The notes below the pieces were generated by a model. The model saw only the letters and a program-made list of their open reading frames with translations. It was not told where the DNA came from and made no database searches. This document shows, piece after piece, positions 1 to 64,000 of a DNA stretch of 64,000 bases. The position numbers were made by a program, and so were the translations under genes. The DNA is from a virus. The stretch lies in IMG/VR virus record IMGVR_UViG_3300027833_000012, positions 112,257 to 176,256 of that record. The stretch is one strand, 5' to 3'. Every line of letters begins with the position of its first letter. Within the stretch, counting starts at the first letter, position 1.

Positions 1-472
1 CCCCAAATAACACTTCTTTAGCCTTAGCCATGTGTTTTTCTGGGTAAGGTTCACCTTTCTTATTGTGTGTCCTTTTAGCCATTAATTGAGGGAATCCGTA
101 TTTTCTAGCATCATATGAAGAAATAAAATCAGGTACAATACCTAATGTTTGATACACAGACATAGAAATCATACCATTAAATCTAAGTAATGTTGAAACT
201 GTATTTATGTTATTAGAACGCATTAATGGTTCTTCTATGATAACTCTAGTTATACCTAAGTCCACATACTTATTTAAAAATTCTTCCTCAAATACTCTAA
301 CTTTTTGAAATAATTCTTCTAACTTGGTTTCTGGTACTGGCTTTATTTTAGGTGTAACATGGTTTAATAATTCTAACTTACCCTTATCACCTAAATCCTC
401 ATATAATGCTATACCAATAGTTTTAGTTGAAACATCTAAACCAAGTATTAAACCATTTTCTATATTTTCCAT
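1..472 (-). CDS. RuvC-like Holliday junction nuclease, partial (3' end outside window)
   Basis: The reading frame is open from an ATG at 472 to the window edge, giving 157 residues of an RNase H-fold nuclease. Residues 8-22 hold the RuvC first-strand motif (LILGLDVSTKTIGIAL) with the catalytic Asp at 13. Residues 77-82 (RVIIEEP) match the second acidic motif. RuvC-type enzymes cut four-way DNA junctions. In phages they resolve recombination intermediates or trim branched DNA before packaging, which fits the UvsX and FEN genes elsewhere in the window. The C-terminal catalytic acids lie beyond position 1, so completeness cannot be judged. The family call is known-motif based; the phage role is inferred. 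Confidence 0.75.
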   Translation of the reverse strand, partial: MENIENGLILGLDVSTKTIGIALYEDLGDKGKLELLNHVTPKIKPVPETKLEELFQKVRVFEEEFLNKYVDLGITRVIIEEPLMRSNNINTVSTLLRFNGMISMSVYQTLGIVPDFISSYDARKYGFPQLMAKRTHNKKGEPYPEKHMAKAKEVLFG

Positions 473-523
473 AAATTATAAATTTTAAATAAAGTTAATT
501 AAAGTATTTTAAAATGTAAACAA

Positions 524-1720
524 TTAATAATCTATTGTTATATTAAAAGCAACAAAATCATTTACAGGTTTATAATACGTGTCATTTAGTTTACCTATAG
601 CTATCAGTGTGTTTGTACTATCCCAAAGACCTACTTCTGTTATCCTAGGTACATCACCATTATTCCATGTGTAATTTGTTGATTGACCAAACTCACCTCT
701 ATTTGCAATACATGTTATTGATTGAGATACTGAATTTCTAACTGAGTTAAATGTTATATCACCAACAGATGTTGATACATCATATGAATTAACAATATCT
801 TGATTGGTTATTACTATAAAACCTTTATCTAAATACGCAATACCAACTGGTTCGTCAACTACTAAACCAGTATTGGTGTTAGTTCTAATATTAAATAATT
901 CTTTGTTATTTAAACTAAATGGTTTATTTTGTAAATAACCAGTAGCCCAACTCTTAGTAGCGTCACCACCATTAGGTCTTAAGACATCATCTGAGAATAA
1001 TAAGACTCTATTAGGTCCAAATGTACTCATTGATGGTGAAGATTCAACTATTGATGTATCTTGAATATTTAAGTTTGTCACACGATTCTCGTAAGTTCCA
1101 TAAATAGAATATGTTGACGCTGAAGTTGTTAAGTTTAAACTTAAACTCTTTCCATCAATTAATTCAGAATACTCATCACCATCAATACCAATAACTAATA
1201 CTTTAGTTTGAGCTAAGTTAGTTAATGCTGTGTCAGAAAAACCACCAGTTTGTGAAGTTTGATTGTTAAATAAATCAAAATCTGTTGTTGTTATTGGTAA
1301 GTAGAATGAGTAAAATAAATTAGTCATAGTATCAGTACCAATATCATTTAAATCTATGATGTTTTGTGTTATTGAACCACCAGAAAAGTTCAATGTTTCT
1401 ACCCCAACTTCTTTAAAGGTAGTGTTTATTGAAATTGATGCTGGTTCAACTGGCTTTTTATTAGCGTTAGTCTTATATCTTAATAAACTTCTTACTTGAT
1501 AATTAACCCCACCATTACTAGTATCCATACCATTATTATTACCTGAAATTTCAGGTATTTGACCAGCGGATAAACCTTCATAAGTACCATAATAACTATC
1601 AGAATCACCTAATGTAAAGTAAGTTATTAAACTATTATTATTACTTATTAACTTTTTCCTACCTTCTGGGGTAAGTTTTGCAGTTAATTCTATTCCTGTT
1701 GTATTTTTTAAAAATCCCAT
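524..1720 (-). CDS. Tail fibre / baseplate-attached protein (paralogue of the 1722-3887 gene)
   Basis: This 398-aa protein opens with a module containing KLTPEGRKKL and, about 15 residues on, LGDSDS. That pattern resembles the N-terminal baseplate-anchoring domain of tail-collar fibre proteins. The last 40 residues (ITEVGLWD... IAIGKLND ... FNITIDY) match the end of the next protein upstream. The middle is Ser/Thr/Asn-rich, beta-type sequence that does not match. It follows the paralogue after a single base, so the two are cotranscribed and probably translationally coupled. I infer a virion adhesin or fibre whose two ends are conserved for attachment while the middle varies. The receptor is unknown. 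Confidence 0.6.
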   Translation of the reverse strand: MGFLKNTTGIELTAKLTPEGRKKLISNNNSLITYFTLGDSDSYYGTYEGLSAGQIPEISGNNNGMDTSNGGVNYQVRSLLRYKTNANKKPVEPASISINTTFKEVGVETLNFSGGSITQNIIDLNDIGTDTMTNLFYSFYLPITTTDFDLFNNQTSQTGGFSDTALTNLAQTKVLVIGIDGDEYSELIDGKSLSLNLTTSASTYSIYGTYENRVTNLNIQDTSIVESSPSMSTFGPNRVLLFSDDVLRPNGGDATKSWATGYLQNKPFSLNNKELFNIRTNTNTGLVVDEPVGIAYLDKGFIVITNQDIVNSYDVSTSVGDITFNSVRNSVSQSITCIANRGEFGQSTNYTWNNGDVPRITEVGLWDSTNTLIAIGKLNDTYYKPVNDFVAFNITIDY

Positions 1721-1721
1721 A

Positions 1722-3887
1722 TTAAAAGTCTATACTTAATTCTATCATAATTGTGTTACCAGATGTTAATTTAACTGGTTTACTAAGTTTACCAACCATA
1801 ACCAACGTGTTAGTGTCATCGTAAATACCAACTTCAGTAACTCTTATATCTGGTGGATTATTGTCACTATTTAACCTAGTTGGGTTAGAAGATATCTTAA
1901 ATTGGTCACCAGAAATATTAATATTAAATACCGTTTTAAATATACTAGCACCAATATAAGTCTCTACATTTCCGTAAAAAAACCTTTCATCACCAAATTG
2001 TAATGAATCTGGTGAACTATTTGTTGCCATTCTTAAAGATTCGATAATATCAAATGTACTACTTGTAGTATTAGTATCAATTAGAAAACCATTAACTAAA
2101 GGGTTTTGATTTTCTAATAATTTAGGGTCAATTGATTCTCCCGCTGATGATGTAATATTTGTGGAAGTAAAATCAACAACTCTCCAAGCATCAGCTGATG
2201 GTCTTTCATTAATATCTTTAACTACTTGATATATTACTTTAAATTCTTTAGCTGAGAATCCCATCCCATCATAAGTACCTTTTTCCTCTTTTCTCATGTA
2301 AGGTAATAAATCAATATCATCTAACTTAAATAAAACATCCTTACTTGTTGTGGTATTGTTAGTTAATTTTGTATAATATTGACATGGTAATGTAGTCATT
2401 AAACCATCACCACTAGTATTTTCAAATGTATAACTAATATAAATTGTATCATTAACACCTAACATACCACCACTTGACCCAGCAGATGAACTTACTAATG
2501 TAGATGATAATGGTGGTAAAGTCCAATTTCTATTAGACTTATAAGACATTGCTGCAATTATTTCATCATCATCAAAAATAATTGTTTTTAACTGTGGAAA
2601 AACTCTACCTACAACCCTAGGTTCATCTGAAACCATTGTAGAATCTTCATATAAATTAACATATTCTATATCACTAACACCAACTGTACTAATAGTACCA
2701 GATGTTACAAAATCCATACCCATAACTACACCTTCCTCTGTTGAAAAGTCTCTTCTATGATACATTAAGTCTGGTAACCTTAACCTAACATTCTTATCAT
2801 TATCATCATTAATATATAAAAATTCACCATAAAAGTTAGAAATTGTATTATTAGTATAATGTAGTATTGATATTGATTTCTTTGTTGGGTCTATAATAGA
2901 TTGTCCAGGTAATTCTGGTACACCACACTCATTTAACTGAACTGTAGAATCAGTAGGTACTGATTTATATTCAAAATATGGGTATTTTTGACCTAAAAAG
3001 TCATTTGAACCAAACTTTTCATAATTTTCATTTGGTGTTGTTGGAGATGTATTAATCCCAGTTTCATTCATACCAGCAAGGTTTTCTGACCAAACAGTAT
3101 TCATGTTCCAAATAGGAATGTCACCACAAGAAACATCACAATTTGCTGCAAATGATAATGTATTGGTATTCCAATAAGGAGTACTTTCTTCATAACCAAA
3201 ACCATTAGTTATATCATCACCAGTGTAAATTATAAATTGACTAGTACTTGATGTAGAACCATTATTAGGTAAATCTCTATCTAGTGTTACTGTATCATCT
3301 AATGTATTTGTTGTACTTTTAGATTGTATCTTAAACCATAAATTAGGTACTGGGATAGTATTAGTGAACTCATCTAATATTCCAACAGTATCGTTACTTA
3401 ATTTTAATAATAACATATCACCAATCTCATAATTGATACCATCACCAATAATTAATGTATTGGTACCGTTAATTTCAGAAGAATTAATAGTACCACTATC
3501 TTTAATATAAGTAGAACCACTAAGTGTTGTATAACTAGTATTGTCTTTACCAAAAAAACCTCTATCCTCAGCCTTGTTATTAACAATAGCCTTTATAGTG
3601 TTAATTTGACTAGTTGTAAGTGTATTTAAACCATTAATAGTTGTATTTGAACTAATAGGGTACTTTATATTAGGTTGTCTATCAAACGGCCTTAAAACCC
3701 TACTATAACCAGATAATGAAATATCACCTTGATTATTATCATTGGTACTTTCTCTATCGTAATTTATTTCAGAATCACCTATACCCCAAGAATTGAAGTT
3801 AAGTTTCCCTTGGGCTAATTTTTGCCTACCATTTTCTGTTAATTTTATATTAACAAATGCACTTGCGTTATTAATTATGTAACTCAT
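1722..3887 (-). CDS. Large tail fibre / baseplate-attached protein (paralogue of 524-1720)
   Basis: This 721-aa protein starts with the same anchoring pattern as its neighbour (KLTENGRQKL, then GIGDSEINYD) and ends with a matching tail (VTEVGIYDDTNTLVMVGKLS, then ELSIDF). The central 550 residues are unrelated to the neighbour and rich in Asn, Thr and Ser, typical of beta-structured fibres. A 54-bp gap upstream carries the 12-mer TAAGTATTTATT (minus strand, 3919-3930), shared with two other intergenic gaps, so a promoter may begin here. The shared ends suggest duplication followed by divergence of the middle. No enzymatic motif was seen. Confidence 0.6.
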   Translation of the reverse strand: MSYIINNASAFVNIKLTENGRQKLAQGKLNFNSWGIGDSEINYDRESTNDNNQGDISLSGYSRVLRPFDRQPNIKYPISSNTTINGLNTLTTSQINTIKAIVNNKAEDRGFFGKDNTSYTTLSGSTYIKDSGTINSSEINGTNTLIIGDGINYEIGDMLLLKLSNDTVGILDEFTNTIPVPNLWFKIQSKSTTNTLDDTVTLDRDLPNNGSTSSTSQFIIYTGDDITNGFGYEESTPYWNTNTLSFAANCDVSCGDIPIWNMNTVWSENLAGMNETGINTSPTTPNENYEKFGSNDFLGQKYPYFEYKSVPTDSTVQLNECGVPELPGQSIIDPTKKSISILHYTNNTISNFYGEFLYINDDNDKNVRLRLPDLMYHRRDFSTEEGVVMGMDFVTSGTISTVGVSDIEYVNLYEDSTMVSDEPRVVGRVFPQLKTIIFDDDEIIAAMSYKSNRNWTLPPLSSTLVSSSAGSSGGMLGVNDTIYISYTFENTSGDGLMTTLPCQYYTKLTNNTTTSKDVLFKLDDIDLLPYMRKEEKGTYDGMGFSAKEFKVIYQVVKDINERPSADAWRVVDFTSTNITSSAGESIDPKLLENQNPLVNGFLIDTNTTSSTFDIIESLRMATNSSPDSLQFGDERFFYGNVETYIGASIFKTVFNINISGDQFKISSNPTRLNSDNNPPDIRVTEVGIYDDTNTLVMVGKLSKPVKLTSGNTIMIELSIDF

Positions 3888-3918
3888 ATATGAAAATATT
3901 TTATATTCTTATTTTACT

Positions 3919-3930
3919 AATAAATACTTA
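3919..3930 (-). promoter_or_regulatory. Candidate phage promoter motif TAAGTATTTATT
   Basis: On the minus strand this 12-mer lies about 32 bases upstream of the start at 3887. The identical 12-mer occurs at 35266-35277 and 46645-46656, each also upstream of a minus-strand gene. It differs from the host-type TAnnTTTG element, so it may be a late or phage-specific promoter. The role is inferred from position and repetition only. Confidence 0.35.
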
Positions 3931-3941
3931 GAAGTAAATAA

Positions 3942-5822
3942 TTAGTAGGAATTTATTCCATTTGTTTCTAATGTTATTTTAACGGTATCACTAAAATCAG
4001 TACTAACTATCGGATTACCACATACATCAACGAACCTTTTTTCATTCTTAACCCTATAATAAAGTAAATCACCAGCATTACCAGATAAACTTAAAGTATT
4101 ACTATAACTAACTCTACCAATAGTGTAATCATTGGTCACTTCATTTATTATTGTGTTAAATTCTTCATCAATACTTAATTGTAAGTAAAATTTACCATTA
4201 TTTTTTTGTGGTGCGGTAATTATGTTCCAAGAGACTAAAATTTCATCTGAAGAAACATTACTATCAACTATATTTGCGTTATAATATACGTTTATTAAAT
4301 CACCTACAACTAAGTCACCTTCCATTATCAATCTTTTTGGGTTACTAACCGATTGGTAATAGTCAATACCATTAGATAATGTAACACCATTTAGTGTTAA
4401 AAATGTATCGTTAAAGTTAATAGGTTTTAATTCTAAAAATACTTCATATTTTTTATTTTCAGTGTTATAATAAACCAAATTATCACCCTCACCATCTGTA
4501 ACACCACTTTGTATTATACCTACAATATCAATAGTATCATTTTTTAAATTATTTGTAACTTGATTAAGTGAATTATTTGTATAAATAAATGTTAATACAT
4601 CACCTTCTACTGACCCACCATTTAAAGTGACTAGTGTTTTTGTAGAACTCGTTAATTCTATTAATTTAAATGTATAATCTATCCCTGGGGATAATACTAA
4701 ACCGTTAAGTGTTAATATAACATCACCCTCACTCCTAGGAAATCTAAACTCATTTGTTTGTCCATCAAGAATAATACTTAACTGAGTTAATGAACCTAAT
4801 TCATTAGCTTTTTCTTCCGTAGATTCTATAATAGGTTTTTCCACTTTACTAAATGCAGTAAAATAGTAATCCTTGTTTGAATCATATAATTGATATTTAT
4901 CACCATTTTTATTTACTGATGTTGTATATGACATATTCATTAAATTACCAAATTCAGTACAAACATTATGTGTGAAATAACCCTTAACTAAGAAATCACC
5001 ATCTAATGGTAGTGAATTACCATCTATAGTTTCCGTAAGGCCACTAGTCCCACTAATATCATCCCAAAGGTATATATCTGAAGTATAAATAGATTTATTA
5101 TCAAATACATTTAAAACGTCATTAAATTTATATAACTCATACCTAAATTTAACATCATTATTGATAAACTCTTCAATATTATCCGTAAAATTAAATTCTA
5201 GTGGTATATTAACATCATCTGTAATTTCATAAATATTCAAATCGTTAATAGTTTTACCATTAAAATCTAAATCCACAACAACATCACTAACATCACAATC
5301 CCCAGTAAAGGGTGTTGTTGAATTACAACCAGAATTACTCATATTAAAACTTACATTTGTTGAAATTTCAATTTTAAAATTACTTGCTGAATTTATTTGA
5401 TTTATGTAATATAAAACACCACTTGTGGTGTAGTTGTAACCTAAATTGGTGAAGGCTAAATTTAAAAAATCATTTAACTCGATTAGGGTGGGTGAAGAAC
5501 CATTAAATGTATCACTTGACGTTATTTCATTACTATAAACTAGTTTATCATCTTCATAAATATTCCCAAACCAAGCTGTTTTACTAATACATGAAGAATT
5601 TAACACATTTTCAGCTAAACATTCTTGAATACTTTTTTTTAGTGAACTAAACCTTATTGAATTTACGTTGAAAAAAATTTCATCACATTCTATCTTATTA
5701 GCACCAGTAACATTAAATACTGGGGATTTAAATACGCATATATCTGAACTACTACTAATAGGTTTTGTTAAATTCCTAAGTAAATTACCATTTTGATTAT
5801 ATATTTTATCTTGTGTACTCAT
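3942..5822 (-). CDS. Virion protein with two NG-V/L-L-GIDY repeats (tail fibre-like)
   Basis: This 626-aa protein contains two copies of a small beta domain at about residues 355-415 and 458-517. Each is marked by LTLNG(L/V).L..GIDY followed by a V-GD-L..-YY/YT strand. This signature recurs in many phage tail fibre and spike proteins as stacked small domains. Residues 525-625 look like a fibronectin-III-type sandwich (ILVSWNIITAP, VRVKNEKRF-like). The N-terminal third has no recognised domain. The start overlaps the stop of the 80-aa gene by one base, so the two are coupled. It is likely a distal tail or baseplate component. Confidence 0.5.
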   Translation of the reverse strand: MSTQDKIYNQNGNLLRNLTKPISSSSDICVFKSPVFNVTGANKIECDEIFFNVNSIRFSSLKKSIQECLAENVLNSSCISKTAWFGNIYEDDKLVYSNEITSSDTFNGSSPTLIELNDFLNLAFTNLGYNYTTSGVLYYINQINSASNFKIEISTNVSFNMSNSGCNSTTPFTGDCDVSDVVVDLDFNGKTINDLNIYEITDDVNIPLEFNFTDNIEEFINNDVKFRYELYKFNDVLNVFDNKSIYTSDIYLWDDISGTSGLTETIDGNSLPLDGDFLVKGYFTHNVCTEFGNLMNMSYTTSVNKNGDKYQLYDSNKDYYFTAFSKVEKPIIESTEEKANELGSLTQLSIILDGQTNEFRFPRSEGDVILTLNGLVLSPGIDYTFKLIELTSSTKTLVTLNGGSVEGDVLTFIYTNNSLNQVTNNLKNDTIDIVGIIQSGVTDGEGDNLVYYNTENKKYEVFLELKPINFNDTFLTLNGVTLSNGIDYYQSVSNPKRLIMEGDLVVGDLINVYYNANIVDSNVSSDEILVSWNIITAPQKNNGKFYLQLSIDEEFNTIINEVTNDYTIGRVSYSNTLSLSGNAGDLLYYRVKNEKRFVDVCGNPIVSTDFSDTVKITLETNGINSY

Positions 5823-6064
5823 TAATATGATATTTCTATTTCAGTAAAATCTTTATTTTTGTTAATCGATAAACCTTTATTATTTGTCGTGCCAATTTCT
5901 TCAACACTTAAAACTTTAGTATAATCTTGTAAAAAAACTTCAAGAGTGCCTATTTTGAACCAGTCTGAATATCCAAATTTAGATTCTATTTTTTTTAAAA
6001 TATTAACTTTAACCTCTAAATCTTCTAAAATTTCACCTTTTACATTTTTAATTAATAATGACAT
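5822..6064 (-). CDS. Small protein of unknown function in the tail gene cluster
   Basis: This 80-aa protein begins MSLLIKNVKGEILEDLEVKV and looks like a compact, mostly beta protein. No cysteine or catalytic motif is present. Its stop overlaps the start of the 626-aa protein by one base, and it sits 17 bases after the 212-aa gene, so it belongs to the same operon of virion proteins. A small baseplate or fibre-assembly factor would fit this place, but nothing in the sequence proves it. Confidence 0.45.
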   Translation of the reverse strand: MSLLIKNVKGEILEDLEVKVNILKKIESKFGYSDWFKIGTLEVFLQDYTKVLSVEEIGTTNNKGLSINKNKDFTEIEISY

Positions 6065-6081
6065 AATATTATATTTTTTAT

Positions 6082-6720
6082 TTAACTTCTATTATAAAAG
6101 TAACCTGATTCGGTAACAGTCCCAATAAACTCACTACCACCTTTATTTTCCATTAACCAAACCCCACTACAAGTTGTAGATTCATCATTAAATACATTTT
6201 CACTAATATTTTCTATAGTTACTGACACGTCTTGATTATTACTAATAGAATTAAATGGGTAATATCTACTAGGGTCTTCACAAAAATGAGTTGTATAAGA
6301 CTTATATTTATAAACTTGTTGGTCAAAAGCCGTATTACCATAAACATAATTAGCTTTCCAAATAGTAGTGGACGGAACAACTTGTTCAATTAAATCAACC
6401 CAATAGTTACCAACAGCACTACCAAAATTATCCATATCAAAATAATCAAACCTAGAACTATCCACGTTTGTGAAGTCTAATGGATGTAAATTATACCTAT
6501 CATATAACATCCTAAGCGTTGGGTATGCTCCTAAAGTTTGCCTATTCTTAACATCAATTAGTTGTGAATTTAAAACTTTAATAAATTCATCCTTACTCTC
6601 AATATCTGATAAATCAATTTCAATTAAATCGTTTAAACTTATACAAGTGTCACCACATTGTGTGTGTGAATACTTAAAGACATTCACACTAACACTGGTT
6701 ATTTTAATTTCATCTGACAT
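6082..6720 (-). CDS. Unknown virion-cluster protein
   Basis: This 212-aa protein shows no family that I recognise. The N-terminal 60 residues resemble a structural beta domain with two Cys (TQCGDTC). The central part is aromatic-rich (LRMLYDRYNLHPLDF, FDYFDMDNFG, TIWKANYVYGNTAFDQQVYKY). The C-terminus is again beta-like (SGVWLMENKGGSEFIGTVTE). The repeated Tyr/Trp/Phe clusters are common in particle-surface or carbohydrate-contacting proteins. It lies between a 711-aa adhesin-like protein and the 80-aa protein on the same strand. A tail or baseplate role is inferred from context. Confidence 0.45.
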   Translation of the reverse strand: MSDEIKITSVSVNVFKYSHTQCGDTCISLNDLIEIDLSDIESKDEFIKVLNSQLIDVKNRQTLGAYPTLRMLYDRYNLHPLDFTNVDSSRFDYFDMDNFGSAVGNYWVDLIEQVVPSTTIWKANYVYGNTAFDQQVYKYKSYTTHFCEDPSRYYPFNSISNNQDVSVTIENISENVFNDESTTCSGVWLMENKGGSEFIGTVTESGYFYNRS

Positions 6721-6752
6721 ATTTTACTTTTTATATAAATATAATACCATAA

Positions 6753-8888
6753 TTAAATAAAATAATTAGGGTTAATTATTGTACCATTTGTTGGGTCTGA
6801 ATAAGGGGCCCTATAAATTAATTCATAAGTACCAGTGTTTTCATCATAAATACCATTAACATCTGGTAATAAAGCATATAATTCAAAATCACTTAACTCT
6901 AATGGGCTAGTTAACACTTCAACTTTATAATAACCAAGTAAACATTCACTCACAGACCCACCATAAAGTATTTCACTATTTATTATAAAACCGTTAGGTA
7001 AGTTACTACTATTCAAGTTTGGTAAATCTGGGGTAATAGAACCTAAATTAAAGGGTTCTGTAATATATGTAAATGAGTTAACACCAATACCAAGATTTAC
7101 CAAACCTACTAAAGGGAAATTATTTTGAGTATTTTGCGGACCTAATAGTTTATTGGATTGAATGTAAGTGTAGTGGGACCCAAAAGTATATGTATTATCA
7201 AAATCACCAATATCTTGCCAATTATTACCAACAGAAACTCCGCTATTAACATTTATATCACACTCACAAGGACCAACATACTCGTTAACCATAGTTTTAC
7301 ATGTTATTTCAAAAAAATAATCACCATTTGTTGTAGTACCACTAATATGTTCTGAACCAGCATTGAAGAATAAAAAATTATAAGATTGGTTATCCCCACA
7401 TGGTTGTGTTTCATCTGTGGCAAAAGTAAATTGAACATACCCATAATATGGGGCTGTATCACTTGTTGGTGGGTTTTGACTATCCCAAGCATGGTTAATA
7501 TTACTAACCATTCTACCATAATAATTTTGGAAATCCGTTTCATCTGTGAATGTAAACGTATATTTATTTCCAACCTTTTTAAAATTATATTCATTAATTG
7601 TTTCACAAATTAGTGACCCAGATTGTATAACATCAGTTAAACAATCAAATTGTGAATCTGTAAAATTCCAAAAATTTCTTGAACGTTGACCTATTATCCC
7701 ATATTTAAAAGATTCTGATAGAATGTATTCGCATAATTCCCAGTCCATTAAAAAACGATAACCCCCACAATTATTTGTTGGGAAAAATTGGAATGTTTGT
7801 TGGTTTAATTTTTTAAAACCATTTTGAAAATCAATACATGTGTTAGTATTATAATCATCTAAACATGTGAAAAATAAATCCCAATTAGTTTCAATATTAT
7901 TTTGGTTTGGTATGACTTCAATTATTATTTTATCGTTTGGACTCCTATTAAAATTTTCTAGATTAATAATTTTATAGTAAAATGTTTGTGAATTAAATAA
8001 ATATGGTAAAGTACTAAAATCCGAAGATGAATTTTGTTTACCAATATCAATAAAGTCTAAACCTATTGGGTCAACATAATTATCACCTACAAATGTTAAT
8101 TTTATTGTATCTGGTATTAACTCACCTTTAAAAGCCCAAGCAAAATAATCAATGTTTTCATCTAAATCAAAAGTACCATCAAGTGCTGTTGGGGATGAAC
8201 CGTTAGTTTGAGCTTGGAATTGTATTCTATGGTCATATTCACCTTTATTTGCATCAGGTTTATCTGTGTTAACCCCATTATCACAATTAAAAGCATCTAC
8301 TAAAACTGTATAATTATCTAAACAATCCTCCACATTAACTGGAATTGGTTCAAAGGTATCACCACTTTGTGAGTAATTAACACCATCAATTCTAACCTTA
8401 TCAATAACTGGGTTATAGGTACCAGCCTGTGCGAAAATAGAATTAACACCTATTAATGGGTGTGTGAATGAATATGGTGTAAACTCATCACCGAAACCTG
8501 AAATATAAGAAACCTCATCGTTTTCATTATACCAATATATTCTATAATCAGTAAGACCTTGATTATTACTTAACAAATCACCAACATCTATTCTACCAAT
8601 TAAGGAAGTGTTAGCTTCTGAAAAATCAAAATTAGCTACACCACAAAAATCAACCTCACTTATAGGTAAATCAATATAACAGTCATTAATTGTATCTATC
8701 AACCTTAATATTGTAACACCTTCTGGTATTGAAACAAAGTATGGGGTATTTTCATCAATCAAATCCGATAATACAATACCAGTCAATAAAGGGTTTACAA
8801 AATTATCTAAATCACCATACAATGTGAATGGCGTTGTTAACGGTCTATTACCCGTATCTACTAAACTTATTATTATTACTTTATTCAT
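6753..8888 (-). CDS. Large virion/adhesin-like protein
   Basis: This 711-aa protein starts MNKVIIISLVDTGNRPLTTP, a beta-strand opening like bacterial adhesin domains, and stays beta-rich throughout. About a dozen Cys are spread along it, including a CECD motif near residue 540 and C-GGY near 370. Its start overlaps the stop of the 873-aa gene by one base, so the two giants are translationally coupled. No enzymatic motif, signal peptide or membrane segment is visible. I infer a tail-tip or fibre component. The N-terminal hydrophobic run (KVIIISLV) is too short to be a secretion signal. Confidence 0.45.
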   Translation of the reverse strand: MNKVIIISLVDTGNRPLTTPFTLYGDLDNFVNPLLTGIVLSDLIDENTPYFVSIPEGVTILRLIDTINDCYIDLPISEVDFCGVANFDFSEANTSLIGRIDVGDLLSNNQGLTDYRIYWYNENDEVSYISGFGDEFTPYSFTHPLIGVNSIFAQAGTYNPVIDKVRIDGVNYSQSGDTFEPIPVNVEDCLDNYTVLVDAFNCDNGVNTDKPDANKGEYDHRIQFQAQTNGSSPTALDGTFDLDENIDYFAWAFKGELIPDTIKLTFVGDNYVDPIGLDFIDIGKQNSSSDFSTLPYLFNSQTFYYKIINLENFNRSPNDKIIIEVIPNQNNIETNWDLFFTCLDDYNTNTCIDFQNGFKKLNQQTFQFFPTNNCGGYRFLMDWELCEYILSESFKYGIIGQRSRNFWNFTDSQFDCLTDVIQSGSLICETINEYNFKKVGNKYTFTFTDETDFQNYYGRMVSNINHAWDSQNPPTSDTAPYYGYVQFTFATDETQPCGDNQSYNFLFFNAGSEHISGTTTNGDYFFEITCKTMVNEYVGPCECDINVNSGVSVGNNWQDIGDFDNTYTFGSHYTYIQSNKLLGPQNTQNNFPLVGLVNLGIGVNSFTYITEPFNLGSITPDLPNLNSSNLPNGFIINSEILYGGSVSECLLGYYKVEVLTSPLELSDFELYALLPDVNGIYDENTGTYELIYRAPYSDPTNGTIINPNYFI

Positions 8889-11509
8889 TAATCTGGTTTT
8901 ATATATGTTATTACTGAACCAGTTAAATCAGTACATTCATCTGGTATACAGTCTAATTCATAAATATCTAATTTAAAATCTATCTTAAGACCTTTTTTTA
9001 ATAGGTCATCACAATCTATGGTTTCTGTAAACGTTACAATATTACCATCAATACTATAGTCTAAACCTAATTCGTTAGCTATCACTTGTAATTCATTCTG
9101 ATAATCCACATTTGTGGGATATAAATCAGGTACTGTTGGGTTGTTAGGTATTGTTTCACCACTATAAAAAATGTTTTCGTAAACTATTTCACAACCAACC
9201 TCAACACTAATACCCCATTCGGTCCTTAAACACTCATTTTCTATAGGTTTAAAGTCTTTAGGTACATTTTCATCTAAAATACTATAAAAGTCAATGTCGG
9301 TGTTAATATCAAGTTCAATTAAGTCTCCAATACAACAACAATCACCAGTTAAACCACTTGGGTTAATTTCACAACCTAATATATCTGGATTGTCATTTAT
9401 ATAACACCAAACATCGGTTTCAATACCACTAGATGGTTTTAATTCTAAATCAATCTCCTTAGTGTTAATGACTAATTTATGATGATTAACATCATATTCG
9501 GTTACTCTATCCTCTAAGTAAAAACCTCTATTATCCTTTTTATCGTAAGAAACCCAAGATTTTTTATTATCTATTATTTTTTCTATTTCAAATTTAGGTG
9601 GTTCAGATATGTAAGTCTCTATATTATCAACCTTTTCACAACTTTTATCAATACTTATTTTATCAATTAATATTGATAAATCAGAACATGAATTATTAAC
9701 CGTTAAGCTAATATTTATTAACCTACCTTTTATTAAAGAAATTATTTCTGGGTCACTTATTGTTAAGTCAAATCTTAACCAACAAGAGCTATACCAATTA
9801 GCTAATAATACTTCTAAATTAGCTTCCTCTTCTTTTGTTTTTGGTGGATTGTTAATTAAATATTGTGTGTAAATATCATTATTTAAAATCTTTATAATTG
9901 AATCACAACTATTACCACTAATCATTAACCCTGTGTTTGGTGAATTACTATTCACATGGTTATATAAATTACCAGTACCAATATTAAATAGATTTTCAGT
10001 ATAAACACTTAGGGTCTGGTTTAATTGTGTGTCAGTCACATCTAAATTCATTGACACATCAAAAGATTCTAACACATCTAAGTAATTTTTACAACTACCA
10101 TTAACTACTACACCTACAGTTATTTTTTCTAACTCAGCTTGTAAGGTATATAAAACTTTTTGAGCACTTCTTAAAAGTTGTGTATATTCAGTTATAGTAT
10201 TAAATGAAATAAACCTATCATAGACATCAAATCCACAATCTTCCTCATACCAACTTACATTACTAGGTTCAGAATTAACCAAACTATTAACATCATCACA
10301 ACCATACACATTAATATTATTACCCCTGGAATTTAACCAAATCTGATATGTTTGTGGTGAAAGTGTTGTTGACCAGGCATTAAGACCATCATCGGTTAAG
10401 CAGTATTTTTTATCACCACACTCTATAACATATGGTGGTATATTTAAATTAAACTCTCTTATTAAACTAGTTAACCTATTTATCTCAACTTCTTTTTCTG
10501 AAATATCTAATAAAATTTGAGTTATTAATACTTGTGTTTTATCATCCACATTACCAGTAATAGCATCTTCTAAATCAGAACAATCGTATTTAAATAAATA
10601 ATCAAACGAAATATTTAAACTACAAGTTTCATTATCATCATATGTAAATTTAGTCCCACTACCATCTTCCGAATTAATTATTATTTTATATGGTTCAAAA
10701 TCACAGTTAATGTCACCACCTGTGTCACCACCTGTGTCATCATCGGTATCACCACCTGTGTCATCATCGGTATCATCAACACCATCTGATAATTTTCTTA
10801 CTTTACAAAATTTACCGTTAACCCCAACTATATCCCAATAAAATTCATAATTATTATAAGTGCTAGTATTGTAATTTGGGTTATCTGAAAAAATTATACT
10901 ATTAGTGATAAAATTAAATTCATTGTAAGATTCACAACAAGTTTGACTAATATCATCATTTACTACAGATTCTTCAAGATTATCATTTAGATTATAGAAT
11001 AATAGTTCTGGGATGTCTGGACACTTAATATCATCATTAGTATCAACTACATAATCTCTAACCCTACATTGTCTTCCTGTCCAATAAAATTCATATATTG
11101 GTTCAGAATTATCAAAATCGAACTCACCTTCATGTATTATACCAGAAAAATCAACTCTTGGTGTATAATTAAACACACTATGTATATTACAACAATATTC
11201 TGTATCAACCCCAACAGCAAGCCCACCAACAATACCTTGGTCTATAGAACTTAAAATTTGTGGTTTAAATTCACATTTTTCAACTTTTTTAGAATTATTA
11301 TTAGAAGTTCCCCACTTACATTTTTGACTATTTATATCAAATTCATAACCAAGAAATTCACAACACATTTTATTTTCATGTGTTGTAATTGGCCCCCCAT
11401 TTGTGTCATATATTGATACTGTACCGTTTGAATTTTCAATAATCTGATAACCAGATTTTAAAAAACTTTCTCTACTAGTACAACCATTATTTAAATCTGA
11501 TTTATTCAT
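8888..11509 (-). CDS. Cysteine-rich giant virion protein with acidic Asp-Thr-Gly repeat
   Basis: This 873-aa protein contains about 35 cysteines, unusually many for a phage structural protein. Its N-terminal 240 residues hold three copies of a CC ... (W/Y) ... C.(V/W).. unit (CCEFLGYEF...CKW; CCNIHSVF...YEFYWTGRQCRVR; CCESYNEF...YEFYWD...FCKVR). A stretch of Asp, Thr and Gly repeats then acts as an apparent linker, encoded by the tandem repeat at 10711-10778. Further on lie helical segments and more Cys-rich parts (GDCCCIGD, ELDCIPDEC). No enzyme motif is seen. Its place downstream of the gpI-like baseplate gene suggests a tail fibre or baseplate appendage. Cys pairs could form disulphides after lysis or bind metal; both are inference. 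Confidence 0.5.
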   Translation of the reverse strand: MNKSDLNNGCTSRESFLKSGYQIIENSNGTVSIYDTNGGPITTHENKMCCEFLGYEFDINSQKCKWGTSNNNSKKVEKCEFKPQILSSIDQGIVGGLAVGVDTEYCCNIHSVFNYTPRVDFSGIIHEGEFDFDNSEPIYEFYWTGRQCRVRDYVVDTNDDIKCPDIPELLFYNLNDNLEESVVNDDISQTCCESYNEFNFITNSIIFSDNPNYNTSTYNNYEFYWDIVGVNGKFCKVRKLSDGVDDTDDDTGGDTDDDTGGDTGGDINCDFEPYKIIINSEDGSGTKFTYDDNETCSLNISFDYLFKYDCSDLEDAITGNVDDKTQVLITQILLDISEKEVEINRLTSLIREFNLNIPPYVIECGDKKYCLTDDGLNAWSTTLSPQTYQIWLNSRGNNINVYGCDDVNSLVNSEPSNVSWYEEDCGFDVYDRFISFNTITEYTQLLRSAQKVLYTLQAELEKITVGVVVNGSCKNYLDVLESFDVSMNLDVTDTQLNQTLSVYTENLFNIGTGNLYNHVNSNSPNTGLMISGNSCDSIIKILNNDIYTQYLINNPPKTKEEEANLEVLLANWYSSCWLRFDLTISDPEIISLIKGRLINISLTVNNSCSDLSILIDKISIDKSCEKVDNIETYISEPPKFEIEKIIDNKKSWVSYDKKDNRGFYLEDRVTEYDVNHHKLVINTKEIDLELKPSSGIETDVWCYINDNPDILGCEINPSGLTGDCCCIGDLIELDINTDIDFYSILDENVPKDFKPIENECLRTEWGISVEVGCEIVYENIFYSGETIPNNPTVPDLYPTNVDYQNELQVIANELGLDYSIDGNIVTFTETIDCDDLLKKGLKIDFKLDIYELDCIPDECTDLTGSVITYIKPD
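10711..10778 (-). repeat. Coding tandem repeat in the Cys-rich protein (24-bp units)
   Basis: Two exact 24-bp units occupy 10725-10748 and 10749-10772, with a shorter partial unit before them and part of one after. They encode alternating Asp-Asp-Thr-Gly-Gly-Asp-Thr residues. In-frame units let copy number change without breaking the gene, so the linker may vary in length between isolates. Confidence 0.8.
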
Positions 11510-11550
11510 TTAATAACCTTTAACTATAATTATATCATAATATACTTTTT

Positions 11551-11558
11551 TATTTATA
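11551..11558 (-). promoter_or_regulatory. TATAAATA box (T4-late-promoter-like) upstream of the 873-aa gene
   Basis: In the 74-bp gap between the gpI-like gene and the 873-aa gene, the minus strand reads TTTATAAATAAAAAAG. It contains the exact T4 late promoter core TATAAATA about 42 bases before the start at 11509. The region is so A+T-rich that chance is a real alternative, and no gp55-type sigma factor is in the window. Confidence 0.25.
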
Positions 11559-11583
11559 AATGTAAAGATATTATCATTTTAAT

Positions 11584-14274
11584 CTATTCGTAAAGACTTT
11601 TTGTATAATCCTTACACCCCACCTCACCTATTGATTTTTTATATATATTTTGGTAAATACTATCAAATGAGTTAGGTATTTGTGCTAACCCTTTTAGATT
11701 AAGTTTACACCCATAACCTTCAACACCAGTGAATGGGTCAGTAATTATTTCTGGTGTTGTATAAAACACTGGACAAAAACAAGAATCAGCTTCACTTACT
11801 ACCCTAGGGTTACCTAACGGGTCAGTAAATTTTAAAAAGATACTATTTAACTCATTTGAATACATATCTGATATTGTATTACCGAATAAAACCCATTGAC
11901 AAGTTAAAAAACAACCACAACCACTATTACCTAAATCCTCATCTAAACCCTTTGAATTACAACAAACATAACCGCTGTTAATTGGGTTAACATCAAAACT
12001 AGGTGTATTATCAATTAATTGGTATTCCGAATGAAGAAAGGGTGTACCATTTGCGTTAGAAATACAACATTCCCTTTCAACATATACAGATGTCTTAGTT
12101 TTATCCGATAATGAACCGTCCATATTATAAAGTTTAGTTTCAAATAAAAATAAATTATCATAATCATCAAAGTCAATTGTATCGAAAGAATCCTCACAAT
12201 TTTTTTCAGAACTACAAGACCTATTATCCTTTATTTTTATAACCAGGGCTGAATCATTAGATGGTGCGTCACAAACACAATTAACTATTTCACATGTTGG
12301 GCAAGGGTCTAGTTCTATTCTGTTATCAAGTAATATCACATCACTTAAATCCACACCCTTTTCATTAACAACATCAACATATATGTTACCAGAATAACCA
12401 TTAATAACACCTTCATTATAATTACTAAATAACCCAACCTCACTATTTGTAACTGTTGTTGCTGTTACAGTAAATGGGTTAAAATTAGGTATTATATTTG
12501 ATAATTGATTTATATATTCTGTACCACCATCATAAGGTCCAACATGTGGGTTATTACCATCTAATATTAATAGACTTGATGACTCACCACCTGTCTCCCT
12601 ATACCATTGTCCACCCTTCTGAAAATACATATCTGATGTGTTTTCGAAAAATTTAGGATAACCTTCTTCATCTACATTATATAAATTAATATTAGTATCT
12701 AAATTATTATTTTCTAAAACTAAATTAAATAAGTCCATATCAATAGGACCCTTAACTTTATAAATATATTCATTGAAATTTATTAAACCATCTGGTGCAC
12801 CAATAAATTTAAAGAAAAATTCTATGACTTTTCTAGTACCCTTAGACTTCCATATCCAGGCTGAATTAAGAACCAACCTTCTCCACATTTCAATATCAGC
12901 CTCATTAGGTGTTAAACCTCTTTTATAACCACTATAAGTTGAAGATGATGTGTTTAAATAAGAATTTAATAAATCGTTATTAGCCATTGATGACACCATA
13001 TTCCAACCAAGTGTTCTACCTAGGTATTTAACTAATTGGTCTGGGGTATTATTCTTTTTATCATAAGTTACTATATTAGAAAAAGAAATCCCATCTATGT
13101 ATTTTTTAACTTCATCAAATTCTCTACCATAAATCTTAAGAGTTTTATTCATTTTTTGACCAGAAGCTTCATCACCAGAAACATCTATGGTAGGAATTGT
13201 ATCAAAATCTGATATTGATTGTGAAGTAAAAAATCTAGCTACCAAATTACTTTGGATTTCATCTTTACTTTCACTAATTTTTAATAATTCTGTAACATAT
13301 TCTACATATTGTTCAGTATTAAAATCAATATTATAACCATCACTAACTGGCCAAGTAAGTGTTTTAGTTCTATTAATTATTAAACCATCATCAGTTTCAG
13401 TCTTATAATTATAAGTCGATGTGAATATAGGGTTTATTAATCTATTTAATAAATTAGATTCAAATTTACTTAACGAGTTAAAGAAACTTTCATATAGAAT
13501 TTCGTTTGGTTTTATATGGTAAGTTTCATTTGTTGTTGGCTCTGTAATATCAAAAGGGTTTCCTTCTACCTCAAAATAAATAAAATCATCAATTAAATTA
13601 TTTGAACCAGTGAAACCTATTACATTAAAATCACCTAATTCTGTTGATATAACATAACTAAGAGAATTAATACTTAAATTCCTTAAATTATTACTCTCAT
13701 TAAAAGTGTTTATAATTGTACCGTTTTTTTGAAAATTAATACCAAATTTATTATCTATAAAATTTGTATCTACTTTAAATGTGGATTTATTTAAAACATC
13801 ATCATAAGTGTAATCTAACACTGTTGGACCCACCATAGTTCTTATATTAGTACTCCTAGTTGGTTTTATATAAAGTGATGCTGGCCAATTCGTAATTATA
13901 TTTTCAAGATTAACTCTTATAAATTCAGTAGCTGAACCAAAATAAGCGAATTTAGATAAATCAGTTTTATCGATATTAATATCTACATTAATATTATTAC
14001 TTAATAATGTCTTAGAAGTATTGTTAGTTAATTTTAAACCCTGTAAAGTGTAAAAATCACTATATTTTTTAGTATCATAAACTTTCGATGTTCTACCATC
14101 AAAATTTGTGGTAGTTACAAAGTTATTTAACGTGAATGTCGAATTTGCTCCACCATCACCTGTAGTTTGTTGATTACCAACTAAATCATCACTAAAGTTT
14201 CTATACTCAATACCATCATTGTAAAATTTTCTTTGAGCGTAACCTATTACCTTTATTCTTTCGTTTTCAGCCAT
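11584..14274 (-). CDS. Baseplate wedge protein with tail protein I-like region
   Basis: This 896-aa protein contains, at about residues 415-500, the pattern LGRTLGWN...LNSYL... RRLVLNSAWIWKSKGT RKVIEFFFKFIGAP. It resembles the core of P2 gpI-type baseplate proteins, in which a helical block ends in 'KGT..A....l...G'. The P2 order W-J-I is echoed here: gp25/W at 25546, J at 25145, then this gene further along the same strand. The N-terminal 400 residues are beta-rich. The C-terminal 250 residues hold Cys clusters (CPTCEIVNCVC, ECCISN, VCCNSKG, GCGCFLTC) like those of the next gene. It would connect the wedge to the fibres. The gpI link is by motif and gene order, not alignment. Confidence 0.55.
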   Translation of the reverse strand: MAENERIKVIGYAQRKFYNDGIEYRNFSDDLVGNQQTTGDGGANSTFTLNNFVTTTNFDGRTSKVYDTKKYSDFYTLQGLKLTNNTSKTLLSNNINVDINIDKTDLSKFAYFGSATEFIRVNLENIITNWPASLYIKPTRSTNIRTMVGPTVLDYTYDDVLNKSTFKVDTNFIDNKFGINFQKNGTIINTFNESNNLRNLSINSLSYVISTELGDFNVIGFTGSNNLIDDFIYFEVEGNPFDITEPTTNETYHIKPNEILYESFFNSLSKFESNLLNRLINPIFTSTYNYKTETDDGLIINRTKTLTWPVSDGYNIDFNTEQYVEYVTELLKISESKDEIQSNLVARFFTSQSISDFDTIPTIDVSGDEASGQKMNKTLKIYGREFDEVKKYIDGISFSNIVTYDKKNNTPDQLVKYLGRTLGWNMVSSMANNDLLNSYLNTSSSTYSGYKRGLTPNEADIEMWRRLVLNSAWIWKSKGTRKVIEFFFKFIGAPDGLINFNEYIYKVKGPIDMDLFNLVLENNNLDTNINLYNVDEEGYPKFFENTSDMYFQKGGQWYRETGGESSSLLILDGNNPHVGPYDGGTEYINQLSNIIPNFNPFTVTATTVTNSEVGLFSNYNEGVINGYSGNIYVDVVNEKGVDLSDVILLDNRIELDPCPTCEIVNCVCDAPSNDSALVIKIKDNRSCSSEKNCEDSFDTIDFDDYDNLFLFETKLYNMDGSLSDKTKTSVYVERECCISNANGTPFLHSEYQLIDNTPSFDVNPINSGYVCCNSKGLDEDLGNSGCGCFLTCQWVLFGNTISDMYSNELNSIFLKFTDPLGNPRVVSEADSCFCPVFYTTPEIITDPFTGVEGYGCKLNLKGLAQIPNSFDSIYQNIYKKSIGEVGCKDYTKSLYE

Positions 14275-14276
14275 TT

Positions 14277-15188
14277 TTATACGTTTGCTATGTCATCGAA
14301 TCCTTTTGAAAAATCAATATTATTTAATCTATTCTCTTTAACCTCATAAAGTGGTTTACCTGAGAACCTATCCTTAATTTCAAATAAATTATGTTGTTTA
14401 TAAATATCATCATTAAAGTTATATAACGTATAAATACCATCTTCAAGACTTTTTGTTTGATTACCGAATAAACCAATAGCTAATGATTCAATATCATAAT
14501 CAACCAATTCAACTTCAAGCATGAATGGTGTGAAGAATGTGTTAGTTATTATAACCTCTTGATTAGGTGAACCTATAAATGGTAACACATTAGGAGTTAC
14601 ATTAGTAGGTGATGAAGGTGATACTGTACAAAAAACCAAACTTGAGTTATCGTTAAATCTATATCTAATAGCTTTTTGATTAGTATTAGTTAGATTTTGA
14701 TTAACTGGTTCTGACCTGTTATTAGATGTTACGATTTTAAAGAAATTTTGTAATTTACGCTCTTTAACACTCGCATCCGTATTAATATACTCAATCCTAT
14801 ACCCTATTAAATTATTATTCTCAAATTTATCAACAAATTGTGATACATTTGGGTCAGAAACATCGAATAATAACCCTTTCACATCTGGAAATGCTGATAA
14901 TACACCACAATCAACGATTTTAGTTCTCATTTCAACTGGTTTAAACATTATAGAATAAATACCCTTATTACTAAATAAATCTACTGGTAATTTAAGGGTG
15001 TATAAACCACCAAATATTTCAAAACTACTAGATGTGTTATTTGGGTTGTTTATTGGTACTAAATTCCGTGAATCTAATTTAAAAACATTAGTATTACTAG
15101 TTTCTCTATTTTCAGAATAGAAAACTGTAATATCAACGTCTGAAGGTGCCATATCTGCTGGTCTTATTGTTCCGTAAGTTCCACTCAT
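14277..15188 (-). CDS. Structural protein of the baseplate cluster, unknown
   Basis: This 303-aa protein starts MSGTYGTIRPADMAPSDVDI. It is beta-rich, with no cysteine cluster and no enzymatic motif. It lies one base-pair gap from the 41-aa gene and two bases before the gpI-like gene, inside a tightly packed run of structural genes. A region around residues 65-110 (YTLKLPVDLFSNKGIYSIMF) resembles the beta-sandwich domains that recur in neighbouring proteins. A wedge or fibre-attachment role is inferred from context only. Confidence 0.45.
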   Translation of the reverse strand: MSGTYGTIRPADMAPSDVDITVFYSENRETSNTNVFKLDSRNLVPINNPNNTSSSFEIFGGLYTLKLPVDLFSNKGIYSIMFKPVEMRTKIVDCGVLSAFPDVKGLLFDVSDPNVSQFVDKFENNNLIGYRIEYINTDASVKERKLQNFFKIVTSNNRSEPVNQNLTNTNQKAIRYRFNDNSSLVFCTVSPSSPTNVTPNVLPFIGSPNQEVIITNTFFTPFMLEVELVDYDIESLAIGLFGNQTKSLEDGIYTLYNFNDDIYKQHNLFEIKDRFSGKPLYEVKENRLNNIDFSKGFDDIANV

Positions 15189-15189
15189 A

Positions 15190-15315
15190 TTATTTCTTTT
15201 TTATTGCATTATAAATTATATCCAACTCATATTCACTCAGAGTGGATAATGTATTTAAAGATATGTTTAAATACTTAAATAGTACATACCTTTTATTGTA
15301 ATTTTCTTCAATCAT
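15190..15315 (-). CDS. 41-aa protein translationally coupled between structural genes
   Basis: A short frame begins at 15315, where the ATG overlaps the TGA of the 284-aa gene upstream (ATGA overlap). It ends at 15190, two bases before the next start at 15188. The product (MIEENYNKRYVLFKYLNISL...) is 41 aa, predicted helical, basic at its end (NAIKKK). It fills the only otherwise empty 120-bp gap in this packed cluster. The ATGA overlap and perfect fit argue that it is a real gene despite its size. The pattern of a short helical protein with a 'lS..E.d.IYnai' end suggests a protein-interaction peptide. Function unknown. Confidence 0.6.
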   Translation of the reverse strand: MIEENYNKRYVLFKYLNISLNTLSTLSEYELDIIYNAIKKK

Positions 15316-16166
15316 TTTATTATTTTATAAGAACCATTACCGTAATTAATTAACTCACCCATATTGGTTATTTCTGATAATTGTAAGTGAGATTGTAATA
15401 TTGTTGTCCTACCTCTATCTATAAATACATCACTTTCAACTTCTGGTGTACTTGTCACTCCTAATAAGTATTCTTCCTTAATACTTGCTGATAATGATGA
15501 GTTTGTTATATTAAAACCTTGAGCGTGATAATACATTTGAGTTAATGGTATGGTGAATTCACCATAATCATTATTAACTGACCTTAATGTATCATTAAAG
15601 GTTTTAAATAATATACCAGTACTTTGCGTTTCTAAACCTATTGTTGGGTCAGAACTGTCAACATCTTCAGTATAAATTATAGGGTTTAGGTTGTTATTAG
15701 ATATTACCCTTGAAACCCCATCAATATTATCTGATTTATAATCAATATAAACCTCTTTAGTGACATCAAAACCAACTTTGTATGTATTATCCTTATCATA
15801 CGATTTAACTAAGTCTAATCTATCCTCTGTAAAGCCAGAGATACTTGAACCTTCAATGAAATAATCAGATAAATCTTTTTCAGGGTCTCTAATTATATGT
15901 TGATTTGAATTTTGAGGTGGAAACTCACCACCCACCATAAAATTAAATATCTGATTATTTGATTGTAACTTATCTATTAATATCGAATAATTTGGTTGTG
16001 TATTATTTCTCTCAATGAATGGTAAATCAGTCATTATACCCATATCATCAGAATCCTGTGTTATGAATAAATTTATATGAAAATTATCAACCGTTAATTC
16101 ACCCCAATTTTCTTGAACCCTACTAGTGTAATCATCTAATGATATTTTTCTTTTTATAACTTCCAT
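15312..16166 (-). CDS. Structural protein of the baseplate cluster, unknown (284 aa)
   Basis: This 284-aa protein begins MEVIKRKISLDDYTSRVQEN and has no recognised domain. It reads as an acidic alpha/beta structural protein. A conserved-looking stretch near residue 210 (GEFTIPLTQMYYHAQGFNIT) resembles a beta-barrel turn. The start shares one base with the upstream stop (TAATG arrangement), and its own stop overlaps the 41-aa gene start. These junctions indicate strict co-translation within the baseplate operon. No membrane or secretion signal is present. Confidence 0.45.
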   Translation of the reverse strand: MEVIKRKISLDDYTSRVQENWGELTVDNFHINLFITQDSDDMGIMTDLPFIERNNTQPNYSILIDKLQSNNQIFNFMVGGEFPPQNSNQHIIRDPEKDLSDYFIEGSSISGFTEDRLDLVKSYDKDNTYKVGFDVTKEVYIDYKSDNIDGVSRVISNNNLNPIIYTEDVDSSDPTIGLETQSTGILFKTFNDTLRSVNNDYGEFTIPLTQMYYHAQGFNITNSSLSASIKEEYLLGVTSTPEVESDVFIDRGRTTILQSHLQLSEITNMGELINYGNGSYKIIK

Positions 16167-17020
16167 TATGTTGCGTTTATTTCATATAAGTTTATTGTAT
16201 ACTCATTGGTATTTATCTGAACATTACCATCAGAATACTGATTATCAATTCTATAATAATAACCATCATCATCTCTACTTAATATATACTTTGTATGTAG
16301 GTTATTTTTTAAATTTGTACCAGAAGTAGTTCTAGCTAATTCATCAACACTTAAATTTGGATTGTTGGTGGACATAAATTTAGTTGTCTTACCAGTCTTT
16401 GCATTAGCAAAAGATGCCCTCATAAACATTTCTTTAGGTACTGTTGGGATTACCTCATCTTTAAAGTAATATAAACTAAAACCCTCACCATTCATTTCTC
16501 TATTTATCAAATTATTACCTAACACGAATCTAACATCATAAGTATTAGGTTCTGGCACCGTACCATTTTGTTTATATTCATTAAGTGTAAATTTAGGGAA
16601 AATTGTTATGAAAAATAACAACCTTTGTGTAGAGTTGATATCAGTATCATAAAAATCTAACCTTAAAAATGATTTAACAAATTTATTCTTTTTAAATTTA
16701 AAATCATCATAATCAAAAGTTAATTCACTCCAATAAGTTGTTGGGTTATAACCACCAGAATCATTCAAAAACTTTAAATTATAATTTAATGAACTTATTA
16801 TTGACCCCGTATCAATATTCTTAGGTAAAAACTTTACCTTTTCGTAATCTAATATTTGGTTTATCGATTTTTCTAATTCAACATCAACAAATTTAGTATT
16901 AATAATATCAGACTTAGCGACAATATCTGGTGTATGATTTATTGGGATATTTAAATCCATACCATTAATATTATTTTTATTTGGTTTTAAAATTTTATAT
17001 TTATTAACACGCATCTCCAT
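16166..17020 (-). CDS. Structural protein of the baseplate cluster, unknown (284 aa)
   Basis: This 284-aa protein begins MEMRVNKYKILKPNKNNING. It is beta-rich with a basic N-terminus. Residues 90-130 (YWSELTFDYDDFKFKKNKFV KSFLRLDFYD and onward) and 145-215 look like a folded sandwich. It overlaps the end of the 577-aa gene by 17 bases, and the next gene by one base. It has the same length as its downstream neighbour, but the sequences do not align, so I do not call them paralogues. A role in the baseplate periphery is inferred from position. Confidence 0.45.
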   Translation of the reverse strand: MEMRVNKYKILKPNKNNINGMDLNIPINHTPDIVAKSDIINTKFVDVELEKSINQILDYEKVKFLPKNIDTGSIISSLNYNLKFLNDSGGYNPTTYWSELTFDYDDFKFKKNKFVKSFLRLDFYDTDINSTQRLLFFITIFPKFTLNEYKQNGTVPEPNTYDVRFVLGNNLINREMNGEGFSLYYFKDEVIPTVPKEMFMRASFANAKTGKTTKFMSTNNPNLSVDELARTTSGTNLKNNLHTKYILSRDDDGYYYRIDNQYSDGNVQINTNEYTINLYEINAT

Positions 17021-18737
17021 CTGATTTTACTATAAACTTATCTGTAACCCCATCACCTATAGGGTCCTTTGGTGAAAAATTATCCTCACTTGCAATACCA
17101 CTGTAATAAAGGTCATATACTCCAAACGGGTCTTGTCTTTTTGTACCAAAACATAAATATTTATGTATATAGTGATTTCCGTTGGTAAATGGGTAATCTA
17201 AGAAATCCCCCTCACCATCATAAACACCTATATCTAATAAATCTCTCCATAAAAATCTACCATCACCAATATTTTCAGCATACTCAGGAATACCAGAAGT
17301 ATTAGAGTCACCTTGTTCTATATAAAGTGAATATTCCCTTATCTTAACCAAATGATGTGGTTTGTATAAATAACCTTCCCTTCTTGGTCCCTCAGCTAAA
17401 CCAGTATATTTAGTTTCTCTATCCTTTGTGTTTACTCTATGTAATACATCTGATAGTATTTTTTCCCTTAACTCTAATTTATTATATTCAACAACATCAC
17501 CATAAAATTCATCAAAATTGTTATTTATTCCGTCCTCTAATGGTGTTTGAGATGTGAAATAATCTGGGTCATTTACTGGTCCATCATGTATTCTTCTTAC
17601 ATTAGAAATATCATCACTTAAATTTCCAGGTGAAAATTCTAAATCAAAACCAGATTTAATATTAGTAAACATTTCATCATTACCAGTCTTAATTAATGTT
17701 AAGTATAATTCACTAAGTGGTCTACCTAAATTATCCACTAAACCGCTAATATCTATATCTTCAGTAAATGTTAATTGATAATTAGTATCTTTAAATATAT
17801 TTTTACTAAATGCTAATGGATAAATTTCGTAATTATCTTGATTTAATATTAATTTCTTAAATTTTCTAACATAATAATCAGACTCTTGATTGTTAACCAA
17901 CCTCTTAACTCTACCGTTTGAAAAATTAATACCAGTAGGTACCGTACTTGGGTCTATGTTTATTACGAAATAAATATTTTTATAATCCCCATTATCTAAC
18001 CCTAACTTAGTAACCGTAAAATCACCATTATAATTTTGGTTAGGCATATTACTTAATCTAACTTTATCACCGTTATTAAGTCCATGATAAGTTGATGTTC
18101 CAAGAGCTACCATAGGTACTGAACCCACATTTACTATTTCAGCCTCTGTGATTAATAAACCACCATTAACAATTACATGTGAATCATCTGAATCATATGG
18201 GTACGTAATTGTAACATCCCAATTTTTCTTAACATTAGAATTTAAATCAAATCTAGCTCTAGTTGGTTCTAAATCATAATATTCACATAAAACTGATTTA
18301 GTTAAGTCTGGGTCGTAAAACCCAAACCAACCATCAATCTCTTTTAAATGGTAATTTAATGACTCTTTAAAATTAAATTCTATCTCACCTGTAAAATCAC
18401 CATCATATGGGTTTTCTAAAAATATTGGGTCGTTAAGTGTTTCTAAAGCATTACCATTTTTTGGTATGATTGAATCACCGAAAGTACCTAAATTTTTATT
18501 ACCCCTCATATTATATAATACGTTACTAAATAATGGGCTTAATGTAAAAGTTAATCTATAACTTTTAGAATCTTGACGCTCTTTATTAAATTGCTCACCA
18601 ACATTTAAAACTTTATTAATATCACTTAATGGTATATCCCTTCTATCATCACTAATATCAACCCTAACATAATTATTAACATTAACATCACCCTTAGAAC
18701 GCTCACTCTTTAAAACATATTTATATCTTTTACTCAT
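17004..18737 (-). CDS. Structural protein of the baseplate cluster, unknown (577 aa)
   Basis: This 577-aa protein begins MSKRYKYVLKSERSKGDVNV. It is mixed alpha/beta, with a beta-barrel-like stretch around residues 200-280 (YHGLNNGDKVRLSN, YNGDFTVTKLG) resembling small adaptor domains in tail proteins. The C-terminal 100 residues are Tyr/Gly-rich (RFLWRDLLDIGVYDGEG, FGVYDLYYSG). It starts two bases after the SprB-repeat giant ends and overlaps the following gene by 17 bases. No enzymatic motif was found. A baseplate or fibre-network component is the best inference. Confidence 0.45.
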   Translation of the reverse strand: MSKRYKYVLKSERSKGDVNVNNYVRVDISDDRRDIPLSDINKVLNVGEQFNKERQDSKSYRLTFTLSPLFSNVLYNMRGNKNLGTFGDSIIPKNGNALETLNDPIFLENPYDGDFTGEIEFNFKESLNYHLKEIDGWFGFYDPDLTKSVLCEYYDLEPTRARFDLNSNVKKNWDVTITYPYDSDDSHVIVNGGLLITEAEIVNVGSVPMVALGTSTYHGLNNGDKVRLSNMPNQNYNGDFTVTKLGLDNGDYKNIYFVINIDPSTVPTGINFSNGRVKRLVNNQESDYYVRKFKKLILNQDNYEIYPLAFSKNIFKDTNYQLTFTEDIDISGLVDNLGRPLSELYLTLIKTGNDEMFTNIKSGFDLEFSPGNLSDDISNVRRIHDGPVNDPDYFTSQTPLEDGINNNFDEFYGDVVEYNKLELREKILSDVLHRVNTKDRETKYTGLAEGPRREGYLYKPHHLVKIREYSLYIEQGDSNTSGIPEYAENIGDGRFLWRDLLDIGVYDGEGDFLDYPFTNGNHYIHKYLCFGTKRQDPFGVYDLYYSGIASEDNFSPKDPIGDGVTDKFIVKSDGDAC

Positions 18738-18739
18738 AA

Positions 18740-21700
18740 TTAAAATGGATTAGTATAGTAATCACAAAAACCACCAGTACCGTTATTATCTCTTATCCCA
18801 CACACCCTTAAACCACCTATATTAGCCGTAATTGCATTAGTTTGACCACCAATAATAGTTAAATCTGATACAACAGTAGGTATTGTTGGATTAGTTGTGC
18901 TATACCATTGGTAAGTGAAACTACCAATTGGTGAATCATTACCACTTGATATTGGTGTATTACCAAACCCACCAACTGGTATTGCTTCATATACTGGGAC
19001 ATTATCCCCACCAACCTCAATGGTAGAATTTTCGATAGTACCACCTAATTTTTTAATAGGTCTCCTAACCCCTAACTCTTCTGTTTTAATACAACCAACA
19101 CTGTCTTCAACAACGGCCAAATATAAAGTCCCACTTTCCGAATCACCATATGGTAAATCCGTAAATGTAACTGAAGTTCCAGTAATTGTTTCACTAATAT
19201 CAGAAAAACCACCTTGCAATGTAATCATATAAGGTGGTACACCACCAGTAAGACCGTTTATTGTGATTTGACCATTTTCACTTCCCTCACCTAATTCTGT
19301 AATATTATCATCATTATCAATTACATCAGCAGTCATTAAACAAGTTATATTTTTATCAACATTAGTATTAAACCCTAATGTTGGTGGTTGGGTTAAATTA
19401 ACTGTATCATTTACAACTTGACCAACAGAATCAGTAACGGTGACTGAATATGAACCAACATCTAAATTAGAAATAACATTACCAGGTGACGAAGCACCAA
19501 CCCAATCATAAGTGTAAGGTGGCACACCACCAATAACTACAGCTATCACCATACCATCCTTAGCTGAATTACAAGTAATCACTCTTTCTTCTAATGTTAA
19601 ACTCAAACTTTGTGGTTCGTTAATTTCAACAAATTCAGAACATTCAGTTTGTGGTACACTATTATCACTAACAGTTATAAAATATTCACCAGCACTTAAA
19701 TTTGTGAAGACATGTGAATTTGTTGTAATTGAGATACTATCAACAACACTTAATATTGTCCCAGTAGAAACCTCGTAATTATTTAAAATAATACTATATG
19801 GGTTAGTACCACTAGTAACATTAACTATTATTTGACCATCCGACAAACCATTTTGACTTACTGGTGTATTTTGAATATCACAAATAACACTAGGTGGTCC
19901 AGGGACGATAAATGTACCCTCAGTAACATTACCTACTGAATCTGTAACCGTAACAATATAAGTGCCAGAATACAAGTTTGAAATATCTTCTATATTATTA
20001 GTTAAAGGATATTGGACACCATCAACAATCGGTCCTATCCATTCAAAACTATAAGGTCCAACACCACCAATAACTTCAATATCAATTGCACCAGTAGGTT
20101 GTACCCCAGCATCATCTTCAGTTATATTATTAGCAACAATAAAGAAATCAACCTCTTTTTCTGGGACGCAAGAAGGGAAGAAATTTGTAATTAATTTAGT
20201 TAAAGCAGTGTTACCCTCATTTAACCCAAAGTAAAAATAAAATGAATTTTCATATTGTTTTATTTTATTAATAGTAACATCACGATATTCTTTATAATAT
20301 CTACCAGAATAATCAAAATCATTTTCATCTATATAAACTAAAGGTATTGTTGTACCGACAACAATACTTGGATTGTTAGCATAAATTAAAGCACCTCTAA
20401 TAAACGGGTTTTCAATATCATTATTAAGTATTTTATTGTCTGGCAAACCAAGTCCTTCATCCAACCTACGTTCATCAAGTCCCATACCTATCTCACAAAT
20501 ACGTTTAATACTGTTACAATTAGTCCTTTTTAATCCAGTACAGTTTATACTAGCAATTAAAGCATCAGGTCCACCACCATCATCTTCATTATCAAAACCA
20601 CTAAGCACCAAAGTATTAGTTTCATCAACATCTTGAATTAGTGGGGGACGCTTATATGAGGTATCTAATAAAAATGGGTATAATTTAGGTATACCTTGCC
20701 AATCACAATCAAATACTGAACCTAATGAGGTTATACCAGTTGCAAATAACTTATAACTCTTAGTTCTAGCATATGCTGGGTAAAATAATTCACCCTCAAA
20801 TTTCTTTAAATAACCTTCCCTAAGTGTTGTTGTTTCATTACTATTAATATCCGAACCAGTACAAGTATCAATTAATTTCTTATTCTTCTTAGACTCATCA
20901 ACATTACAATATTTTTCCTTACCATTCTTTTTAAATTTATACTTAAATAAAAACGCATATAATGTACCATTAAGCCAATCACTGTAAAAATCAAAACTAA
21001 AAATATTAATAGCGTCAGCTATGGCAAAAAGTATACATTTTATGAAACCAGCATCATTACCAAAAGGTAATTGTGATTCTCTTGTACCATCATCATACCA
21101 AAACGTATCATAATCTATATCAACTTCACCACACCTAACATCCACTTCATCACTAGCTTGACTTAACTGTTCTTGTGTCGCTCTAAATGTTGTTTTAGAA
21201 AAACCGTTATCTTTACCACAAGGTGCATATTTCTTATCTTCTGGGTCAATTGGGCATGGTAGGGTTATAAATGGTATGTAAGGTATAATATCCCTACAAC
21301 TACAACCACCATTAAAACACCCTATACAAAAGTCTTCTTTATTTACTCTCCAAGTAACACCTGGTATTTTAGAAATTAAACTAGCAGCTTTAGATAAAAA
21401 TCTACCAATTGTATAAATTATTTCACAAATTACTAATAAAATAGTGTTAAGTATTTTCATTATAAAATTAATGATTGGGAAAATTAGGCTATTCAATAAA
21501 CAAATTATCTGTACCACAATTGTAAGTATAATACAAATAATGAAAAATAAAGGGTGAAACCCACTATGCAATCTGTTAAACGGAAATGGGTTATTATTTC
21601 CCTCATCAACATCCTTTATCCCTATAAAATTACGTTTATTTATATTATCCTTGTTTTGAACTCTAGATATATGATTTTTTATTGTATAAATTTTATTCCA

Positions 21701-22915
21701 ATAAAAATCAGCAAAATGTTTATCTCTAGTGTTAGGTCCAAATGTATAATCAGAATCTTCCCAATTATCTGGGTTATGTGGGACTAAGTATTTTGCTCTA
21801 CTTCTAAGTCTACCTTCACCACCAGTTGAATTCATACCAATTTTAAACCTAACTCTACTTCTAGTTGGTATACCTCTGGTAGCATCATCTGATGGTATTA
21901 AAGTACCATCTTCAGCTGTAACCTTATAATCTAAATTCATTGGAACTTGATAAGCCCAAGTACCCTTATCATCAATTAATTGACCACCTTCAACATCAAA
22001 ACGTTCAATACCACCATCATTGGTGTATCTAATCATTTCAACCGTACCTTCACCAGCCACTAATTCTGCACTATTACCCATTTTATTTCTGGGCCTACAA
22101 TTCTTGTTAACTGAATTTTTATCACTATCAGTTACAATAGAACCCATGAATATTGCGGATGGGATTATTGTTGTCTTTAAATCAACATCTACCCTAGAAA
22201 TACCAACCTCACATTCATCAATATCACCCCAAAAAGGTACAACTGTAACACTCACAGGTGATACAGTTTTTAATTGTGTTAAATTAGGGTTATCTCTCCT
22301 ATTTTTGAATTTACTAGCTGAATAGAATTTTTTACTATCAGCACCTTGACTTATTAAATCATAAGGTCTTTGTGATAATAAACCTATATCTGATATATCA
22401 GCATCTACATGTACGAAATGAGTACCTACTGGTACTCCAAAAATCATAAAATCACCAGAATTATTAGTTGTAGTACTAAATTTATAATATTTAGTGTAGA
22501 TATCACTTATCTCAGGGTTATCTTGAATCTCTCTCTTTGATGGAAATGTACCTACTGAGGTGTAACATTCATCTTTACCTCTAACGCTCTTAGGCATCAA
22601 ATTATAAGGTATACCGTCACCATCTTTATCCGTAACAACTTCAAAAGGGTAAAGACCAAAAATATCTGGGTCTAAAGTATCTTCTTCATCTATTGGGATA
22701 AATATTGATACTCTTGCGTTTGGAACACCGAAACCGTTGTTTACGATAACTCTACCAACTACAGTACCGTAATCAGAACAAAAACGTCTATATGCTTCCT
22801 CTTGAGATATCTTTAACGAAAGTATCTCAATAAAATCAAATTTCTGATTTATTTTAACATTTATATTTTTATTACCACCACCTGGTGTTGTTTTTATCCT
22901 TATATTCTCAGACAT
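18740..22915 (-). CDS. Giant baseplate-cluster protein with SprB-like repeats and a membrane-type segment
   Basis: This 1391-aa protein has a mosaic layout. Residues 50-172 look like a carboxypeptidase-regulatory/transthyretin-like domain (GTVVGRVIVNNGFGVPNARV, then SGDFMIFGVPVGTH). Residues 454-515 are a long hydrophobic stretch able to form two or more membrane helices. Residues 530-570 are Cys-rich (CIGCFNGGCSC). From about 925 to 1285 four repeats match the SprB-repeat pattern of Bacteroidota gliding adhesins (GGVPPYTYDWVG, LDVGSYSVTVTDSVG; also SGTYIVTVTDSVG and SAGEYFITVSD), with a degenerate fifth to the end. It lies two wedge genes after gp6/J. I infer a tail protein facing the host envelope. 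The domain calls rest on motif recognition; the role is speculative. Confidence 0.65.
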   Translation of the reverse strand: MSENIRIKTTPGGGNKNINVKINQKFDFIEILSLKISQEEAYRRFCSDYGTVVGRVIVNNGFGVPNARVSIFIPIDEEDTLDPDIFGLYPFEVVTDKDGDGIPYNLMPKSVRGKDECYTSVGTFPSKREIQDNPEISDIYTKYYKFSTTTNNSGDFMIFGVPVGTHFVHVDADISDIGLLSQRPYDLISQGADSKKFYSASKFKNRRDNPNLTQLKTVSPVSVTVVPFWGDIDECEVGISRVDVDLKTTIIPSAIFMGSIVTDSDKNSVNKNCRPRNKMGNSAELVAGEGTVEMIRYTNDGGIERFDVEGGQLIDDKGTWAYQVPMNLDYKVTAEDGTLIPSDDATRGIPTRSRVRFKIGMNSTGGEGRLRSRAKYLVPHNPDNWEDSDYTFGPNTRDKHFADFYWNKIYTIKNHISRVQNKDNINKRNFIGIKDVDEGNNNPFPFNRLHSGFHPLFFIICIILTIVVQIICLLNSLIFPIINFIMKILNTILLVICEIIYTIGRFLSKAASLISKIPGVTWRVNKEDFCIGCFNGGCSCRDIIPYIPFITLPCPIDPEDKKYAPCGKDNGFSKTTFRATQEQLSQASDEVDVRCGEVDIDYDTFWYDDGTRESQLPFGNDAGFIKCILFAIADAINIFSFDFYSDWLNGTLYAFLFKYKFKKNGKEKYCNVDESKKNKKLIDTCTGSDINSNETTTLREGYLKKFEGELFYPAYARTKSYKLFATGITSLGSVFDCDWQGIPKLYPFLLDTSYKRPPLIQDVDETNTLVLSGFDNEDDGGGPDALIASINCTGLKRTNCNSIKRICEIGMGLDERRLDEGLGLPDNKILNNDIENPFIRGALIYANNPSIVVGTTIPLVYIDENDFDYSGRYYKEYRDVTINKIKQYENSFYFYFGLNEGNTALTKLITNFFPSCVPEKEVDFFIVANNITEDDAGVQPTGAIDIEVIGGVGPYSFEWIGPIVDGVQYPLTNNIEDISNLYSGTYIVTVTDSVGNVTEGTFIVPGPPSVICDIQNTPVSQNGLSDGQIIVNVTSGTNPYSIILNNYEVSTGTILSVVDSISITTNSHVFTNLSAGEYFITVSDNSVPQTECSEFVEINEPQSLSLTLEERVITCNSAKDGMVIAVVIGGVPPYTYDWVGASSPGNVISNLDVGSYSVTVTDSVGQVVNDTVNLTQPPTLGFNTNVDKNITCLMTADVIDNDDNITELGEGSENGQITINGLTGGVPPYMITLQGGFSDISETITGTSVTFTDLPYGDSESGTLYLAVVEDSVGCIKTEELGVRRPIKKLGGTIENSTIEVGGDNVPVYEAIPVGGFGNTPISSGNDSPIGSFTYQWYSTTNPTIPTVVSDLTIIGGQTNAITANIGGLRVCGIRDNNGTGGFCDYYTNPF

Positions 22916-22919
22916 TTAT

Positions 22920-23267
22920 TTATTTTTTTAAATCTTCGGTTATATCTTCGATACCGATTTCTTCGTATTCATCATCGTTTTCATCATCCTCTTCATCACT
23001 TTCTTCTTCTACATCTTTACCAGTTAACATTTTACCAATACCAACTAAACCACTAGTTATATCAACATTACCTTCTAAAAATAGTACATTAAACAACATG
23101 TACAATGAAAATGGAATAACAATAATGGCCACTATTGGGCCAGTGAATAAAAATACTACTAATTTTACGAAAAATATTAATATTTTTGAACCTATACCAG
23201 AATTATCTATTTCTTTTTGAATTGGATTAATCGAAATCCTCTTATCTTTACATTTTTTACAACCCAT
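22920..23267 (-). CDS. Small membrane protein with N-terminal Cys pair and acidic tail
   Basis: This 115-aa protein has three parts. The first is a basic N-terminus with a CKKC motif (MGCKKCKDKR). A strongly hydrophobic segment follows at about residues 27-65, long enough for one or two transmembrane helices. Last comes a highly acidic C-terminal tail of about 30 residues (EEESDEEDDENDDEYEE). It sits between the gp6/J gene and the SprB-repeat giant, which has its own hydrophobic segment, and is four bases from the latter. Small membrane proteins are unusual inside a baseplate operon. It could be a chaperone or partner for the giant's hydrophobic part, or a holin-like protein. Neither is proven. 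Confidence 0.6.
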   Translation of the reverse strand: MGCKKCKDKRISINPIQKEIDNSGIGSKILIFFVKLVVFLFTGPIVAIIVIPFSLYMLFNVLFLEGNVDITSGLVGIGKMLTGKDVEEESDEEDDENDDEYEEIGIEDITEDLKK

Positions 23268-23327
23268 TACTTTTTTTTTAATTAATTTATTACTAAATAT
23301 AATTAATTTTTAATAAAATGTAAAGTA

Positions 23328-25145
23328 CTATTTAACTCTTACCTTTATGTCGAATTCTGGGTATTTAATCTCAAACATACCTATTGGGTCTCCGAATAAT
23401 GTATACTCACCTAATAAGTCTATTTGTCTAGTTTGATTATCTATATATGGTTGAGGAATTTCGTTTGGTGAATACTTACCCTCACCAACTTTGTTATATA
23501 CCCTTAAATCGACTATATTTAAAACTCCAGTAACATTATTAATCTGTTCCGATAACTGAGTTAGGTAAATATTATCCCCCATACCCCATTTATTTATTTC
23601 AAAATACTCACTTATAATATTTATAACTTCAGAAATAACCTCGGATTGAGAAAATTGTTTATCAATAAATAAATCAACCTCAAAACCAATGTTATATAAC
23701 TTACCGTTATCAACTTCAACATAATCATTTAACATTTTATAATCTGATAAATATGTTGCTATATTTTGCTTTAAAGTGTTTGTAGATGTTGTTGTTAAAC
23801 CACCATCCTCAGATAAATTAATAATGTAAACTTTAACCTTATTTTGTTCTTCTAACACATTACATCTAAATGGTACGCCAAATTCACCAGGCATAAGTCC
23901 AATTCTAGCTTTATAATCCTGTATTGTAACTGCTCTATTTTGTGATGAAAAATTATACCTAACTAAATTCCTTACCTCTTCTATTGAAGGTTCATCTTTA
24001 CCACCTAAAGCTGGAAGAGGGTTATTAACTGTTATTGAATTTCTAACTAATTGATTAACTTTATTATCTGACCCATTTATAACCATCTCAATTTTAGTTA
24101 CTGTATTTAGAGAGTTAGGACCTATATTTGTATCACTACCCCCACCTACTCTATACTGTACGAACATTGTTTGGTTTGCTGTAGGTGTAATACCTAGTGA
24201 TAAATTATTTATAAAATCACCAACCCTATTCACTAAAGTTTTATTTACATCAAATTCACATAAAGAGCTAATATCTTCAGAACCACCCCCGAATATTAAT
24301 TTACAAAAACCATTATCTGTATATTCTTTAATAAATCTTTGGTCAACTCTTTTAAATTTACCAGGAGTTACCGCTGAATTATCACTAACCCTACTATTAT
24401 CTGGTATGAATACTATATCATCAACTAACGCATCAACTTCGAACCATCTGTATTTATCATTATAAAATTGATTTGTGGTTGGATTAGCTGTATAATCAGT
24501 ACCTTCTAAGGTTATTATGGAATTAATTGATAACACATTATTATCTGGTAATATTAATTCAAAAAATGGTTTAACATTTTCTTCAGTTATTACCCTCTTT
24601 AAAATTTTACTAACACCGTTAATTACAATCTCCCTCTTAGTTAATGTGTAATTAACTATAGTATTGTTTGAATCAAAATTAGGTATTACTAATCTGTTAG
24701 GTACACCACCTATTGTAAATGGACTAGAAAAGTCAATATCATTAGAACTTTCAAATATTTTACCAGCACCACTTATTTGTGCACCACGTTTTATTTTTGG
24801 AGCGTATGAAATATCAAATGTATCACCTAGTGGTGGTACTGTTACTGAAAAATCAACAATAGTCATTGATGGTCTCTTACCTGGGATATTTAAACCAAAT
24901 GTTCTAGCCATAGATAAGACTGAATTTCTTTCTTGAGCGAAGTCTATTTGCGTTTCTTGGAACATTCTATCAGTGTGAAATGATAACATATCACCCACAG
25001 CCGCATTAAGTTCTAATAACATCATACCAACCGAGGCATCATTAAAATCATTAAAGATATCTGGATAATATTGTTTAACGAAATTTATTAATTCTTGTCT
25101 AACATCAGCAAAATTTCTTGCGTTGTAATTTATTTTTTTAGCCAT
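23328..25145 (-). CDS. Baseplate wedge protein, gp6 / baseplate J family
   Basis: This 605-aa protein shows the classic start of the gp6/J family: FADVRQELINFVKQYYPDIF, then DFNDASVGMMLLELNAAVGD and MLSFHTDRMFQE within the first 70 residues. Its later part keeps the J-like block ALGGKDEPSIEEVRNLV... RAVTIQDYKARIGLMPGEFG (about residues 390-430). T4 gp6 forms the ring that holds the wedges together; its length of 660 aa is close. It follows gp25/W by 11 bases, the standard W-J order of contractile tails. It acts in the assembled baseplate, transmitting the trigger for sheath contraction. Confidence 0.85.
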   Translation of the reverse strand: MAKKINYNARNFADVRQELINFVKQYYPDIFNDFNDASVGMMLLELNAAVGDMLSFHTDRMFQETQIDFAQERNSVLSMARTFGLNIPGKRPSMTIVDFSVTVPPLGDTFDISYAPKIKRGAQISGAGKIFESSNDIDFSSPFTIGGVPNRLVIPNFDSNNTIVNYTLTKREIVINGVSKILKRVITEENVKPFFELILPDNNVLSINSIITLEGTDYTANPTTNQFYNDKYRWFEVDALVDDIVFIPDNSRVSDNSAVTPGKFKRVDQRFIKEYTDNGFCKLIFGGGSEDISSLCEFDVNKTLVNRVGDFINNLSLGITPTANQTMFVQYRVGGGSDTNIGPNSLNTVTKIEMVINGSDNKVNQLVRNSITVNNPLPALGGKDEPSIEEVRNLVRYNFSSQNRAVTIQDYKARIGLMPGEFGVPFRCNVLEEQNKVKVYIINLSEDGGLTTTSTNTLKQNIATYLSDYKMLNDYVEVDNGKLYNIGFEVDLFIDKQFSQSEVISEVINIISEYFEINKWGMGDNIYLTQLSEQINNVTGVLNIVDLRVYNKVGEGKYSPNEIPQPYIDNQTRQIDLLGEYTLFGDPIGMFEIKYPEFDIKVRVK

Positions 25146-25156
25146 TTGTTTATATT

Positions 25157-25546
25157 TTATAATTCAATTACAACAAAATCAGTATCTTCAAATACATCAT
25201 CAGTTACAGTATAATCAATTCTTACCGTAACACCATGTTCTGAAACTTCGTTTTCCGTAACTAACACATCATTTATTTGTAAATTAGGTATATACTTTTT
25301 TACAGTAATATTAATTTCTTTTTTTATTTCACTTTGGGTTGTTATATCGTTTGGTTCGAATATAAACTTAAGTAAGTTTGTACCAAAATCAGGCATATAT
25401 AATCTTTCACCTTTTCTTGTTAATAGTAAATGCATTAAGTCCGATTTAACTGCATTTTTATCATCATTATTAAGTTTAAAAAAATAACCTTGATTACTTT
25501 CCTGAAACGGAAAGCCAATATTTATAAATTTACCATTACCAGCCAT
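25157..25546 (-). CDS. Baseplate wedge protein gp25 / GpW family (lysozyme-fold)
   Basis: This 129-aa protein carries the family hallmark LLLTRKGERLYMPDFGTNLL followed by KFIFEP (about residues 41-66), seen in T4 gp25, P2 gpW and T6SS TssE. Length matches T4 gp25 (132 aa). The protein links the central hub and sheath initiation to the wedge. It is the first gene after the bidirectional terminator at 25608-25638, so the baseplate operon probably begins in that gap. The nearby AACATTTATTAT on the minus strand is a weak promoter candidate. Confidence 0.9.
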   Translation of the reverse strand: MAGNGKFINIGFPFQESNQGYFFKLNNDDKNAVKSDLMHLLLTRKGERLYMPDFGTNLLKFIFEPNDITTQSEIKKEINITVKKYIPNLQINDVLVTENEVSEHGVTVRIDYTVTDDVFEDTDFVVIEL

Positions 25547-25607
25547 AACTATTTTCTTTTATCATAAATATTATAATAAATGTTTTTATATAAATAAATG
25601 GTAAAAT

Positions 25608-25638
25608 AAAAAAAGGTGTACATGTAGTACACCTTTTT
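25608..25638 (-). terminator. Bidirectional intrinsic terminator after the ribonucleotide reductase genes
   Basis: GGTGTAC and GTACACC form a perfect 7-bp stem around a 5-nt loop, flanked by seven A on one side and five T on the other. On the minus strand the stem is followed by a run of T, so it ends transcripts coming from nrdA (stop at 25677) before the gp25 gene. Confidence 0.9.
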
Positions 25639-25676
25639 ATTAATTTTAATATTTGATTATTTTTATGCATCACACC

Positions 25677-27839
25677 CTAAGCGTCGCATCCACCACCTTC
25701 GCATGTAAACATTGAGTTCTCTGGTTTTTTAGGTGTTTGAACATTATCAGATGCCGATAATTTCTTATTAGCCCTAATCTTAGATAAAGTTCTAGTGTAA
25801 TATGCACCAGTCTTTAATCCATTTTTCCAAGCATAAACTAAAGCACTAGATATCTTAGAATACTTTGCATCAGCATGGTAAACATTTAAAGATTGTGATT
25901 GGTCTACATATTTATTCCTAATTATTGATAAATCCAATAAAGCTTTTTGTGGAATTTCCCAAACAGTCTTATACCTATATCTAATGTCTTCTGGAATTTC
26001 AGCTATGTGTTGAACACTCCCTTCATTAGCGATTAATTTATTTCTAATATCTTCAGTCCATAAACCTAATTCATCTAATTCTTGTACCAAGTATTTATTA
26101 ACTACAATAAATTCTCCATCACCAACCATTCTAGTGAATATATTAGATGTAACTGGTTCGAAACATTCAAAAGCACCTAAAAGAATTGCGGAAGATGCTG
26201 TTGGCATAAGTCCTAACAATAAAGAGTTCTTCATTGGGATTGGTTCACCACCATTAGTAGGTGACCAACCTTCAATATATGTTTCACCTCTAGAATACAT
26301 TGAACCTTCATAGGCTGGGTAATTTTCACCAGTTTCTATAGCTAATTGCGTTGATTCTTCAAGTGCTGATTTATACATAACCTCAAAAATTTTCTCAGTC
26401 CATTCCTTAGCTTCTTCAGATTCAAAAGAAATCTTTTTCTTAGCAAAGAAATCTGCCATACCAGCTACCCCAATTGCAATTGCTCTTTGGTCCAACCCAG
26501 CATTCTTACTCCATTCGTCAGACCATTTGTTTCTATCAATAACTTGATTTAACGCTCTAACTAAAACCTTAACAGATTTTGAAATACTTCTAAGGTTATC
26601 ATGTTCAGCTAAATTAACTGAAGCTAATGTACATTGTGGTGTGTAACCTGGTTTTGAAGCTTGCATAATTTCAATACATAAATTAGATTGAGATATAGTA
26701 CCGATATTATCTTGCATATTTCTCTTATTTGCATTGTCTTTATAGAAAACATATGGTGTACCAGATTCAACTTGTGAACGAATAAGTGCATCCCAAATTT
26801 TTCTAGGTTCAATTTCATGACCTAACCCTAATTCAACAGCTTTATTGTATTCATTTTCAAATTCCTCACCATGGATAGTATGGAATGGTTTCAATCCAGC
26901 TTCTTTTATGTCATTTGGACAAAATAAGTGGTATTTCTTACTACCAGTTAAAGCTTTCATAAACACATCATCAATACTTGCTGCAATAAATAAATCCCTA
27001 GCTCTATTTAATTCTTCACCAATTGGTAATCTCAATTCTAAGAATTCAAGAATATCTCTATGCCAAGTTGATAAGTATAGAGCACATGAACCAGACCTAT
27101 TACCTTGCTTGTAAAATCTCATGTGTGACTGTACCATATCGGCAAACCTTACAACACCACCAGCATAACCTTTAAATGACTTTACAAGGCTCCTAGAGCT
27201 CCTTAAAACGTCAATGTTAAGTCCAATACCAGAACCTTCTTTAGAACCATGTGAAATCTTATCTAATGTTTCATTAATTCCTTCAATAGAATCATCTTTA
27301 AGTAATGTTAGATTACATGAAATCATACCATTTCTACCCTCAATACCAGAATTAGAATAAATAGGTGTTGCGAAGTTAATTTTCTTTTCAGATAATTCAT
27401 TCTTCATTCTTCTCCTTTCCTTAAAAGAGTTAGGGTATAAATGATTAGCAACTCTTTCGTGCATCATTGAAGGTATTTCCACTGGTATACCCTCCGAATT
27501 TTTCATTGAGTATTTCTTCAAGAAAGTAGACGCAGCGAATGTATCAAACATATCATCAACTGAGTTAGTTTCTATTTCCAATAACTTTGATTGTCTAGAA
27601 ATAAGTATTCTACCCCCAAGTACAGAGTAATCTGGGTGTTCAATACATAAATCAGCACATTGGAAAGCTATTATTTCATCAATATCCGTAGCTGTCATCC
27701 CATCAGTGATATGTGGGACAACTTTTTGGAATAATAATGTAGTGTTTACCTTTAAAGACTTAGATTGTTGTTTAAGTCTAGTTAAAATTTTATTAGGCAT
27801 GAAAGACTGTTTACTTCCATCTCTTTTTATAATCTTCAT
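25677..27839 (-). CDS. nrdA: Class I ribonucleoside-diphosphate reductase, large subunit
   Basis: This 720-aa NrdA reduces ribonucleotides to deoxyribonucleotides for phage DNA synthesis. An ATP-cone-like N-terminus (KIIKRDGSKQSF) precedes the ten-stranded barrel. The active-site residues are visible: Cys175 in GMISCNLTLL, the N-L-C-x-E motif at 386-390 with the radical Cys388, and Cys403 in PQCTLASVNL. LLLGLMPTASSAI marks the phosphate-binding loop. The C-terminus ends CEGGGCDA, the mobile redox Cys pair. Length is normal for the family. It follows nrdB by 24 bases and ends just before a strong terminator. The enzyme appears complete and functional. Confidence 0.97.
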   Translation of the reverse strand: MKIIKRDGSKQSFMPNKILTRLKQQSKSLKVNTTLLFQKVVPHITDGMTATDIDEIIAFQCADLCIEHPDYSVLGGRILISRQSKLLEIETNSVDDMFDTFAASTFLKKYSMKNSEGIPVEIPSMMHERVANHLYPNSFKERRRMKNELSEKKINFATPIYSNSGIEGRNGMISCNLTLLKDDSIEGINETLDKISHGSKEGSGIGLNIDVLRSSRSLVKSFKGYAGGVVRFADMVQSHMRFYKQGNRSGSCALYLSTWHRDILEFLELRLPIGEELNRARDLFIAASIDDVFMKALTGSKKYHLFCPNDIKEAGLKPFHTIHGEEFENEYNKAVELGLGHEIEPRKIWDALIRSQVESGTPYVFYKDNANKRNMQDNIGTISQSNLCIEIMQASKPGYTPQCTLASVNLAEHDNLRSISKSVKVLVRALNQVIDRNKWSDEWSKNAGLDQRAIAIGVAGMADFFAKKKISFESEEAKEWTEKIFEVMYKSALEESTQLAIETGENYPAYEGSMYSRGETYIEGWSPTNGGEPIPMKNSLLLGLMPTASSAILLGAFECFEPVTSNIFTRMVGDGEFIVVNKYLVQELDELGLWTEDIRNKLIANEGSVQHIAEIPEDIRYRYKTVWEIPQKALLDLSIIRNKYVDQSQSLNVYHADAKYSKISSALVYAWKNGLKTGAYYTRTLSKIRANKKLSASDNVQTPKKPENSMFTCEGGGCDA

Positions 27840-27863
27840 ATTATTTTATTTTTTTGTTTATTA

Positions 27864-28823
27864 TTAAAAATCTTCAGATTCAAATATATTTTCACCTTCC
27901 TCTGGCATATCAACTCTTGTATATCCACCACCCGTTCTTCTTTCGAAGAAATTATTCTTAGATGATAAACCAATTTTCTTCATATAGTCCAATGGGTTCT
28001 TAGTATTAAAGTGTGTTTCACCTATGAAATCGTTTAATACAATATCAACAACAAATTCCACGTATCGAATCATCATTTCTTTTGTTAAACCTGGTAACCC
28101 ATCTGGTAAAGATTTATCAACAAATATCTTTTCAGTTTCATAACAAGATAAAATAACTTCTTTAATTGCCTCTTTAGATGGTTTGTATTCATCTTTAACA
28201 TATTCTTTGAACATTTGAAGGGCGAATTCATAATGGAAACTCTCATCCCTTAAAATCAATTCATTCATTTCACCAAGACCAGGCATTTTATTTCTACTTC
28301 TAAAGTAGAATACACCAGCAAATACTGAAGAGAAAGCGATACCTTCAACACAAGCAAAAGCAATTAATTTTTCAACGAATGTACCCTTATTTAACCAGTT
28401 CTCAGCCCATTGTGCCTTAGCTTTAACAGCATCATTAGTTATCATTGAATTAAATAAGTCTAACCTTTCTTTATTGTCCTTAATATAGGTATCAATTAAT
28501 AACCCATATCCATTTGCATGTACTTGTTCCATGAACATTTGGTGGTTATAGTAATACTTAGCTTCAGATATATCCACATTGTCAATTACATTATCACAAA
28601 GGTTATCTATAACTAACCCATCAGATATAGTAAAGAAAGCTAAAATATTTTTTAAATAAAACTTCTCATCATCACTAAGTTCATCATATTTATCTTGAGC
28701 TAAATTAACTTCTTCAGCCACCCAAGTTTGTTTTTCTGCCGCTTTATAAGCATCCCATAAGTCTTGGTTCTTAATAGGTAGTATTGAATACCTTTTCTCG
28801 GTATCAGAATTTTTTAAATACAT
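27864..28823 (-). CDS. nrdB: Class I ribonucleotide reductase, small (radical) subunit
   Basis: This 319-aa NrdB holds the di-metal centre that makes the tyrosyl radical. Metal ligands are visible: Asp68 (ISDGL), Glu99 and His102 in MEQVHANGYG, with the radical Tyr106 four residues after the His as in E. coli Y122. A later block (EGIAFSSVFAGVFYF, then ILRDESFHYEF) supplies the remaining Glu and His ligands. The C-terminal acidic/aromatic tail (FESEDF) would bind NrdA. It is placed directly before nrdA and 12 bases after the helicase, so it is expressed with replication genes. Confidence 0.97.
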   Translation of the reverse strand: MYLKNSDTEKRYSILPIKNQDLWDAYKAAEKQTWVAEEVNLAQDKYDELSDDEKFYLKNILAFFTISDGLVIDNLCDNVIDNVDISEAKYYYNHQMFMEQVHANGYGLLIDTYIKDNKERLDLFNSMITNDAVKAKAQWAENWLNKGTFVEKLIAFACVEGIAFSSVFAGVFYFRSRNKMPGLGEMNELILRDESFHYEFALQMFKEYVKDEYKPSKEAIKEVILSCYETEKIFVDKSLPDGLPGLTKEMMIRYVEFVVDIVLNDFIGETHFNTKNPLDYMKKIGLSSKNNFFERRTGGGYTRVDMPEEGENIFESEDF

Positions 28824-28835
28824 ATTTATTTATTT

Positions 28836-30245
28836 TTATTGTTTATTATTTTCCCTTCTTCTTTCCATGGCTGCTGAAACTACGTCATTAACTCTCAATT
28901 GACCTTTAACTTCTCTATTAACAGAACTCTGTGTAAATGAAACACCTCTTTGTGATTCATTATCCATATCGATTTGTATTCTAGAGTTATCAAAAATTAT
29001 ATCCTCAAATACAACACCATCTTTACCGAATCTAGATTTAAGAATTGCCATAGTAGCGGTACCACTCTCTTTTTGGTCTTGAGTCTTAGCGATTGAAAGA
29101 ATAAAGTGACCAATTTGTGCTTTTTTAATCGAACCACCAAACATACTAGAATCAACAGTTTCAGCGTTTAACGAATCACGATTACCTTGAACCGCAGTCC
29201 ACCCAGCCATATCAAATTCTTTAAGCATTGTTTCGAATTGTCTCATAACATTACCTTCACCTTCCCAACTATTACTAAATTGTTTACTAGGTTGGACAAC
29301 ATCGATATAATCTAATATAACCACATCTGGTCTAAAACCTTGTGATATTAGTTTTTTAACATATTGCTTTATGATTGGGATAGTTGTACTATCAGATGAA
29401 AACCTCTTTAATCTTATCTCACCTGGCTCACTTTGCCTTTGTTTAACAACACCTAATACTTCATCAGAATGAAAACCTAAATCATTTAACTGATATTTAC
29501 CTTCCATCCAACAAGCAAAGTGTTTTCTTTGTATTTGTTTAACATCATCTTCGAAGAATATTTGTAACATATTATACCCTAAATTCTTACCATGGTTAAC
29601 CATTTTAGTTGTAATTGTTGTTTTACCAACACCAGTAGGTGCTAAAATTACAGCTAATTCACCCTTAGATAAACCACCATTCATAATATTATCTAAACCA
29701 TCAATACCAGTTGGTATAGGACTTCTAAAGTCCTCAGACAATACATTTTCTATGTTACTAAATACATCAACACCATCATCCTTAGCATTACCTACTTCTA
29801 ATGCTTTTTTAAGGATTTCTTCACATTCATGGTAACTATCTAAATCACCCTTTTCTATGATTTTTTCAATTTCTTTAACTGACTTCTTTAATTCTTGTTG
29901 TTTACAGAATTTCATTGCAGTATCTTGAGTTCTTTCACTATTATTTAAATTAGCGTCTTTAACTCTTTTCATGTGACTTAAATACATTTCTTTATCCACT
30001 TCATCAACAATATTTTCAAATATGATAGATTCCAGACTATTAACGTCTGGAATCACTTCATATTTTTCGTAATTATCTCTGATTTTACCCGAAATACTTC
30101 TTAAAAAAGTATCTTCAAAGTAATTTGGTTTTAGAATATCGATAATACTTTCACCGAACCTTCTATCAACCAAAATTTGTTGCATTAATCTATATTGGAA
30201 GTCTAAACCTAAATACCCTAGGTTATTTTTATTAATTTTACTCAT
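28836..30245 (-). CDS. Replicative DNA helicase, DnaB/T4 gp41 family
   Basis: This 469-aa hexameric 5'-3' helicase unwinds DNA ahead of the phage replication fork. The RecA-type motor begins near residue 178 (PIPTGIDGLDNIMNGGLSKG), with Walker A APTGVGKTT at 202-210 and Walker B VVILDYIDVVQP at about 308-319. KSRFGKDG near 405 fits the late motif of the family. The first 150 residues are helical, as in the primase-interacting domain. Length matches T4 gp41 (475 aa). A perfect 10-bp inverted repeat lies inside the coding region at 30028-30054. No primase gene is visible in the window. Confidence 0.93.
   Translation of the reverse strand: MSKINKNNLGYLGLDFQYRLMQQILVDRRFGESIIDILKPNYFEDTFLRSISGKIRDNYEKYEVIPDVNSLESIIFENIVDEVDKEMYLSHMKRVKDANLNNSERTQDTAMKFCKQQELKKSVKEIEKIIEKGDLDSYHECEEILKKALEVGNAKDDGVDVFSNIENVLSEDFRSPIPTGIDGLDNIMNGGLSKGELAVILAPTGVGKTTITTKMVNHGKNLGYNMLQIFFEDDVKQIQRKHFACWMEGKYQLNDLGFHSDEVLGVVKQRQSEPGEIRLKRFSSDSTTIPIIKQYVKKLISQGFRPDVVILDYIDVVQPSKQFSNSWEGEGNVMRQFETMLKEFDMAGWTAVQGNRDSLNAETVDSSMFGGSIKKAQIGHFILSIAKTQDQKESGTATMAILKSRFGKDGVVFEDIIFDNSRIQIDMDNESQRGVSFTQSSVNREVKGQLRVNDVVSAAMERRRENNKQ
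30028..30054. repeat. Perfect 10-bp inverted repeat inside the helicase gene
   Basis: GATTCCAGAC and GTCTGGAATC flank a 7-nt spacer (TATTAAC). It encodes residues around IPDVNSLES of the helicase. It could fold as a stable mRNA hairpin near the start of the gene or be a protein-binding site. No T run follows, so it is not a terminator. Confidence 0.7.
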
Positions 30246-30302
30246 TATTATTTTTAAAACTTATGTTAATATAAATATACCCTTAAACCTTAATATTATA
30301 AT

Positions 30303-30800
30303 TTACGAAGTTATTTTTTCTTCAGAAACCATAGTGTAATCACGTAGACTCATGTATGTCTCAATCTCACGAATTATTTTAGGTATAATATCTCTAATAT
30401 TAACAGCATGTCTAACATCTTTTTGGAACCAATTTCCAGAAAATTGAGAGCTTGCAACAACTTTTTTATCCACTTTAATTTGGAACGTGAAAACATCTTC
30501 ATTTTCGAAAATATCTCTTGTATTAGCTGGTTTAACATATTCCCTATAAGGGTTATAATGTGTCCAAGCTACATTTTGACATAAATCTTTAAAATAATTA
30601 GGGATAATACCTAACGCACCGATATCATTGGTATTCATACTGGTTATATTTTCCATCAATTCTTTCAATTCAATTGATTTTAAGACATCTTTATTATAAC
30701 GCTTAACATCAAATAACCTCTGACAGATTATATTTTTATTAATACATAGGTTAAACTCGAATCTAAAATCATCCCAAAAATTTTTCTCTTTACTACTCAT
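30303..30800 (-). CDS. Unknown protein in the replication cluster
   Basis: This 165-aa protein begins MSSKEKNFWDDFRFEFNLCI and shows no recognised family. It is mixed alpha/beta with a helical C-terminus (IIPKIIREIETYMSLRDYTM). The middle has an aromatic-rich stretch (NVAWTHYNPYREYV) and a strand pair (FTFQIKVDKKVVASSQFSGN). It lies between the FEN-type nuclease and the helicase. In T4-like phages helicase loaders or replication accessory proteins sit in such places. That is a contextual guess: no similarity to gp59 was noticed. Confidence 0.5.
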   Translation of the reverse strand: MSSKEKNFWDDFRFEFNLCINKNIICQRLFDVKRYNKDVLKSIELKELMENITSMNTNDIGALGIIPNYFKDLCQNVAWTHYNPYREYVKPANTRDIFENEDVFTFQIKVDKKVVASSQFSGNWFQKDVRHAVNIRDIIPKIIREIETYMSLRDYTMVSEEKITS

Positions 30801-30806
30801 ATTTAT

Positions 30807-31862
30807 TTATTTAAATTTATTATTTTTTTCTCTTTCAATTAACCTTTTAAATGGTAATAGGTAATCATTAAATCTATATTCACCTAACACTTTGTCAATA
30901 CCATCACCCTTTAACATTCTATACACTTCCTTTATACTCCTATCTTCACTAAGTGGTGAGTCAATTAACTCTTCAACTTGTTCTAAAGCATCTTCAGTCA
31001 ACAAAGGTACTGATAAATCAACCAATTTCCTATTAATTTCGTAAATATCTTTACCTTGAATACCTAAAGTATTGGAGTTGATAATATTATCTAAAGCCTT
31101 TAAGGGTTTTTTCTTATTTGATAACCTTTCATTTTGTATTTGGTTAGCCCTTTCTAGAATAAACTCTAAATCAACTTTCTTTTCCATTAACTCTGGAAAG
31201 TGTTTTAACAATGTCGTTTCTTTTATACCACTAATACCTTTTATACAATCAGAATCATCACCAGCTATAATCTTAATTAACGCTGAATTATCAAGGTGAT
31301 GTTTAAAAAAATTATTATAATTACTATTTGTAAGATACTCTTTTTTATCTAACAAATAAATTCTAACATCTTCATTAATTAACTGACATAAATCTCTATC
31401 ACTCGTGACTATTGTTATTTTTTCATTACTTTTTTTGATACTGCAATAATACGCAATAAAATCGTCACTTTCAACTTCTGGGTGTAATAATTGTCTAACA
31501 AATAATTCCTCTAGATAGTTAAATACCATACCTCTTTGAATTACTTCATTATAATCATCTGGTTTGGTACCGTTTATGTAATCTTTACCACGATTTGATT
31601 TATAATCCTTATAAAAATTCCATCTTAATTTACCTGAGAAATTTCCATCCCAGAAAACAAAAACTTTGTGATATAAATTATCTTCTAGTAGTTTTCTTAA
31701 AACTGTTAAGAATTGGTAAATACCTCCGATAGGTTTACCTTCTGAATTGTATTGGTTTTTAGCACCGATAAAGCCCCTTTTATAAAGGGCATTACCGTCT
31801 ACTAATAATATTTCTTGTTTTTTAATTACCTTACCTTTTCTTGGTGGGAGTTTTCTACTCAT
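30807..31862 (-). CDS. FEN/PIN-type 5'-3' exonuclease (T4 RNase H-like)
   Basis: This 351-aa nuclease removes RNA primers and flaps during lagging-strand synthesis. The metal-binding acids typical of the FEN family are in order: Asp22 in LLVDGNALYKRG, then VFVFWDG, VESDDFIAYY, VTSDRDLCQL and AGDDSDCIKGISGI. The last one begins the helix-3-turn type DNA-binding element. T4 RNase H (305 aa) and T5 exonuclease have the same plan. It lies between uvsX and the unknown 165-aa gene in the replication operon, with a 24-bp gap from uvsX. The enzyme looks complete. Confidence 0.88.
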   Translation of the reverse strand: MSRKLPPRKGKVIKKQEILLVDGNALYKRGFIGAKNQYNSEGKPIGGIYQFLTVLRKLLEDNLYHKVFVFWDGNFSGKLRWNFYKDYKSNRGKDYINGTKPDDYNEVIQRGMVFNYLEELFVRQLLHPEVESDDFIAYYCSIKKSNEKITIVTSDRDLCQLINEDVRIYLLDKKEYLTNSNYNNFFKHHLDNSALIKIIAGDDSDCIKGISGIKETTLLKHFPELMEKKVDLEFILERANQIQNERLSNKKKPLKALDNIINSNTLGIQGKDIYEINRKLVDLSVPLLTEDALEQVEELIDSPLSEDRSIKEVYRMLKGDGIDKVLGEYRFNDYLLPFKRLIEREKNNKFK

Positions 31863-31886
31863 TTTTCCTATTTAAAGGGTTATACA

Positions 31887-32987
31887 TTAAGCTTTTTCGT
31901 CTTCGGTATCAAATGTACCTTCCTCATCATAAAAGTCTATCTGAGTGTCGTAATCTACATTAAGAGCCTCGTGAATAAACTTCCTATGTTTGGTTTTGTA
32001 ATCATTTATCTCAGCTGGGTTAACATACCCGTGAGGTGTTGATGCAATCGTACCACTTCTTTCAATACCTGTTACGTGATTTTTTTCACATCTAATTTTA
32101 GTTTCAGTACCAAATTGAAAGTCTTGACCTAGAGCCTTAGCTTTTAATTTTTTAGTACCATGTGTTAAAATACCACCTAAATGAACTATTATTCTAGAGT
32201 TGAAGAACATAAACTCACCACCTTTGTGTTTAATAACAACACCATTCATACTGTCAAGCCATATTTTCTGAACACATATAAATGTATTTATGAATTCACT
32301 ATCAATATCCCTACTTGCTGGAATTTTAAAATTAACAAGTGATTGGAATGCACCCATAGCACCAGCGTTCCACATGTTATTACTAGCATTAGATACTGCT
32401 GACTTATAACAATTAAGTGTCCCAATAGAATCCCAAAGGAAACAAATATTTTTAGGAAATTTACCTTCTGTTTGTAAATCAATCAACCTATTCATGTATA
32501 ATGCAACATCTTCGATAACAGGTTCACCTCTGGTAACTTTACTCATTTCTTTACTCTCTTTATGACAGTAATTTTTAAATTTTTTGTAAATATCTTGGTT
32601 TCTAAGTAACATGAAACCATCTGGTTTTTCAATAATTTCACCAGTTTCTTCATTCACAACTTCAATGTATTTAACCCCACATAATTTAGCGTGTGACCAA
32701 CTCCAATTTCCTTCCGTTTCAAATACAACACAGAAGTCACCGATTTTTTGTGCACCAGCAATTGCTTCGTAAAATGCTGTAGATTTACCAGTATTAGAAT
32801 AACCTCTAACAAGACTAACAAAACCCCTTGGGAATCCTGGAAGCTTTAGTGAATCATGCCATGCTTTAGATAATGGCACCCATGTTAAATCTTTGTCAGT
32901 AGGTTCACTTACTAAACCTTCATCTTCTAAGAATGCATCTAAGTCAAAAGCTTTTTTCTCAATAACCTTTTTAGGTCCTTTTTTCAT
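31887..32987 (-). CDS. uvsX: UvsX/RecA-like recombinase
   Basis: This 366-aa strand-exchange ATPase pairs single-stranded ends with duplex DNA, driving recombination-dependent replication. Walker A is GYSNTGKST at residues 62-70, inside LVRGYSNTGKSTAFYEAIAG. A second motif, VFETEGNWSW, and the Walker B-like ICFLWDSIGTLN near residue 185 follow. Length is close to T4 UvsX (391 aa). A basic region and an acidic C-terminus (DEEGTFDTEDEKA) are also visible. It follows SSB and precedes FEN, the usual partners. A generic RecA-like ATPase is the alternative; the order SSB-UvsX favours UvsX. Confidence 0.8.
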   Translation of the reverse strand: MKKGPKKVIEKKAFDLDAFLEDEGLVSEPTDKDLTWVPLSKAWHDSLKLPGFPRGFVSLVRGYSNTGKSTAFYEAIAGAQKIGDFCVVFETEGNWSWSHAKLCGVKYIEVVNEETGEIIEKPDGFMLLRNQDIYKKFKNYCHKESKEMSKVTRGEPVIEDVALYMNRLIDLQTEGKFPKNICFLWDSIGTLNCYKSAVSNASNNMWNAGAMGAFQSLVNFKIPASRDIDSEFINTFICVQKIWLDSMNGVVIKHKGGEFMFFNSRIIVHLGGILTHGTKKLKAKALGQDFQFGTETKIRCEKNHVTGIERSGTIASTPHGYVNPAEINDYKTKHRKFIHEALNVDYDTQIDFYDEEGTFDTEDEKA

Positions 32988-33015
32988 AATTTATTTATTT
33001 ATTAAGTTAGATAAC

Positions 33016-33038
33016 AATGGGTGCTATTAACACCCATT
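33016..33038 (-). promoter_or_regulatory. Hairpin between SSB and uvsX genes
   Basis: AATGGGTG and CACCCATT form a perfect 8-bp stem with a 7-nt loop, just after the SSB stop at 33060. On the minus strand no T run follows, so it is a weak terminator at best. It may instead be a 3'-end stabiliser or partial attenuator that lets SSB mRNA exceed uvsX mRNA. Confidence 0.6.
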
Positions 33039-33059
33039 ATTATAATTTATTATTTTATT

Positions 33060-34028
33060 TTAGAAAGGTAAATCATCATCATCATCTTCTGGTTGTAAAC
33101 CACCACTTTGAACTTGACTTTGATTAACATCAACTTGAGTAGTTTGTGGTGTTGTAGGTGTTTCAGATAAAAAACTATCACCACCCATTCTTAATTCAGA
33201 ATCATAATCATCATTATCTAATTTTTCAGATTCTGCCGCTATTCTTTCACGTTTCTCTTTACTAACGAACATTTCTTTAGCTTTATCATAAACAGGTGTT
33301 TCTCCTGTAACAACTATAGCTAAATAATCATAATTCCTAATACTATACACATCTCTCCAAGTTCTATTATCATTTAACCAAGTGTTCATTTGATTCTCAT
33401 CATCACTAAGTTTTGTTGATTCTAACGGATAAGTTATAGATTGAATTACAGGTCTATTTTCAGTATCTCTAGCTAAATTTATTTGTATATCTCTACCAGT
33501 AATTGGGTCAGTAATATCATGCTTAACAGCACCCATAACACCCATTATTTTATCTAAGGTACCAGTTTTTCTGTAATCGTGATTAAATCTCCAAAATCTA
33601 ATACCATTTACACTAGATTCTCTAGTCTCATCACTTGTAAAATCTAAAGCATCTCTATCGATAACTTTTAGGATATACATTTTCTTTACATTATAGGTTT
33701 TAGCTAATTTTTTATCACTATCTTTACCAGTGGCTAATAGTGCTTCTCTAGCTTCACAGAATGGACATTCTTTACCTTCTTCATGCTTTAAACAAGCAAA
33801 TGTTTTCCATTTACCATCTATTTTGATTTTATGTCCCATTTTAATAATCCATGGAACTTTAGAACCTTCTGTTGGAGGAAGTATTCTTACGTTTTTTGTA
33901 GCGGCTAAAACTCCGTCTTCTAAATACGTACTGAAGTAATTCTTTAAGTTGTACTTCTTAACTGTACTTATTTTTTTGTTGTGAGAGTCTTCGTAACTCT
34001 TCATCATGTCATTATAAACATCACTCAT
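33060..34028 (-). CDS. Single-stranded DNA-binding protein, T4 gp32-like with bacterial SSB-type tip
   Basis: This 322-aa protein coats ssDNA during replication and recombination. The zinc site of T4 gp32 is visible: His66, Cys79, Cys88 and Cys91, with 13, 9 and 3-residue spacings nearly equal to gp32 H64/C77/C87/C90 (FACLKHEEGKECPFCEAREA). The N-terminus has the Lys-rich segment expected for cooperative self-interaction. A Gln/Thr-rich linker leads to an acidic tail ending DDDDDLPF, which mimics the bacterial SSB C-terminal tip. It has its own promoter (34202-34232) and a 160-nt leader with paired repeats. Length matches gp32 (301 aa). Confidence 0.88.
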   Translation of the reverse strand: MSDVYNDMMKSYEDSHNKKISTVKKYNLKNYFSTYLEDGVLAATKNVRILPPTEGSKVPWIIKMGHKIKIDGKWKTFACLKHEEGKECPFCEAREALLATGKDSDKKLAKTYNVKKMYILKVIDRDALDFTSDETRESSVNGIRFWRFNHDYRKTGTLDKIMGVMGAVKHDITDPITGRDIQINLARDTENRPVIQSITYPLESTKLSDDENQMNTWLNDNRTWRDVYSIRNYDYLAIVVTGETPVYDKAKEMFVSKEKRERIAAESEKLDNDDYDSELRMGGDSFLSETPTTPQTTQVDVNQSQVQSGGLQPEDDDDDLPF

Positions 34029-34196
34029 AATAATAAAAATTTAATTGTTTTTTGTTATTTAATATTCGTAATATGCTTTTTTTTTAATAATCTTAGTTTG
34101 TAATCTTAGCGTAATATGAATAAATTTTTATATACTTAAATATACTAAATATCAAGTCAAAAGTAAAGTAAATTTACATATTTTTTAACCTTTTAT
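34029..34196 (-). promoter_or_regulatory. Long leader of the SSB gene with paired direct repeats
   Basis: Between the predicted transcription start near 34196 and the ATG at 34028 no gene fits. The plus strand shows CGTAATATG twice (34067-34075, 34110-34118) and TAATCTTAG twice (34088-34096, 34101-34109). T4 gp32 represses its own translation by binding its leader RNA, so these repeats are a plausible autoregulatory site. That role is inferred. Confidence 0.45.
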
Positions 34197-34201
34197 TTCA
34201 A

Positions 34202-34232
34202 CAAATATACTACTTTTATTAGCTAATTGCAA
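34202..34232 (-). promoter_or_regulatory. Bacteroidota-type promoter for the SSB gene
   Basis: On the minus strand, TTG (34230-34232) is followed after exactly 20 bases by TATATTTG (34202-34209), matching the Bacteroidota consensus TTG/TTTG and TAnnTTTG. It sits just downstream of a terminator for the preceding acidic protein gene, so it starts a new unit. Confidence 0.75.
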
Positions 34233-34241
34233 TGTTATGAT

Positions 34242-34277
34242 AAAAAAAAAGGAGAACTAAATTAGTTCTCCTTTTTT
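34242..34277 (-). terminator. Bidirectional intrinsic terminator between the acidic protein and SSB
   Basis: GGAGAACTAA and TTAGTTCTCC form a long perfect stem, preceded by nine A and followed by six T on the plus strand. On the minus strand the stem is followed by a T run, ending transcripts from the 247-aa gene, whose stop is at 34294. Confidence 0.92.
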
Positions 34278-34293
34278 TATCTTTTTTATTATT

Positions 34294-35037
34294 TTAAAAT
34301 ATATCTTCCTCTTCGTATGGGTTTTCGTTAAAGCTATTCTTAATACTTGATTCAGAATAATCACCATCAACATCACTTCTATTTAAAATATATTCTTCAG
34401 GTTCTGAGCCTTTGTTTAATACATCGTATTGTCCTTCTTGGTCTGACCAAAAATCAGTTAATTTCATATTATATGGTGCAGAGTCTAAGGACCTTAAATC
34501 TAGTTTTTCATCTTCTGTTGGGACTCTTTTTTCTAACTCATTTTCAAGGTTATCAATCTTAGATGATATGTCAGTCATTGAAGAAACTTGTTTTTCAAGA
34601 TTATCTATCATACCCATTAATTGACCTAATTTTTGATTAGCCATATCAGCAGACATCTTAGCTTCTTCAGTACCCTTAACTATTTCAGTTACGTCTAATT
34701 CAACCTCATCCGATTCTGGTTCCATTTCCATATCATCAATAGGTTCTCCAGCGTCTAAACCTTCTATTGATTCATCTTCTTCTGGTTCCATTTCTTCTTC
34801 TGGTTCTACATCACCTTCTTCTGAATTTTCATCATCCAAATCTAATTCAGCTTCAATATCTTCAGAATCAATGTCAACTTCTTCTTCATCTTCTTCTAAA
34901 CTATTACCTAAGATTATTTCCTGACCTTTTAAATCTTTTTCATTAGGTCTATCTTCATGAAACCTAAATTCAGAAATCATTTTAAACCTCTTAAGTTCTT
35001 CCTTTAGTAAATCTTTTTTTGTATTTTCTTTACTCAT
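34294..35037 (-). CDS. Acidic coiled-coil protein, possible scaffold or virion core protein
   Basis: This 247-aa protein begins with a basic helix (KKDLLKEELKRFKMI). Over about residues 48-118 it then becomes extremely acidic, with repeated Glu/Asp blocks. A predicted coiled coil follows (LGQLMGMIDNLEKQVSSM, then KIDNLENELEKRV). The C-terminal 80 residues are aromatic and acidic, ending NPYEEEDIF. Acidic, helical proteins of this size act as scaffolds or prohead core proteins in tailed phages, but no capsid genes are in the window to support it. It ends just before a strong terminator. No enzyme motif. Confidence 0.5.
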   Translation of the reverse strand: MSKENTKKDLLKEELKRFKMISEFRFHEDRPNEKDLKGQEIILGNSLEEDEEEVDIDSEDIEAELDLDDENSEEGDVEPEEEMEPEEDESIEGLDAGEPIDDMEMEPESDEVELDVTEIVKGTEEAKMSADMANQKLGQLMGMIDNLEKQVSSMTDISSKIDNLENELEKRVPTEDEKLDLRSLDSAPYNMKLTDFWSDQEGQYDVLNKGSEPEEYILNRSDVDGDYSESSIKNSFNENPYEEEDIF

Positions 35038-35049
35038 CTTAAGTTGGTA

Positions 35050-35235
35050 TTAAAATAGTAGTTCTCTACCGTCTTCAGTTATTATTTTTTTATTTATTCT
35101 TTCAAGTAAACTTTTATCACCCTTAATAACGCAAGTACCAGAACTACAGTCCATTTCTTGGTTATTAGTTTTAGAATCTTCGTTAGTTAAGAAGTTATCT
35201 ACAGCTTTTCCTATTTTTTTATTTTTATCGTTCAT
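35050..35235 (-). CDS. Small unknown protein with a Cys pair
   Basis: This 61-aa protein (MNDKNKKIGKAVDNFLTNED at the start) has a CSSGTC motif at its centre, followed by a basic helix (LLERINKKIITEDGRELLF). It lies 12 bases before the 247-aa acidic protein on the same strand. A candidate promoter motif is about 30 bases upstream of its start. The Cys pair could bind metal or be redox active. No family recognised. Confidence 0.5.
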   Translation of the reverse strand: MNDKNKKIGKAVDNFLTNEDSKTNNQEMDCSSGTCVIKGDKSLLERINKKIITEDGRELLF

Positions 35236-35265
35236 TGTTTGTTAAATTAAAAACATTGTTATAGT

Positions 35266-35277
35266 AATAAATACTTA
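35266..35277 (-). promoter_or_regulatory. Candidate phage promoter motif TAAGTATTTATT (second copy)
   Basis: The same 12-mer as at 3919-3930 and 46645-46656 lies here about 31 bases upstream of the start at 35235, in the 48-bp gap after the 132-aa gene. Equal spacing at two of the three sites supports a promoter role, which is still inference. Confidence 0.4.
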
Positions 35278-35283
35278 AAAATA

Positions 35284-35682
35284 CTAAAAAATACGTTTTA
35301 TGTTAGATATTCTTAATTCATTATTATTATATAATAAAATTTTATTTTGGTATTTATCCCAATCAATCTTTATCGATTTGTAATTTATATTACCTAATTC
35401 ACCATCACACTCCGATTCAATTAATTTATTTAAGGCATTTATAGTGTAAATTGCATTACCTCTTTTGTGTATTAATATAGCATTAGGGAATAAATGTTTG
35501 AAGTTTACCTTCTTATCACTTAATTTAAATTTAAATGTGACAATAAATTTAGATTCATCATCTAAATTTTGGAATACGAATACATGTTCTTTAGGGATAT
35601 CAAACTTTGATTCCAGATAAGAGATGAACCATTCTAATCTTTCAGGGAAAATAAAAGATGCAATTAATATTTTTCTATTCAT
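35284..35682 (-). CDS. Unknown protein, 132 aa
   Basis: This protein starts MNRKILIASFIFPERLEWFI and is alpha/beta. It has a conserved-looking strand-turn block (ESKFIVTFKFKLSDKKVNF) and a helix (NAIYTINALNKLIESE). It is basic at both ends. Its start overlaps the end of the 199-aa gene by 8 bases, so the two are coupled. An RNA- or protein-binding regulator is imaginable from size and charge, but no RegA-type motif was seen, so I leave it unassigned. Confidence 0.5.
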   Translation of the reverse strand: MNRKILIASFIFPERLEWFISYLESKFDIPKEHVFVFQNLDDESKFIVTFKFKLSDKKVNFKHLFPNAILIHKRGNAIYTINALNKLIESECDGELGNINYKSIKIDWDKYQNKILLYNNNELRISNIKRIF

Positions 35683-36274
35683 AATTATTTATAGAGTATA
35701 ATAGTGGGATATACTTAATTTGATTGTTAAGTATTTCTAATTCGTTATTATACTTTATAAATAGCCTTTCATTATCTAAAAAGACCGAGGATAAACCTTT
35801 TATTTTATTCATTAATTTATTAACGTCACCCTTGATAAACTTAACTTGTTTTAAATCAACACCAAATATATATTTATCACTATAAACATATACCATATCT
35901 TTGTGTTTAAAGGTTATTATTTTATCTGTTTGACCTATTTTGTTGAATATTTTAGATATACTATCTTTACTGTATGTTATCATATCAACAAATAAATAAC
36001 TTATTTCACTAACTAAAAATTTATAACAATTTTCAGTAAAATAATATAAATCTTCTTCAAATAAATGTCTCCTAACATCTTTATTAAATGTCCAATAAAG
36101 TGTGTCACTTAATTTTCTACATACAAAGTCAGGGTTAGGTTCTATTTTTTTTATATTTGAGATACCCACTACTAATGTAGGTATCCCTTCAATAATATCA
36201 TCAATAGAGGAAACTAAGTTAATATTTTTATTAACCCTAATTTTTTTATCCGTAACTATATTACCTATCTTCAT
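35675..36274 (-). CDS. Unknown protein, 199 aa, expressed from its own promoter
   Basis: This protein begins MKIGNIVTDKKIRVNKNINL and is mixed alpha/beta with no recognised motif. The middle holds an aromatic-hydrophobic helix (CYKFLVSEISYLFVDMITYS). The C-terminal half is a series of strands (IITFKHKDMVYVYSDKYIFG). The Bacteroidota-type promoter at 36279-36310 lies so close to the ATG that the mRNA should have almost no leader. It heads a short unit with the 132-aa gene, separate from the tail genes upstream. Function unknown. Confidence 0.5.
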   Translation of the reverse strand: MKIGNIVTDKKIRVNKNINLVSSIDDIIEGIPTLVVGISNIKKIEPNPDFVCRKLSDTLYWTFNKDVRRHLFEEDLYYFTENCYKFLVSEISYLFVDMITYSKDSISKIFNKIGQTDKIITFKHKDMVYVYSDKYIFGVDLKQVKFIKGDVNKLMNKIKGLSSVFLDNERLFIKYNNELEILNNQIKYIPLLYSINNYE

Positions 36275-36278
36275 ATTG

Positions 36279-36310
36279 CAAATATACGAAATTAATTAAT
36301 ATAATACAAA
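36279..36310 (-). promoter_or_regulatory. Bacteroidota-type promoter giving a nearly leaderless transcript
   Basis: On the minus strand TTTG (36307-36310) is followed after exactly 20 bases by TATATTTG (36279-36286), then CAAT and the ATG at 36274. Transcription should begin at or within a few bases of the start codon. Confidence 0.72.
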
Positions 36311-36313
36311 ATA

Positions 36314-37000
36314 TTATTCAGTATCTTCATCTGATTGAAAAGAAACATCATAAACTTCTGTTGAGAGTCTTCTTTCTGAATAACGCTCACCCCCTGGACC
36401 CTTACAACTACCTACTGATTTTATACAGTTACCATACTTATCATATTTAATACATTTACAATTACTTAGAGCAGTTGGGAAAGGGAAGTACCCAGTTTTC
36501 CATAATTCAAAACCACTACCTAATTTATTTATTAATCTATCGAAATCAAATGTGTATGGGTCACTTTTTCTACCTGGTGAAACCCAATGGTGTCCAGTAA
36601 TAAATTGTATGTTAGGTAAACTTAACTTTAAATCTAAGATTAATTTATAACAAGAGTCAAACATTTCTTCTGTAAATTCAGATGATTCTGTTTTAACAAA
36701 TGATATACCAATACTTGTACTATTTGTGTATGGTCCGTTAGGTCCATATGACATACCACCATGACTAACTTTTTTATTTACAGGTGCCCCTTGTATTATA
36801 TTACCATTCTTTTCTATTAAAAAATGATAACCTAATCTATTTATATTTAACGTGTTAACAGCCCCACTAACCGAAGAACCACCTGTCCAATGTAAAACAA
36901 CAGTGTTAACTTTATCTAAATTTCTTGATGTATAGTTAAAAAATGGTGTCATTATCGAAAAATTATCACCACTTAAATTTGTAAATTCTTGTATTTTCAT
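36314..37000 (-). CDS. N-acetylmuramoyl-L-alanine amidase (endolysin or tail-associated)
   Basis: This 228-aa enzyme belongs to the amidase_2/PGRP fold and cleaves the bond between MurNAc and the stem peptide of peptidoglycan. Zinc ligands are visible: His37 in VVLHWTGG, His137 in ITGHHW, and Asp147 in GRKSDP. GYHFLIEKNG and STSIGISF are the usual strands. A Cys-rich tail (CKCIKYDKYGNCIK, then SCKG) follows the domain; its role is unclear. No signal peptide is present. It lies 10 bases after the giant hub gene, so it may be a tail-borne lysin used at entry, or the lysis endolysin. No holin is adjacent. Confidence 0.88.
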   Translation of the reverse strand: MKIQEFTNLSGDNFSIMTPFFNYTSRNLDKVNTVVLHWTGGSSVSGAVNTLNINRLGYHFLIEKNGNIIQGAPVNKKVSHGGMSYGPNGPYTNSTSIGISFVKTESSEFTEEMFDSCYKLILDLKLSLPNIQFITGHHWVSPGRKSDPYTFDFDRLINKLGSGFELWKTGYFPFPTALSNCKCIKYDKYGNCIKSVGSCKGPGGERYSERRLSTEVYDVSFQSDEDTE

Positions 37001-37010
37001 CGTTTATTTA

Positions 37011-40000
37011 TTATAATTCTATTATTATACCATTTATACCATTATCATTGTCATCACCATTGTCATCACTATTGGATGGTATTATCTTAAAGTCTTTTCG
37101 TGTCCCTTCATTAGATTTAGTTCCACCAACTTTTTCAGCTGAACCACCACCATCTAATGGACCTAATAAATCCATAAATAGTGTTGGTGCATCAACTAGA
37201 GGTGTTTTTCCAGCTTTTACCCTAACACCTTTCATCTTTGTGGTCATATTATGTGCCTTTATACTATGAGTAACCTTAGTTATCATGTATGCACCTCTAA
37301 ATAAAGGTATATCATTTAAATGGAAATACATCATTGGTTGAACCATAGCATTTCCCATCATTTCTATTTCTGTTGAATAAGACCTTTTTTGATACACATT
37401 AAATAGATTCTGACCAACATAAGATGGGCTTCTCTTATTAGCATCTTTAGATATATCTTCAATTATTTGTAATGATTCAGCAGTTTCAGAAAATTCCCTT
37501 TGGTCTAGTTTAATATCCTTAAAAAAACTTTGATTATCTCTACCGTAACTAACGGCAATCATAGGTATATTTAAATCACCATCACCAATCTTTTGATTTA
37601 AAAAATCTACAGGAGCACCATCTGGATTACCGTTAGCGTATCTTATATAAACACCATCATCTGGATGTTGATAACTGTTACCCATATTTAAATTTGTTGA
37701 GGTTTGACCAATATATGTACATACAAATGATGGACCCACTTCTAATTTACCATCATTATTAGCTAAATCATTGTATGTGTACGGTTTAAACATATCAGCA
37801 ACATCATCTACATTATTAAAATTAACAAAGGATGGTAAAGCTATGAAATTAAAATTATTATCTGATAATACTCTGTTAGATAAATCAAAGAAACTTTGAT
37901 TATAATTATTAACAATTAAATCACTTACAGCTAATGGATTAATATAAAACTCATCACCTATACTTGTAAAAGCTCTATCTAAAAACCTAAATGAATCTAT
38001 TAATCTAGGTTCACTATTTCTTTCTTTTTTGGCTATTTTCGTATCATAACTACTAACACCACATTGACCAAAAATTGATTTTGAATCCCCTAACCATTTA
38101 TTATATATTGATGATAGAGTTCTATATAAATTTAATTTTATAGCATCATTATCAACACTCTTAAATAACTTATTTTCTAAATCACTAGTTTCATTATCCT
38201 CACCACTACGCCATTTCTTTGCTAAGGATTTAAATTCATTACAAAAATTATCTAAAAATAAATCGAACTCAACTTTAGGTACAATAATATCCTCGTAACC
38301 AACACCACTTGTTGTGGTTACCCTAGAGTTAAATGCTTTAGGGTTGTTGTTTAAAATAACATTATTAGCCTTTAATAAATTATTAAGAATTTTATTACCC
38401 TTAGCAGTTGGTTTTAATTTTAAATTAATCTGATAAATGTTACTACCAACATCATTATTTTTATTCCATGGGTATTCACTTAACGGACTAATATCTGAAT
38501 ATGAGTCTAAAACATGTGAGTTTAATTTACCCTCATCTATTAATGTTTGTATCCCAGATTTACTAATTTTATAACTTTTTTGAATACCATTTGGAAATGT
38601 AAATTCTTCTTTTAAACTATTTATTTCACCCCATAAGTTATCGAAACCAACTAATGAAGTTACATTAAATATCTCTAAATTATCTTTTAATAATTTAAAA
38701 TCACCCTTATTAGCAAAATCAGTAAATGAATTAATAAAAGCATCTTTTATTTGTTTTGGTAACCTTAATAAAATTTCATCAACTTTAGGGTATTCATTAT
38801 CATCATTAAAATCTAATAATAACCCGAAACTACTATTTTGGTTAGCCCTTGAACGAATGTACTCATCATGTCTAGGAACTCTAGACTCACTTTTCTGCCA
38901 TGCACATAAAGGGTCTGAATTATCATCCTTAAATGTTATTATATCATCACCATTTAAACCTTGTTGATATCTATAAAGTAACGAACCTATAAATGCACAC
39001 CATAATTTAGGGGCTTTTATAAATGATGCATTTGCACCAAATAAACCTTTAAGTAAAAATGTTTCATCCTTATCTCTAAATGATTTACTATCCCCATCAC
39101 TATTAGTATTAATACCGTCAAATAAACTAACCCCTTCATCAATAAAGTAATAAAAATCAGTTTCAATTTGTTCACCAATAATCCCTTCCCATCCGAATGT
39201 GTTTAAGAATAGGAAAGCTTTAGCTTCAATACTTTTTTGACCGTAATAAAACCTACTACCAAAAAGACTAAAGTAATTACAGAAACTACCAAGTATTTGA
39301 TTACCATCATTAATCCCAAAATCAATAAAAGGAGTATATATATCATCCACATTATTATCATTTTTAGTTTCACCGTATAAATCACCCAATATTTCCCTTT
39401 GTTTACCAAATTCACTAGGTAAATCAGTAGAACTTAATCTTCTATTTAGATTAGATGTTTTATATTTTGGGGTACCACAACCTTTACAAAAGTATGAATC
39501 AGTTTCATCATAATTTTTATCCTCACCTTTTTTAAATCTAGCTAAATAATTTCCACCAAAATTATCTGAGTTAAAACCTTTTGATTCTGTAATTTCATTA
39601 AAATAACCTATCGTTACGGAAGCTACGCCTTCGTTAGCCCCATCTTTTTTGTATTTAGGTGTACTATCATCAAAATTTAAATCGAACAACTCCTGGGCGT
39701 TGTAACGGCCTGAGTATGGATTTAACGTTGATAATCTAATTTTATCATATGCAGCACCTAAAGTTGTACTTGAATTAACAAGTGTTGTCTTAGGGATTAC
39801 CTTGTAATAGTCTGTCATTATATCCCCACTAGTATTTGGTGCTGTTGGGTTATTAGAATTATATTTAGTTTCACTAAGTATTTCAAAATATTTTGACCCA
39901 TCATCATAATCCTCTGTCTTATTACCTAGACCACCAAAATTATTACCAATAAATAATGTACTATTCCCTAACCTTTTTAAATCATCAATTGATTTTAAAC

Positions 40001-42278
40001 GCTTATTTTCATTTAAGTTTTCATGAAAATTTAAACCTTCAAAATCATTAGTTACTGGAATGTATGTTCTAAAATTATTTGTTTGTAGATTAGTTTCTCT
40101 ATCTAATATATATTCATATTTATAATACTGTTTAGTACCTTCTATAGTTATTTCTTTTAATATATTTCTTTCTTGTTTTTCACTAAGAGAATAATTCCCT
40201 CTAGGTCCATATAATTTAATAATATCTTCTTTAGATAGTGATTCTATTTCCTTTATTATTTCTCTAGCATTTTTTCTAGTAAATTCAGTTTTAAATATAT
40301 TAAATAAATTTCTAGCTTCTAATTTACCTATCGTTGATAATGTTTTAGGTGTTTGTGAAATATTAGACACACCTAACCCTAAGAAACCTCTAAGTAAAAG
40401 GCATCTTATTGCTTCTTTAGGTGTACCAACACCTTCACTTATTAAAGCTGTTTTATAAGGGTTAACCGAAGTGCCATTATAATCACTATCCAAAGGTGAA
40501 ACTGGGTAGTAATTACTACCACCTAAATTATTTATAACTGAAGCTTTAATGTTTTCATCATTTCGAGCTATTTTTATCAATTTACTTAATAAATCTTCAA
40601 CGAATAGGATTTCTGGTATCTTTTCTTTTTCACTAGTCTTAAGTCCTTTACCAATCCATGTTTCTTGGTAAACACCATTTTTATCTTTCTCTCTATATTC
40701 TGGCCAAGGGTATATGTTGTTATCATCAGGGTTATCTGAATTTAATTTATTAACCTTATTCTTTAAAATACTATTTCTAACACTACTTGATTCTGCTTCA
40801 GATGAAACACTTTGTAATGTTTCTAAAAAAACTTCACAATGTACTGTTAACATTCTAAATATATTTTTAATTGTAGGTTCAAAGTCTAATTTTTTTGTAG
40901 CAATATTAGTTAATTTTTTAGAAACTATATCACGATTTAATTCTTCATATTTTACTAATCTTTTCTCTACCCTTTCTACCTCTTTATAACACTCCCTTAA
41001 GTCATATACAATTATTTTAGCATTACTTGGTGCATCTACAACATTATTATTAACTGATTGTATAATACCATCTAATAACTCTTGATAATCTTCTTTATCA
41101 CCACTATAACCCCCACTATTTGCTATATTATTAAAATTAACAGAATTAATATAATTTTGGTATGTTGAAACTGGAAGAGATGTTATTGTATTTATATTTT
41201 TTAACTTATTTATATCAAATTGTAAATCAGAATTTTCTATTTTACTATTAATTTTATCAGTTATTGTTTTATTTAACACTTTTTTTGCTTCATCAATACT
41301 TTCTTTATTTGATTGTAACAAAGTTTTACCATCATCACGTTTTTTAACTGCGGATGGGTTTACACCTATAATACCATTATTATCATCGAAATATGGTGAA
41401 TCTGTTGGTTTTAAATTTAACGATAATTCATTTATTATAAATTTAACACTTTTAAGACTTACTTTAATATCATTGATTGTATTAATTTCCTTTATTTCAT
41501 TATCATTATCCTTAAGTTTACTAAATTCGTCTTTAATGTTCTGAACATCATTTAAAAAATCATCGATAGTCTTTAAAGTAATATCTTTATCTTTAACGTT
41601 AAACTCGTCTTGAATCTTTTCGAATATCGTTGAACCTTTTTCTGTGTATACTGTGGCTCTGATAAGCCCTAAAAGCATGTCAGTTAATAAAGCATAGGTA
41701 TAACCCATGAAATCTGCCTTTATTTCAAAATTACCAGTTTTTGAATTAAAATTAGAACCCCAATTAGTTAAGTGTAAACAATATTTAACTGGCCTACCAA
41801 AATAACCCTTAACTGTTAATTCAAATATTGGGTATGGCATTTCGAAAAACATTCTATACTTTGAGTCAATACCTTGTTGGATTACGGATTGACCTCTAAC
41901 GTCTATGAATTTTATTTTAATTAATGGGGTATATGCAGTATCAAAATCTATATCAATACTTTCAATACCGAGTGCTTCTAAATCATCTTCACCGTTAACA
42001 CTGAAATTACTATTTATTTCAGTATAATTGGTTGTTAGACTTCTACCTGTATTACTCTTACTACCATCTAAAAATTTTATAACTTTACCTTTACCACCAC
42101 CATTATTAGTTATTGACCCACTTTCATCATTAACAGATATTATACTTCTACCCTTACTTATTGTTTGTAAATCAACATAAATACTTAAATCTTCATTAGG
42201 TATTAATCTACTATCATCTGCATTTGGTTCAACTAGTAATAATTTATTTGTTGAAACTTTTTTACTTTTATTAGCCAT
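37011..42278 (-). CDS. Giant tail hub/baseplate protein (gp27/gpD-like ends, large insertion)
   Basis: This 1755-aa protein has an N-terminal part (about residues 110-210: LIKIKFIDVRGQSV, FFEMPYPIFELTVKGYFGRP, FEIKADFMGYTYALLTDMLL) and a C-terminal part (MMGNAMVQPMMYFHLNDIPL, then RGAYMITKVTHSI). Both look like tube-type beta domains of tail hub proteins such as T4 gp27 or P2 gpD. About 1400 residues in between are helical or mixed and not recognised. Hub proteins are usually 350-400 aa, so this is four times larger. The upstream LysM-like gene overlaps by 8 bases, as gpX sits beside gpD in P2-like phages. It acts at the tail tip. Confidence 0.6.
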   Translation of the reverse strand: MANKSKKVSTNKLLLVEPNADDSRLIPNEDLSIYVDLQTISKGRSIISVNDESGSITNNGGGKGKVIKFLDGSKSNTGRSLTTNYTEINSNFSVNGEDDLEALGIESIDIDFDTAYTPLIKIKFIDVRGQSVIQQGIDSKYRMFFEMPYPIFELTVKGYFGRPVKYCLHLTNWGSNFNSKTGNFEIKADFMGYTYALLTDMLLGLIRATVYTEKGSTIFEKIQDEFNVKDKDITLKTIDDFLNDVQNIKDEFSKLKDNDNEIKEINTINDIKVSLKSVKFIINELSLNLKPTDSPYFDDNNGIIGVNPSAVKKRDDGKTLLQSNKESIDEAKKVLNKTITDKINSKIENSDLQFDINKLKNINTITSLPVSTYQNYINSVNFNNIANSGGYSGDKEDYQELLDGIIQSVNNNVVDAPSNAKIIVYDLRECYKEVERVEKRLVKYEELNRDIVSKKLTNIATKKLDFEPTIKNIFRMLTVHCEVFLETLQSVSSEAESSSVRNSILKNKVNKLNSDNPDDNNIYPWPEYREKDKNGVYQETWIGKGLKTSEKEKIPEILFVEDLLSKLIKIARNDENIKASVINNLGGSNYYPVSPLDSDYNGTSVNPYKTALISEGVGTPKEAIRCLLLRGFLGLGVSNISQTPKTLSTIGKLEARNLFNIFKTEFTRKNAREIIKEIESLSKEDIIKLYGPRGNYSLSEKQERNILKEITIEGTKQYYKYEYILDRETNLQTNNFRTYIPVTNDFEGLNFHENLNENKRLKSIDDLKRLGNSTLFIGNNFGGLGNKTEDYDDGSKYFEILSETKYNSNNPTAPNTSGDIMTDYYKVIPKTTLVNSSTTLGAAYDKIRLSTLNPYSGRYNAQELFDLNFDDSTPKYKKDGANEGVASVTIGYFNEITESKGFNSDNFGGNYLARFKKGEDKNYDETDSYFCKGCGTPKYKTSNLNRRLSSTDLPSEFGKQREILGDLYGETKNDNNVDDIYTPFIDFGINDGNQILGSFCNYFSLFGSRFYYGQKSIEAKAFLFLNTFGWEGIIGEQIETDFYYFIDEGVSLFDGINTNSDGDSKSFRDKDETFLLKGLFGANASFIKAPKLWCAFIGSLLYRYQQGLNGDDIITFKDDNSDPLCAWQKSESRVPRHDEYIRSRANQNSSFGLLLDFNDDNEYPKVDEILLRLPKQIKDAFINSFTDFANKGDFKLLKDNLEIFNVTSLVGFDNLWGEINSLKEEFTFPNGIQKSYKISKSGIQTLIDEGKLNSHVLDSYSDISPLSEYPWNKNNDVGSNIYQINLKLKPTAKGNKILNNLLKANNVILNNNPKAFNSRVTTTSGVGYEDIIVPKVEFDLFLDNFCNEFKSLAKKWRSGEDNETSDLENKLFKSVDNDAIKLNLYRTLSSIYNKWLGDSKSIFGQCGVSSYDTKIAKKERNSEPRLIDSFRFLDRAFTSIGDEFYINPLAVSDLIVNNYNQSFFDLSNRVLSDNNFNFIALPSFVNFNNVDDVADMFKPYTYNDLANNDGKLEVGPSFVCTYIGQTSTNLNMGNSYQHPDDGVYIRYANGNPDGAPVDFLNQKIGDGDLNIPMIAVSYGRDNQSFFKDIKLDQREFSETAESLQIIEDISKDANKRSPSYVGQNLFNVYQKRSYSTEIEMMGNAMVQPMMYFHLNDIPLFRGAYMITKVTHSIKAHNMTTKMKGVRVKAGKTPLVDAPTLFMDLLGPLDGGGSAEKVGGTKSNEGTRKDFKIIPSNSDDNGDDNDNGINGIIIEL

Positions 42279-42588
42279 ATAATTTTTTATATTTTTCTAC
42301 TGATTCTAAATATCTCTCAATAGCTGAATTAAATGGGAATGGTACTCTTATTATATCCCTATCTTTGATGTTAAATTCTAACCCACCGTATTGTGGGTTA
42401 GCGAGCATTATTAAATACCCATGATATGGGTTATTATAATACTTTTGACTTAATATGTCAAGTCTTGTCTCACCTAACTTATAAACCACGTTTTTATCTG
42501 TATTATTATCTTCTATTTTTAATCCTGGGATAGGTTTTATCACCCCGTTTTCTTTAAAATTTTTATATCTATCAAAATATTCAGCCAT
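42271..42588 (-). CDS. LysM-like baseplate protein (gp53/gpX type)
   Basis: This 105-aa protein has a LysM-like core: VVYKLGETRLDILSQKYYNN, a short helix with LIMLANPQ, and a final strand IKDRDIIRVPFP. T4 gp53 and P2 gpX carry such folds and join the hub to the wedge or stabilise the tail tube. Its stop overlaps the start of the giant hub gene by eight bases. In phage baseplates LysM folds usually serve protein contacts rather than peptidoglycan binding, so the role is structural. Confidence 0.7.
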   Translation of the reverse strand: MAEYFDRYKNFKENGVIKPIPGLKIEDNNTDKNVVYKLGETRLDILSQKYYNNPYHGYLIMLANPQYGGLEFNIKDRDIIRVPFPFNSAIERYLESVEKYKKLYG

Positions 42589-42600
42589 AACTTTTAATTT

Positions 42601-45600
42601 TTAAATTCCCACTTCTTTAGCTAAGTTTATATTATTACTTAACCCAGTTATCCAATCAACCTTAAGTGTGCCGTATGGTAGATTGATAATCTCATTAATT
42701 ATTTCATTTTCTTCTTCAAATAAGAATATATCTATTAATATTAAACCATTAGTTGATTCAGAAATTATAATCTCATCATCACTAGCAATACCCGATGCGT
42801 TTTCACCAGTTATTATGAAACTACCCTCACCATTAGGGTTAGCTATTACTTTACCTAATAGTAAATTATTCGTATTAGTCATAAAATCATTCACTATAAT
42901 ATTAGCACTAAATTCACCATTTAAAGTATAAGTAGAATTACTCTTATGTTTATACTCAAAACCTAATGTTATAACGTCATCATCTTCATCTTTAAAATAT
43001 GAAACTAATTTTAATCCATCAATAACATCAACATCATCTTCAACATTATCAATTGATTCAATATCCTCAATATCTTGTAATGCTTCAAATTCAGCTAGGA
43101 CTTCTTGACTTACAATTAATTCACCCTCAGTTAATGATTTATCTTTATCAGCCTCATTAATTTTATCAGTTTTATCTGGAAAAGAACCAGCAATTAATTC
43201 ACCACTTAATTCACCTGGTTTACCATTAACCTTAACTTTTTCAGCTCTTGGGTCATAAACCTCAGTATTTGCAAAATAATTAAATGAAATTGCATTTTGT
43301 AATTTATTAATTGGTGAATTTAAACTTGAACCACCAATAAATGCAAAACTCATATTTACAGTTACTATCATCGGTTGAACACCAACACCTTCTGGGTTTA
43401 AATCCCAAACTAAAGGTTCATAATCAAAACTTAAATTATCTATAATTATTTTAGTATGGTAAAAATCACCTAATCTAAGTATACATACAGGTGGTCTACC
43501 AAACGCTAAATTCTCTGGTTGGTCTTTATCATTTGTTGTTGGTCCTTGCCTAGTACATTGTTGTAAAAAGTTAAGTCTAGAATTGAAACCTTCTGGTGTA
43601 ATTGAATGGAATCCAGGATGAAAATATTTTATTTTATCACTTATTCCATTAAATACAACTCTATCAGTTTGCTCTAGTTTTTCAAAATAATTACATTCAG
43701 TATAAAATCTAGATACTGGGATATTTAAAGTTTTATCTGGTTCATTAACATCTTTAGCGATAACTTCGGGTTCTATTTCTTTTTTCAATTTTGGGTCATA
43801 CTCTAATTTTATACTAACCTTTCTAACCCTTTTACATTCTTCTCTATCTTGACCACCTTTACCAGTACAACCTGTTCCAGTTTCTCCTTCACCACTAAGT
43901 TCTACCTTAACTCTACGCTCACCAAATAAATCATCCGATGAAATTATACCACTTTCCCCAGTTAACCATGTTTTTACACTATTAGCTCTATTTAAAGACA
44001 ATGTATCGTTCTTACTACTACCACCTTGTTGACTAGCATAACCAACTATTTTAAATCTACAATATTTACATTTATTAGATAGGTATGATTTTATCTTTTC
44101 AGTGAATAACGGGTCTTGCCAACCACCATTTATTACCTCACCAGCAATATCAATAGTTTGAGATTGACCATTAAGACCAAAATTTGTTAAATCAGTATAT
44201 GGTGTTCCGTCACCACCGACAGTACCTGTACCATATGTTGTAAATAACCCAAACCCACTTATTGGTGGTGCTTCAGAATTAAATGGGTTATTAATTAAAC
44301 CACCAGGTGTTATTTCATAATCTATTTTTTCATTAGGTGTTTCTGAAAGATTTTTTAAACCATTTTCATAAAGTACTGGTAAGGCAAAGTCATCATTAGG
44401 GAAGTATATATCGAAATCTACAGCTTTAACATCTTCATCATCTGTTGTTGTTTTAACCTTAACATTTTCTGATACTTCAAGAGAATTCTTTTCATCTTCA
44501 CTAAGTAACCTTTCCCTAAATTCTGGTATATCAAGACAACCAGCAATCATTGAATTTATTTTCTCATCTTTTTGAAAATTATCAAGAGTATCATTCATGA
44601 AATTTAAGTAATTAGGGTGGTCAATAACTATTTTCCAAGATAAATTACCAATTCTTTCAGTATTATTGTACGTGTATAAAGGTTCACCTCTACCTATGAA
44701 ATTATTCTTATCCCAATTAACTGATGTTGATTCACTGAATGAAATATCATAAGGTGGGAACCACATTATTCTACCTTTTTTACCAGTTAATAAATCACCA
44801 TCACCAATTTCACATGGTAATAATTTAGCTAGACTACCACTATCTGCCCAAGCTAAATTCTCAATTGAAAACATGAACTTTTTAATATTATCACCCTTGT
44901 ATGGTCCTATTTTAGCAAAACCATTATCATCTAATACTGAAAAACCACTATAATCATCACTCTTAATTCTTGGTACACTATTTAAATCACTATGCTTTTG
45001 CATATCTTGTACTTGGCTGTATCTATCAAAAGTTGTCCAAGTTCTACAAAATACATTATCAGCACTTAAGTCACCACCATTTTCAAAAGCTACTTGACTT
45101 AAGACACCACTACCCTTAGACATAAAACCTAATTGAACATTACTTTGTATTTCACTAGACTCTTGTGCATTGACAGCTTTACCAGACACTAGTGTTCTCA
45201 TTCTATTAGTTTTAAATAGTGATTGAGTTTTGTATAATAAAGTTTTAGGGTTGGTGAATGTTTTATTTTGATTAGCTGGACTATCTTCTACTTTATTATC
45301 CCTTTCATCAATCCAAGAATGTTGTTTAACCACACCACCATCATTACCAAAAACGTAAATATCGTCAGTTCTTTCATCAAATCCACTATTATTTATTAAA
45401 CCATCCAACTTATAAGTTGATTGAGCCATTGGTGAGTTAGAATCAGTATTATTTGTTGCCTCTATATTTAGGAAATCAATAACTTTACCACTATTATCAC
45501 CAAATGCGTAAATACTTGGATTTATACCATCAGCAGTGTTAGCACCCTTACTAATTCTAGTATCTTCAAATGCTGGTGCATAACCACCTCTTTTTCCTAT

Positions 45601-46593
45601 TAAATTTGGATTAAGGTTAGAATTAATATTACCAAATAATGCTAATACTTGACCTTTACCAGTATTAATAATCATATTATTAGCTCTTTCAATATTAGCA
45701 ACACCTACATTTGTTTTTGTACTGAATGTGTATATTGAAGCTGACTCATCTAAAATACTAACAGGTCTTTTGAAACCTACCATTTTTTCAAGTAAATCAA
45801 CACCCTTACCTAAAGTACTCTTGGCAACAGTTATTTTATAATTAGGAACTATTAAATCACCACCCATAGCTAAACTAAGTGGATTGGTATTTATATTACC
45901 AATTGTTTCTTCTTGAACGTTAAAAGCTATGTTATTACCAATAGCAGTTGCTAAGTAACCAACACCTAGTTGACCTAATTTTGTATCATTTATTAAACCA
46001 CCAGCATTTAAAACTCTACCAGCTAAAGAACTTCTAACATCAAAATCAGGTACTAACCCACCACCATTAGGGTCGAAACCTACACCACCACCAGATAGTA
46101 AACTACCTATAACGTCTAAAGGTTGAGTTGAAGGACCACCAATATTTAAATTACCATTCTCATCTAAATAAGAATCCATTTGCATAATTGGTGCACCAGT
46201 AGTGTTAGTTAATAAAGAAACAGGTTGGTTATCTGTATTTGAAGATTTGTAAGTGTTTTTAGATAAATTTGTAGTTTGATATTCATCACTATTCGTTAAA
46301 ACACTTGATAATGAAGATTCACCAGGAATATACTCTATACCAATCTGTTGGTAATCATTATCCTCTACTTGGAATTTATTATTAATTATGTTTAAATCTT
46401 TATGGAATTCTCCTTCAACTTCTATATCTGGTGAAGCTGAAACTGACTCAGGTGGTAACCCTACGTTAGTAGGAAAACCAACTCCATTTAATAAAGATTC
46501 TAAACCATTATTTGAAATTGTGTCTGAAACTATATTTCTATTAAGTAAGAAATCTCTAAGACTTGGTGATACACTATTTATACTGTTTGGCAT
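42601..46593 (-). CDS. Large tail protein with OmpA-like domain
   Basis: This 1330-aa protein follows the tape measure. Residues 815-935 match the OmpA C-terminal peptidoglycan-binding pattern, with RFKIVGYASQQGG at 846-858, the Asn and LS..RA signature (NDTLSLNRANSVKTWL) at 862-877, and RKVSIKLE at 924-931. Residues 1040-1130 (RLGDFYHTKIIIDNLSFDYE, then QPMIVTVNMSFAFIGG) resemble tail-tip or tube-end proteins of contractile phages. The N-terminal 450 residues are Gly/Asn-rich. Its start follows a repeat array and a Bacteroidota-type promoter, so it may begin a unit of its own. A peptidoglycan-contacting tail-tip role is inferred. Confidence 0.55.
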   Translation of the reverse strand: MPNSINSVSPSLRDFLLNRNIVSDTISNNGLESLLNGVGFPTNVGLPPESVSASPDIEVEGEFHKDLNIINNKFQVEDNDYQQIGIEYIPGESSLSSVLTNSDEYQTTNLSKNTYKSSNTDNQPVSLLTNTTGAPIMQMDSYLDENGNLNIGGPSTQPLDVIGSLLSGGGVGFDPNGGGLVPDFDVRSSLAGRVLNAGGLINDTKLGQLGVGYLATAIGNNIAFNVQEETIGNINTNPLSLAMGGDLIVPNYKITVAKSTLGKGVDLLEKMVGFKRPVSILDESASIYTFSTKTNVGVANIERANNMIINTGKGQVLALFGNINSNLNPNLIGKRGGYAPAFEDTRISKGANTADGINPSIYAFGDNSGKVIDFLNIEATNNTDSNSPMAQSTYKLDGLINNSGFDERTDDIYVFGNDGGVVKQHSWIDERDNKVEDSPANQNKTFTNPKTLLYKTQSLFKTNRMRTLVSGKAVNAQESSEIQSNVQLGFMSKGSGVLSQVAFENGGDLSADNVFCRTWTTFDRYSQVQDMQKHSDLNSVPRIKSDDYSGFSVLDDNGFAKIGPYKGDNIKKFMFSIENLAWADSGSLAKLLPCEIGDGDLLTGKKGRIMWFPPYDISFSESTSVNWDKNNFIGRGEPLYTYNNTERIGNLSWKIVIDHPNYLNFMNDTLDNFQKDEKINSMIAGCLDIPEFRERLLSEDEKNSLEVSENVKVKTTTDDEDVKAVDFDIYFPNDDFALPVLYENGLKNLSETPNEKIDYEITPGGLINNPFNSEAPPISGFGLFTTYGTGTVGGDGTPYTDLTNFGLNGQSQTIDIAGEVINGGWQDPLFTEKIKSYLSNKCKYCRFKIVGYASQQGGSSKNDTLSLNRANSVKTWLTGESGIISSDDLFGERRVKVELSGEGETGTGCTGKGGQDREECKRVRKVSIKLEYDPKLKKEIEPEVIAKDVNEPDKTLNIPVSRFYTECNYFEKLEQTDRVVFNGISDKIKYFHPGFHSITPEGFNSRLNFLQQCTRQGPTTNDKDQPENLAFGRPPVCILRLGDFYHTKIIIDNLSFDYEPLVWDLNPEGVGVQPMIVTVNMSFAFIGGSSLNSPINKLQNAISFNYFANTEVYDPRAEKVKVNGKPGELSGELIAGSFPDKTDKINEADKDKSLTEGELIVSQEVLAEFEALQDIEDIESIDNVEDDVDVIDGLKLVSYFKDEDDDVITLGFEYKHKSNSTYTLNGEFSANIIVNDFMTNTNNLLLGKVIANPNGEGSFIITGENASGIASDDEIIISESTNGLILIDIFLFEEENEIINEIINLPYGTLKVDWITGLSNNINLAKEVGI

Positions 46594-46644
46594 AATATTA
46601 TTACTTTTATTATATAAATATTATGTTAATCAATTTATGTATAA

Positions 46645-46656
46645 AATAAATACTTA
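46645..46656 (-). promoter_or_regulatory. Candidate phage promoter motif TAAGTATTTATT (third copy)
   Basis: The exact 12-mer lies here on the minus strand between the A+T repeat array and the start at 46593, about 52 bases upstream of the ATG. It gives the 1330-aa gene a second candidate promoter besides the TAnnTTTG site at 46868-46898. Confidence 0.4.
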
Positions 46657-46680
46657 TAACTATAATATTATTTAAATTAT

Positions 46681-46846
46681 TATTTAATTATAGTTATATA
46701 TATTATTATTTAATTATAGTTATATATATTATTATTTAATTATAGTTATATATATTATTATTTAATTATAGTTATATATATATTATTATTTAATTATAGT
46801 TATATATATATTATTATTTAATTATAGTTATATATATTATTTATAG
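46681..46846. repeat. A+T-only tandem direct repeat array (26-28 bp units)
   Basis: Units beginning TATTTAATTATAG start at 46681, 46707, 46733, 46759, 46787 and 46815, with a shortened copy (TATTTATAG) at 46838. The first four are spaced 26 bp, the next two 28 bp; the difference is one extra TA step. Each unit carries a single G and no C. Together with flanking sequence it fills the 328-bp gap between the tape measure and the 1330-aa gene. It could be an origin, a regulator-binding array or an easily melted DNA element. Confidence 0.93.
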
Positions 46847-46867
46847 TTATATTTTTCTTTGTTAGAA

Positions 46868-46898
46868 CAAACATACCGAAATAAATTTACAAAGTCAA
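46868..46898 (-). promoter_or_regulatory. Bacteroidota-type promoter upstream of the repeat array
   Basis: On the minus strand TTG (46896-46898) is followed after exactly 20 bases by TATGTTTG (46868-46875). It lies after the tape measure stop (46922) and would transcribe through the whole repeat array before reaching the start at 46593, giving a leader of about 270 nt. Confidence 0.7.
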
Positions 46899-46921
46899 GG
46901 TTAAGAGATTAAAATTTTATA

Positions 46922-49390
46922 TTATAGTGGGTTTGGGTTCAATTTACCACCTCCAATGGCCATTCTAACTTCTTCCTGTATCTTAGTCGTAATATCTCTA
47001 ATAAACTCTCTATCGTTAGATAAACCATCTCCAATCGTGTCTAACCAAGAACTATCAGACTTGATATTTATATTTATGTTTAAATCGTTAAATTTATGTA
47101 ACATTTTACCATCAACACTAGAATTACCACCACCAGTTATAGCTTTAGCCAAATCTTTATTCCCGTTAACATTAGTACCAGCAATCATAGTATTATCATC
47201 AACGTTCATAAATTTATCATTACCATGAAATTGTATAACACCATCTTTAACTTGAGTTGCCTTTTGTTTAGTGTCACCAAATATAACATCACCAGAAGCG
47301 TCACCTATTTTATCACCAGCTAAACCACCAGCAATACCACCAATCAAACCACCAATAGCTGTACCAACACCTGGGAATACCATAGTTCCAATTGTAGCAC
47401 CTAAAGCCGCACCTCCCCATGCACCACCTCCAGAAGCTAAAGCTCTAACACCAGTCCTACCTACATTCTCACCAGTATCCATACCATTTTCTTTATTAGT
47501 AGTGTATTCATCGTATCCACTAATACCAGCTGATAATACACCAGCACCAGCACCACCAATCCCTTTAGCGAATTTTAACATTTTACCACCTTTACTTGCA
47601 ATTCCACCTCCAGCAGATGCAACACCACCTCCAGCAGATGCTACTGTATTAAACCCCATACCTAATTGTACCCCATTAGCGTACCATTTAATCGCACTAC
47701 CGAGTAAAGAAAGTCCTAGTGTACTTATAGCAGTAATCAATGGGTTATCAATCATAAAACCACCTACAGTACCAATAATATCAGCAGCAGTCTTACCGAA
47801 GTCCTCTATTTTTTTAAAAACCTCTTTATCCTTAAGCATTGTCATGAAATCTTTTAAAGGTTTTTCCAAACCAGATTGTAAACCTCTAGCAAATGGTAGT
47901 AATGTAGATTTAAAAATATCTCCCATATTTTTAATAATATCATCAAATGTCTCACCATTTTTAGCTCTTTCAGCAAGTGTTTCTTTTTGGTTTTTATAAT
48001 CATCAAGTATAGCGTCATTTAACTCACTAATCTTTAGTGGGTCATTTGTACCTAATCTAACAACAGCTTCACCATCTTTATTAATCTGAGCTAAAGATGC
48101 TACTAATTCTCTATCTTCATCATCTACAATTGAACTAGATACCATTGAACCAAATCTTTCAATCTTTTTTTGTTGTACAGCCATTTCCTGTAATTTCTCA
48201 ACAGCAATACCAGTAGTATTTGAAATCTCACGCATCCTATCAGCGGCCAAACCACCTTGAATTTCAAAAGAATTTGTTTCTTTATTATAACTTACAAATT
48301 CAGCTGTTGCTTTACCTATATCTTTTGCAAAACCAGCAAAATCATTTCTAGCTTTAAACATTAATTGCATAGGGTCACCTAACTTTGCGAATTCACCACC
48401 CATAACTTGTAATTTAGCAGCCATCTCAACAGCACCTTCTGGTCTAAAAACTTTTTCAGCTAATCCAGAAATACCATCCATATCTAATTTAAGTCTAGCA
48501 GCTTCATTAGCCATTTTAGCTAAACCAGCAACCCCACCTTTAAATGTAAATCTCTGAGCTAACCTTAAATTCTTTTGTAGGTTTTTAACAGCCTTATCTG
48601 AGTTAACACCCATTTTAGCGGCAGTTTGAACAGTCTCTTCCACTAAGTCTCTAGAACCAGTTACAGACATACCAAATTTATCCATTTCAGAAGCCATCAT
48701 AGCAGCACCTTCAGCACCTAAACCAGTACCCTTAGCCATCTCACCTATTGCCACTAAACCTTCTTCACTTAGAATTACTGACCTACCTATCTCTTCAGAA
48801 TAACTTTGTTGTGCTTTAGCTAAATCTTTAGTTTGGATACCCCAATCATAAGTAGTCTTAGATGCAGTATTTATGTTATCTGCAAATCCATCAGAATTAG
48901 CCTTAACAATATTCATACTTTTACCACTATCCCTTATAGCTTTATCAACTTCAAAAATACCAGTACTTTTTAATTTACCATAACCTGATTTAATTAATCC
49001 TGGTGTGGCCTTAAGACCCTTTTGGATACTATTCCAACCCAAAGCTAATTTATTAACACTACCAACCTGTGTTGCTAATTCTTTAGTAGCATCTTCTTGA
49101 ACTTTAAGATTTGCTTTATTACTTTTTAATATCTTTTTTAAAGCCTTTGCTTTTTGTTTATTATCAGAAATTTCTTGTTTTGATAATCCTAAAGTATTAT
49201 TCTTTAAATCAGAAATTTCTTTTTCTAAAAGCTTGTTTTGTTCTTTAATGAAATTAATATTTTTTTCAGCCTCACCAATATCTTTAACCGCTTTTAAATA
49301 CTTACTTGCATCTTCAGTTAAATCTTTTTGTAGTTTAGCATTTTCCTGTAAACTTTTTTTCCACTTATTGAATTCTTTATTGCTATCCAT
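46922..49390 (-). CDS. Tail tape measure protein
   Basis: This 822-aa protein sets tail length. The first 110 residues are a charged coiled coil (KLLEKEISDLKN, ALKKILKSNKANLK). A helical middle and a Gly/Ala-rich hydrophobic stretch (about residues 540-710, with GGAGAGVLSAG, GGAALGATIGT and GGLIGGIAGGLAG) follow; the latter is typical of segments that insert into the host membrane. The C-terminal 70 residues (NINININIKSD...) probably contact the tail tip. The gene lies just after the gp26-like and 454-aa genes, as expected. At about 1.5 angstroms per residue the length predicts a tail near 120 nm, an estimate only. Confidence 0.88.
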   Translation of the reverse strand: MDSNKEFNKWKKSLQENAKLQKDLTEDASKYLKAVKDIGEAEKNINFIKEQNKLLEKEISDLKNNTLGLSKQEISDNKQKAKALKKILKSNKANLKVQEDATKELATQVGSVNKLALGWNSIQKGLKATPGLIKSGYGKLKSTGIFEVDKAIRDSGKSMNIVKANSDGFADNINTASKTTYDWGIQTKDLAKAQQSYSEEIGRSVILSEEGLVAIGEMAKGTGLGAEGAAMMASEMDKFGMSVTGSRDLVEETVQTAAKMGVNSDKAVKNLQKNLRLAQRFTFKGGVAGLAKMANEAARLKLDMDGISGLAEKVFRPEGAVEMAAKLQVMGGEFAKLGDPMQLMFKARNDFAGFAKDIGKATAEFVSYNKETNSFEIQGGLAADRMREISNTTGIAVEKLQEMAVQQKKIERFGSMVSSSIVDDEDRELVASLAQINKDGEAVVRLGTNDPLKISELNDAILDDYKNQKETLAERAKNGETFDDIIKNMGDIFKSTLLPFARGLQSGLEKPLKDFMTMLKDKEVFKKIEDFGKTAADIIGTVGGFMIDNPLITAISTLGLSLLGSAIKWYANGVQLGMGFNTVASAGGGVASAGGGIASKGGKMLKFAKGIGGAGAGVLSAGISGYDEYTTNKENGMDTGENVGRTGVRALASGGGAWGGAALGATIGTMVFPGVGTAIGGLIGGIAGGLAGDKIGDASGDVIFGDTKQKATQVKDGVIQFHGNDKFMNVDDNTMIAGTNVNGNKDLAKAITGGGNSSVDGKMLHKFNDLNININIKSDSSWLDTIGDGLSNDREFIRDITTKIQEEVRMAIGGGKLNPNPL

Positions 49391-49394
49391 AATA

Positions 49395-50759
49395 TTAATC
49401 TACGTAAACTTTAACTTCTCTCTTTTCTTTATATTTTTCATCACCAATAAACATAATGACTTCACATTCATAAATATTCTCATCTGCGTTTTTTAAAGAT
49501 AATAAATTAATTTTATGTGGACCATTCTTATTAACTTTAAGACTTTTTATTAAAACACCAGTTAAAGACCTTTTTATAACCTTACCAAAATATTTTTCAC
49601 CTTCATATAATTTAACATTATTTTTTACGAAGTATTTATTAGTTAATTCATATCTAACTTCCATATTAACCCTGTACAATTCTTTAAAGGTATGTGGTTC
49701 AGACCCGTCAATAATATCACCACTTCTAGAATTAAAATATTTTGTAAGTATGTTTTGTAAAGCAAAAAAACCTTGAGGGTTTTTACCAGTTATTAAATCC
49801 CAAAAAGTAGGTTTTTTTGAAAAAGCATTTCTTAAGTTTGGACTTTGTAACGCTAGTTTCATTGCTTCACTTTTACTTAACTTTTTAACCTCACCTTCTA
49901 CTGAATCTTTATCATTTTTAAATTCTTTTTCTTCAGGTGATACATTTGATTCATCAAAAGCTACAATACCGTTAATTGTAAATGGTTCTTTATTTTTTTC
50001 ACCATCATCATTAGTGGTATTTAAATACCTATTCATCTTTATTGTGAATTTATAAGAATCGTTAGAAGTGTCTAACTCAACATTTTCAGTTGAAGCATCG
50101 AACTCTAAGTCAGAATCAACCAATTCACTGTAACCCCTAGCACCCTTACCCTTAGTTGTAACTAACTCTAGGTTTGTAAATTTTGAACCAGAATTAATAA
50201 CAGTAAAATACAATTCACTATCATCATCTAATGTGAATTTATAACTACTACCATCTTTCATAGAGTTTAATTCTCTAACTAATTCCTCTAACTCTGGTGT
50301 GACTTCTTTTTTATCATCAACTTTATTATCAGCTTTATTATCAGCTTCTTCTTCAGGGTCTATAATATCTATTGTAGTTTTAGGATTTTTAAGTTTGTCG
50401 TAAATTTCTATTTTTTCTATATTACGCTCTTTCTTTTCATTCCATTGTCTTACATCCCCAATTTTACTAAGTTCTTTTTGTTTATGGATGTATTTTACAG
50501 TTAATTCATTACCTATTAAATCGCTAGGTGTGAAAAAATAAATGTTATTACTATTTACTGTACCAATATCAACACTTTCCATTCTAACTTGGTTTCCAAC
50601 ATTATCTAATACCCTAAATTTTAGTTGATTCGCATTTTCTTTAGTTATAACGATTATATCACCCTTATCTAAATTAGGAACAACTTTATTTATTTTATCT
50701 TCTAAAATTAAAGATTCTATTAATTTTAATTGGTTTTCATTTATTTTTATCTTTCTCAT
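49395..50759 (-). CDS. Unknown protein between tail assembly protein and tape measure
   Basis: This 454-aa protein begins MRKIKINENQLKLIESLILE, a short amphipathic helix. Beta-type stretches follow, then an acidic Lys/Asp-rich linker near 145 (EEEADNKADNKVDDKKE). A middle part is Thr/Ser/Asp-rich, a helical part follows (NLRNAFSKKPTFWDLITGKN, then GFFALQNILTKYFNS), and a strand-rich end closes it. It lies four bases before the tape measure gene. A tail assembly or tape-measure partner is possible. No enzymatic motif was recognised. Confidence 0.45.
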   Translation of the reverse strand: MRKIKINENQLKLIESLILEDKINKVVPNLDKGDIIVITKENANQLKFRVLDNVGNQVRMESVDIGTVNSNNIYFFTPSDLIGNELTVKYIHKQKELSKIGDVRQWNEKKERNIEKIEIYDKLKNPKTTIDIIDPEEEADNKADNKVDDKKEVTPELEELVRELNSMKDGSSYKFTLDDDSELYFTVINSGSKFTNLELVTTKGKGARGYSELVDSDLEFDASTENVELDTSNDSYKFTIKMNRYLNTTNDDGEKNKEPFTINGIVAFDESNVSPEEKEFKNDKDSVEGEVKKLSKSEAMKLALQSPNLRNAFSKKPTFWDLITGKNPQGFFALQNILTKYFNSRSGDIIDGSEPHTFKELYRVNMEVRYELTNKYFVKNNVKLYEGEKYFGKVIKRSLTGVLIKSLKVNKNGPHKINLLSLKNADENIYECEVIMFIGDEKYKEKREVKVYVD

Positions 50760-50791
50760 GATATTGCTACTTTACTATAAATAGTTAATAA

Positions 50792-50827
50792 AACAAAAAA
50801 AATACCTAACAGATTAGCTAGGTATTT
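50792..50827 (-). terminator. Intrinsic terminator after the frameshift extension frame
   Basis: On the minus strand AAATACCTA and TAGGTATTT form a 9-bp stem with a 10-nt loop, followed directly by a run of eight T and more T. The stop codon of the second-frame ORF (50814) lies in the loop. It ends the sheath-tube-gp26-like unit before the 454-aa gene. Confidence 0.85.
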
Positions 50828-51086
50828 CTCCATTTTTTAATTTACTCTTAAGCATTTGCCCACTAACCCTAGTATTTCTACTACCCTTTGAGTTACTACT
50901 TGTTGATTTATTCGATTGTTCCTCCATCACCTCTTTTTTCCTCTCATTTTCATTCATAAAAAGTTGAAGGTAATATCTTCTCTCATGGGTTGGCATACTA
51001 AGTATATCTTGGTAACCAAAACCTAAGTGTTTTGTACATGCATATATCTCTTCTAATAAGAATTTCTTATAAGATGGTGTCAGGCC
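50814..51086 (-). CDS. Second-frame extension of the gp26-like tail assembly protein (frameshift ORF)
   Basis: From the T7 run at 51087-51093 a second frame stays open for 90 residues (GLTPSYKKFLLEEIYACTKH, then LGFGYQDILSMPTHERRYYL) down to the stop at 50814. It has no ATG before 50996, yet the part upstream of that ATG reads like a real folded protein continuous with the rest. The FGL.P.Y...L.EEIY pattern followed by MP..ERR resembles the C-terminal extensions of tail assembly chaperones. It is best read as the downstream part of a frameshift fusion of about 482 aa. Internal initiation at 50996 would give a 60-aa protein instead. Confidence 0.7.
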   Translation of the reverse strand, partial: GLTPSYKKFLLEEIYACTKHLGFGYQDILSMPTHERRYYLQLFMNENERKKEVMEEQSNKSTSSNSKGSRNTRVSGQMLKSKLKNGEIPS

Positions 51087-52263
51087 AAAAAAAGTTGAGG
51101 TTAAGGGGAAGAAACGTTTTTATAGACCCACCTCCAGGAGTCTTAACATCGATTCTTAAATCAATGCCACATTCAAGCGTCTGAACAAATGCTCTTAGCT
51201 TTTGAACTTCTAGAGTTCTAATATTTTTAACATATTCTGAAATAAACCCTTTATCTCTATTACCATCAACTTCCACTATTTGACTTTCAAGAACATAAGT
51301 GTTTTCATTATTAATTAATTCTCCAGAATCCTTATCATCCTCTATTAATTTCTCAATAGCCTCAACCTCACCAACATTAAGTAATTTAATTTTCAATTGT
51401 GTTCCACTTAAAGGCATTTTAAAATCAAATAAACCTTCAGAATCTGGGTCAGCCTCTAACTCAACAGTTTTTAACTCATTTAAATCAACTATAGTATCAA
51501 ATGGTATACCATTTTTATCTGTAACTTGAATAGGGTATTTTTCACCGTAACCAGTAGCTCTAAGCCATATCATAATAGCATTCCTATCACCAGTATGTAA
51601 ATCTTTATAACGTAAACCTGGTTCTAATAATTTTCTATTAATTAAAATTTCAAGAAAATCACCACTTTCAATCAAATTAGGTGATGTAAGTATATTTTCA
51701 TCAGCCGTTGTAAGGTAAGCAACCTTAACAGATTTTTTCTTATTTGGATAAGTTTTTCCTCTAGACGGTAAAGGAATAACATCAAAAGCTTGATTCATTT
51801 GTGGTTGACTTATTTTCTCAATGTAAGGGTCGTAATCAACAACCTTTTCTTCTTTAGTATATTGAGTTGTACTAACTTGCCTCTCCACAACATCCGAGCT
51901 TCTCATATTAGTTGAATTCTCAACATAATTAGCTTCATCTCCATAAGCATATGGGTTTGAATTTGCTCTTGGTTTTTCACTTTCTTTCTTCTTAGTAAAT
52001 CTCCTATCAATTTCTTCAGCTTTAAGTTGGTCTTGTTTCAACTTTTCCTCACGAATCCTAATTTGCTCTTCAGTATTTTTTTTCATCTGTAAAGCCGCTG
52101 ACTCTTCACCAGAAGAAATAGTCCCACTATAATCACCTTTAGATATTCTTTCCCTATTTTCTTCCTCATATTGTCTAGCAATCCTAGTACCATTCTCATT
52201 AGCCTGGTTAATCATATTACTACTATTATTTTTAGGAAATACGTTTGGTTTTTTTTCACTCAT
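51067..52263 (-). CDS. T4 gp26-like baseplate/tail assembly protein, zero-frame product
   Basis: This 398-aa protein has a disordered, highly charged N-terminal 150 residues (repeated Glu/Lys/Arg, RIREEKLKQDQLK). The folded C-terminal domain follows the T4_baseplate family plan: FDVIPLPSRGKTYPNKK, LTTADENILTSPNLI, GDFLEILINRK, then LHTGDRNAIMIWLRATGYG and later a small beta domain. It sits between tail tube and tape measure, the universal site of tail assembly chaperones. The gene ends at 51067 a few codons after a seven-T run that probably shifts ribosomes into the 50814-51086 frame. It would bind the tape measure during tail assembly. Confidence 0.7.
   Translation of the reverse strand: MSEKKPNVFPKNNSSNMINQANENGTRIARQYEEENRERISKGDYSGTISSGEESAALQMKKNTEEQIRIREEKLKQDQLKAEEIDRRFTKKKESEKPRANSNPYAYGDEANYVENSTNMRSSDVVERQVSTTQYTKEEKVVDYDPYIEKISQPQMNQAFDVIPLPSRGKTYPNKKKSVKVAYLTTADENILTSPNLIESGDFLEILINRKLLEPGLRYKDLHTGDRNAIMIWLRATGYGEKYPIQVTDKNGIPFDTIVDLNELKTVELEADPDSEGLFDFKMPLSGTQLKIKLLNVGEVEAIEKLIEDDKDSGELINNENTYVLESQIVEVDGNRDKGFISEYVKNIRTLEVQKLRAFVQTLECGIDLRIDVKTPGGGSIKTFLPLNLNFFWPDTIL
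51087..51093 (-). other. Probable programmed frameshift site (seven-T run)
   Basis: On the minus strand the zero frame reads AAC TTT TTT TGG CCT and ends seven codons after the T run at 51067. Moving +1 (or -2) on the T run gives TTT GGC CTG ACA and joins the 90-residue second frame. A one-base sequencing error in the homopolymer is the alternative, so raw reads should be checked. Confidence 0.6.
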
Positions 52264-52326
52264 AATTTTATTATTTAAAACTTATTATTGGTAATTTACT
52301 TAATAAATACAATAAGTAAAGTTTTA

Positions 52327-52358
52327 TTTGCTTATTAAGAATAAAAATAGTAACTTTG
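52327..52358 (+). promoter_or_regulatory. Bacteroidota-type promoter for the metallophosphoesterase
   Basis: TTTG (52327-52330) is followed after exactly 20 bases by TAACTTTG (52351-52358), a near-perfect match to the Bacteroidota TTTG/TAnnTTTG consensus. It lies 18 bases before the ATG at 52376, in the divergent gap with the gp26-like gene. Confidence 0.85.
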
Positions 52359-52375
52359 TATAAAATATAATAATA

Positions 52376-53101
52376 ATGTTAAATAAAGAAAATAATTTTT
52401 GGTTCATAGGTGACACACATGGTAATCATAAGTTAATTATGTATGAAATAAAACAAAAAGACATAAAAAATGTTGATATGTTTCATGTTGGTGATTTTGG
52501 TGTAGGTTTTACTAGTGATTCAAATGAACAGGACCAATTAAATTATTTTAATGGTTTTTTAAAGAAAAGGGGTATAAATTTACATGTTTTTCGTGGTAAT
52601 CATGATAACCCAGATTACTTTAAAGGTAAACATATATTTTCTAATTTAAAATTACATGAAGATTATACTGTATTAGAAATTGAAGGTAAAAAAATACTAG
52701 GTGTTGGTGGTGGTATCAGTATTGACCGTGAACCTAGGAAATTAAACCATAAAAAAATTACATGGTGGGAAGACGAGATTTTTATTTTAGACGAAGATAA
52801 AATAAATGAAATAAGTGGTGTTGATATTTTAATAACCCATACAGCACCATCTTTTTTACCACCAATTAATGCGGATGGTAATTTTCCTTGGATTGTTAAA
52901 CAGTTCGTACCTGATGACCCTAACCTTTTACATGACTTAATTAATGAACGTGAAAATTTAAGTGAGTTACTTCTTTTATTAGAGGATAAAAATAATATAA
53001 AACACCATTTTTATGGTCACTTTCATAGTAATTATATGACATTAATTGATGGTTGTGTACATATATGTTTAGAAATAGGTCAATTTTATGAGTTAAAATA
53101 A
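52376..53101 (+). CDS. Calcineurin-like metallophosphoesterase (plus-strand accessory gene)
   Basis: This 241-aa protein has the full metallophosphoesterase signature: Asp13 and His15 in FIGDTHGNH, Asp40 in HVGDFG, Asn75-His76 in RGNHDN, His155 in ILITHTAP, and His215/His217 in FYGHFHSN. These bind two metal ions and hydrolyse phosphoester bonds in nucleotides, nucleic acids or proteins; the substrate here is unknown. It is the only large plus-strand gene, has its own promoter and bidirectional terminator, and interrupts the tube/gp26-like order. That is the layout of a 'moron' gene. Host-takeover or anti-defence roles are possible but unproven. Confidence 0.9.
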   Translation: MLNKENNFWFIGDTHGNHKLIMYEIKQKDIKNVDMFHVGDFGVGFTSDSNEQDQLNYFNGFLKKRGINLHVFRGNHDNPDYFKGKHIFSNLKLHEDYTVLEIEGKKILGVGGGISIDREPRKLNHKKITWWEDEIFILDEDKINEISGVDILITHTAPSFLPPINADGNFPWIVKQFVPDDPNLLHDLINERENLSELLLLLEDKNNIKHHFYGHFHSNYMTLIDGCVHICLEIGQFYELK

Positions 53102-53129
53102 AAAAGGTTCCCAAATTGGGAACCTTTTT
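53101..53129. terminator. Bidirectional terminator between phosphoesterase and tail tube genes
   Basis: GGTTCCC and GGGAACC, extended by five A and five T, form a 12-bp symmetrical stem with loop AAATT. It lies between two convergent genes (stops at 53101 and 53150) and can end both transcripts. Confidence 0.95.
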
Positions 53130-53149
53130 ATGTTTATGATATTTCTTTA

Positions 53150-53638
53150 TTAGAATAAAAGTATTGCTCTATCGAAACGTAAATCAGCTGTAATATCAGC
53201 TATTGAATCGTCATCCATAGATAAGTCTCCAAAATTAACTGTTGTAAGCATAGTACCTTGAAGTACCCATTTCTCAATAACAACTCCAGTAGGGTCTAAC
53301 ATTTCAACTTCGATATCTTTTTTATATCCAGCCGCATAACCTTGTCTACCAGTTATAGATTCAGATTGTAAACGAACCCATTCCATAATTGCTTGAGCCG
53401 CAGAAGGACCAATAGGGTCTCTAAACGTTACAGAAATTGCTTCCCAAGTAAATCTACCTATTACCCAAGTAGATGTGTTAAGGAACGGTATTTCTACCTC
53501 ATTTTGATTAATTGATGGTCTAGAAGCAGAAGCTAACCACCATTCTTGAATACCTAATTCTGCTGGAAACCTTAAAAGCCATCTATTCTTTCTTTTTGGT
53601 TCATAAGGTACGGGCATTTTCATTAGTAAATCAGCCAT
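53150..53638 (-). CDS. Tail tube protein (gp19-like)
   Basis: This 162-aa protein matches the tail tube family of T4-like phages. Signs are the start LLMKMPVPYEPKRKNRWLLR, the block WLASASRPSINQNEVEIPF, TSTWVIGRFTWEAISVTFRD and the end DLRFDRAILLF. T4 gp19 is 163 aa. It stacks as hexamers inside the sheath and conducts DNA. It directly follows the sheath gene with an 80-bp gap that holds a hairpin, and is followed by a bidirectional terminator, so it can be expressed at a higher level than its neighbours. No signal or membrane segment, as expected. Confidence 0.9.
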   Translation of the reverse strand: MADLLMKMPVPYEPKRKNRWLLRFPAELGIQEWWLASASRPSINQNEVEIPFLNTSTWVIGRFTWEAISVTFRDPIGPSAAQAIMEWVRLQSESITGRQGYAAGYKKDIEVEMLDPTGVVIEKWVLQGTMLTTVNFGDLSMDDDSIADITADLRFDRAILLF

Positions 53639-53682
53639 AGTTTATTGTTTTAGTTTTTTAATTTTATTATTTAATTATAAAT

Positions 53683-53707
53683 ATGGGGAAATTAATTATT
53701 TCCCCAT
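53683..53707 (-). promoter_or_regulatory. Hairpin between sheath and tube genes
   Basis: ATGGGGAAA and TTTCCCCAT form a perfect 9-bp stem with a 7-nt loop, 12 bases after the sheath stop. No T run follows on the minus strand, so it is unlikely to be an efficient terminator. It may protect the sheath mRNA 3' end or set sheath/tube stoichiometry. Confidence 0.7.
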
Positions 53708-53718
53708 AATTTATTTAT

Positions 53719-56562
53719 TTATATATCATCGAAGCTTGCTCCAGTGTTCATTACATTGAATTCTACACATATGAATTCTAAAGCGGTAGTTGGTTTTATA
53801 AAAATTCTACCACATAACTCATTTCTATCTATAGATTCAGGACTATTATCTAACACAACTCTAAAGTCAGTAAGACCTCTTTCACTCCTTATATTATCTA
53901 ATATAGGGTTAACTAGTGATAAGAATTGATTTCTTACGATATCATCATTTTGTTCGAATAAAAGTCTAATAGATACAGCTGATATTAATTTTCTAGCTTG
54001 TAATAATAATCTTCTAACGCTAAGTCTATCAAGAGCACTCTCTTTAACTTGTAATGTCTTATTACCCCAAATTTTAATACCTTCAGTAGCCCAAGTTGTA
54101 ACTGGGTTAACTCTACCTTCGTAAAGTGTATCTCTATGTTCTTGGGTTAATTTAGTTCTAGCTTTAACCGCACTAACATCACCTCTTTGTACACCAGCTA
54201 CAGCAAACCAAGGGAATGAAATGTTATCAGTTAATGCAATATTTCTAACTACATCTCTTGTTGGTGGTATGTAAATATTAACACCGTTTTCACTATCTTT
54301 AACCTGTACCCAAGGCCAGTAAGTTGCAGTGTAGTTAGTATCAAACTGTCCATCAAGTGTGTCAATAACATCTTCTGCTAATAAAACATCACCTGAAGCA
54401 TCAGTATCTGGTGTAGTTACAATATAAACTGAATCAGCTCTTTTTTGTTCAACCATTTCTATAGTTTCTTCTACCAATGTTGCATTATCGAAAGTATCAA
54501 TACCTGGTGTTGCCAATACGTTAATATTAACAGATTCTGGGTTTTGTAATGTCCAAATAGCTTCTAAATAAGCGTAATAATCTGAACTAATACCAGCGTC
54601 ACCACTAGTTAAAGCTCTATTTTCAAAATTACCACTAATTAAACCTTCTTGACCTTTAGAACCATTTATAGTGTAAGAATCTCTATTTGTTCTTCTAGTT
54701 CTATAAATATCCCACCCATCAAATCCACCGTAAGGTGCAAATGTAAATTTACGTGAGTAAATCTTTTCATAATCAGTACCTTGAACACCACTCTCATCTC
54801 TAAACTCAGCATTACCTGTTTCAAATTCAAAGTTTGGTGTGAATGTATCACCATTAGAGTTCATAACCTCTTCTATATTATCTATAGTAGCACCATTTGC
54901 ATCAATATCCATATGGAAACCTTTAGTGAATCCTGTAAGTATTGAAGAATCACCACTTCCTGGTTTACCTTTATAATCGAAGAAATCTTGGTCAATACCC
55001 TTAGTGTTAGATAACCCTAAATAGAATTTTCTCTTATTCTCAAAAACATCATAGTTTTTCTTATACTCTATTGAAGGAGTTTGAACTGATGTGTTAGTAT
55101 TACTTTGGTAATCTCTTGTAGGGAACCCTACGAAACCAGCTGGGAAAGCATCTGAAGTATCAGACTCTTCATCCAACTCAACAAGTACGTAATTTGATTT
55201 AGATTCAAATTCACCATCAAGTGTACCTATTTTTCTAGATATGAAATTTCTAGAAGATGGGTCCATTGAACACCTAGTGAATCTTTCTAATACGATTGGT
55301 TTAGCGTCAGTATCACCATAAGCTCTTATCTCAACGTCAAATTCTCTATCATCTAATCTAATGTTTTTAATAGAAATTTTAAATTGTTTATTTGCAGCGT
55401 TACCATCAGATATTGTCCAAAGTCTAAATAATCTAAGTAAGTTAGTACCTCTTAATTCAGAAACAACCCACGGGGTAACCGCTGGTTGGTATTCTTCTTT
55501 ATAATTTGAAAATTCATCGTTATATTGTACAAATGAAGAAATATTAATACCTCTTACTTTATTATCGTTAACTAAATCTTTAAACATGTTTTCAAAAATC
55601 TCTTCAACATATAATGAAGTTTTACCATCTTGAGCACCTCTACCTAATACTCTAGTTATGTAGTTCTTTTTAGTTCTATCAAAAGATAGTGAATAACTAA
55701 ACGCACCACTATTACTTGAAGTACCTTCTAAAGTGAAATCACCCTTCGGGTCAGAACTAGCATCAGTTGCTGTAGAATTAAAATTAATATCAGAACTATT
55801 TTCTATATCAAAATTAAGGATTTCATCACCATCATATTTAGCTCTACTCTTAAGTAATGCTACTATTTTATTATCAACATCTGAATAACCCTCACCAGTG
55901 TACTGTATAGTAGTACCCGAAGCTGTCCCAGTTATATTACCGTCTACGTCAGTAGTAGTAGAAGTTACATATAAATCCATAGATGCCCCAACAAACTGTG
56001 AACCAGTCTTAGTGAATTTTTGACCTATATTGACACTAGTACCAGTAGCAGATGTAGGTAAAAAACTTAAATCAGTGTCTAATAAACCATCATCAAAAAG
56101 TGTTTGAACTACAGGGTCAGCAGAAACTACTGATGATATTAAACCATCTGATGTTGCTGAAAATGTTATTAACGGGTCATAGTCAGTTGATGCTTGTGAT
56201 TCAACTATAGTAGTTGAGTCCAAACCTGAATCTAATGTTATACCCCAAGATAAACCACCATCAAATCCAGAAAATCCAAGTACTCTTGTTACGAATAATT
56301 GATTTGATTCTGAAAGATATGATTTAGCAATATAAGGTAACTCATATTTAGGTGCCCCAGTATCTTTTACTTTTGTAGCATTTAAACCACCGAAGAAATT
56401 TCTAAATTCATCATAGTTTCTAACAAAAATAGGTTGAAATGCTGGACCTTGAGTTGTCTCCCCGACAACACCAAGAGTTGTTACCCCCACTTGTCTTGTT
56501 ACAAATGTTAGGTCATTTTCTGATGTATACACACCAGGACTTACGAATACTTTATCAGCCAT
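53719..56562 (-). CDS. Contractile tail sheath protein (gp18-like, extended)
   Basis: This 947-aa protein is the contractile outer tail. The N-terminus (VFVSPGVYTSENDL, then VTTLGVVGETTQGPAF) and the C-terminal domain (FPWFAVAGVQRGDVSAV, NPVTTWATEGIKIWGNKTLQ, then RRLLLQARKLISAVS and FEQND) are typical of the family. T4 gp18 is 659 aa. The extra length lies in the middle, about residues 100-560, and probably forms surface protrusion domains. It heads the tail unit, divergent to the small plus-strand gene, with a 146-bp gap rich in palindromes. The call is firm; the extra domain is unassigned. Confidence 0.95.
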   Translation of the reverse strand: MADKVFVSPGVYTSENDLTFVTRQVGVTTLGVVGETTQGPAFQPIFVRNYDEFRNFFGGLNATKVKDTGAPKYELPYIAKSYLSESNQLFVTRVLGFSGFDGGLSWGITLDSGLDSTTIVESQASTDYDPLITFSATSDGLISSVVSADPVVQTLFDDGLLDTDLSFLPTSATGTSVNIGQKFTKTGSQFVGASMDLYVTSTTTDVDGNITGTASGTTIQYTGEGYSDVDNKIVALLKSRAKYDGDEILNFDIENSSDINFNSTATDASSDPKGDFTLEGTSSNSGAFSYSLSFDRTKKNYITRVLGRGAQDGKTSLYVEEIFENMFKDLVNDNKVRGINISSFVQYNDEFSNYKEEYQPAVTPWVVSELRGTNLLRLFRLWTISDGNAANKQFKISIKNIRLDDREFDVEIRAYGDTDAKPIVLERFTRCSMDPSSRNFISRKIGTLDGEFESKSNYVLVELDEESDTSDAFPAGFVGFPTRDYQSNTNTSVQTPSIEYKKNYDVFENKRKFYLGLSNTKGIDQDFFDYKGKPGSGDSSILTGFTKGFHMDIDANGATIDNIEEVMNSNGDTFTPNFEFETGNAEFRDESGVQGTDYEKIYSRKFTFAPYGGFDGWDIYRTRRTNRDSYTINGSKGQEGLISGNFENRALTSGDAGISSDYYAYLEAIWTLQNPESVNINVLATPGIDTFDNATLVEETIEMVEQKRADSVYIVTTPDTDASGDVLLAEDVIDTLDGQFDTNYTATYWPWVQVKDSENGVNIYIPPTRDVVRNIALTDNISFPWFAVAGVQRGDVSAVKARTKLTQEHRDTLYEGRVNPVTTWATEGIKIWGNKTLQVKESALDRLSVRRLLLQARKLISAVSIRLLFEQNDDIVRNQFLSLVNPILDNIRSERGLTDFRVVLDNSPESIDRNELCGRIFIKPTTALEFICVEFNVMNTGASFDDI

Positions 56563-56635
56563 TATTTACTTTTTTTTTTAAGTTATTATATTAAGTTATT
56601 TTATAATAAATATGTTAGTTTATGTCAAAAGTTTT

Positions 56636-56658
56636 TATGGTGTATGTAATACACCATA
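56636..56658. promoter_or_regulatory. Perfect 10-bp palindrome in the sheath/RHH divergent gap
   Basis: TATGGTGTAT and ATACACCATA flank a 3-nt spacer. No T run follows directly on either strand, so it is more likely an operator than a terminator. It lies about 20-45 bases upstream of the -7 element of the small plus-strand gene. Confidence 0.65.
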
Positions 56659-56661
56659 ATT

Positions 56662-56692
56662 AGTATGATTTTTTTCATACTTTTGTCATACT
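56662..56692. promoter_or_regulatory. Operator-like TCATACT repeats overlapping a plus-strand promoter
   Basis: AGTATGA (56662-56668) and TCATACT (56675-56681) form an inverted repeat, and a further TCATACT follows at 56686-56692. The -7-like element TACTTTTG (56678-56685) is embedded between the two TCATACT copies, so a protein bound here would block transcription of the 50-aa gene. The -33 position lacks a clear TTG. Confidence 0.6.
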
Positions 56693-56708
56693 TATTAATA
56701 AAAAGGAT

Positions 56709-56861
56709 ATGAAACGTACTAAAAACTTAAAAATAACCCCATTGACTCATGAAATATTAAAAAAATATTGTGAAGAAAATGGTTTAAAAATGTTCGCATT
56801 TGTTGAAAAGTTAATTAAAGATAAGTGTAAAAAACCTAAAGATATTTATGGTGATGAATAA
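56709..56861 (+). CDS. Small ribbon-helix-helix-like DNA-binding protein (50 aa)
   Basis: A plus-strand frame starts at 56709, preceded by AAAAAGG, a fair ribosome binding site. It encodes 50 aa: a basic start and strand (MKRTKNLKITPL), helix (HEILKKYCEENG) and helix (MFAFVEKLIKDKC). This strand-helix-helix layout with a Lys/Arg-rich strand is the plan of CopG/Arc-type repressors. The promoter region carries TCATACT inverted and direct repeats, consistent with autoregulation. It overlaps the end of the convergent minus-strand gene by 16 bases. It is too short for many gene finders. Fold assignment is by pattern, so moderate. Confidence 0.62.
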   Translation: MKRTKNLKITPLTHEILKKYCEENGLKMFAFVEKLIKDKCKKPKDIYGDE

Positions 56862-57322
56862 TTAAATGTTTTAATTACTTTATTAAATTCTAATTTATCT
56901 TCATCACTCATATTATCACCAGATATCTTTCTGTAAGGTGTATAGATTATACTTGATAAGGTTAACAAACCAAACCTAACCCAACTAATTTCCCATGGTA
57001 AACCGCATCTTTCTATTTCTAAAGAAAATATTTTATCACAAATAAATTTATATTTAAGGTTAGTGGATACGTTATATTTTATGTACATATAATCATGTAT
57101 CATTGCAAATATATCTAAATTAGGCATTATCTTCACATCCTTCAATATAGTTGTCCCATCAAAATCATCTGGATTAACTATAAAATAATTAAAAGCGTCT
57201 TCGTAAACTTTTATTATATCATCACTAGTTTTATGTTCTTTTAAAAACTTAACCATAAATATTTTAACACTAATTAAGGTGTTCTTATTCGATTTAAAAA
57301 AATCAGATTTACTTCCTAACAT
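56846..57322 (-). CDS. Unknown structural-cluster protein, possible DUF1353-like motif
   Basis: This 158-aa protein is helical. The block AMIHDYMYIKYNV, then KFICDKIFSLEIERCGLPWE and a hydrophobic helix, resembles DUF1353-type proteins, in which HDyLY and a later D..f...l...G recur. The resemblance is partial. It lies at the downstream end of the fibre genes, convergent with and overlapping the 50-aa plus-strand gene by 16 bases. A small hydrolase-like or structural role is possible; none is shown. Confidence 0.4.
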   Translation of the reverse strand: MLGSKSDFFKSNKNTLISVKIFMVKFLKEHKTSDDIIKVYEDAFNYFIVNPDDFDGTTILKDVKIMPNLDIFAMIHDYMYIKYNVSTNLKYKFICDKIFSLEIERCGLPWEISWVRFGLLTLSSIIYTPYRKISGDNMSDEDKLEFNKVIKTFNYSSP

Positions 57323-57326
57323 AATT

Positions 57327-57656
57327 TTATCCTTCGTTATTATCTATTAACATATATGATACTGTTAAATCTACGGCATCGGTATCACCACAACTAGCAA
57401 CTAAAGAATCTAAATTATCTAAAGTTAATGTTCCATCTAAAGCTTGAAAAGATGATGATTCTGGTAAAATTAAATCCTTACCTAAATAAAAATCTTCACC
57501 AGAACTATTATCAGTCCAATAAATATCCAATGTAGTTTCACTACTAGTTATATTTGTTGCATGTATAGTCTTTATAAGTATCTTAGTTGACGCACCACTT
57601 GTTATTATTGTTGTATCACTTGTAGTAAGGTGCTTACCTTCGTTTAAATATTCCAT
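57327..57656 (-). CDS. Small beta-sandwich virion protein
   Basis: This 109-aa protein (MEYLNEGKHLTTSDTTIITS at the start) is entirely strand-like. It has the pattern TKILIKTIHATNITSSETTL, then YWTDNSSGEDFYLGKDLILP, seen in small decoration or fibre-cap proteins of many phages. No cysteine pair, charge patch or catalytic motif. It lies four bases before the 158-aa gene and two bases after the 204-aa gene, so it is translated with them. A particle-surface or fibre role is inferred. Confidence 0.5.
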   Translation of the reverse strand: MEYLNEGKHLTTSDTTIITSGASTKILIKTIHATNITSSETTLDIYWTDNSSGEDFYLGKDLILPESSSFQALDGTLTLDNLDSLVASCGDTDAVDLTVSYMLIDNNEG

Positions 57657-57658
57657 AA

Positions 57659-58273
57659 TTAATTTTTAATTTCGTTTTTACTTGGTTTTATTATTTTTAT
57701 TATACCATTTACTAATTCCTCTGTGAAGTATGTTTTTTCTGGTAATCCGTTATTTACAAAACCATTTGTTCCGAGTACCCAGTCAACTAAACCATCTATA
57801 CCATCTTCATCAAATGTTGATATACTATATTTAACATACTTTTCATTAAGTCCCATAGTATTTACACCTAAATCATTTGAATCTAATACAGATAACCTAT
57901 AAGAAGCAAACGCCTTAGCCTTTTCCCACCTATTATGTCTACATTCTTCAGATAATTTACAAAATGTTTCCCAAAAAACTTCTTGTTCTTCATTAGTATA
58001 CAAAGTATCTCTATCTTCTTTACCTACACAAAAATTCTTAATAGCTAAAGTCTTATCATTATCAGAAAGATTACCAAACCCTCCAACGGATATTATATAT
58101 TCTATAGCTAAATTTCTACAAAGTAAATAGTCGTTATTAGTTTCTTTAGGTATTAAGAACCACATTGATACTGAAGTCATATCAGCGTAATCATTATCTA
58201 AAATATCTTTTACTTGGTAAACGTTTTTACCTTGTTCATTACCGTAATATTTACCTATTCTTAAATCACTCAT
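57659..58273 (-). CDS. Unknown protein in the fibre cluster (204 aa)
   Basis: This 204-aa protein begins MSDLRIGKYYGNEQGKNVYQ. The first 30 residues are strand-like. The rest is helical with aromatic and Cys residues (LCRNLAIEYII, NFCVGKEDRD, WETFCKLSEECRHNRWEKAK). No known family. It starts two bases after the LamG-like fibre gene, so it may be a fibre assembly helper or chaperone. The helical composition differs from the strand-rich fibre proteins around it, which supports a helper over a structural role, as inference. Confidence 0.45.
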   Translation of the reverse strand: MSDLRIGKYYGNEQGKNVYQVKDILDNDYADMTSVSMWFLIPKETNNDYLLCRNLAIEYIISVGGFGNLSDNDKTLAIKNFCVGKEDRDTLYTNEEQEVFWETFCKLSEECRHNRWEKAKAFASYRLSVLDSNDLGVNTMGLNEKYVKYSISTFDEDGIDGLVDWVLGTNGFVNNGLPEKTYFTEELVNGIIKIIKPSKNEIKN

Positions 58274-58275
58274 AT

Positions 58276-59115
58276 TTAATTTATATTATATTTAATTTTT
58301 AAATCATTTTCAACATCTGACTGTTGTGTGTTGTTTAGTGGTGTATTAAAGAATAATATCTCCCCCATATCCCCATTTGTAGTATAAGATGGGCTACCCG
58401 AACTACCTATTTCCAAACCTTCGTCTGGATGTACGATAGGTGTTGAATAACTTTTTGTACCAGAATCACTATCTGGACCTATTATTTCACATTCAATATT
58501 ATTTTCATTATAATGAAACTTATATATGTTCGCTAAACCAGATAAAGGTAAATTCAATCTTACATTAGAAGGTTCTGTATTCCAATTGTTTAACCAAAAT
58601 TTAACATCACCATCATACATTTGTACCCCCCATCCTTGGTTCCAGGTTGTCCCATTTGTTCTAGCTAACACCGTATTTAAACCAAAACCAGGACCACCTG
58701 GTGTGTATTTAAAAACAAAGTATACTGTCATACCACCTACACTATCTAAGACACTAGAATCATTAGCAATTAAAACTTGTTCATCAAACCTTATAGTAGG
58801 GTTATTATTAAATAGTGTGTTACTAGAAATCAATACTGGTGAATCAGGAAACTCACTTGAAATAGCCAATAACCCAGTTATTTTATCACCCCAACTAATA
58901 ATATTACCACTGACATCGGTAACTTCTTCGTTAGCGTCATAATGTAAAGACGGTGTGTAGTCACCACTTCCACCACCACCATCTCCTGGTGCTAACCTAT
59001 CATTTAACCTTTCTAAGTAATGTTGTTCTCTAGAAATACCACCTTCTATATCTTTTGTATTAGTTCCGAACCTTTTATTTTTATTAAAAAAACCAGAATT
59101 ACCTCTTATACTCAT
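58276..59115 (-). CDS. Tail fibre protein with LamG-like (concanavalin-fold) domain
   Basis: This 279-aa protein has a short N-terminal module ending REQHYLERLNDRL, shared with the next gene upstream. A Gly-rich hinge follows, then from about residue 54 a LamG-like jelly roll (LHYDANEEVTDVSGNIISWG, MTVYFVFKYTPG, GDMGEILFFNTPL, then a helix QQSDVENDLKIKYN). Such domains bind sugars. Its start overlaps the stop of the upstream fibre gene by four bases (ATGA). It is probably a receptor-binding part of the tail fibre, recognising a surface glycan of the host. Confidence 0.7.
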   Translation of the reverse strand: MSIRGNSGFFNKNKRFGTNTKDIEGGISREQHYLERLNDRLAPGDGGGGSGDYTPSLHYDANEEVTDVSGNIISWGDKITGLLAISSEFPDSPVLISSNTLFNNNPTIRFDEQVLIANDSSVLDSVGGMTVYFVFKYTPGGPGFGLNTVLARTNGTTWNQGWGVQMYDGDVKFWLNNWNTEPSNVRLNLPLSGLANIYKFHYNENNIECEIIGPDSDSGTKSYSTPIVHPDEGLEIGSSGSPSYTTNGDMGEILFFNTPLNNTQQSDVENDLKIKYNIN

Positions 59116-59879
59116 GAATTATAAATTAATTTTACGTTATTTATTGCCCAAGGTGGGTTTCTTTCCACCGATGTGTCATCAGTCCAACTAAATACCATTC
59201 TTCTATTACAGTTAGTACACCATTGTCCATATCTAGAATCAATTGTAATTATTTCACTAACAAAACTAGTACTAGCTAATTGGTTTCTAGGTGAACCCCC
59301 ATCACCATTGAATTTACCGTTATTTATGTTTGTTTCTAACCTATTAATAAATTCACTATTAAAATCATATTCCGTTCCAGCTATTGGTGTGAATGATTGT
59401 GGTGTTACTATCATAATATAACCGTAATCATAATCTCCTGGACCACCACCATTTTCACCTCGACAAGACCAATCAAACGTTAATGTAAGTGAACTAGCAT
59501 TCGGTGGAATAGTGAAATCGAAAAACATATGTGAGTTTGTGTTTTGACTTTCACTATTGTATGTATTATTAACACCATCGTTTGTTATATACGCTAACTT
59601 AGTACCATTTTCAGTCGGGGGTAAAGGGTTAAAAGGTGTTTCACCAACTATCCAAAAATTAGCTTGTCCAGTATTAAGTACTGTCCATTTATCAAGTGTA
59701 CCATCCTCGAAATCGTCTTCGAATAGTACGTTAGGTACTGTAGGACCTAATTCACCTGATAATCTAGTTAAATAATGTCTTCTAATTGAAAAATTACCAG
59801 CTGAAGTTAGATTAGAAGAATAATTTCTTTTATCTAAACCAATATAACCACCATTACCTTTTTTTATACTTAATCCCAT
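59112..59879 (-). CDS. Tail fibre protein with cleaved-adhesin-like (choice-of-anchor J) domain
   Basis: This 255-aa protein shares its first 45 residues in pattern with the downstream gene (GGYIGLDKR, then IRRHYLTRLSGEL). The main domain begins FEDDFEDGTLDKWTVLNTG, the start typical of cleaved-adhesin/MAM-like sandwiches common in Bacteroidota surface proteins. It continues with SLTLTFDWSCRGE and ends WAINNVKLIYNS. A Cys pair (CTNC) lies in the last third. Different binding domains on the same N-terminal stem suggest two alternative or adjacent adhesins on one fibre base. Confidence 0.65.
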   Translation of the reverse strand: MGLSIKKGNGGYIGLDKRNYSSNLTSAGNFSIRRHYLTRLSGELGPTVPNVLFEDDFEDGTLDKWTVLNTGQANFWIVGETPFNPLPPTENGTKLAYITNDGVNNTYNSESQNTNSHMFFDFTIPPNASSLTLTFDWSCRGENGGGPGDYDYGYIMIVTPQSFTPIAGTEYDFNSEFINRLETNINNGKFNGDGGSPRNQLASTSFVSEIITIDSRYGQWCTNCNRRMVFSWTDDTSVERNPPWAINNVKLIYNS

Positions 59880-59885
59880 ATTATT

Positions 59886-60896
59886 TTATGTTACATTCAT
59901 AAACCAACTAAACACTTTATCCGTACCCCCAGTACCTCCACCACCAGTTGAGTTGATACTAAATTCGTTAGTTGATGTTTCTATTATAGTTATATTATTA
60001 CCACCTTCAATTTTTATAACATCATTACCTAAATTAGTAGTTAATGTTAAAATATTACTATCTAAATTAGCACCATTTATAAAAGTATCAGTAAAACTCG
60101 TTATATACCCAGCACCATTTGCCAACTCAACGTTATCGGTTGGTATTGTAGGTGTACCTGTTAAATCATTATAATCTCCACTGAACACACTTAAATCACT
60201 TATTTGTGATTGGGTTATAGTTAATGCTGACTCATATTGAGTCACATCACTTTCACTTACTGTATAATCTGATGTTTCACCTGGGGCTGATAATTGGGTG
60301 ATAGAAATCATACTACCTTCTGGTACTATGTTTGAGACAGTATTAACATTACTGACCCTTTTTAAATAAACACTTATTAAATCACCTTCATTACAGTAAA
60401 CCACTGTTGTTAATGTAATTGACGCTGTATTTATACTAATTTGCCCCCTAACATAAGAATTTCCCCCCTCTTCTTTTAATAAAACGTCATTTATTGCAAA
60501 TAAAGCTGTATCTGTTGTTCTTTGTCCAGATGATTGCATTTTAATCGCTAATGATAACTCGTAATAACCATCGTTAGGTATTGTAACACCATTACTATCA
60601 CTAACCCATGAAGTACCAGTAGAAAAGTTAATATCACCAAAACAACTAACTTTTTTTGGGTTAGTAGAGGTTAAACTCATTGTATCTTTAATTAAATCAA
60701 ATTTTGCTAACACAACACCGTTAGGTGTTCCACCACCTTCACCGAATAATTCCCATGAAGTATTTCCATCTATGTTTTTATAATAATCACCATTAGTTGT
60801 GTTAATGTATAACGTACCTAATTTAGAAGTGTGTGATGGTACACCTTCTGATGATTGTATTCTTGTCTTACCGACTGTTATGTTTGATATGTTCAT
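59886..60896 (-). CDS. Tail fibre protein with C1q/TNF-like domain
   Basis: This 336-aa protein begins with a beta stem (SKLGTLYINTTNGDYYKNID, SWELFGEGG), the common 'G.ly.nt....y.~..g..W' motif of tail fibres. Residues 100-205 are a C1q/TNF-like jelly roll (TIPNDGYYELSLAIKMQSSG, ISVYLKRVSN). Then comes a fibre repeat (ISDLSVFSGDYNDLTGTPTI) and a Gly-rich end. It lies between the 610-aa and 255-aa fibre genes with gaps of 6-11 bases. C1q-like heads trimerise in other phage fibres and bind surface glycans or proteins. The C-terminus is short and may attach to a partner. Confidence 0.65.
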   Translation of the reverse strand: MNISNITVGKTRIQSSEGVPSHTSKLGTLYINTTNGDYYKNIDGNTSWELFGEGGGTPNGVVLAKFDLIKDTMSLTSTNPKKVSCFGDINFSTGTSWVSDSNGVTIPNDGYYELSLAIKMQSSGQRTTDTALFAINDVLLKEEGGNSYVRGQISINTASITLTTVVYCNEGDLISVYLKRVSNVNTVSNIVPEGSMISITQLSAPGETSDYTVSESDVTQYESALTITQSQISDLSVFSGDYNDLTGTPTIPTDNVELANGAGYITSFTDTFINGANLDSNILTLTTNLGNDVIKIEGGNNITIIETSTNEFSINSTGGGGTGGTDKVFSWFMNVT

Positions 60897-60907
60897 ATTT
60901 TTTATTT

Positions 60908-62740
60908 TTAAACAATTGGTTTTGGTTTATATATTCTCATTAAAACACTATCATTTGAAGAATCTTCACTAACAACAAACCCATATAAAATGTTACTATT
61001 ACTATTTTCATTTAAATATGTGCTAGGGTAATTATTATCTAAATAAAGTGTACTACCTGGTACTATTGGTTTATCCATACTTGGGTAAGGTGTGTTTGGT
61101 TCTATAGTTAAATCCCAACCAGTGTCAGATGTTGAACTATCCGATTTAAAATAAAACCTAGCGTATCTCTTACCAGTGTTTATTACTTCACCTATTAAAC
61201 CAACACTTTCTTTAGGGAAAATATATCCATTAGATGTTGGCCCACTAGTACTACTATATGGTGGTGTAGGGTCATCACTCTGAATCATCCAAGGTATTGA
61301 GACGTTTGAGTAATTAATACCATCATCTGATGTTTGTAAACCAAATCTATCATACAAAACACCAGATATTGAGTGTTCGAAGTTAAATTCATTTACTGTA
61401 ATTTTAACAGTATAAATAGAACCAGCATCAAATGTTATCGAATAATTCTCACTATTTTGATAATCTTTATCACCCCCACCACTATCTTGGAAAGTAGTGT
61501 CATTCGTTAAAGACCTTATAGTTCCAGTTGTTGTAGTGTTTAACAATACAGTTTCACTATCATCTATGATAGTGGTTTCTCTTCTAGCGGTACAGAATCC
61601 GTAAACTAAAACCTCACAATCTTCACCATCTAAAACTGTTTGTAATGATATACCAATAACTTCATGTTGACTTGGTAACGCTCCAGGAGTTACTGCAAAC
61701 GCTTTATTATTTTGATAATTCCATATTACTGGTTGACCATTTAAAATATCACCCTTAGCTTTTATAAGAATACTTAAACCATTTCTATCTTGTCTAGGTA
61801 AAGTTAAATCTGACTTAGTAAATGAACTTGGTTCTGTGAAATCTTGCGTTAAATCAGATTTAAAAGCCACTAGTTCTTTAGTGTATCTCCAACCATATTC
61901 TCTTCTAACATAAGGTACAAATATACCACCAATAAATGTAGTACCTTTTATTTGGATATCAGAATCTTCCACACTTATAATTAATCTATAAGCAGCTCCA
62001 TCTTCAAAATCAGTTAATGGTTTTAATTCAAAATCAAAACCATCTAAAGATGTTACTTCTGGTTGTATAATTTCATCGACTATTAATGTATCTTCACCTT
62101 GTAATGTTATCGTATTAGAAAAATTAGTTTCATTAGGGAATAGTAATTCTAATTGTGGGTTATTTTCATCATAACTACTTTCACCAATTCTAAATAACCT
62201 AATTCTAAGGGGTTTAGTTGTTAAAGCTTTTAATTTATATAATTTACCAATAACATCTTGGTTAGAAACTAACGGAAATGATACTGAATTAGTGAATGTT
62301 GTTGTTGTGTCGTCTAACCCTTGTATATCAAATGATGATGGTGAACTAAATTTTTTAACAATTGGGTTAACTGAACCATCATCAGTTATTTCATAATTCA
62401 TTATAATGTAAGTTCTACCATCAAACTTAGTTTTATAACCTAATTCTTGAGTCAAATCTGATACTTTTATAGCATCACCAACCTCAATCGATTGTGGTGG
62501 TACTTGTAAGTCATACTTTGATATTATTTTTGTGATATTACCTTCATTATCTCTTTCTATTGTGAATAATTCATCTAAGTTTAAACCATCTAATGTTACC
62601 CATATAGTACCATTATAAACTTGAATATAATCAATTGTACTATTATATACTAAATCACCCTTCTTAGGTGTTAAATTATCTATTTCTGTTTGAGTTAAAC
62701 TTAAATTAACCCCACTTTTTATACTAAATGTTTCTGCCAT
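60908..62740 (-). CDS. Large tail fibre / spike protein
   Basis: This 610-aa protein begins with a fibre stem (LTPKKGDLVYNSTIDYIQVY, then IWVTLDG). Residues 320-395 resemble DUF2190-type small barrels of phage fibres (KAKGDILNGQPVIWNYQNNK, then VIGISLQTVLDGEDCEVLVY). The C-terminal 180 residues look like a discoidin-type sandwich (YSITFDAGSIYTVKITVNEF, RYARFYFKSDSS). No enzymatic acids were recognised. It lies four bases after the partial fibre gene and shares the 'yn.t...i~vy.g..W' motif with its neighbours. Likely a trimeric fibre shaft with a binding end. Confidence 0.6.
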   Translation of the reverse strand: MAETFSIKSGVNLSLTQTEIDNLTPKKGDLVYNSTIDYIQVYNGTIWVTLDGLNLDELFTIERDNEGNITKIISKYDLQVPPQSIEVGDAIKVSDLTQELGYKTKFDGRTYIIMNYEITDDGSVNPIVKKFSSPSSFDIQGLDDTTTTFTNSVSFPLVSNQDVIGKLYKLKALTTKPLRIRLFRIGESSYDENNPQLELLFPNETNFSNTITLQGEDTLIVDEIIQPEVTSLDGFDFELKPLTDFEDGAAYRLIISVEDSDIQIKGTTFIGGIFVPYVRREYGWRYTKELVAFKSDLTQDFTEPSSFTKSDLTLPRQDRNGLSILIKAKGDILNGQPVIWNYQNNKAFAVTPGALPSQHEVIGISLQTVLDGEDCEVLVYGFCTARRETTIIDDSETVLLNTTTTGTIRSLTNDTTFQDSGGGDKDYQNSENYSITFDAGSIYTVKITVNEFNFEHSISGVLYDRFGLQTSDDGINYSNVSIPWMIQSDDPTPPYSSTSGPTSNGYIFPKESVGLIGEVINTGKRYARFYFKSDSSTSDTGWDLTIEPNTPYPSMDKPIVPGSTLYLDNNYPSTYLNENSNSNILYGFVVSEDSSNDSVLMRIYKPKPIV

Positions 62741-62744
62741 AATT

Positions 62745-64000
62745 TTATACGTTAGCTCCAGTAGAATTTATCCAACCACCATTAAAGTAGTAAATAACAT
62801 ACCCTAAATTAGAATCTATAACAACCGTACCTTCAGTAGGGGTGGTTGGTCTAACGGATACAACTGGTATTATTGGAGTATTATCATTATTATTACCTTG
62901 AGTTATTATTTCTTCACTCTTAATCACTTCCCAAGTGGATTTCCAAGTATAGTTGATTGAATTTTCACCCTTAACTTGTACTATTAAATCATCACCACTA
63001 ACTGAATAAACTACATCATCTGGATTTAAACCAATAGATTGTGAATCAAAATCATATGATACCTCTTTAATTTCTAAATCACTACCATTATTAGATAAAG
63101 CTAAAGTTCTTTTAAAAAAACCATAATTATTAGTATTGTTATGTGCTACAACATAATTAACTAATATGACAGAATCATTATTTAACCCACTGTAAGTACT
63201 TATCGTTGTTAAAGTATCATCACTAGTTGTTAAAGTGTCCTCAAACCTAAAAGGTGTAAATGGTATTTCTAAATTAACTTCAGTACTTGTTTCAGTTATT
63301 GTTATAGTACCACCAGTTGATGTTATATTTTTACCCCCACCGCTTATTCCAGTTAAATTGCTACCATCACCATAAAATGTTGTGGCTGAAACACTATTTA
63401 ATGAAATATCATCATCAAGGTTAAATACTACTTCATTATTACTTGGTATATTAGTTGTGATATTTGACCCACCACTTAATGTTAATTGTTCGGTATTATT
63501 TTGAGCAATAGCCACATTACCATCATCACCCTTAAAAGATAACCAAATACTTTGAGGACTGGTAGTTGGTGCACCAGCTTGAAATCTAATTAAATCAATA
63601 TAAAGGTTTAGTCCATTAGCGGTATTATTCTCATCAACCTCTAACCTAACTTTCTTAATTAAATTTGATGACATTTGAAAATCACCTAAAGGTATTGCAA
63701 TTACTTGCCAACTAGATATATCAGCATGTGAAAAACCATACCTATTGTTATCTAATTTAACCTTAATACCATTAATATTCCCATTTTCATCAATAAATGA
63801 TAAATTTATAAAGTGTCTATTTGGCCACTTAACCTTATTCTTGATATAAAAAGTTATTACATTGTTATCACTTATATCAAAATTATTAAGTGATTCTACT
63901 TCGAAAAAATCATTAGTTTGTGTATTTGTGAATTCTATAGATTTAGTACCACTAAATGAATCATTTGTTGAATCTGGATTAATTGTTACTGTGTTTGTTG
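62745..64000 (-). CDS. Tail fibre/adhesin protein, partial (5' end outside window)
   Basis: The frame is open across the window edge: upstream of the Met at 63674 it continues without a stop to 64000, so that Met is internal. The visible 418 residues start with a jelly-roll domain of carbohydrate-binding type (ITFYIKNKVKWPNRHFINLS, SSWQVIAIPLGDF, LNLYIDLIRFQ). A fibre repeat follows (TTFYGDGSNLTGISGGG), then a beta domain, ending with the stem motif GTVVIDSNLGYVIYYFNGGW. The G-DGSNLTGI motif is frequent in phage tail fibres. Probably the largest or first fibre in the operon. Confidence 0.65.
   Translation of the reverse strand, partial: TNTVTINPDSTNDSFSGTKSIEFTNTQTNDFFEVESLNNFDISDNNVITFYIKNKVKWPNRHFINLSFIDENGNINGIKVKLDNNRYGFSHADISSWQVIAIPLGDFQMSSNLIKKVRLEVDENNTANGLNLYIDLIRFQAGAPTTSPQSIWLSFKGDDGNVAIAQNNTEQLTLSGGSNITTNIPSNNEVVFNLDDDISLNSVSATTFYGDGSNLTGISGGGKNITSTGGTITITETSTEVNLEIPFTPFRFEDTLTTSDDTLTTISTYSGLNNDSVILVNYVVAHNNTNNYGFFKRTLALSNNGSDLEIKEVSYDFDSQSIGLNPDDVVYSVSGDDLIVQVKGENSINYTWKSTWEVIKSEEIITQGNNNDNTPIIPVVSVRPTTPTEGTVVIDSNLGYVIYYFNGGWINSTGANV

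Follow-up and report, generated by a model that had tools for sequence, protein, structure and literature searches.

In the window analysed here (that is, the 64,000 nucleotides at positions 112257-176256 of a 187,484-base virus record, G000), the minus strand carries an intact open reading frame with an ATG start at 18740-22915(-), which encodes a protein of 1391 amino acids. Upstream of it, beyond one small gene, lie the genes for a gp6 (Baseplate_J-like) wedge protein (23328-25145(-)) and a gp25-like baseplate wedge protein (25157-25546(-)), both assigned through Pfam and PHROG, and the genes of the wider neighbourhood (gp25, gp6/J, tape measure, baseplate hub, sheath, ribonucleotide reductase and helicase) mark the region as belonging to a contractile phage of the T4-like type. 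The location in a baseplate cluster, already read from this stretch in the original prediction, recurs among relatives, as a gp6 homologue accompanies the family gene in 94 of 96 loci and gp25 in 82. The next gene downstream (17004-18737(-)) encodes a 577-aa protein, a conserved neighbour by synteny for which the family search returned no Pfam or PHROG family; it opens a gene order (577, 284, 284, 303 and 896 residues) that recurs in those loci long enough to show order. The last of these products, an 896-aa protein encoded by a large gene at 11584-14274(-), is related to a 1336-aa protein of Mel-JY01 (E = 2e-8), and it is this gene, rather than that of the 1391-aa protein, that takes the gp7 position of immuto and Mel-JY01. 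The 1391-aa protein was itself considered as a T4 gp7-type wedge protein, and profile comparison with immuto gp109 and the 1336-aa Mel-JY01 protein gave no match to the core. A search for terminase families across the record found none.

The host is likely to belong to the Bacteroidota, given the near absence of Shine-Dalgarno-like motifs (found ahead of only 3 of the 42 window genes, with A-rich leaders as in Bacteroidota) and the fact that one of the nearest relatives is immuto, a Flavobacterium phage. Several further features of these loci were recorded. Open reading frames of 290-380 aa, of homing-endonuclease type by eye only, are inserted between gp6 and the small partner gene in L052, L061, L070 and L075; in L009, L010 and L012 the large-subunit ribonucleotide reductase, upstream of gp25, matches three separate open reading frames with gaps, which suggests intron or intein insertions. 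Within the window, two putative fibre proteins (524-1720(-) and 1722-3887(-)) are alike over 40 residues at the C-terminus (37.5% identity, E = 2e-4); proteins of the fibre region in immuto and Mel-JY01 have similar ends, and the stretch is possibly a shared folding or attachment tag. The gene at 8888-11509(-) encodes an 873-aa protein with 34 cysteines, which is unusual for a phage tail region, and with no PHROG match, and those at 37011-42278(-) and 42601-46593(-), between the endolysin and the tape measure, encode proteins of 1755 and 1330 aa without a functional family.

Residues 1-450 of the 1391-aa protein are strongly conserved among homologues, and the AlphaFold2 model of residues 1-934 reaches a pLDDT of 75 and a pTM of 0.73. 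The chain begins with a highly conserved N-terminal tail (residues 1-45; 22781-22915(-)), modelled at low pLDDT in the monomer and presumed to be a docking segment, and continues into a beta-sandwich (residues 46-175; 22391-22780(-)). Here the original prediction had proposed a carboxypeptidase-regulatory-like domain: the sandwich fold stands, with strands in the model and weak Foldseek matches to pilin, SdrD-B and PA1324-type sandwiches, but the label is weak, because CarboxypepD_reg (PF13620) scores 21.7 bits (E = 2.6e-4) against a Pfam cut-off of 32.3. A 'carboxypeptidase' of similar length in immuto, gp033, was tried as a relative and gave no match. One or more further conserved beta domains of the core occupy residues 215-420 (21656-22273(-); pLDDT mostly 85-95 from residue 241). 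Beyond the hydrophobic segment considered below comes the predicted cysteine cluster, borne out by C530, C533, C538, C540, C554 and C566 (21218-21328(-)); a cysteine-containing linker at this place is common to the homologues (median 7 Cys). The second conserved part of the core (residues 624-916; 20168-21046(-)) runs from a DFYxDWxNGTLY motif to a YFYFG motif near residue 891, followed by a conserved C916, and we place the end of the core near residue 916, as the core-only homologues (811, 835, 944, 1033 and 1055 aa) stop just past the YFYFG motif. Since this domain layout is seen again in homologues that share only about 40-60% identity, it is more than a product of chance.

With the N-terminal 925 aa as query, 18 homologues were found in IMG/VR, and a profile of residues 1-450 brought this to at least 600 candidate stretches and at least 535 confirmed relatives. 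Among 50,697 annotated phage records, the full 1391-aa protein matched in its repeat region only, and three divergent cores had no match. Profile searches with the core gave no Pfam family, no PHROG and no PDB match; a fold search against the PDB returned only loose sandwich-type matches, none of them convincing, and a scan of bacterial and archaeal genomes found four MAG contigs only, of mixed phyla and uninformative on the host. The same core fold does recur over nearly the whole length of an uncharacterized protein of ctPuP5 (Myoviridae sp.; A0A8S5LA66 in BFVD; Foldseek E = 5.8e-67, TM 0.72, 29% identity), itself a metagenomic protein. As far as these searches reach, the 1391-aa protein belongs to a large undescribed family of uncultured phages, and the family is a marker for a large phage group missing from the annotated phage genome collection.

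Residues 449-507 form a membrane-grade stretch (Kyte-Doolittle 19-mer maximum 3.24), and AlphaFold2 models residues 455-514 (21374-21553(-)) as one continuous helix with a pLDDT of about 80-90, in agreement with the 60-residue hydrophobic stretch first proposed. Membrane grade on two hydropathy scales (the sole basis of our membrane-type calls) is reached by only 2 of the 42 window open reading frames, namely the 1391-aa protein and the adjoining 115-aa frame. A hydrophobic segment is kept at about residues 450-510 in 90 of the 91 homologues long enough to show the region; its sequence drifts and its length varies, mostly between 30 and 100 residues, at the same position. The polar residues within it follow a 100-degree period (median z of 3.4 in 82 homologues), and a ladder of asparagines is conserved in the aligned rows (N475 in 31 of 31, N483 in 29 of 32 and N490 in 23 of 32). 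Because the core-only homologues (811-1055 aa) retain the helix although they have no SprB repeats, the membrane segment and the SprB array are, on this comparison, separate modules, and the helix is part of the core. A single 60-residue helix with helical periodicity and a near-invariant asparagine ladder, encoded beside gp6, would also suit the core of an oligomeric bundle, and the helix might then be structural only (that is, a permanently buried coiled coil or helical bundle inside the baseplate that never meets a membrane). We consider this unlikely, although it deserves weight, given that the hydropathy is far over that usual for soluble coiled coils (Kyte-Doolittle values up to 3.2, with 6% charged residues on average).

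The small gene that sits between gp6 and the 1391-aa gene, just upstream of the latter (22920-23267(-)), encodes a 115-aa protein with an N-terminal MGCKKCK, one membrane-type segment by hydropathy and an acidic tail, and has no consistent PHROG or Pfam family. An MGCxxC membrane-type gene is present in 69 of 92 loci, and M1, C3 and C6 are invariant in an alignment of 28 of the proteins; one clade (most of L085-L104) is without it. A link between loss of the partner and a longer hydrophobic region was considered and set aside as weak (mean 58.8 versus 50.3 aa, with several partner-less members short). That the adjoining gene also codes for a membrane-type protein speaks against a helix buried for good in the baseplate. 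The small partner might act as a chaperone or supply a second membrane element. The Eag chaperone and TMD effector pairs of T6SS likewise combine a small gene with a neighbouring large protein that has membrane segments (PMC7773334); unlike in those pairs, the small protein of this phage family is itself membrane-type, and a chaperone role is put forward here as an idea. Such a neighbour would also be in keeping with a scheme in which helix and partner serve assembly, tethering the growing baseplate or tail to the inner membrane of the host, or aid exit, and have no role in infection. A precedent for this is Cis13 of the thylakoid-anchored contractile injection system, a tail-fibre-like component whose triple helix includes a predicted membrane helix, which fixes the machine to the thylakoid of its own cell (PMC8894136) and which we liken to the 1391-aa protein by feature, not by homology. 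An anchor of this kind seems improbable to us, as free virions would have to leave the membrane again and the composition of the tape measures would be left unexplained.

The tape-measure protein of the window (822 aa; 46922-49390(-)) has no membrane-grade segment by hydropathy, and the tape measures of 14 genomes with the family (the window and 13 others) hold 0-52 aa of membrane-type sequence, as against 262 aa in immuto, 162 aa in Mel-JY01 and 70 aa in LR756508, the nearest phages without the family and three non-independent outgroups; the Mel-JY01 (1348 aa) and LR756508 (1602 aa) proteins were assigned as tape measures from their position and size. In immuto and Mel-JY01, the baseplate genes that were examined encode no membrane-grade segment. 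Taken by itself, a tape measure poor in membrane-type sequence is nothing out of the ordinary, given that those of T4 and T5 have little or no predicted membrane region (PMC10996793). Elsewhere, infection by TP901-1 depends on the first hydrophobic region of its tape measure (PMC5099701) and the tape-measure membrane segments of diffocin are proposed to form pores (PMC10996793); in both systems membrane-type helices of the tape measure have been proposed as a channel in the target membrane. Here, by contrast, the segment lies in a baseplate-cluster protein and the tape measure is membrane-poor, a comparison that claims no homology. Were the helix a buried structural bundle, these membrane-poor tape measures would leave the membrane step without an assigned protein. 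The suggestion in the original prediction that an oddly placed membrane segment could insert into the host envelope gains strength from the near-universal conservation of the segment, the membrane-type partner gene and the membrane-poor tape measures, and the 1391-aa protein may be the component with which the phage breaks through the membrane of its host.

The C-terminal residues 921-1391 (18740-20155(-)) form an array that folds as about five Ig-like beta-sandwich domains (AlphaFold2 pLDDT 85.5, with Foldseek in accord). Pfam SprB (PF13573) matches it with 51.9 bits against a cut-off of 28 (E = 5.6e-14) in four stretches, at 20033-20098(-) (G000:132289-132354), 19778-19867(-) (G000:132034-132123), 19499-19579(-) (G000:131755-131835; the best) and 19208-19285(-) (G000:131464-131541), and nowhere else in the 187,484-base record. 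With four Pfam matches and about five modelled sandwiches, the predicted count of four to five repeats holds. These matches, together with the Bacteroidota-type host signs, would be in line with repeats that derive from the host and serve to bind or mimic mobile gliding adhesins, the more so as parts of the gliding machinery have been proposed as phage receptors in Flavobacterium (PMC7345892) and fragments of GhpA of Aureispira are among the best Foldseek/PDB matches to the array (E = 4e-10). However, the TM-scores of these GhpA-type matches are low (about 0.3), which means that single domains superpose and not the whole array, and the region also matches many unrelated Ig proteins. The sole PHROG match of the 1391-aa protein is Hoc-like and lies inside the repeats, and by profile the C-terminal domains match phage Ig modules (the T5-type decoration protein pb10, gp24-type neck whiskers and Hoc-like PHROG 2973), which are capsid or neck proteins with no match to the core. 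In sequence, the array is as close to such decoration and whisker proteins as it is to bacterial adhesins, so that the original pointer to gliding adhesins loses its force; SprB and other Bacteroidota adhesins, including GhpA, are bacterial cell-surface proteins, whereas here the gene is a phage gene in a baseplate cluster and the repeats sit on an unrelated core.

The distribution of the array bears on its origin. An SprB match was present in the C-terminal region of 32 of the 59 homologues scanned, and on a tree of residues 1-460 its presence required four changes of state, the tree being a quick one in which some forks near these changes are open and SprB was called per member by sequence pattern, not Pfam. 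All SprB-bearing rows fall on one side of the tree, with the core-only members L055 and L048 nested among them. The array would thus be an optional extension limited to one broad clade, within which it has apparently been lost. A recent capture from the host, as first envisaged, finds no backing in the tree and is rejected, and given so few state changes across one broad phage clade we regard a gliding-adhesin role for host-derived repeats as very improbable.

Drawing these observations together, we propose, with about an even chance of being right, that the 1391-aa protein is a core baseplate subunit of a T4-like uncultured lineage, with a helix that enters the host envelope during infection and with the Ig array as a binding arm. 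The contractile-phage lineage that has the family probably infects Bacteroidota. The N-terminal part would dock in the baseplate, where several copies would keep their hydrophobic helices shielded, perhaps mutually through the asparagine ladder and by the small partner; upon firing of the tail, the helices would enter a membrane of the host envelope and there hold the tail in place or form the lining of a DNA conduit, taking over the job that membrane segments of the tape measure appear to have in related phages. The SprB-type Ig array at the C-terminus would point outward as an arm that the protein can do without, for weak binding at the surface, possibly to glycans. Against this reading we count the length of the helix, which at 60 residues is more than a single span of a membrane needs and might instead pack into a buried bundle, as well as the restriction of the tape-measure contrast to three outgroup phages and the absence of the small partner from one clade.

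Little is yet understood of how the DNA of contractile phages crosses the inner membrane. What is new here is the MGCxxC partner gene adjoining the 1391-aa gene, together with membrane-poor tape measures in phages that have the family. It is conceivable, though we hold this broader proposal only tentatively and think it rather doubtful, that in a large uncultured lineage membrane breaching has moved from the tape measure to a baseplate subunit with an asparagine-laddered helix, aided by an MGCxxC protein, which would amount to a different genome-delivery device. If true, a lineage-wide baseplate-cluster protein, a membrane-type partner and a membrane-poor tape measure would together make the inner-membrane step testable.

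Follow-up and report, generated by a model that had tools for sequence, protein, structure and literature searches.

Tail assembly chaperones made by frameshifting are, as a kind, already known. Among the programmed shifts of phages, +1 is rare beside -1, and most known +1 shifts depend on a stop codon or a starved codon. Vladimirov, Gautam and Davidson (2022) reportedly identified the tail assembly chaperone (TAC) genes of T4-like phages; they are said to have proposed that T4 gene 26 is TAC-N and gene 51 TAC-NC, and to have found shifts in several other T4-like groups. In phage lambda, the tail assembly chaperones gpG and gpGT are the short and long forms (reviewed in PMC5009743). PMC10885494 and PMC12846349 both cite the 2022 T4-like work, the latter for poly-T -1 sites in T4-like TAC-N genes, whereas the phase at the locus described here is +1. 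The TAC genes of Vandenendeviridae and Andersonviridae use a -1 shift at a GTTTTT motif (PMC12846349). Outside tail genes, CUU_U is the tetranucleotide of prfB (PMC10885494), and peptide analysis of the influenza PA-X site, UUU_CGU, gave +1 and no -2 peptide (PMC3498833).

We analysed a window of 64,000 nucleotides, part of a 187,484-base virus record whose T4-like tail genes include sheath, tube, tape measure and baseplate wedge. With a probability of about 0.85, we read one of its loci as a T4-like phage TAC locus at which ribosomes would slip +1 at UUU_U, yielding a TAC-NC fusion beside the short TAC-N. The features of this locus are as follows.

51067..52263, minus strand: TAC-N, putative gp26-like tail assembly chaperone ORF, 398 aa, 0 frame (PF12322 T4_baseplate, phrog_150)
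51124..51143, minus strand: RNA hairpin, arms AGACUC / GGGUCU, loop CUGGAGGU (covariation in the window's clade)
51107..51114, minus strand: near-invariant UUUCUUCC element, at -21..-14 from the T run
51087..51093, minus strand: T7 run of the slip site, TTT TTT TGG in the 0 frame
51088..51090 to 51087..51089, minus strand: proposed re-pairing of the P-site codon
51085..51087, minus strand: putative A-site codon TGG (Trp) in the 0 frame; after a +1 shift GGC (Gly) would be read
51080..51082, minus strand: TGA in the -1 frame, directly 3' of the T run within CCT[A/G]AC
51067..51069, minus strand: 0-frame stop TAA
50814..51119, minus strand: open +1 frame, with its stop at 50814..50816
GGC at 51086 to 50817, minus strand: TAC-C, gp51/DUF6760-like, 90 aa
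Predicted fusion of TAC-N and TAC-C: 482 aa

The initial annotation had described a 398-aa gp26-like frame that ends just past a run of seven T, followed by a second frame of 90 residues without ATG for its first 30 codons, and both descriptions hold. The TAC-N ORF ends in CTC AAC TTT TTT TGG CCT GAC ACC ATC TTA TAA, and its protein in N F F W P D T I L *. The +1 frame is open from 51119 and, after the two Phe of the T run, encodes 90 residues starting FFGLTPSYKKFLLEEIYACTKHLGFGYQDILSMPTHERRYYL; its first ATG, at 50996, lies 30 codons beyond the run. Of 20,000 mononucleotide shuffles, one left all 101 codons of this frame free of stops. Among the window's 29 large CDSs, in-frame TTTTTTTGG or TTTCTTTGG occurs only at the TAC-N junction.

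TAC-N matched PF12322, the T4 gp26 family, over residues 172-380 with 33.3 bits (curated Pfam cut-off 24.5), and also matched phrog_150. TAC-C scored 23 bits against DUF6760 (PF20546; E 8e-5), which is below the cut-off of 27, and matched gp51 weakly (phrog_634, E 0.15); an NCBIfam search gave no match. The pair had been placed exactly between the tail tube and tape measure genes. It is flanked by both (tube at 53150..53638, tape measure at 46922..49390), but not immediately, as two further ORFs intervene: a divergent ORF at 52376..53101 (+) on the tube side and a 454-aa ORF at 49395..50759 on the tape measure side. By eye, the divergent ORF resembles a calcineurin-like phosphoesterase. In phage immuto, the gene before the chaperone locus is annotated as tail completion protein, and the tape measure gene comes after the locus; in Mel-JY01, the locus comes after the tube gene. 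Because of its position, two-frame layout and family, we assign the window's locus to a probable tail assembly chaperone that has two forms, the short TAC-N and the long TAC-NC.

Like lambda gpG/gpGT, the locus lies between tube and tape measure genes, has overlapping frames for a short and a long form, and would shift close to where the first frame ends. The lambda shift is -1, whereas here the second frame is in +1 phase and the -1 frame is closed by TRA; the first domain here is of the T4 gp26 (PF12322) type. In T4 itself, the gp26 family is shared and the short C-terminal domain of gp51 resembles by eye the extension described here, but genes 26 and 51 are whole and stand on opposite strands, with no shift. 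The TAC genes of Vandenendeviridae and Andersonviridae likewise have a conserved poly-T site at the end of TAC-N and a start-less second frame, with a -1 shift there as against +1 here.

When the window's proteins were compared directly with cultured phages by tblastn, matches were weak or absent, and relatives were therefore drawn from IMG/VR: 80 matches to the ORF (41-62% identity), followed by profile and distant-member queries. Cultured phages and bacterial bins supplied further relatives. The junction peptide was among the patterns of the first IMG/VR search, in which degenerate patterns leave TTT versus TTC free; later searches for relatives used patterns lying elsewhere in the protein. 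For the most distant homologues, the profile held no stretch conserved enough for searching, and a search of bacterial genomes with the TAC-N of Bacillus phage SP-15 found nothing. Each distinct junction was counted once (n=171); many come from related uncultivated phages, and the counts are not of independent events. In 169 of the 171, the downstream domain lies in +1 phase and has no start of its own, and the overlap of the two frames is open across the site. Phages of Bacteroidota, Firmicutes and cyanobacteria hold the junction, and the cultured isolates with a T-run version include Mel-JY01 and RM378, the reference Far-T4 phage (PMC4360716). The comparison across related phages thus supports a programmed shift that joins the gp26-like TAC-N to TAC-C, as the initial annotation had proposed. 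Its view that a gp26-like domain fused in this way is an unusual version was only partly right, as a shifted gp26-like chaperone is usual in this large T4-like lineage.

The slip site reads TTT TTT TGG in 129 junctions, TTT CTT TGG in 18, among them that of immuto, a phage of Flavobacterium sp. LMO8, and TTC TTT TGG in 12; TTT TTT TTC (three) and TTT TTT CGC (two) are rarer. TTT CTA TGG, TTT CTT TAC and TTT CTA TTC occur once each, as do two sites in cultured phages, TTT TTT CAC in SP-15 and TTC TTT CGT in Streptococcus phage SagM-GXN1. Between sister phages in a quick tree, CUU sites and UUU sites replace each other (L130/L167). Within the window's clade, T7GGCCT is unchanged in all 67 junctions, none having a run of six T, and TTTTTTTGGCCT is invariant as well. 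The base 5' of T7 is never T in these 67 junctions, which disfavours tandem -1 slippage. Right after the run, a TRA closes the -1 frame in nearly all junctions and would end any -1 product.

Codon variability in the same 67 junctions locates the switch. Up to the T run, the most variable position is position 3 of the 0 frame; from the first base past the run, it is position 3 of the +1 frame. Judged by this pattern, the selected reading frame changes exactly at the T run. Among the ~19 codons that lead up to the run, many are seldom used elsewhere in the gene (CTC, CCC, TCC, GCC, ACC, GGG), which suggests a constraint on the RNA in addition to that on the protein.

We worked out the P-site re-pairing options by hand. 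At all 10 site types, a P-site Phe or Leu tRNA can re-pair in the +1 position (UUU to UUU or UUC, CUU to UUU). That UUU_U, UUU_C and CUU_U variants all re-pair at +1 favours P-site +1 slippage with an open A site, and narrows to +1 a direction that had been given as +1/-2. A -2 ribosomal shift at the same site, of the kind documented for phage Mu (PMC5009743), would add one extra Phe and leave the downstream phase identical, and its re-pairing is also perfect at TTT TTT TGG; but it needs a P-site mismatch at TTC TTT TGG, TTC TTT CGT, TTT CTA TGG and TTT CTA TTC, where +1 re-pairing is perfect, and we consider it unlikely. Somewhat less probable again is transcriptional slippage, in which the polymerase would drop one U or add two within T7 and so give a fraction of in-frame fusion mRNA. 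The seven-T run that this calls for is present in 129 junctions, whereas TTTCTTTGG (18 junctions), TTCTTTTGG, TTCTTTCGT, TTTCTATGG and TTTCTATTC keep the phase unchanged without a long homopolymer. Seven T is, moreover, shorter than typical transcriptional slippage runs.

Two separate proteins, the downstream frame starting by itself, for example at ATG 50996 by reinitiation, would fit the L189 and L194 junctions, where an ATG-started second ORF stands beside the first stop, and the public annotation of Mel-JY01, which has a separate ORF. However, the 30 codons ahead of the ATG are under protein selection in the +1 frame and include the invariant FFGL, nucleotide conservation extends over the slip site and the stretch preceding it, and the separate-ORF state is nested and derived. 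What the relatives have is thus a strongly conserved pre-ATG region, and not an ATG-started second gene with nothing conserved before it; we regard separate proteins as very improbable. The least credible reading is that the gene is a pseudogene, or the junction an artefact of sequencing or assembly. Homopolymers are where single-base errors classically arise, but the same junction recurs in 129 distinct sequences, including those of the cultured RM378 and Mel-JY01, and other isolates with non-homopolymer sites keep the same phase. This conservation makes sequencing error untenable, and we treat it as excluded for practical purposes. The overlapping genes are very probably a real and ancient switch for two forms of a tail-assembly helper.

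Under +1 slippage, the majority of ribosomes would stop at TAA and release the 398-aa gp26-like short form. A minority would slip at UUU_U, the P-site peptidyl-tRNA-Phe moving from 51090..51088 to 51089..51087 with the A-site codon UGG still undecoded, and would read GGC next. The predicted product is a TAC-NC of 482 aa (~54 kDa) that carries the 90-residue gp51/DUF6760-like TAC-C. If the lambda gpG/gpGT model carries over, coating of the tape measure protein would fall to the short form, and recruitment of tail tube subunits to the long one.

The P-site tetranucleotide is of the prfB type (UUU_U here, CUU_U in the 18 TTTCTTTGG junctions), and UUC_UUU_CGU of SagM-GXN1 contains the UUU_CGU of influenza PA-X. 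As at E. coli prfB (RF2) and PA-X, CUU_U or UUU_C in the P site can re-pair by +1. Unlike in those systems, the A site here holds no stop codon (UGG, CGN, CAC and others), and the gene serves tail assembly, where theirs encode a release factor and a host-shutoff protein. In place of the UGA and the Shine-Dalgarno sequence 3 nt upstream that mark prfB, this site has UGG, with CUUAACCUCAAC directly before the T run and no Shine-Dalgarno just ahead of it. UGG is not rare in the window phage (8.5 per 1000), which also encodes its own tRNA-Trp, so that stimulation by a rare Trp codon in a 'hungry A site' is a weak argument here.

An RNA hairpin lies 31-50 nt 5' of the T run and covaries in the window's clade. 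The two arms of one sequence form a more stable stem than arms combined across sequences (mean energy -8.33 vs -6.50), and in a permutation test that corrected only in part for relatedness, 0 of 2000 were as good. Over 26 sequences, again with relatedness corrected only in part, 92.3% of cells pair and 9 double changes are seen, as against 2.8 in shuffles; sliding the partner destroys the pairing. In a subset of sequences, the stem is retained one position out of register, as GGAACC/GGUUCC. The hairpin loop GGAGG could pair with UUUCUUCC to form a pseudoknot ending ~14 nt before the T run, a short way behind a ribosome positioned on the slip site; the bases involved hardly vary, so covariation says nothing on this pairing. 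The hairpin, possibly as a pseudoknot, may refold behind the ribosome and favour its forward movement. A prfB-like Shine-Dalgarno role for GGAGGU was considered and set aside, as it lies ~40 nt upstream, too far, and we treat it as the hairpin loop. No covarying upstream hairpin was found in a second, immuto-like clade, and the element is therefore not a universal stimulator. A search for a downstream stimulatory structure found none.

It is possible, and we put it forward tentatively as something short of probable, that a +1 shift with a sense A-site codon is the ancestral route to TAC-NC in a very large T4-like lineage, of the Far-T4 kind and beyond, driven in the window's clade by an upstream hairpin or pseudoknot that refolds behind the ribosome and pushes it.

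The remaining two of the 171 junctions, L189:3227 and L194:3215, encode TAC-C in an ORF of its own, which begins with ATG directly behind the TAC-N stop and is in the other phase. In the quick tree they form one clade nested among TTTCTTTGG phages, and the separate ORF is therefore best taken as a derived loss of the shift. This lineage reads as one that lost the shift and split the gene.

In the literature consulted, which covers the 2022 T4-like TAC study through the papers citing it, we found no description of the +1 direction, of the sense A-site codon UGG, of the junction's breadth across phages or of the upstream hairpin. The set assembled here makes available more than 160 natural versions of one +1 junction in ten slip-codon combinations, together with an upstream RNA element that covaries in one clade and a lineage with a split gene, so that the rules of +1 slippage can be tested directly. 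It also corrects annotation. TAC-C has been missed or miscalled in immuto (L091), SP-15 (L199) and Mel-JY01 (L092), whose public annotations lack the fusion and have in its place a short hypothetical ORF or two hypothetical proteins.

A few further observations concern the surroundings of such loci. A WOR-3 chromosome bin (L214, CP070664.1) holds a sheath, tube, chaperone and tape measure set with a TTT TTT TGG junction; the set adjoins a DNA polymerase-like ORF with N gaps, and may be a prophage or a mis-joined phage. The window's record has ~40 tRNA genes (loci L217, L218, L220 and L221), among them Phe, Trp and one whose anticodon is CTA, which ARAGORN labels tRNA-Pyl. It also encodes a tmRNA, the tag being DNSFDIDVNFLENASVEVESGEVAFA. 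Of the window's 29 large ORFs, 3 still end in TAG. At the end of the +1 frame (50794..50830, minus strand), an inverted repeat, ATACCTAGC / GTTAGGTAT, followed by a T run, resembles an intrinsic terminator ahead of the 454-aa ORF and the tape measure gene.
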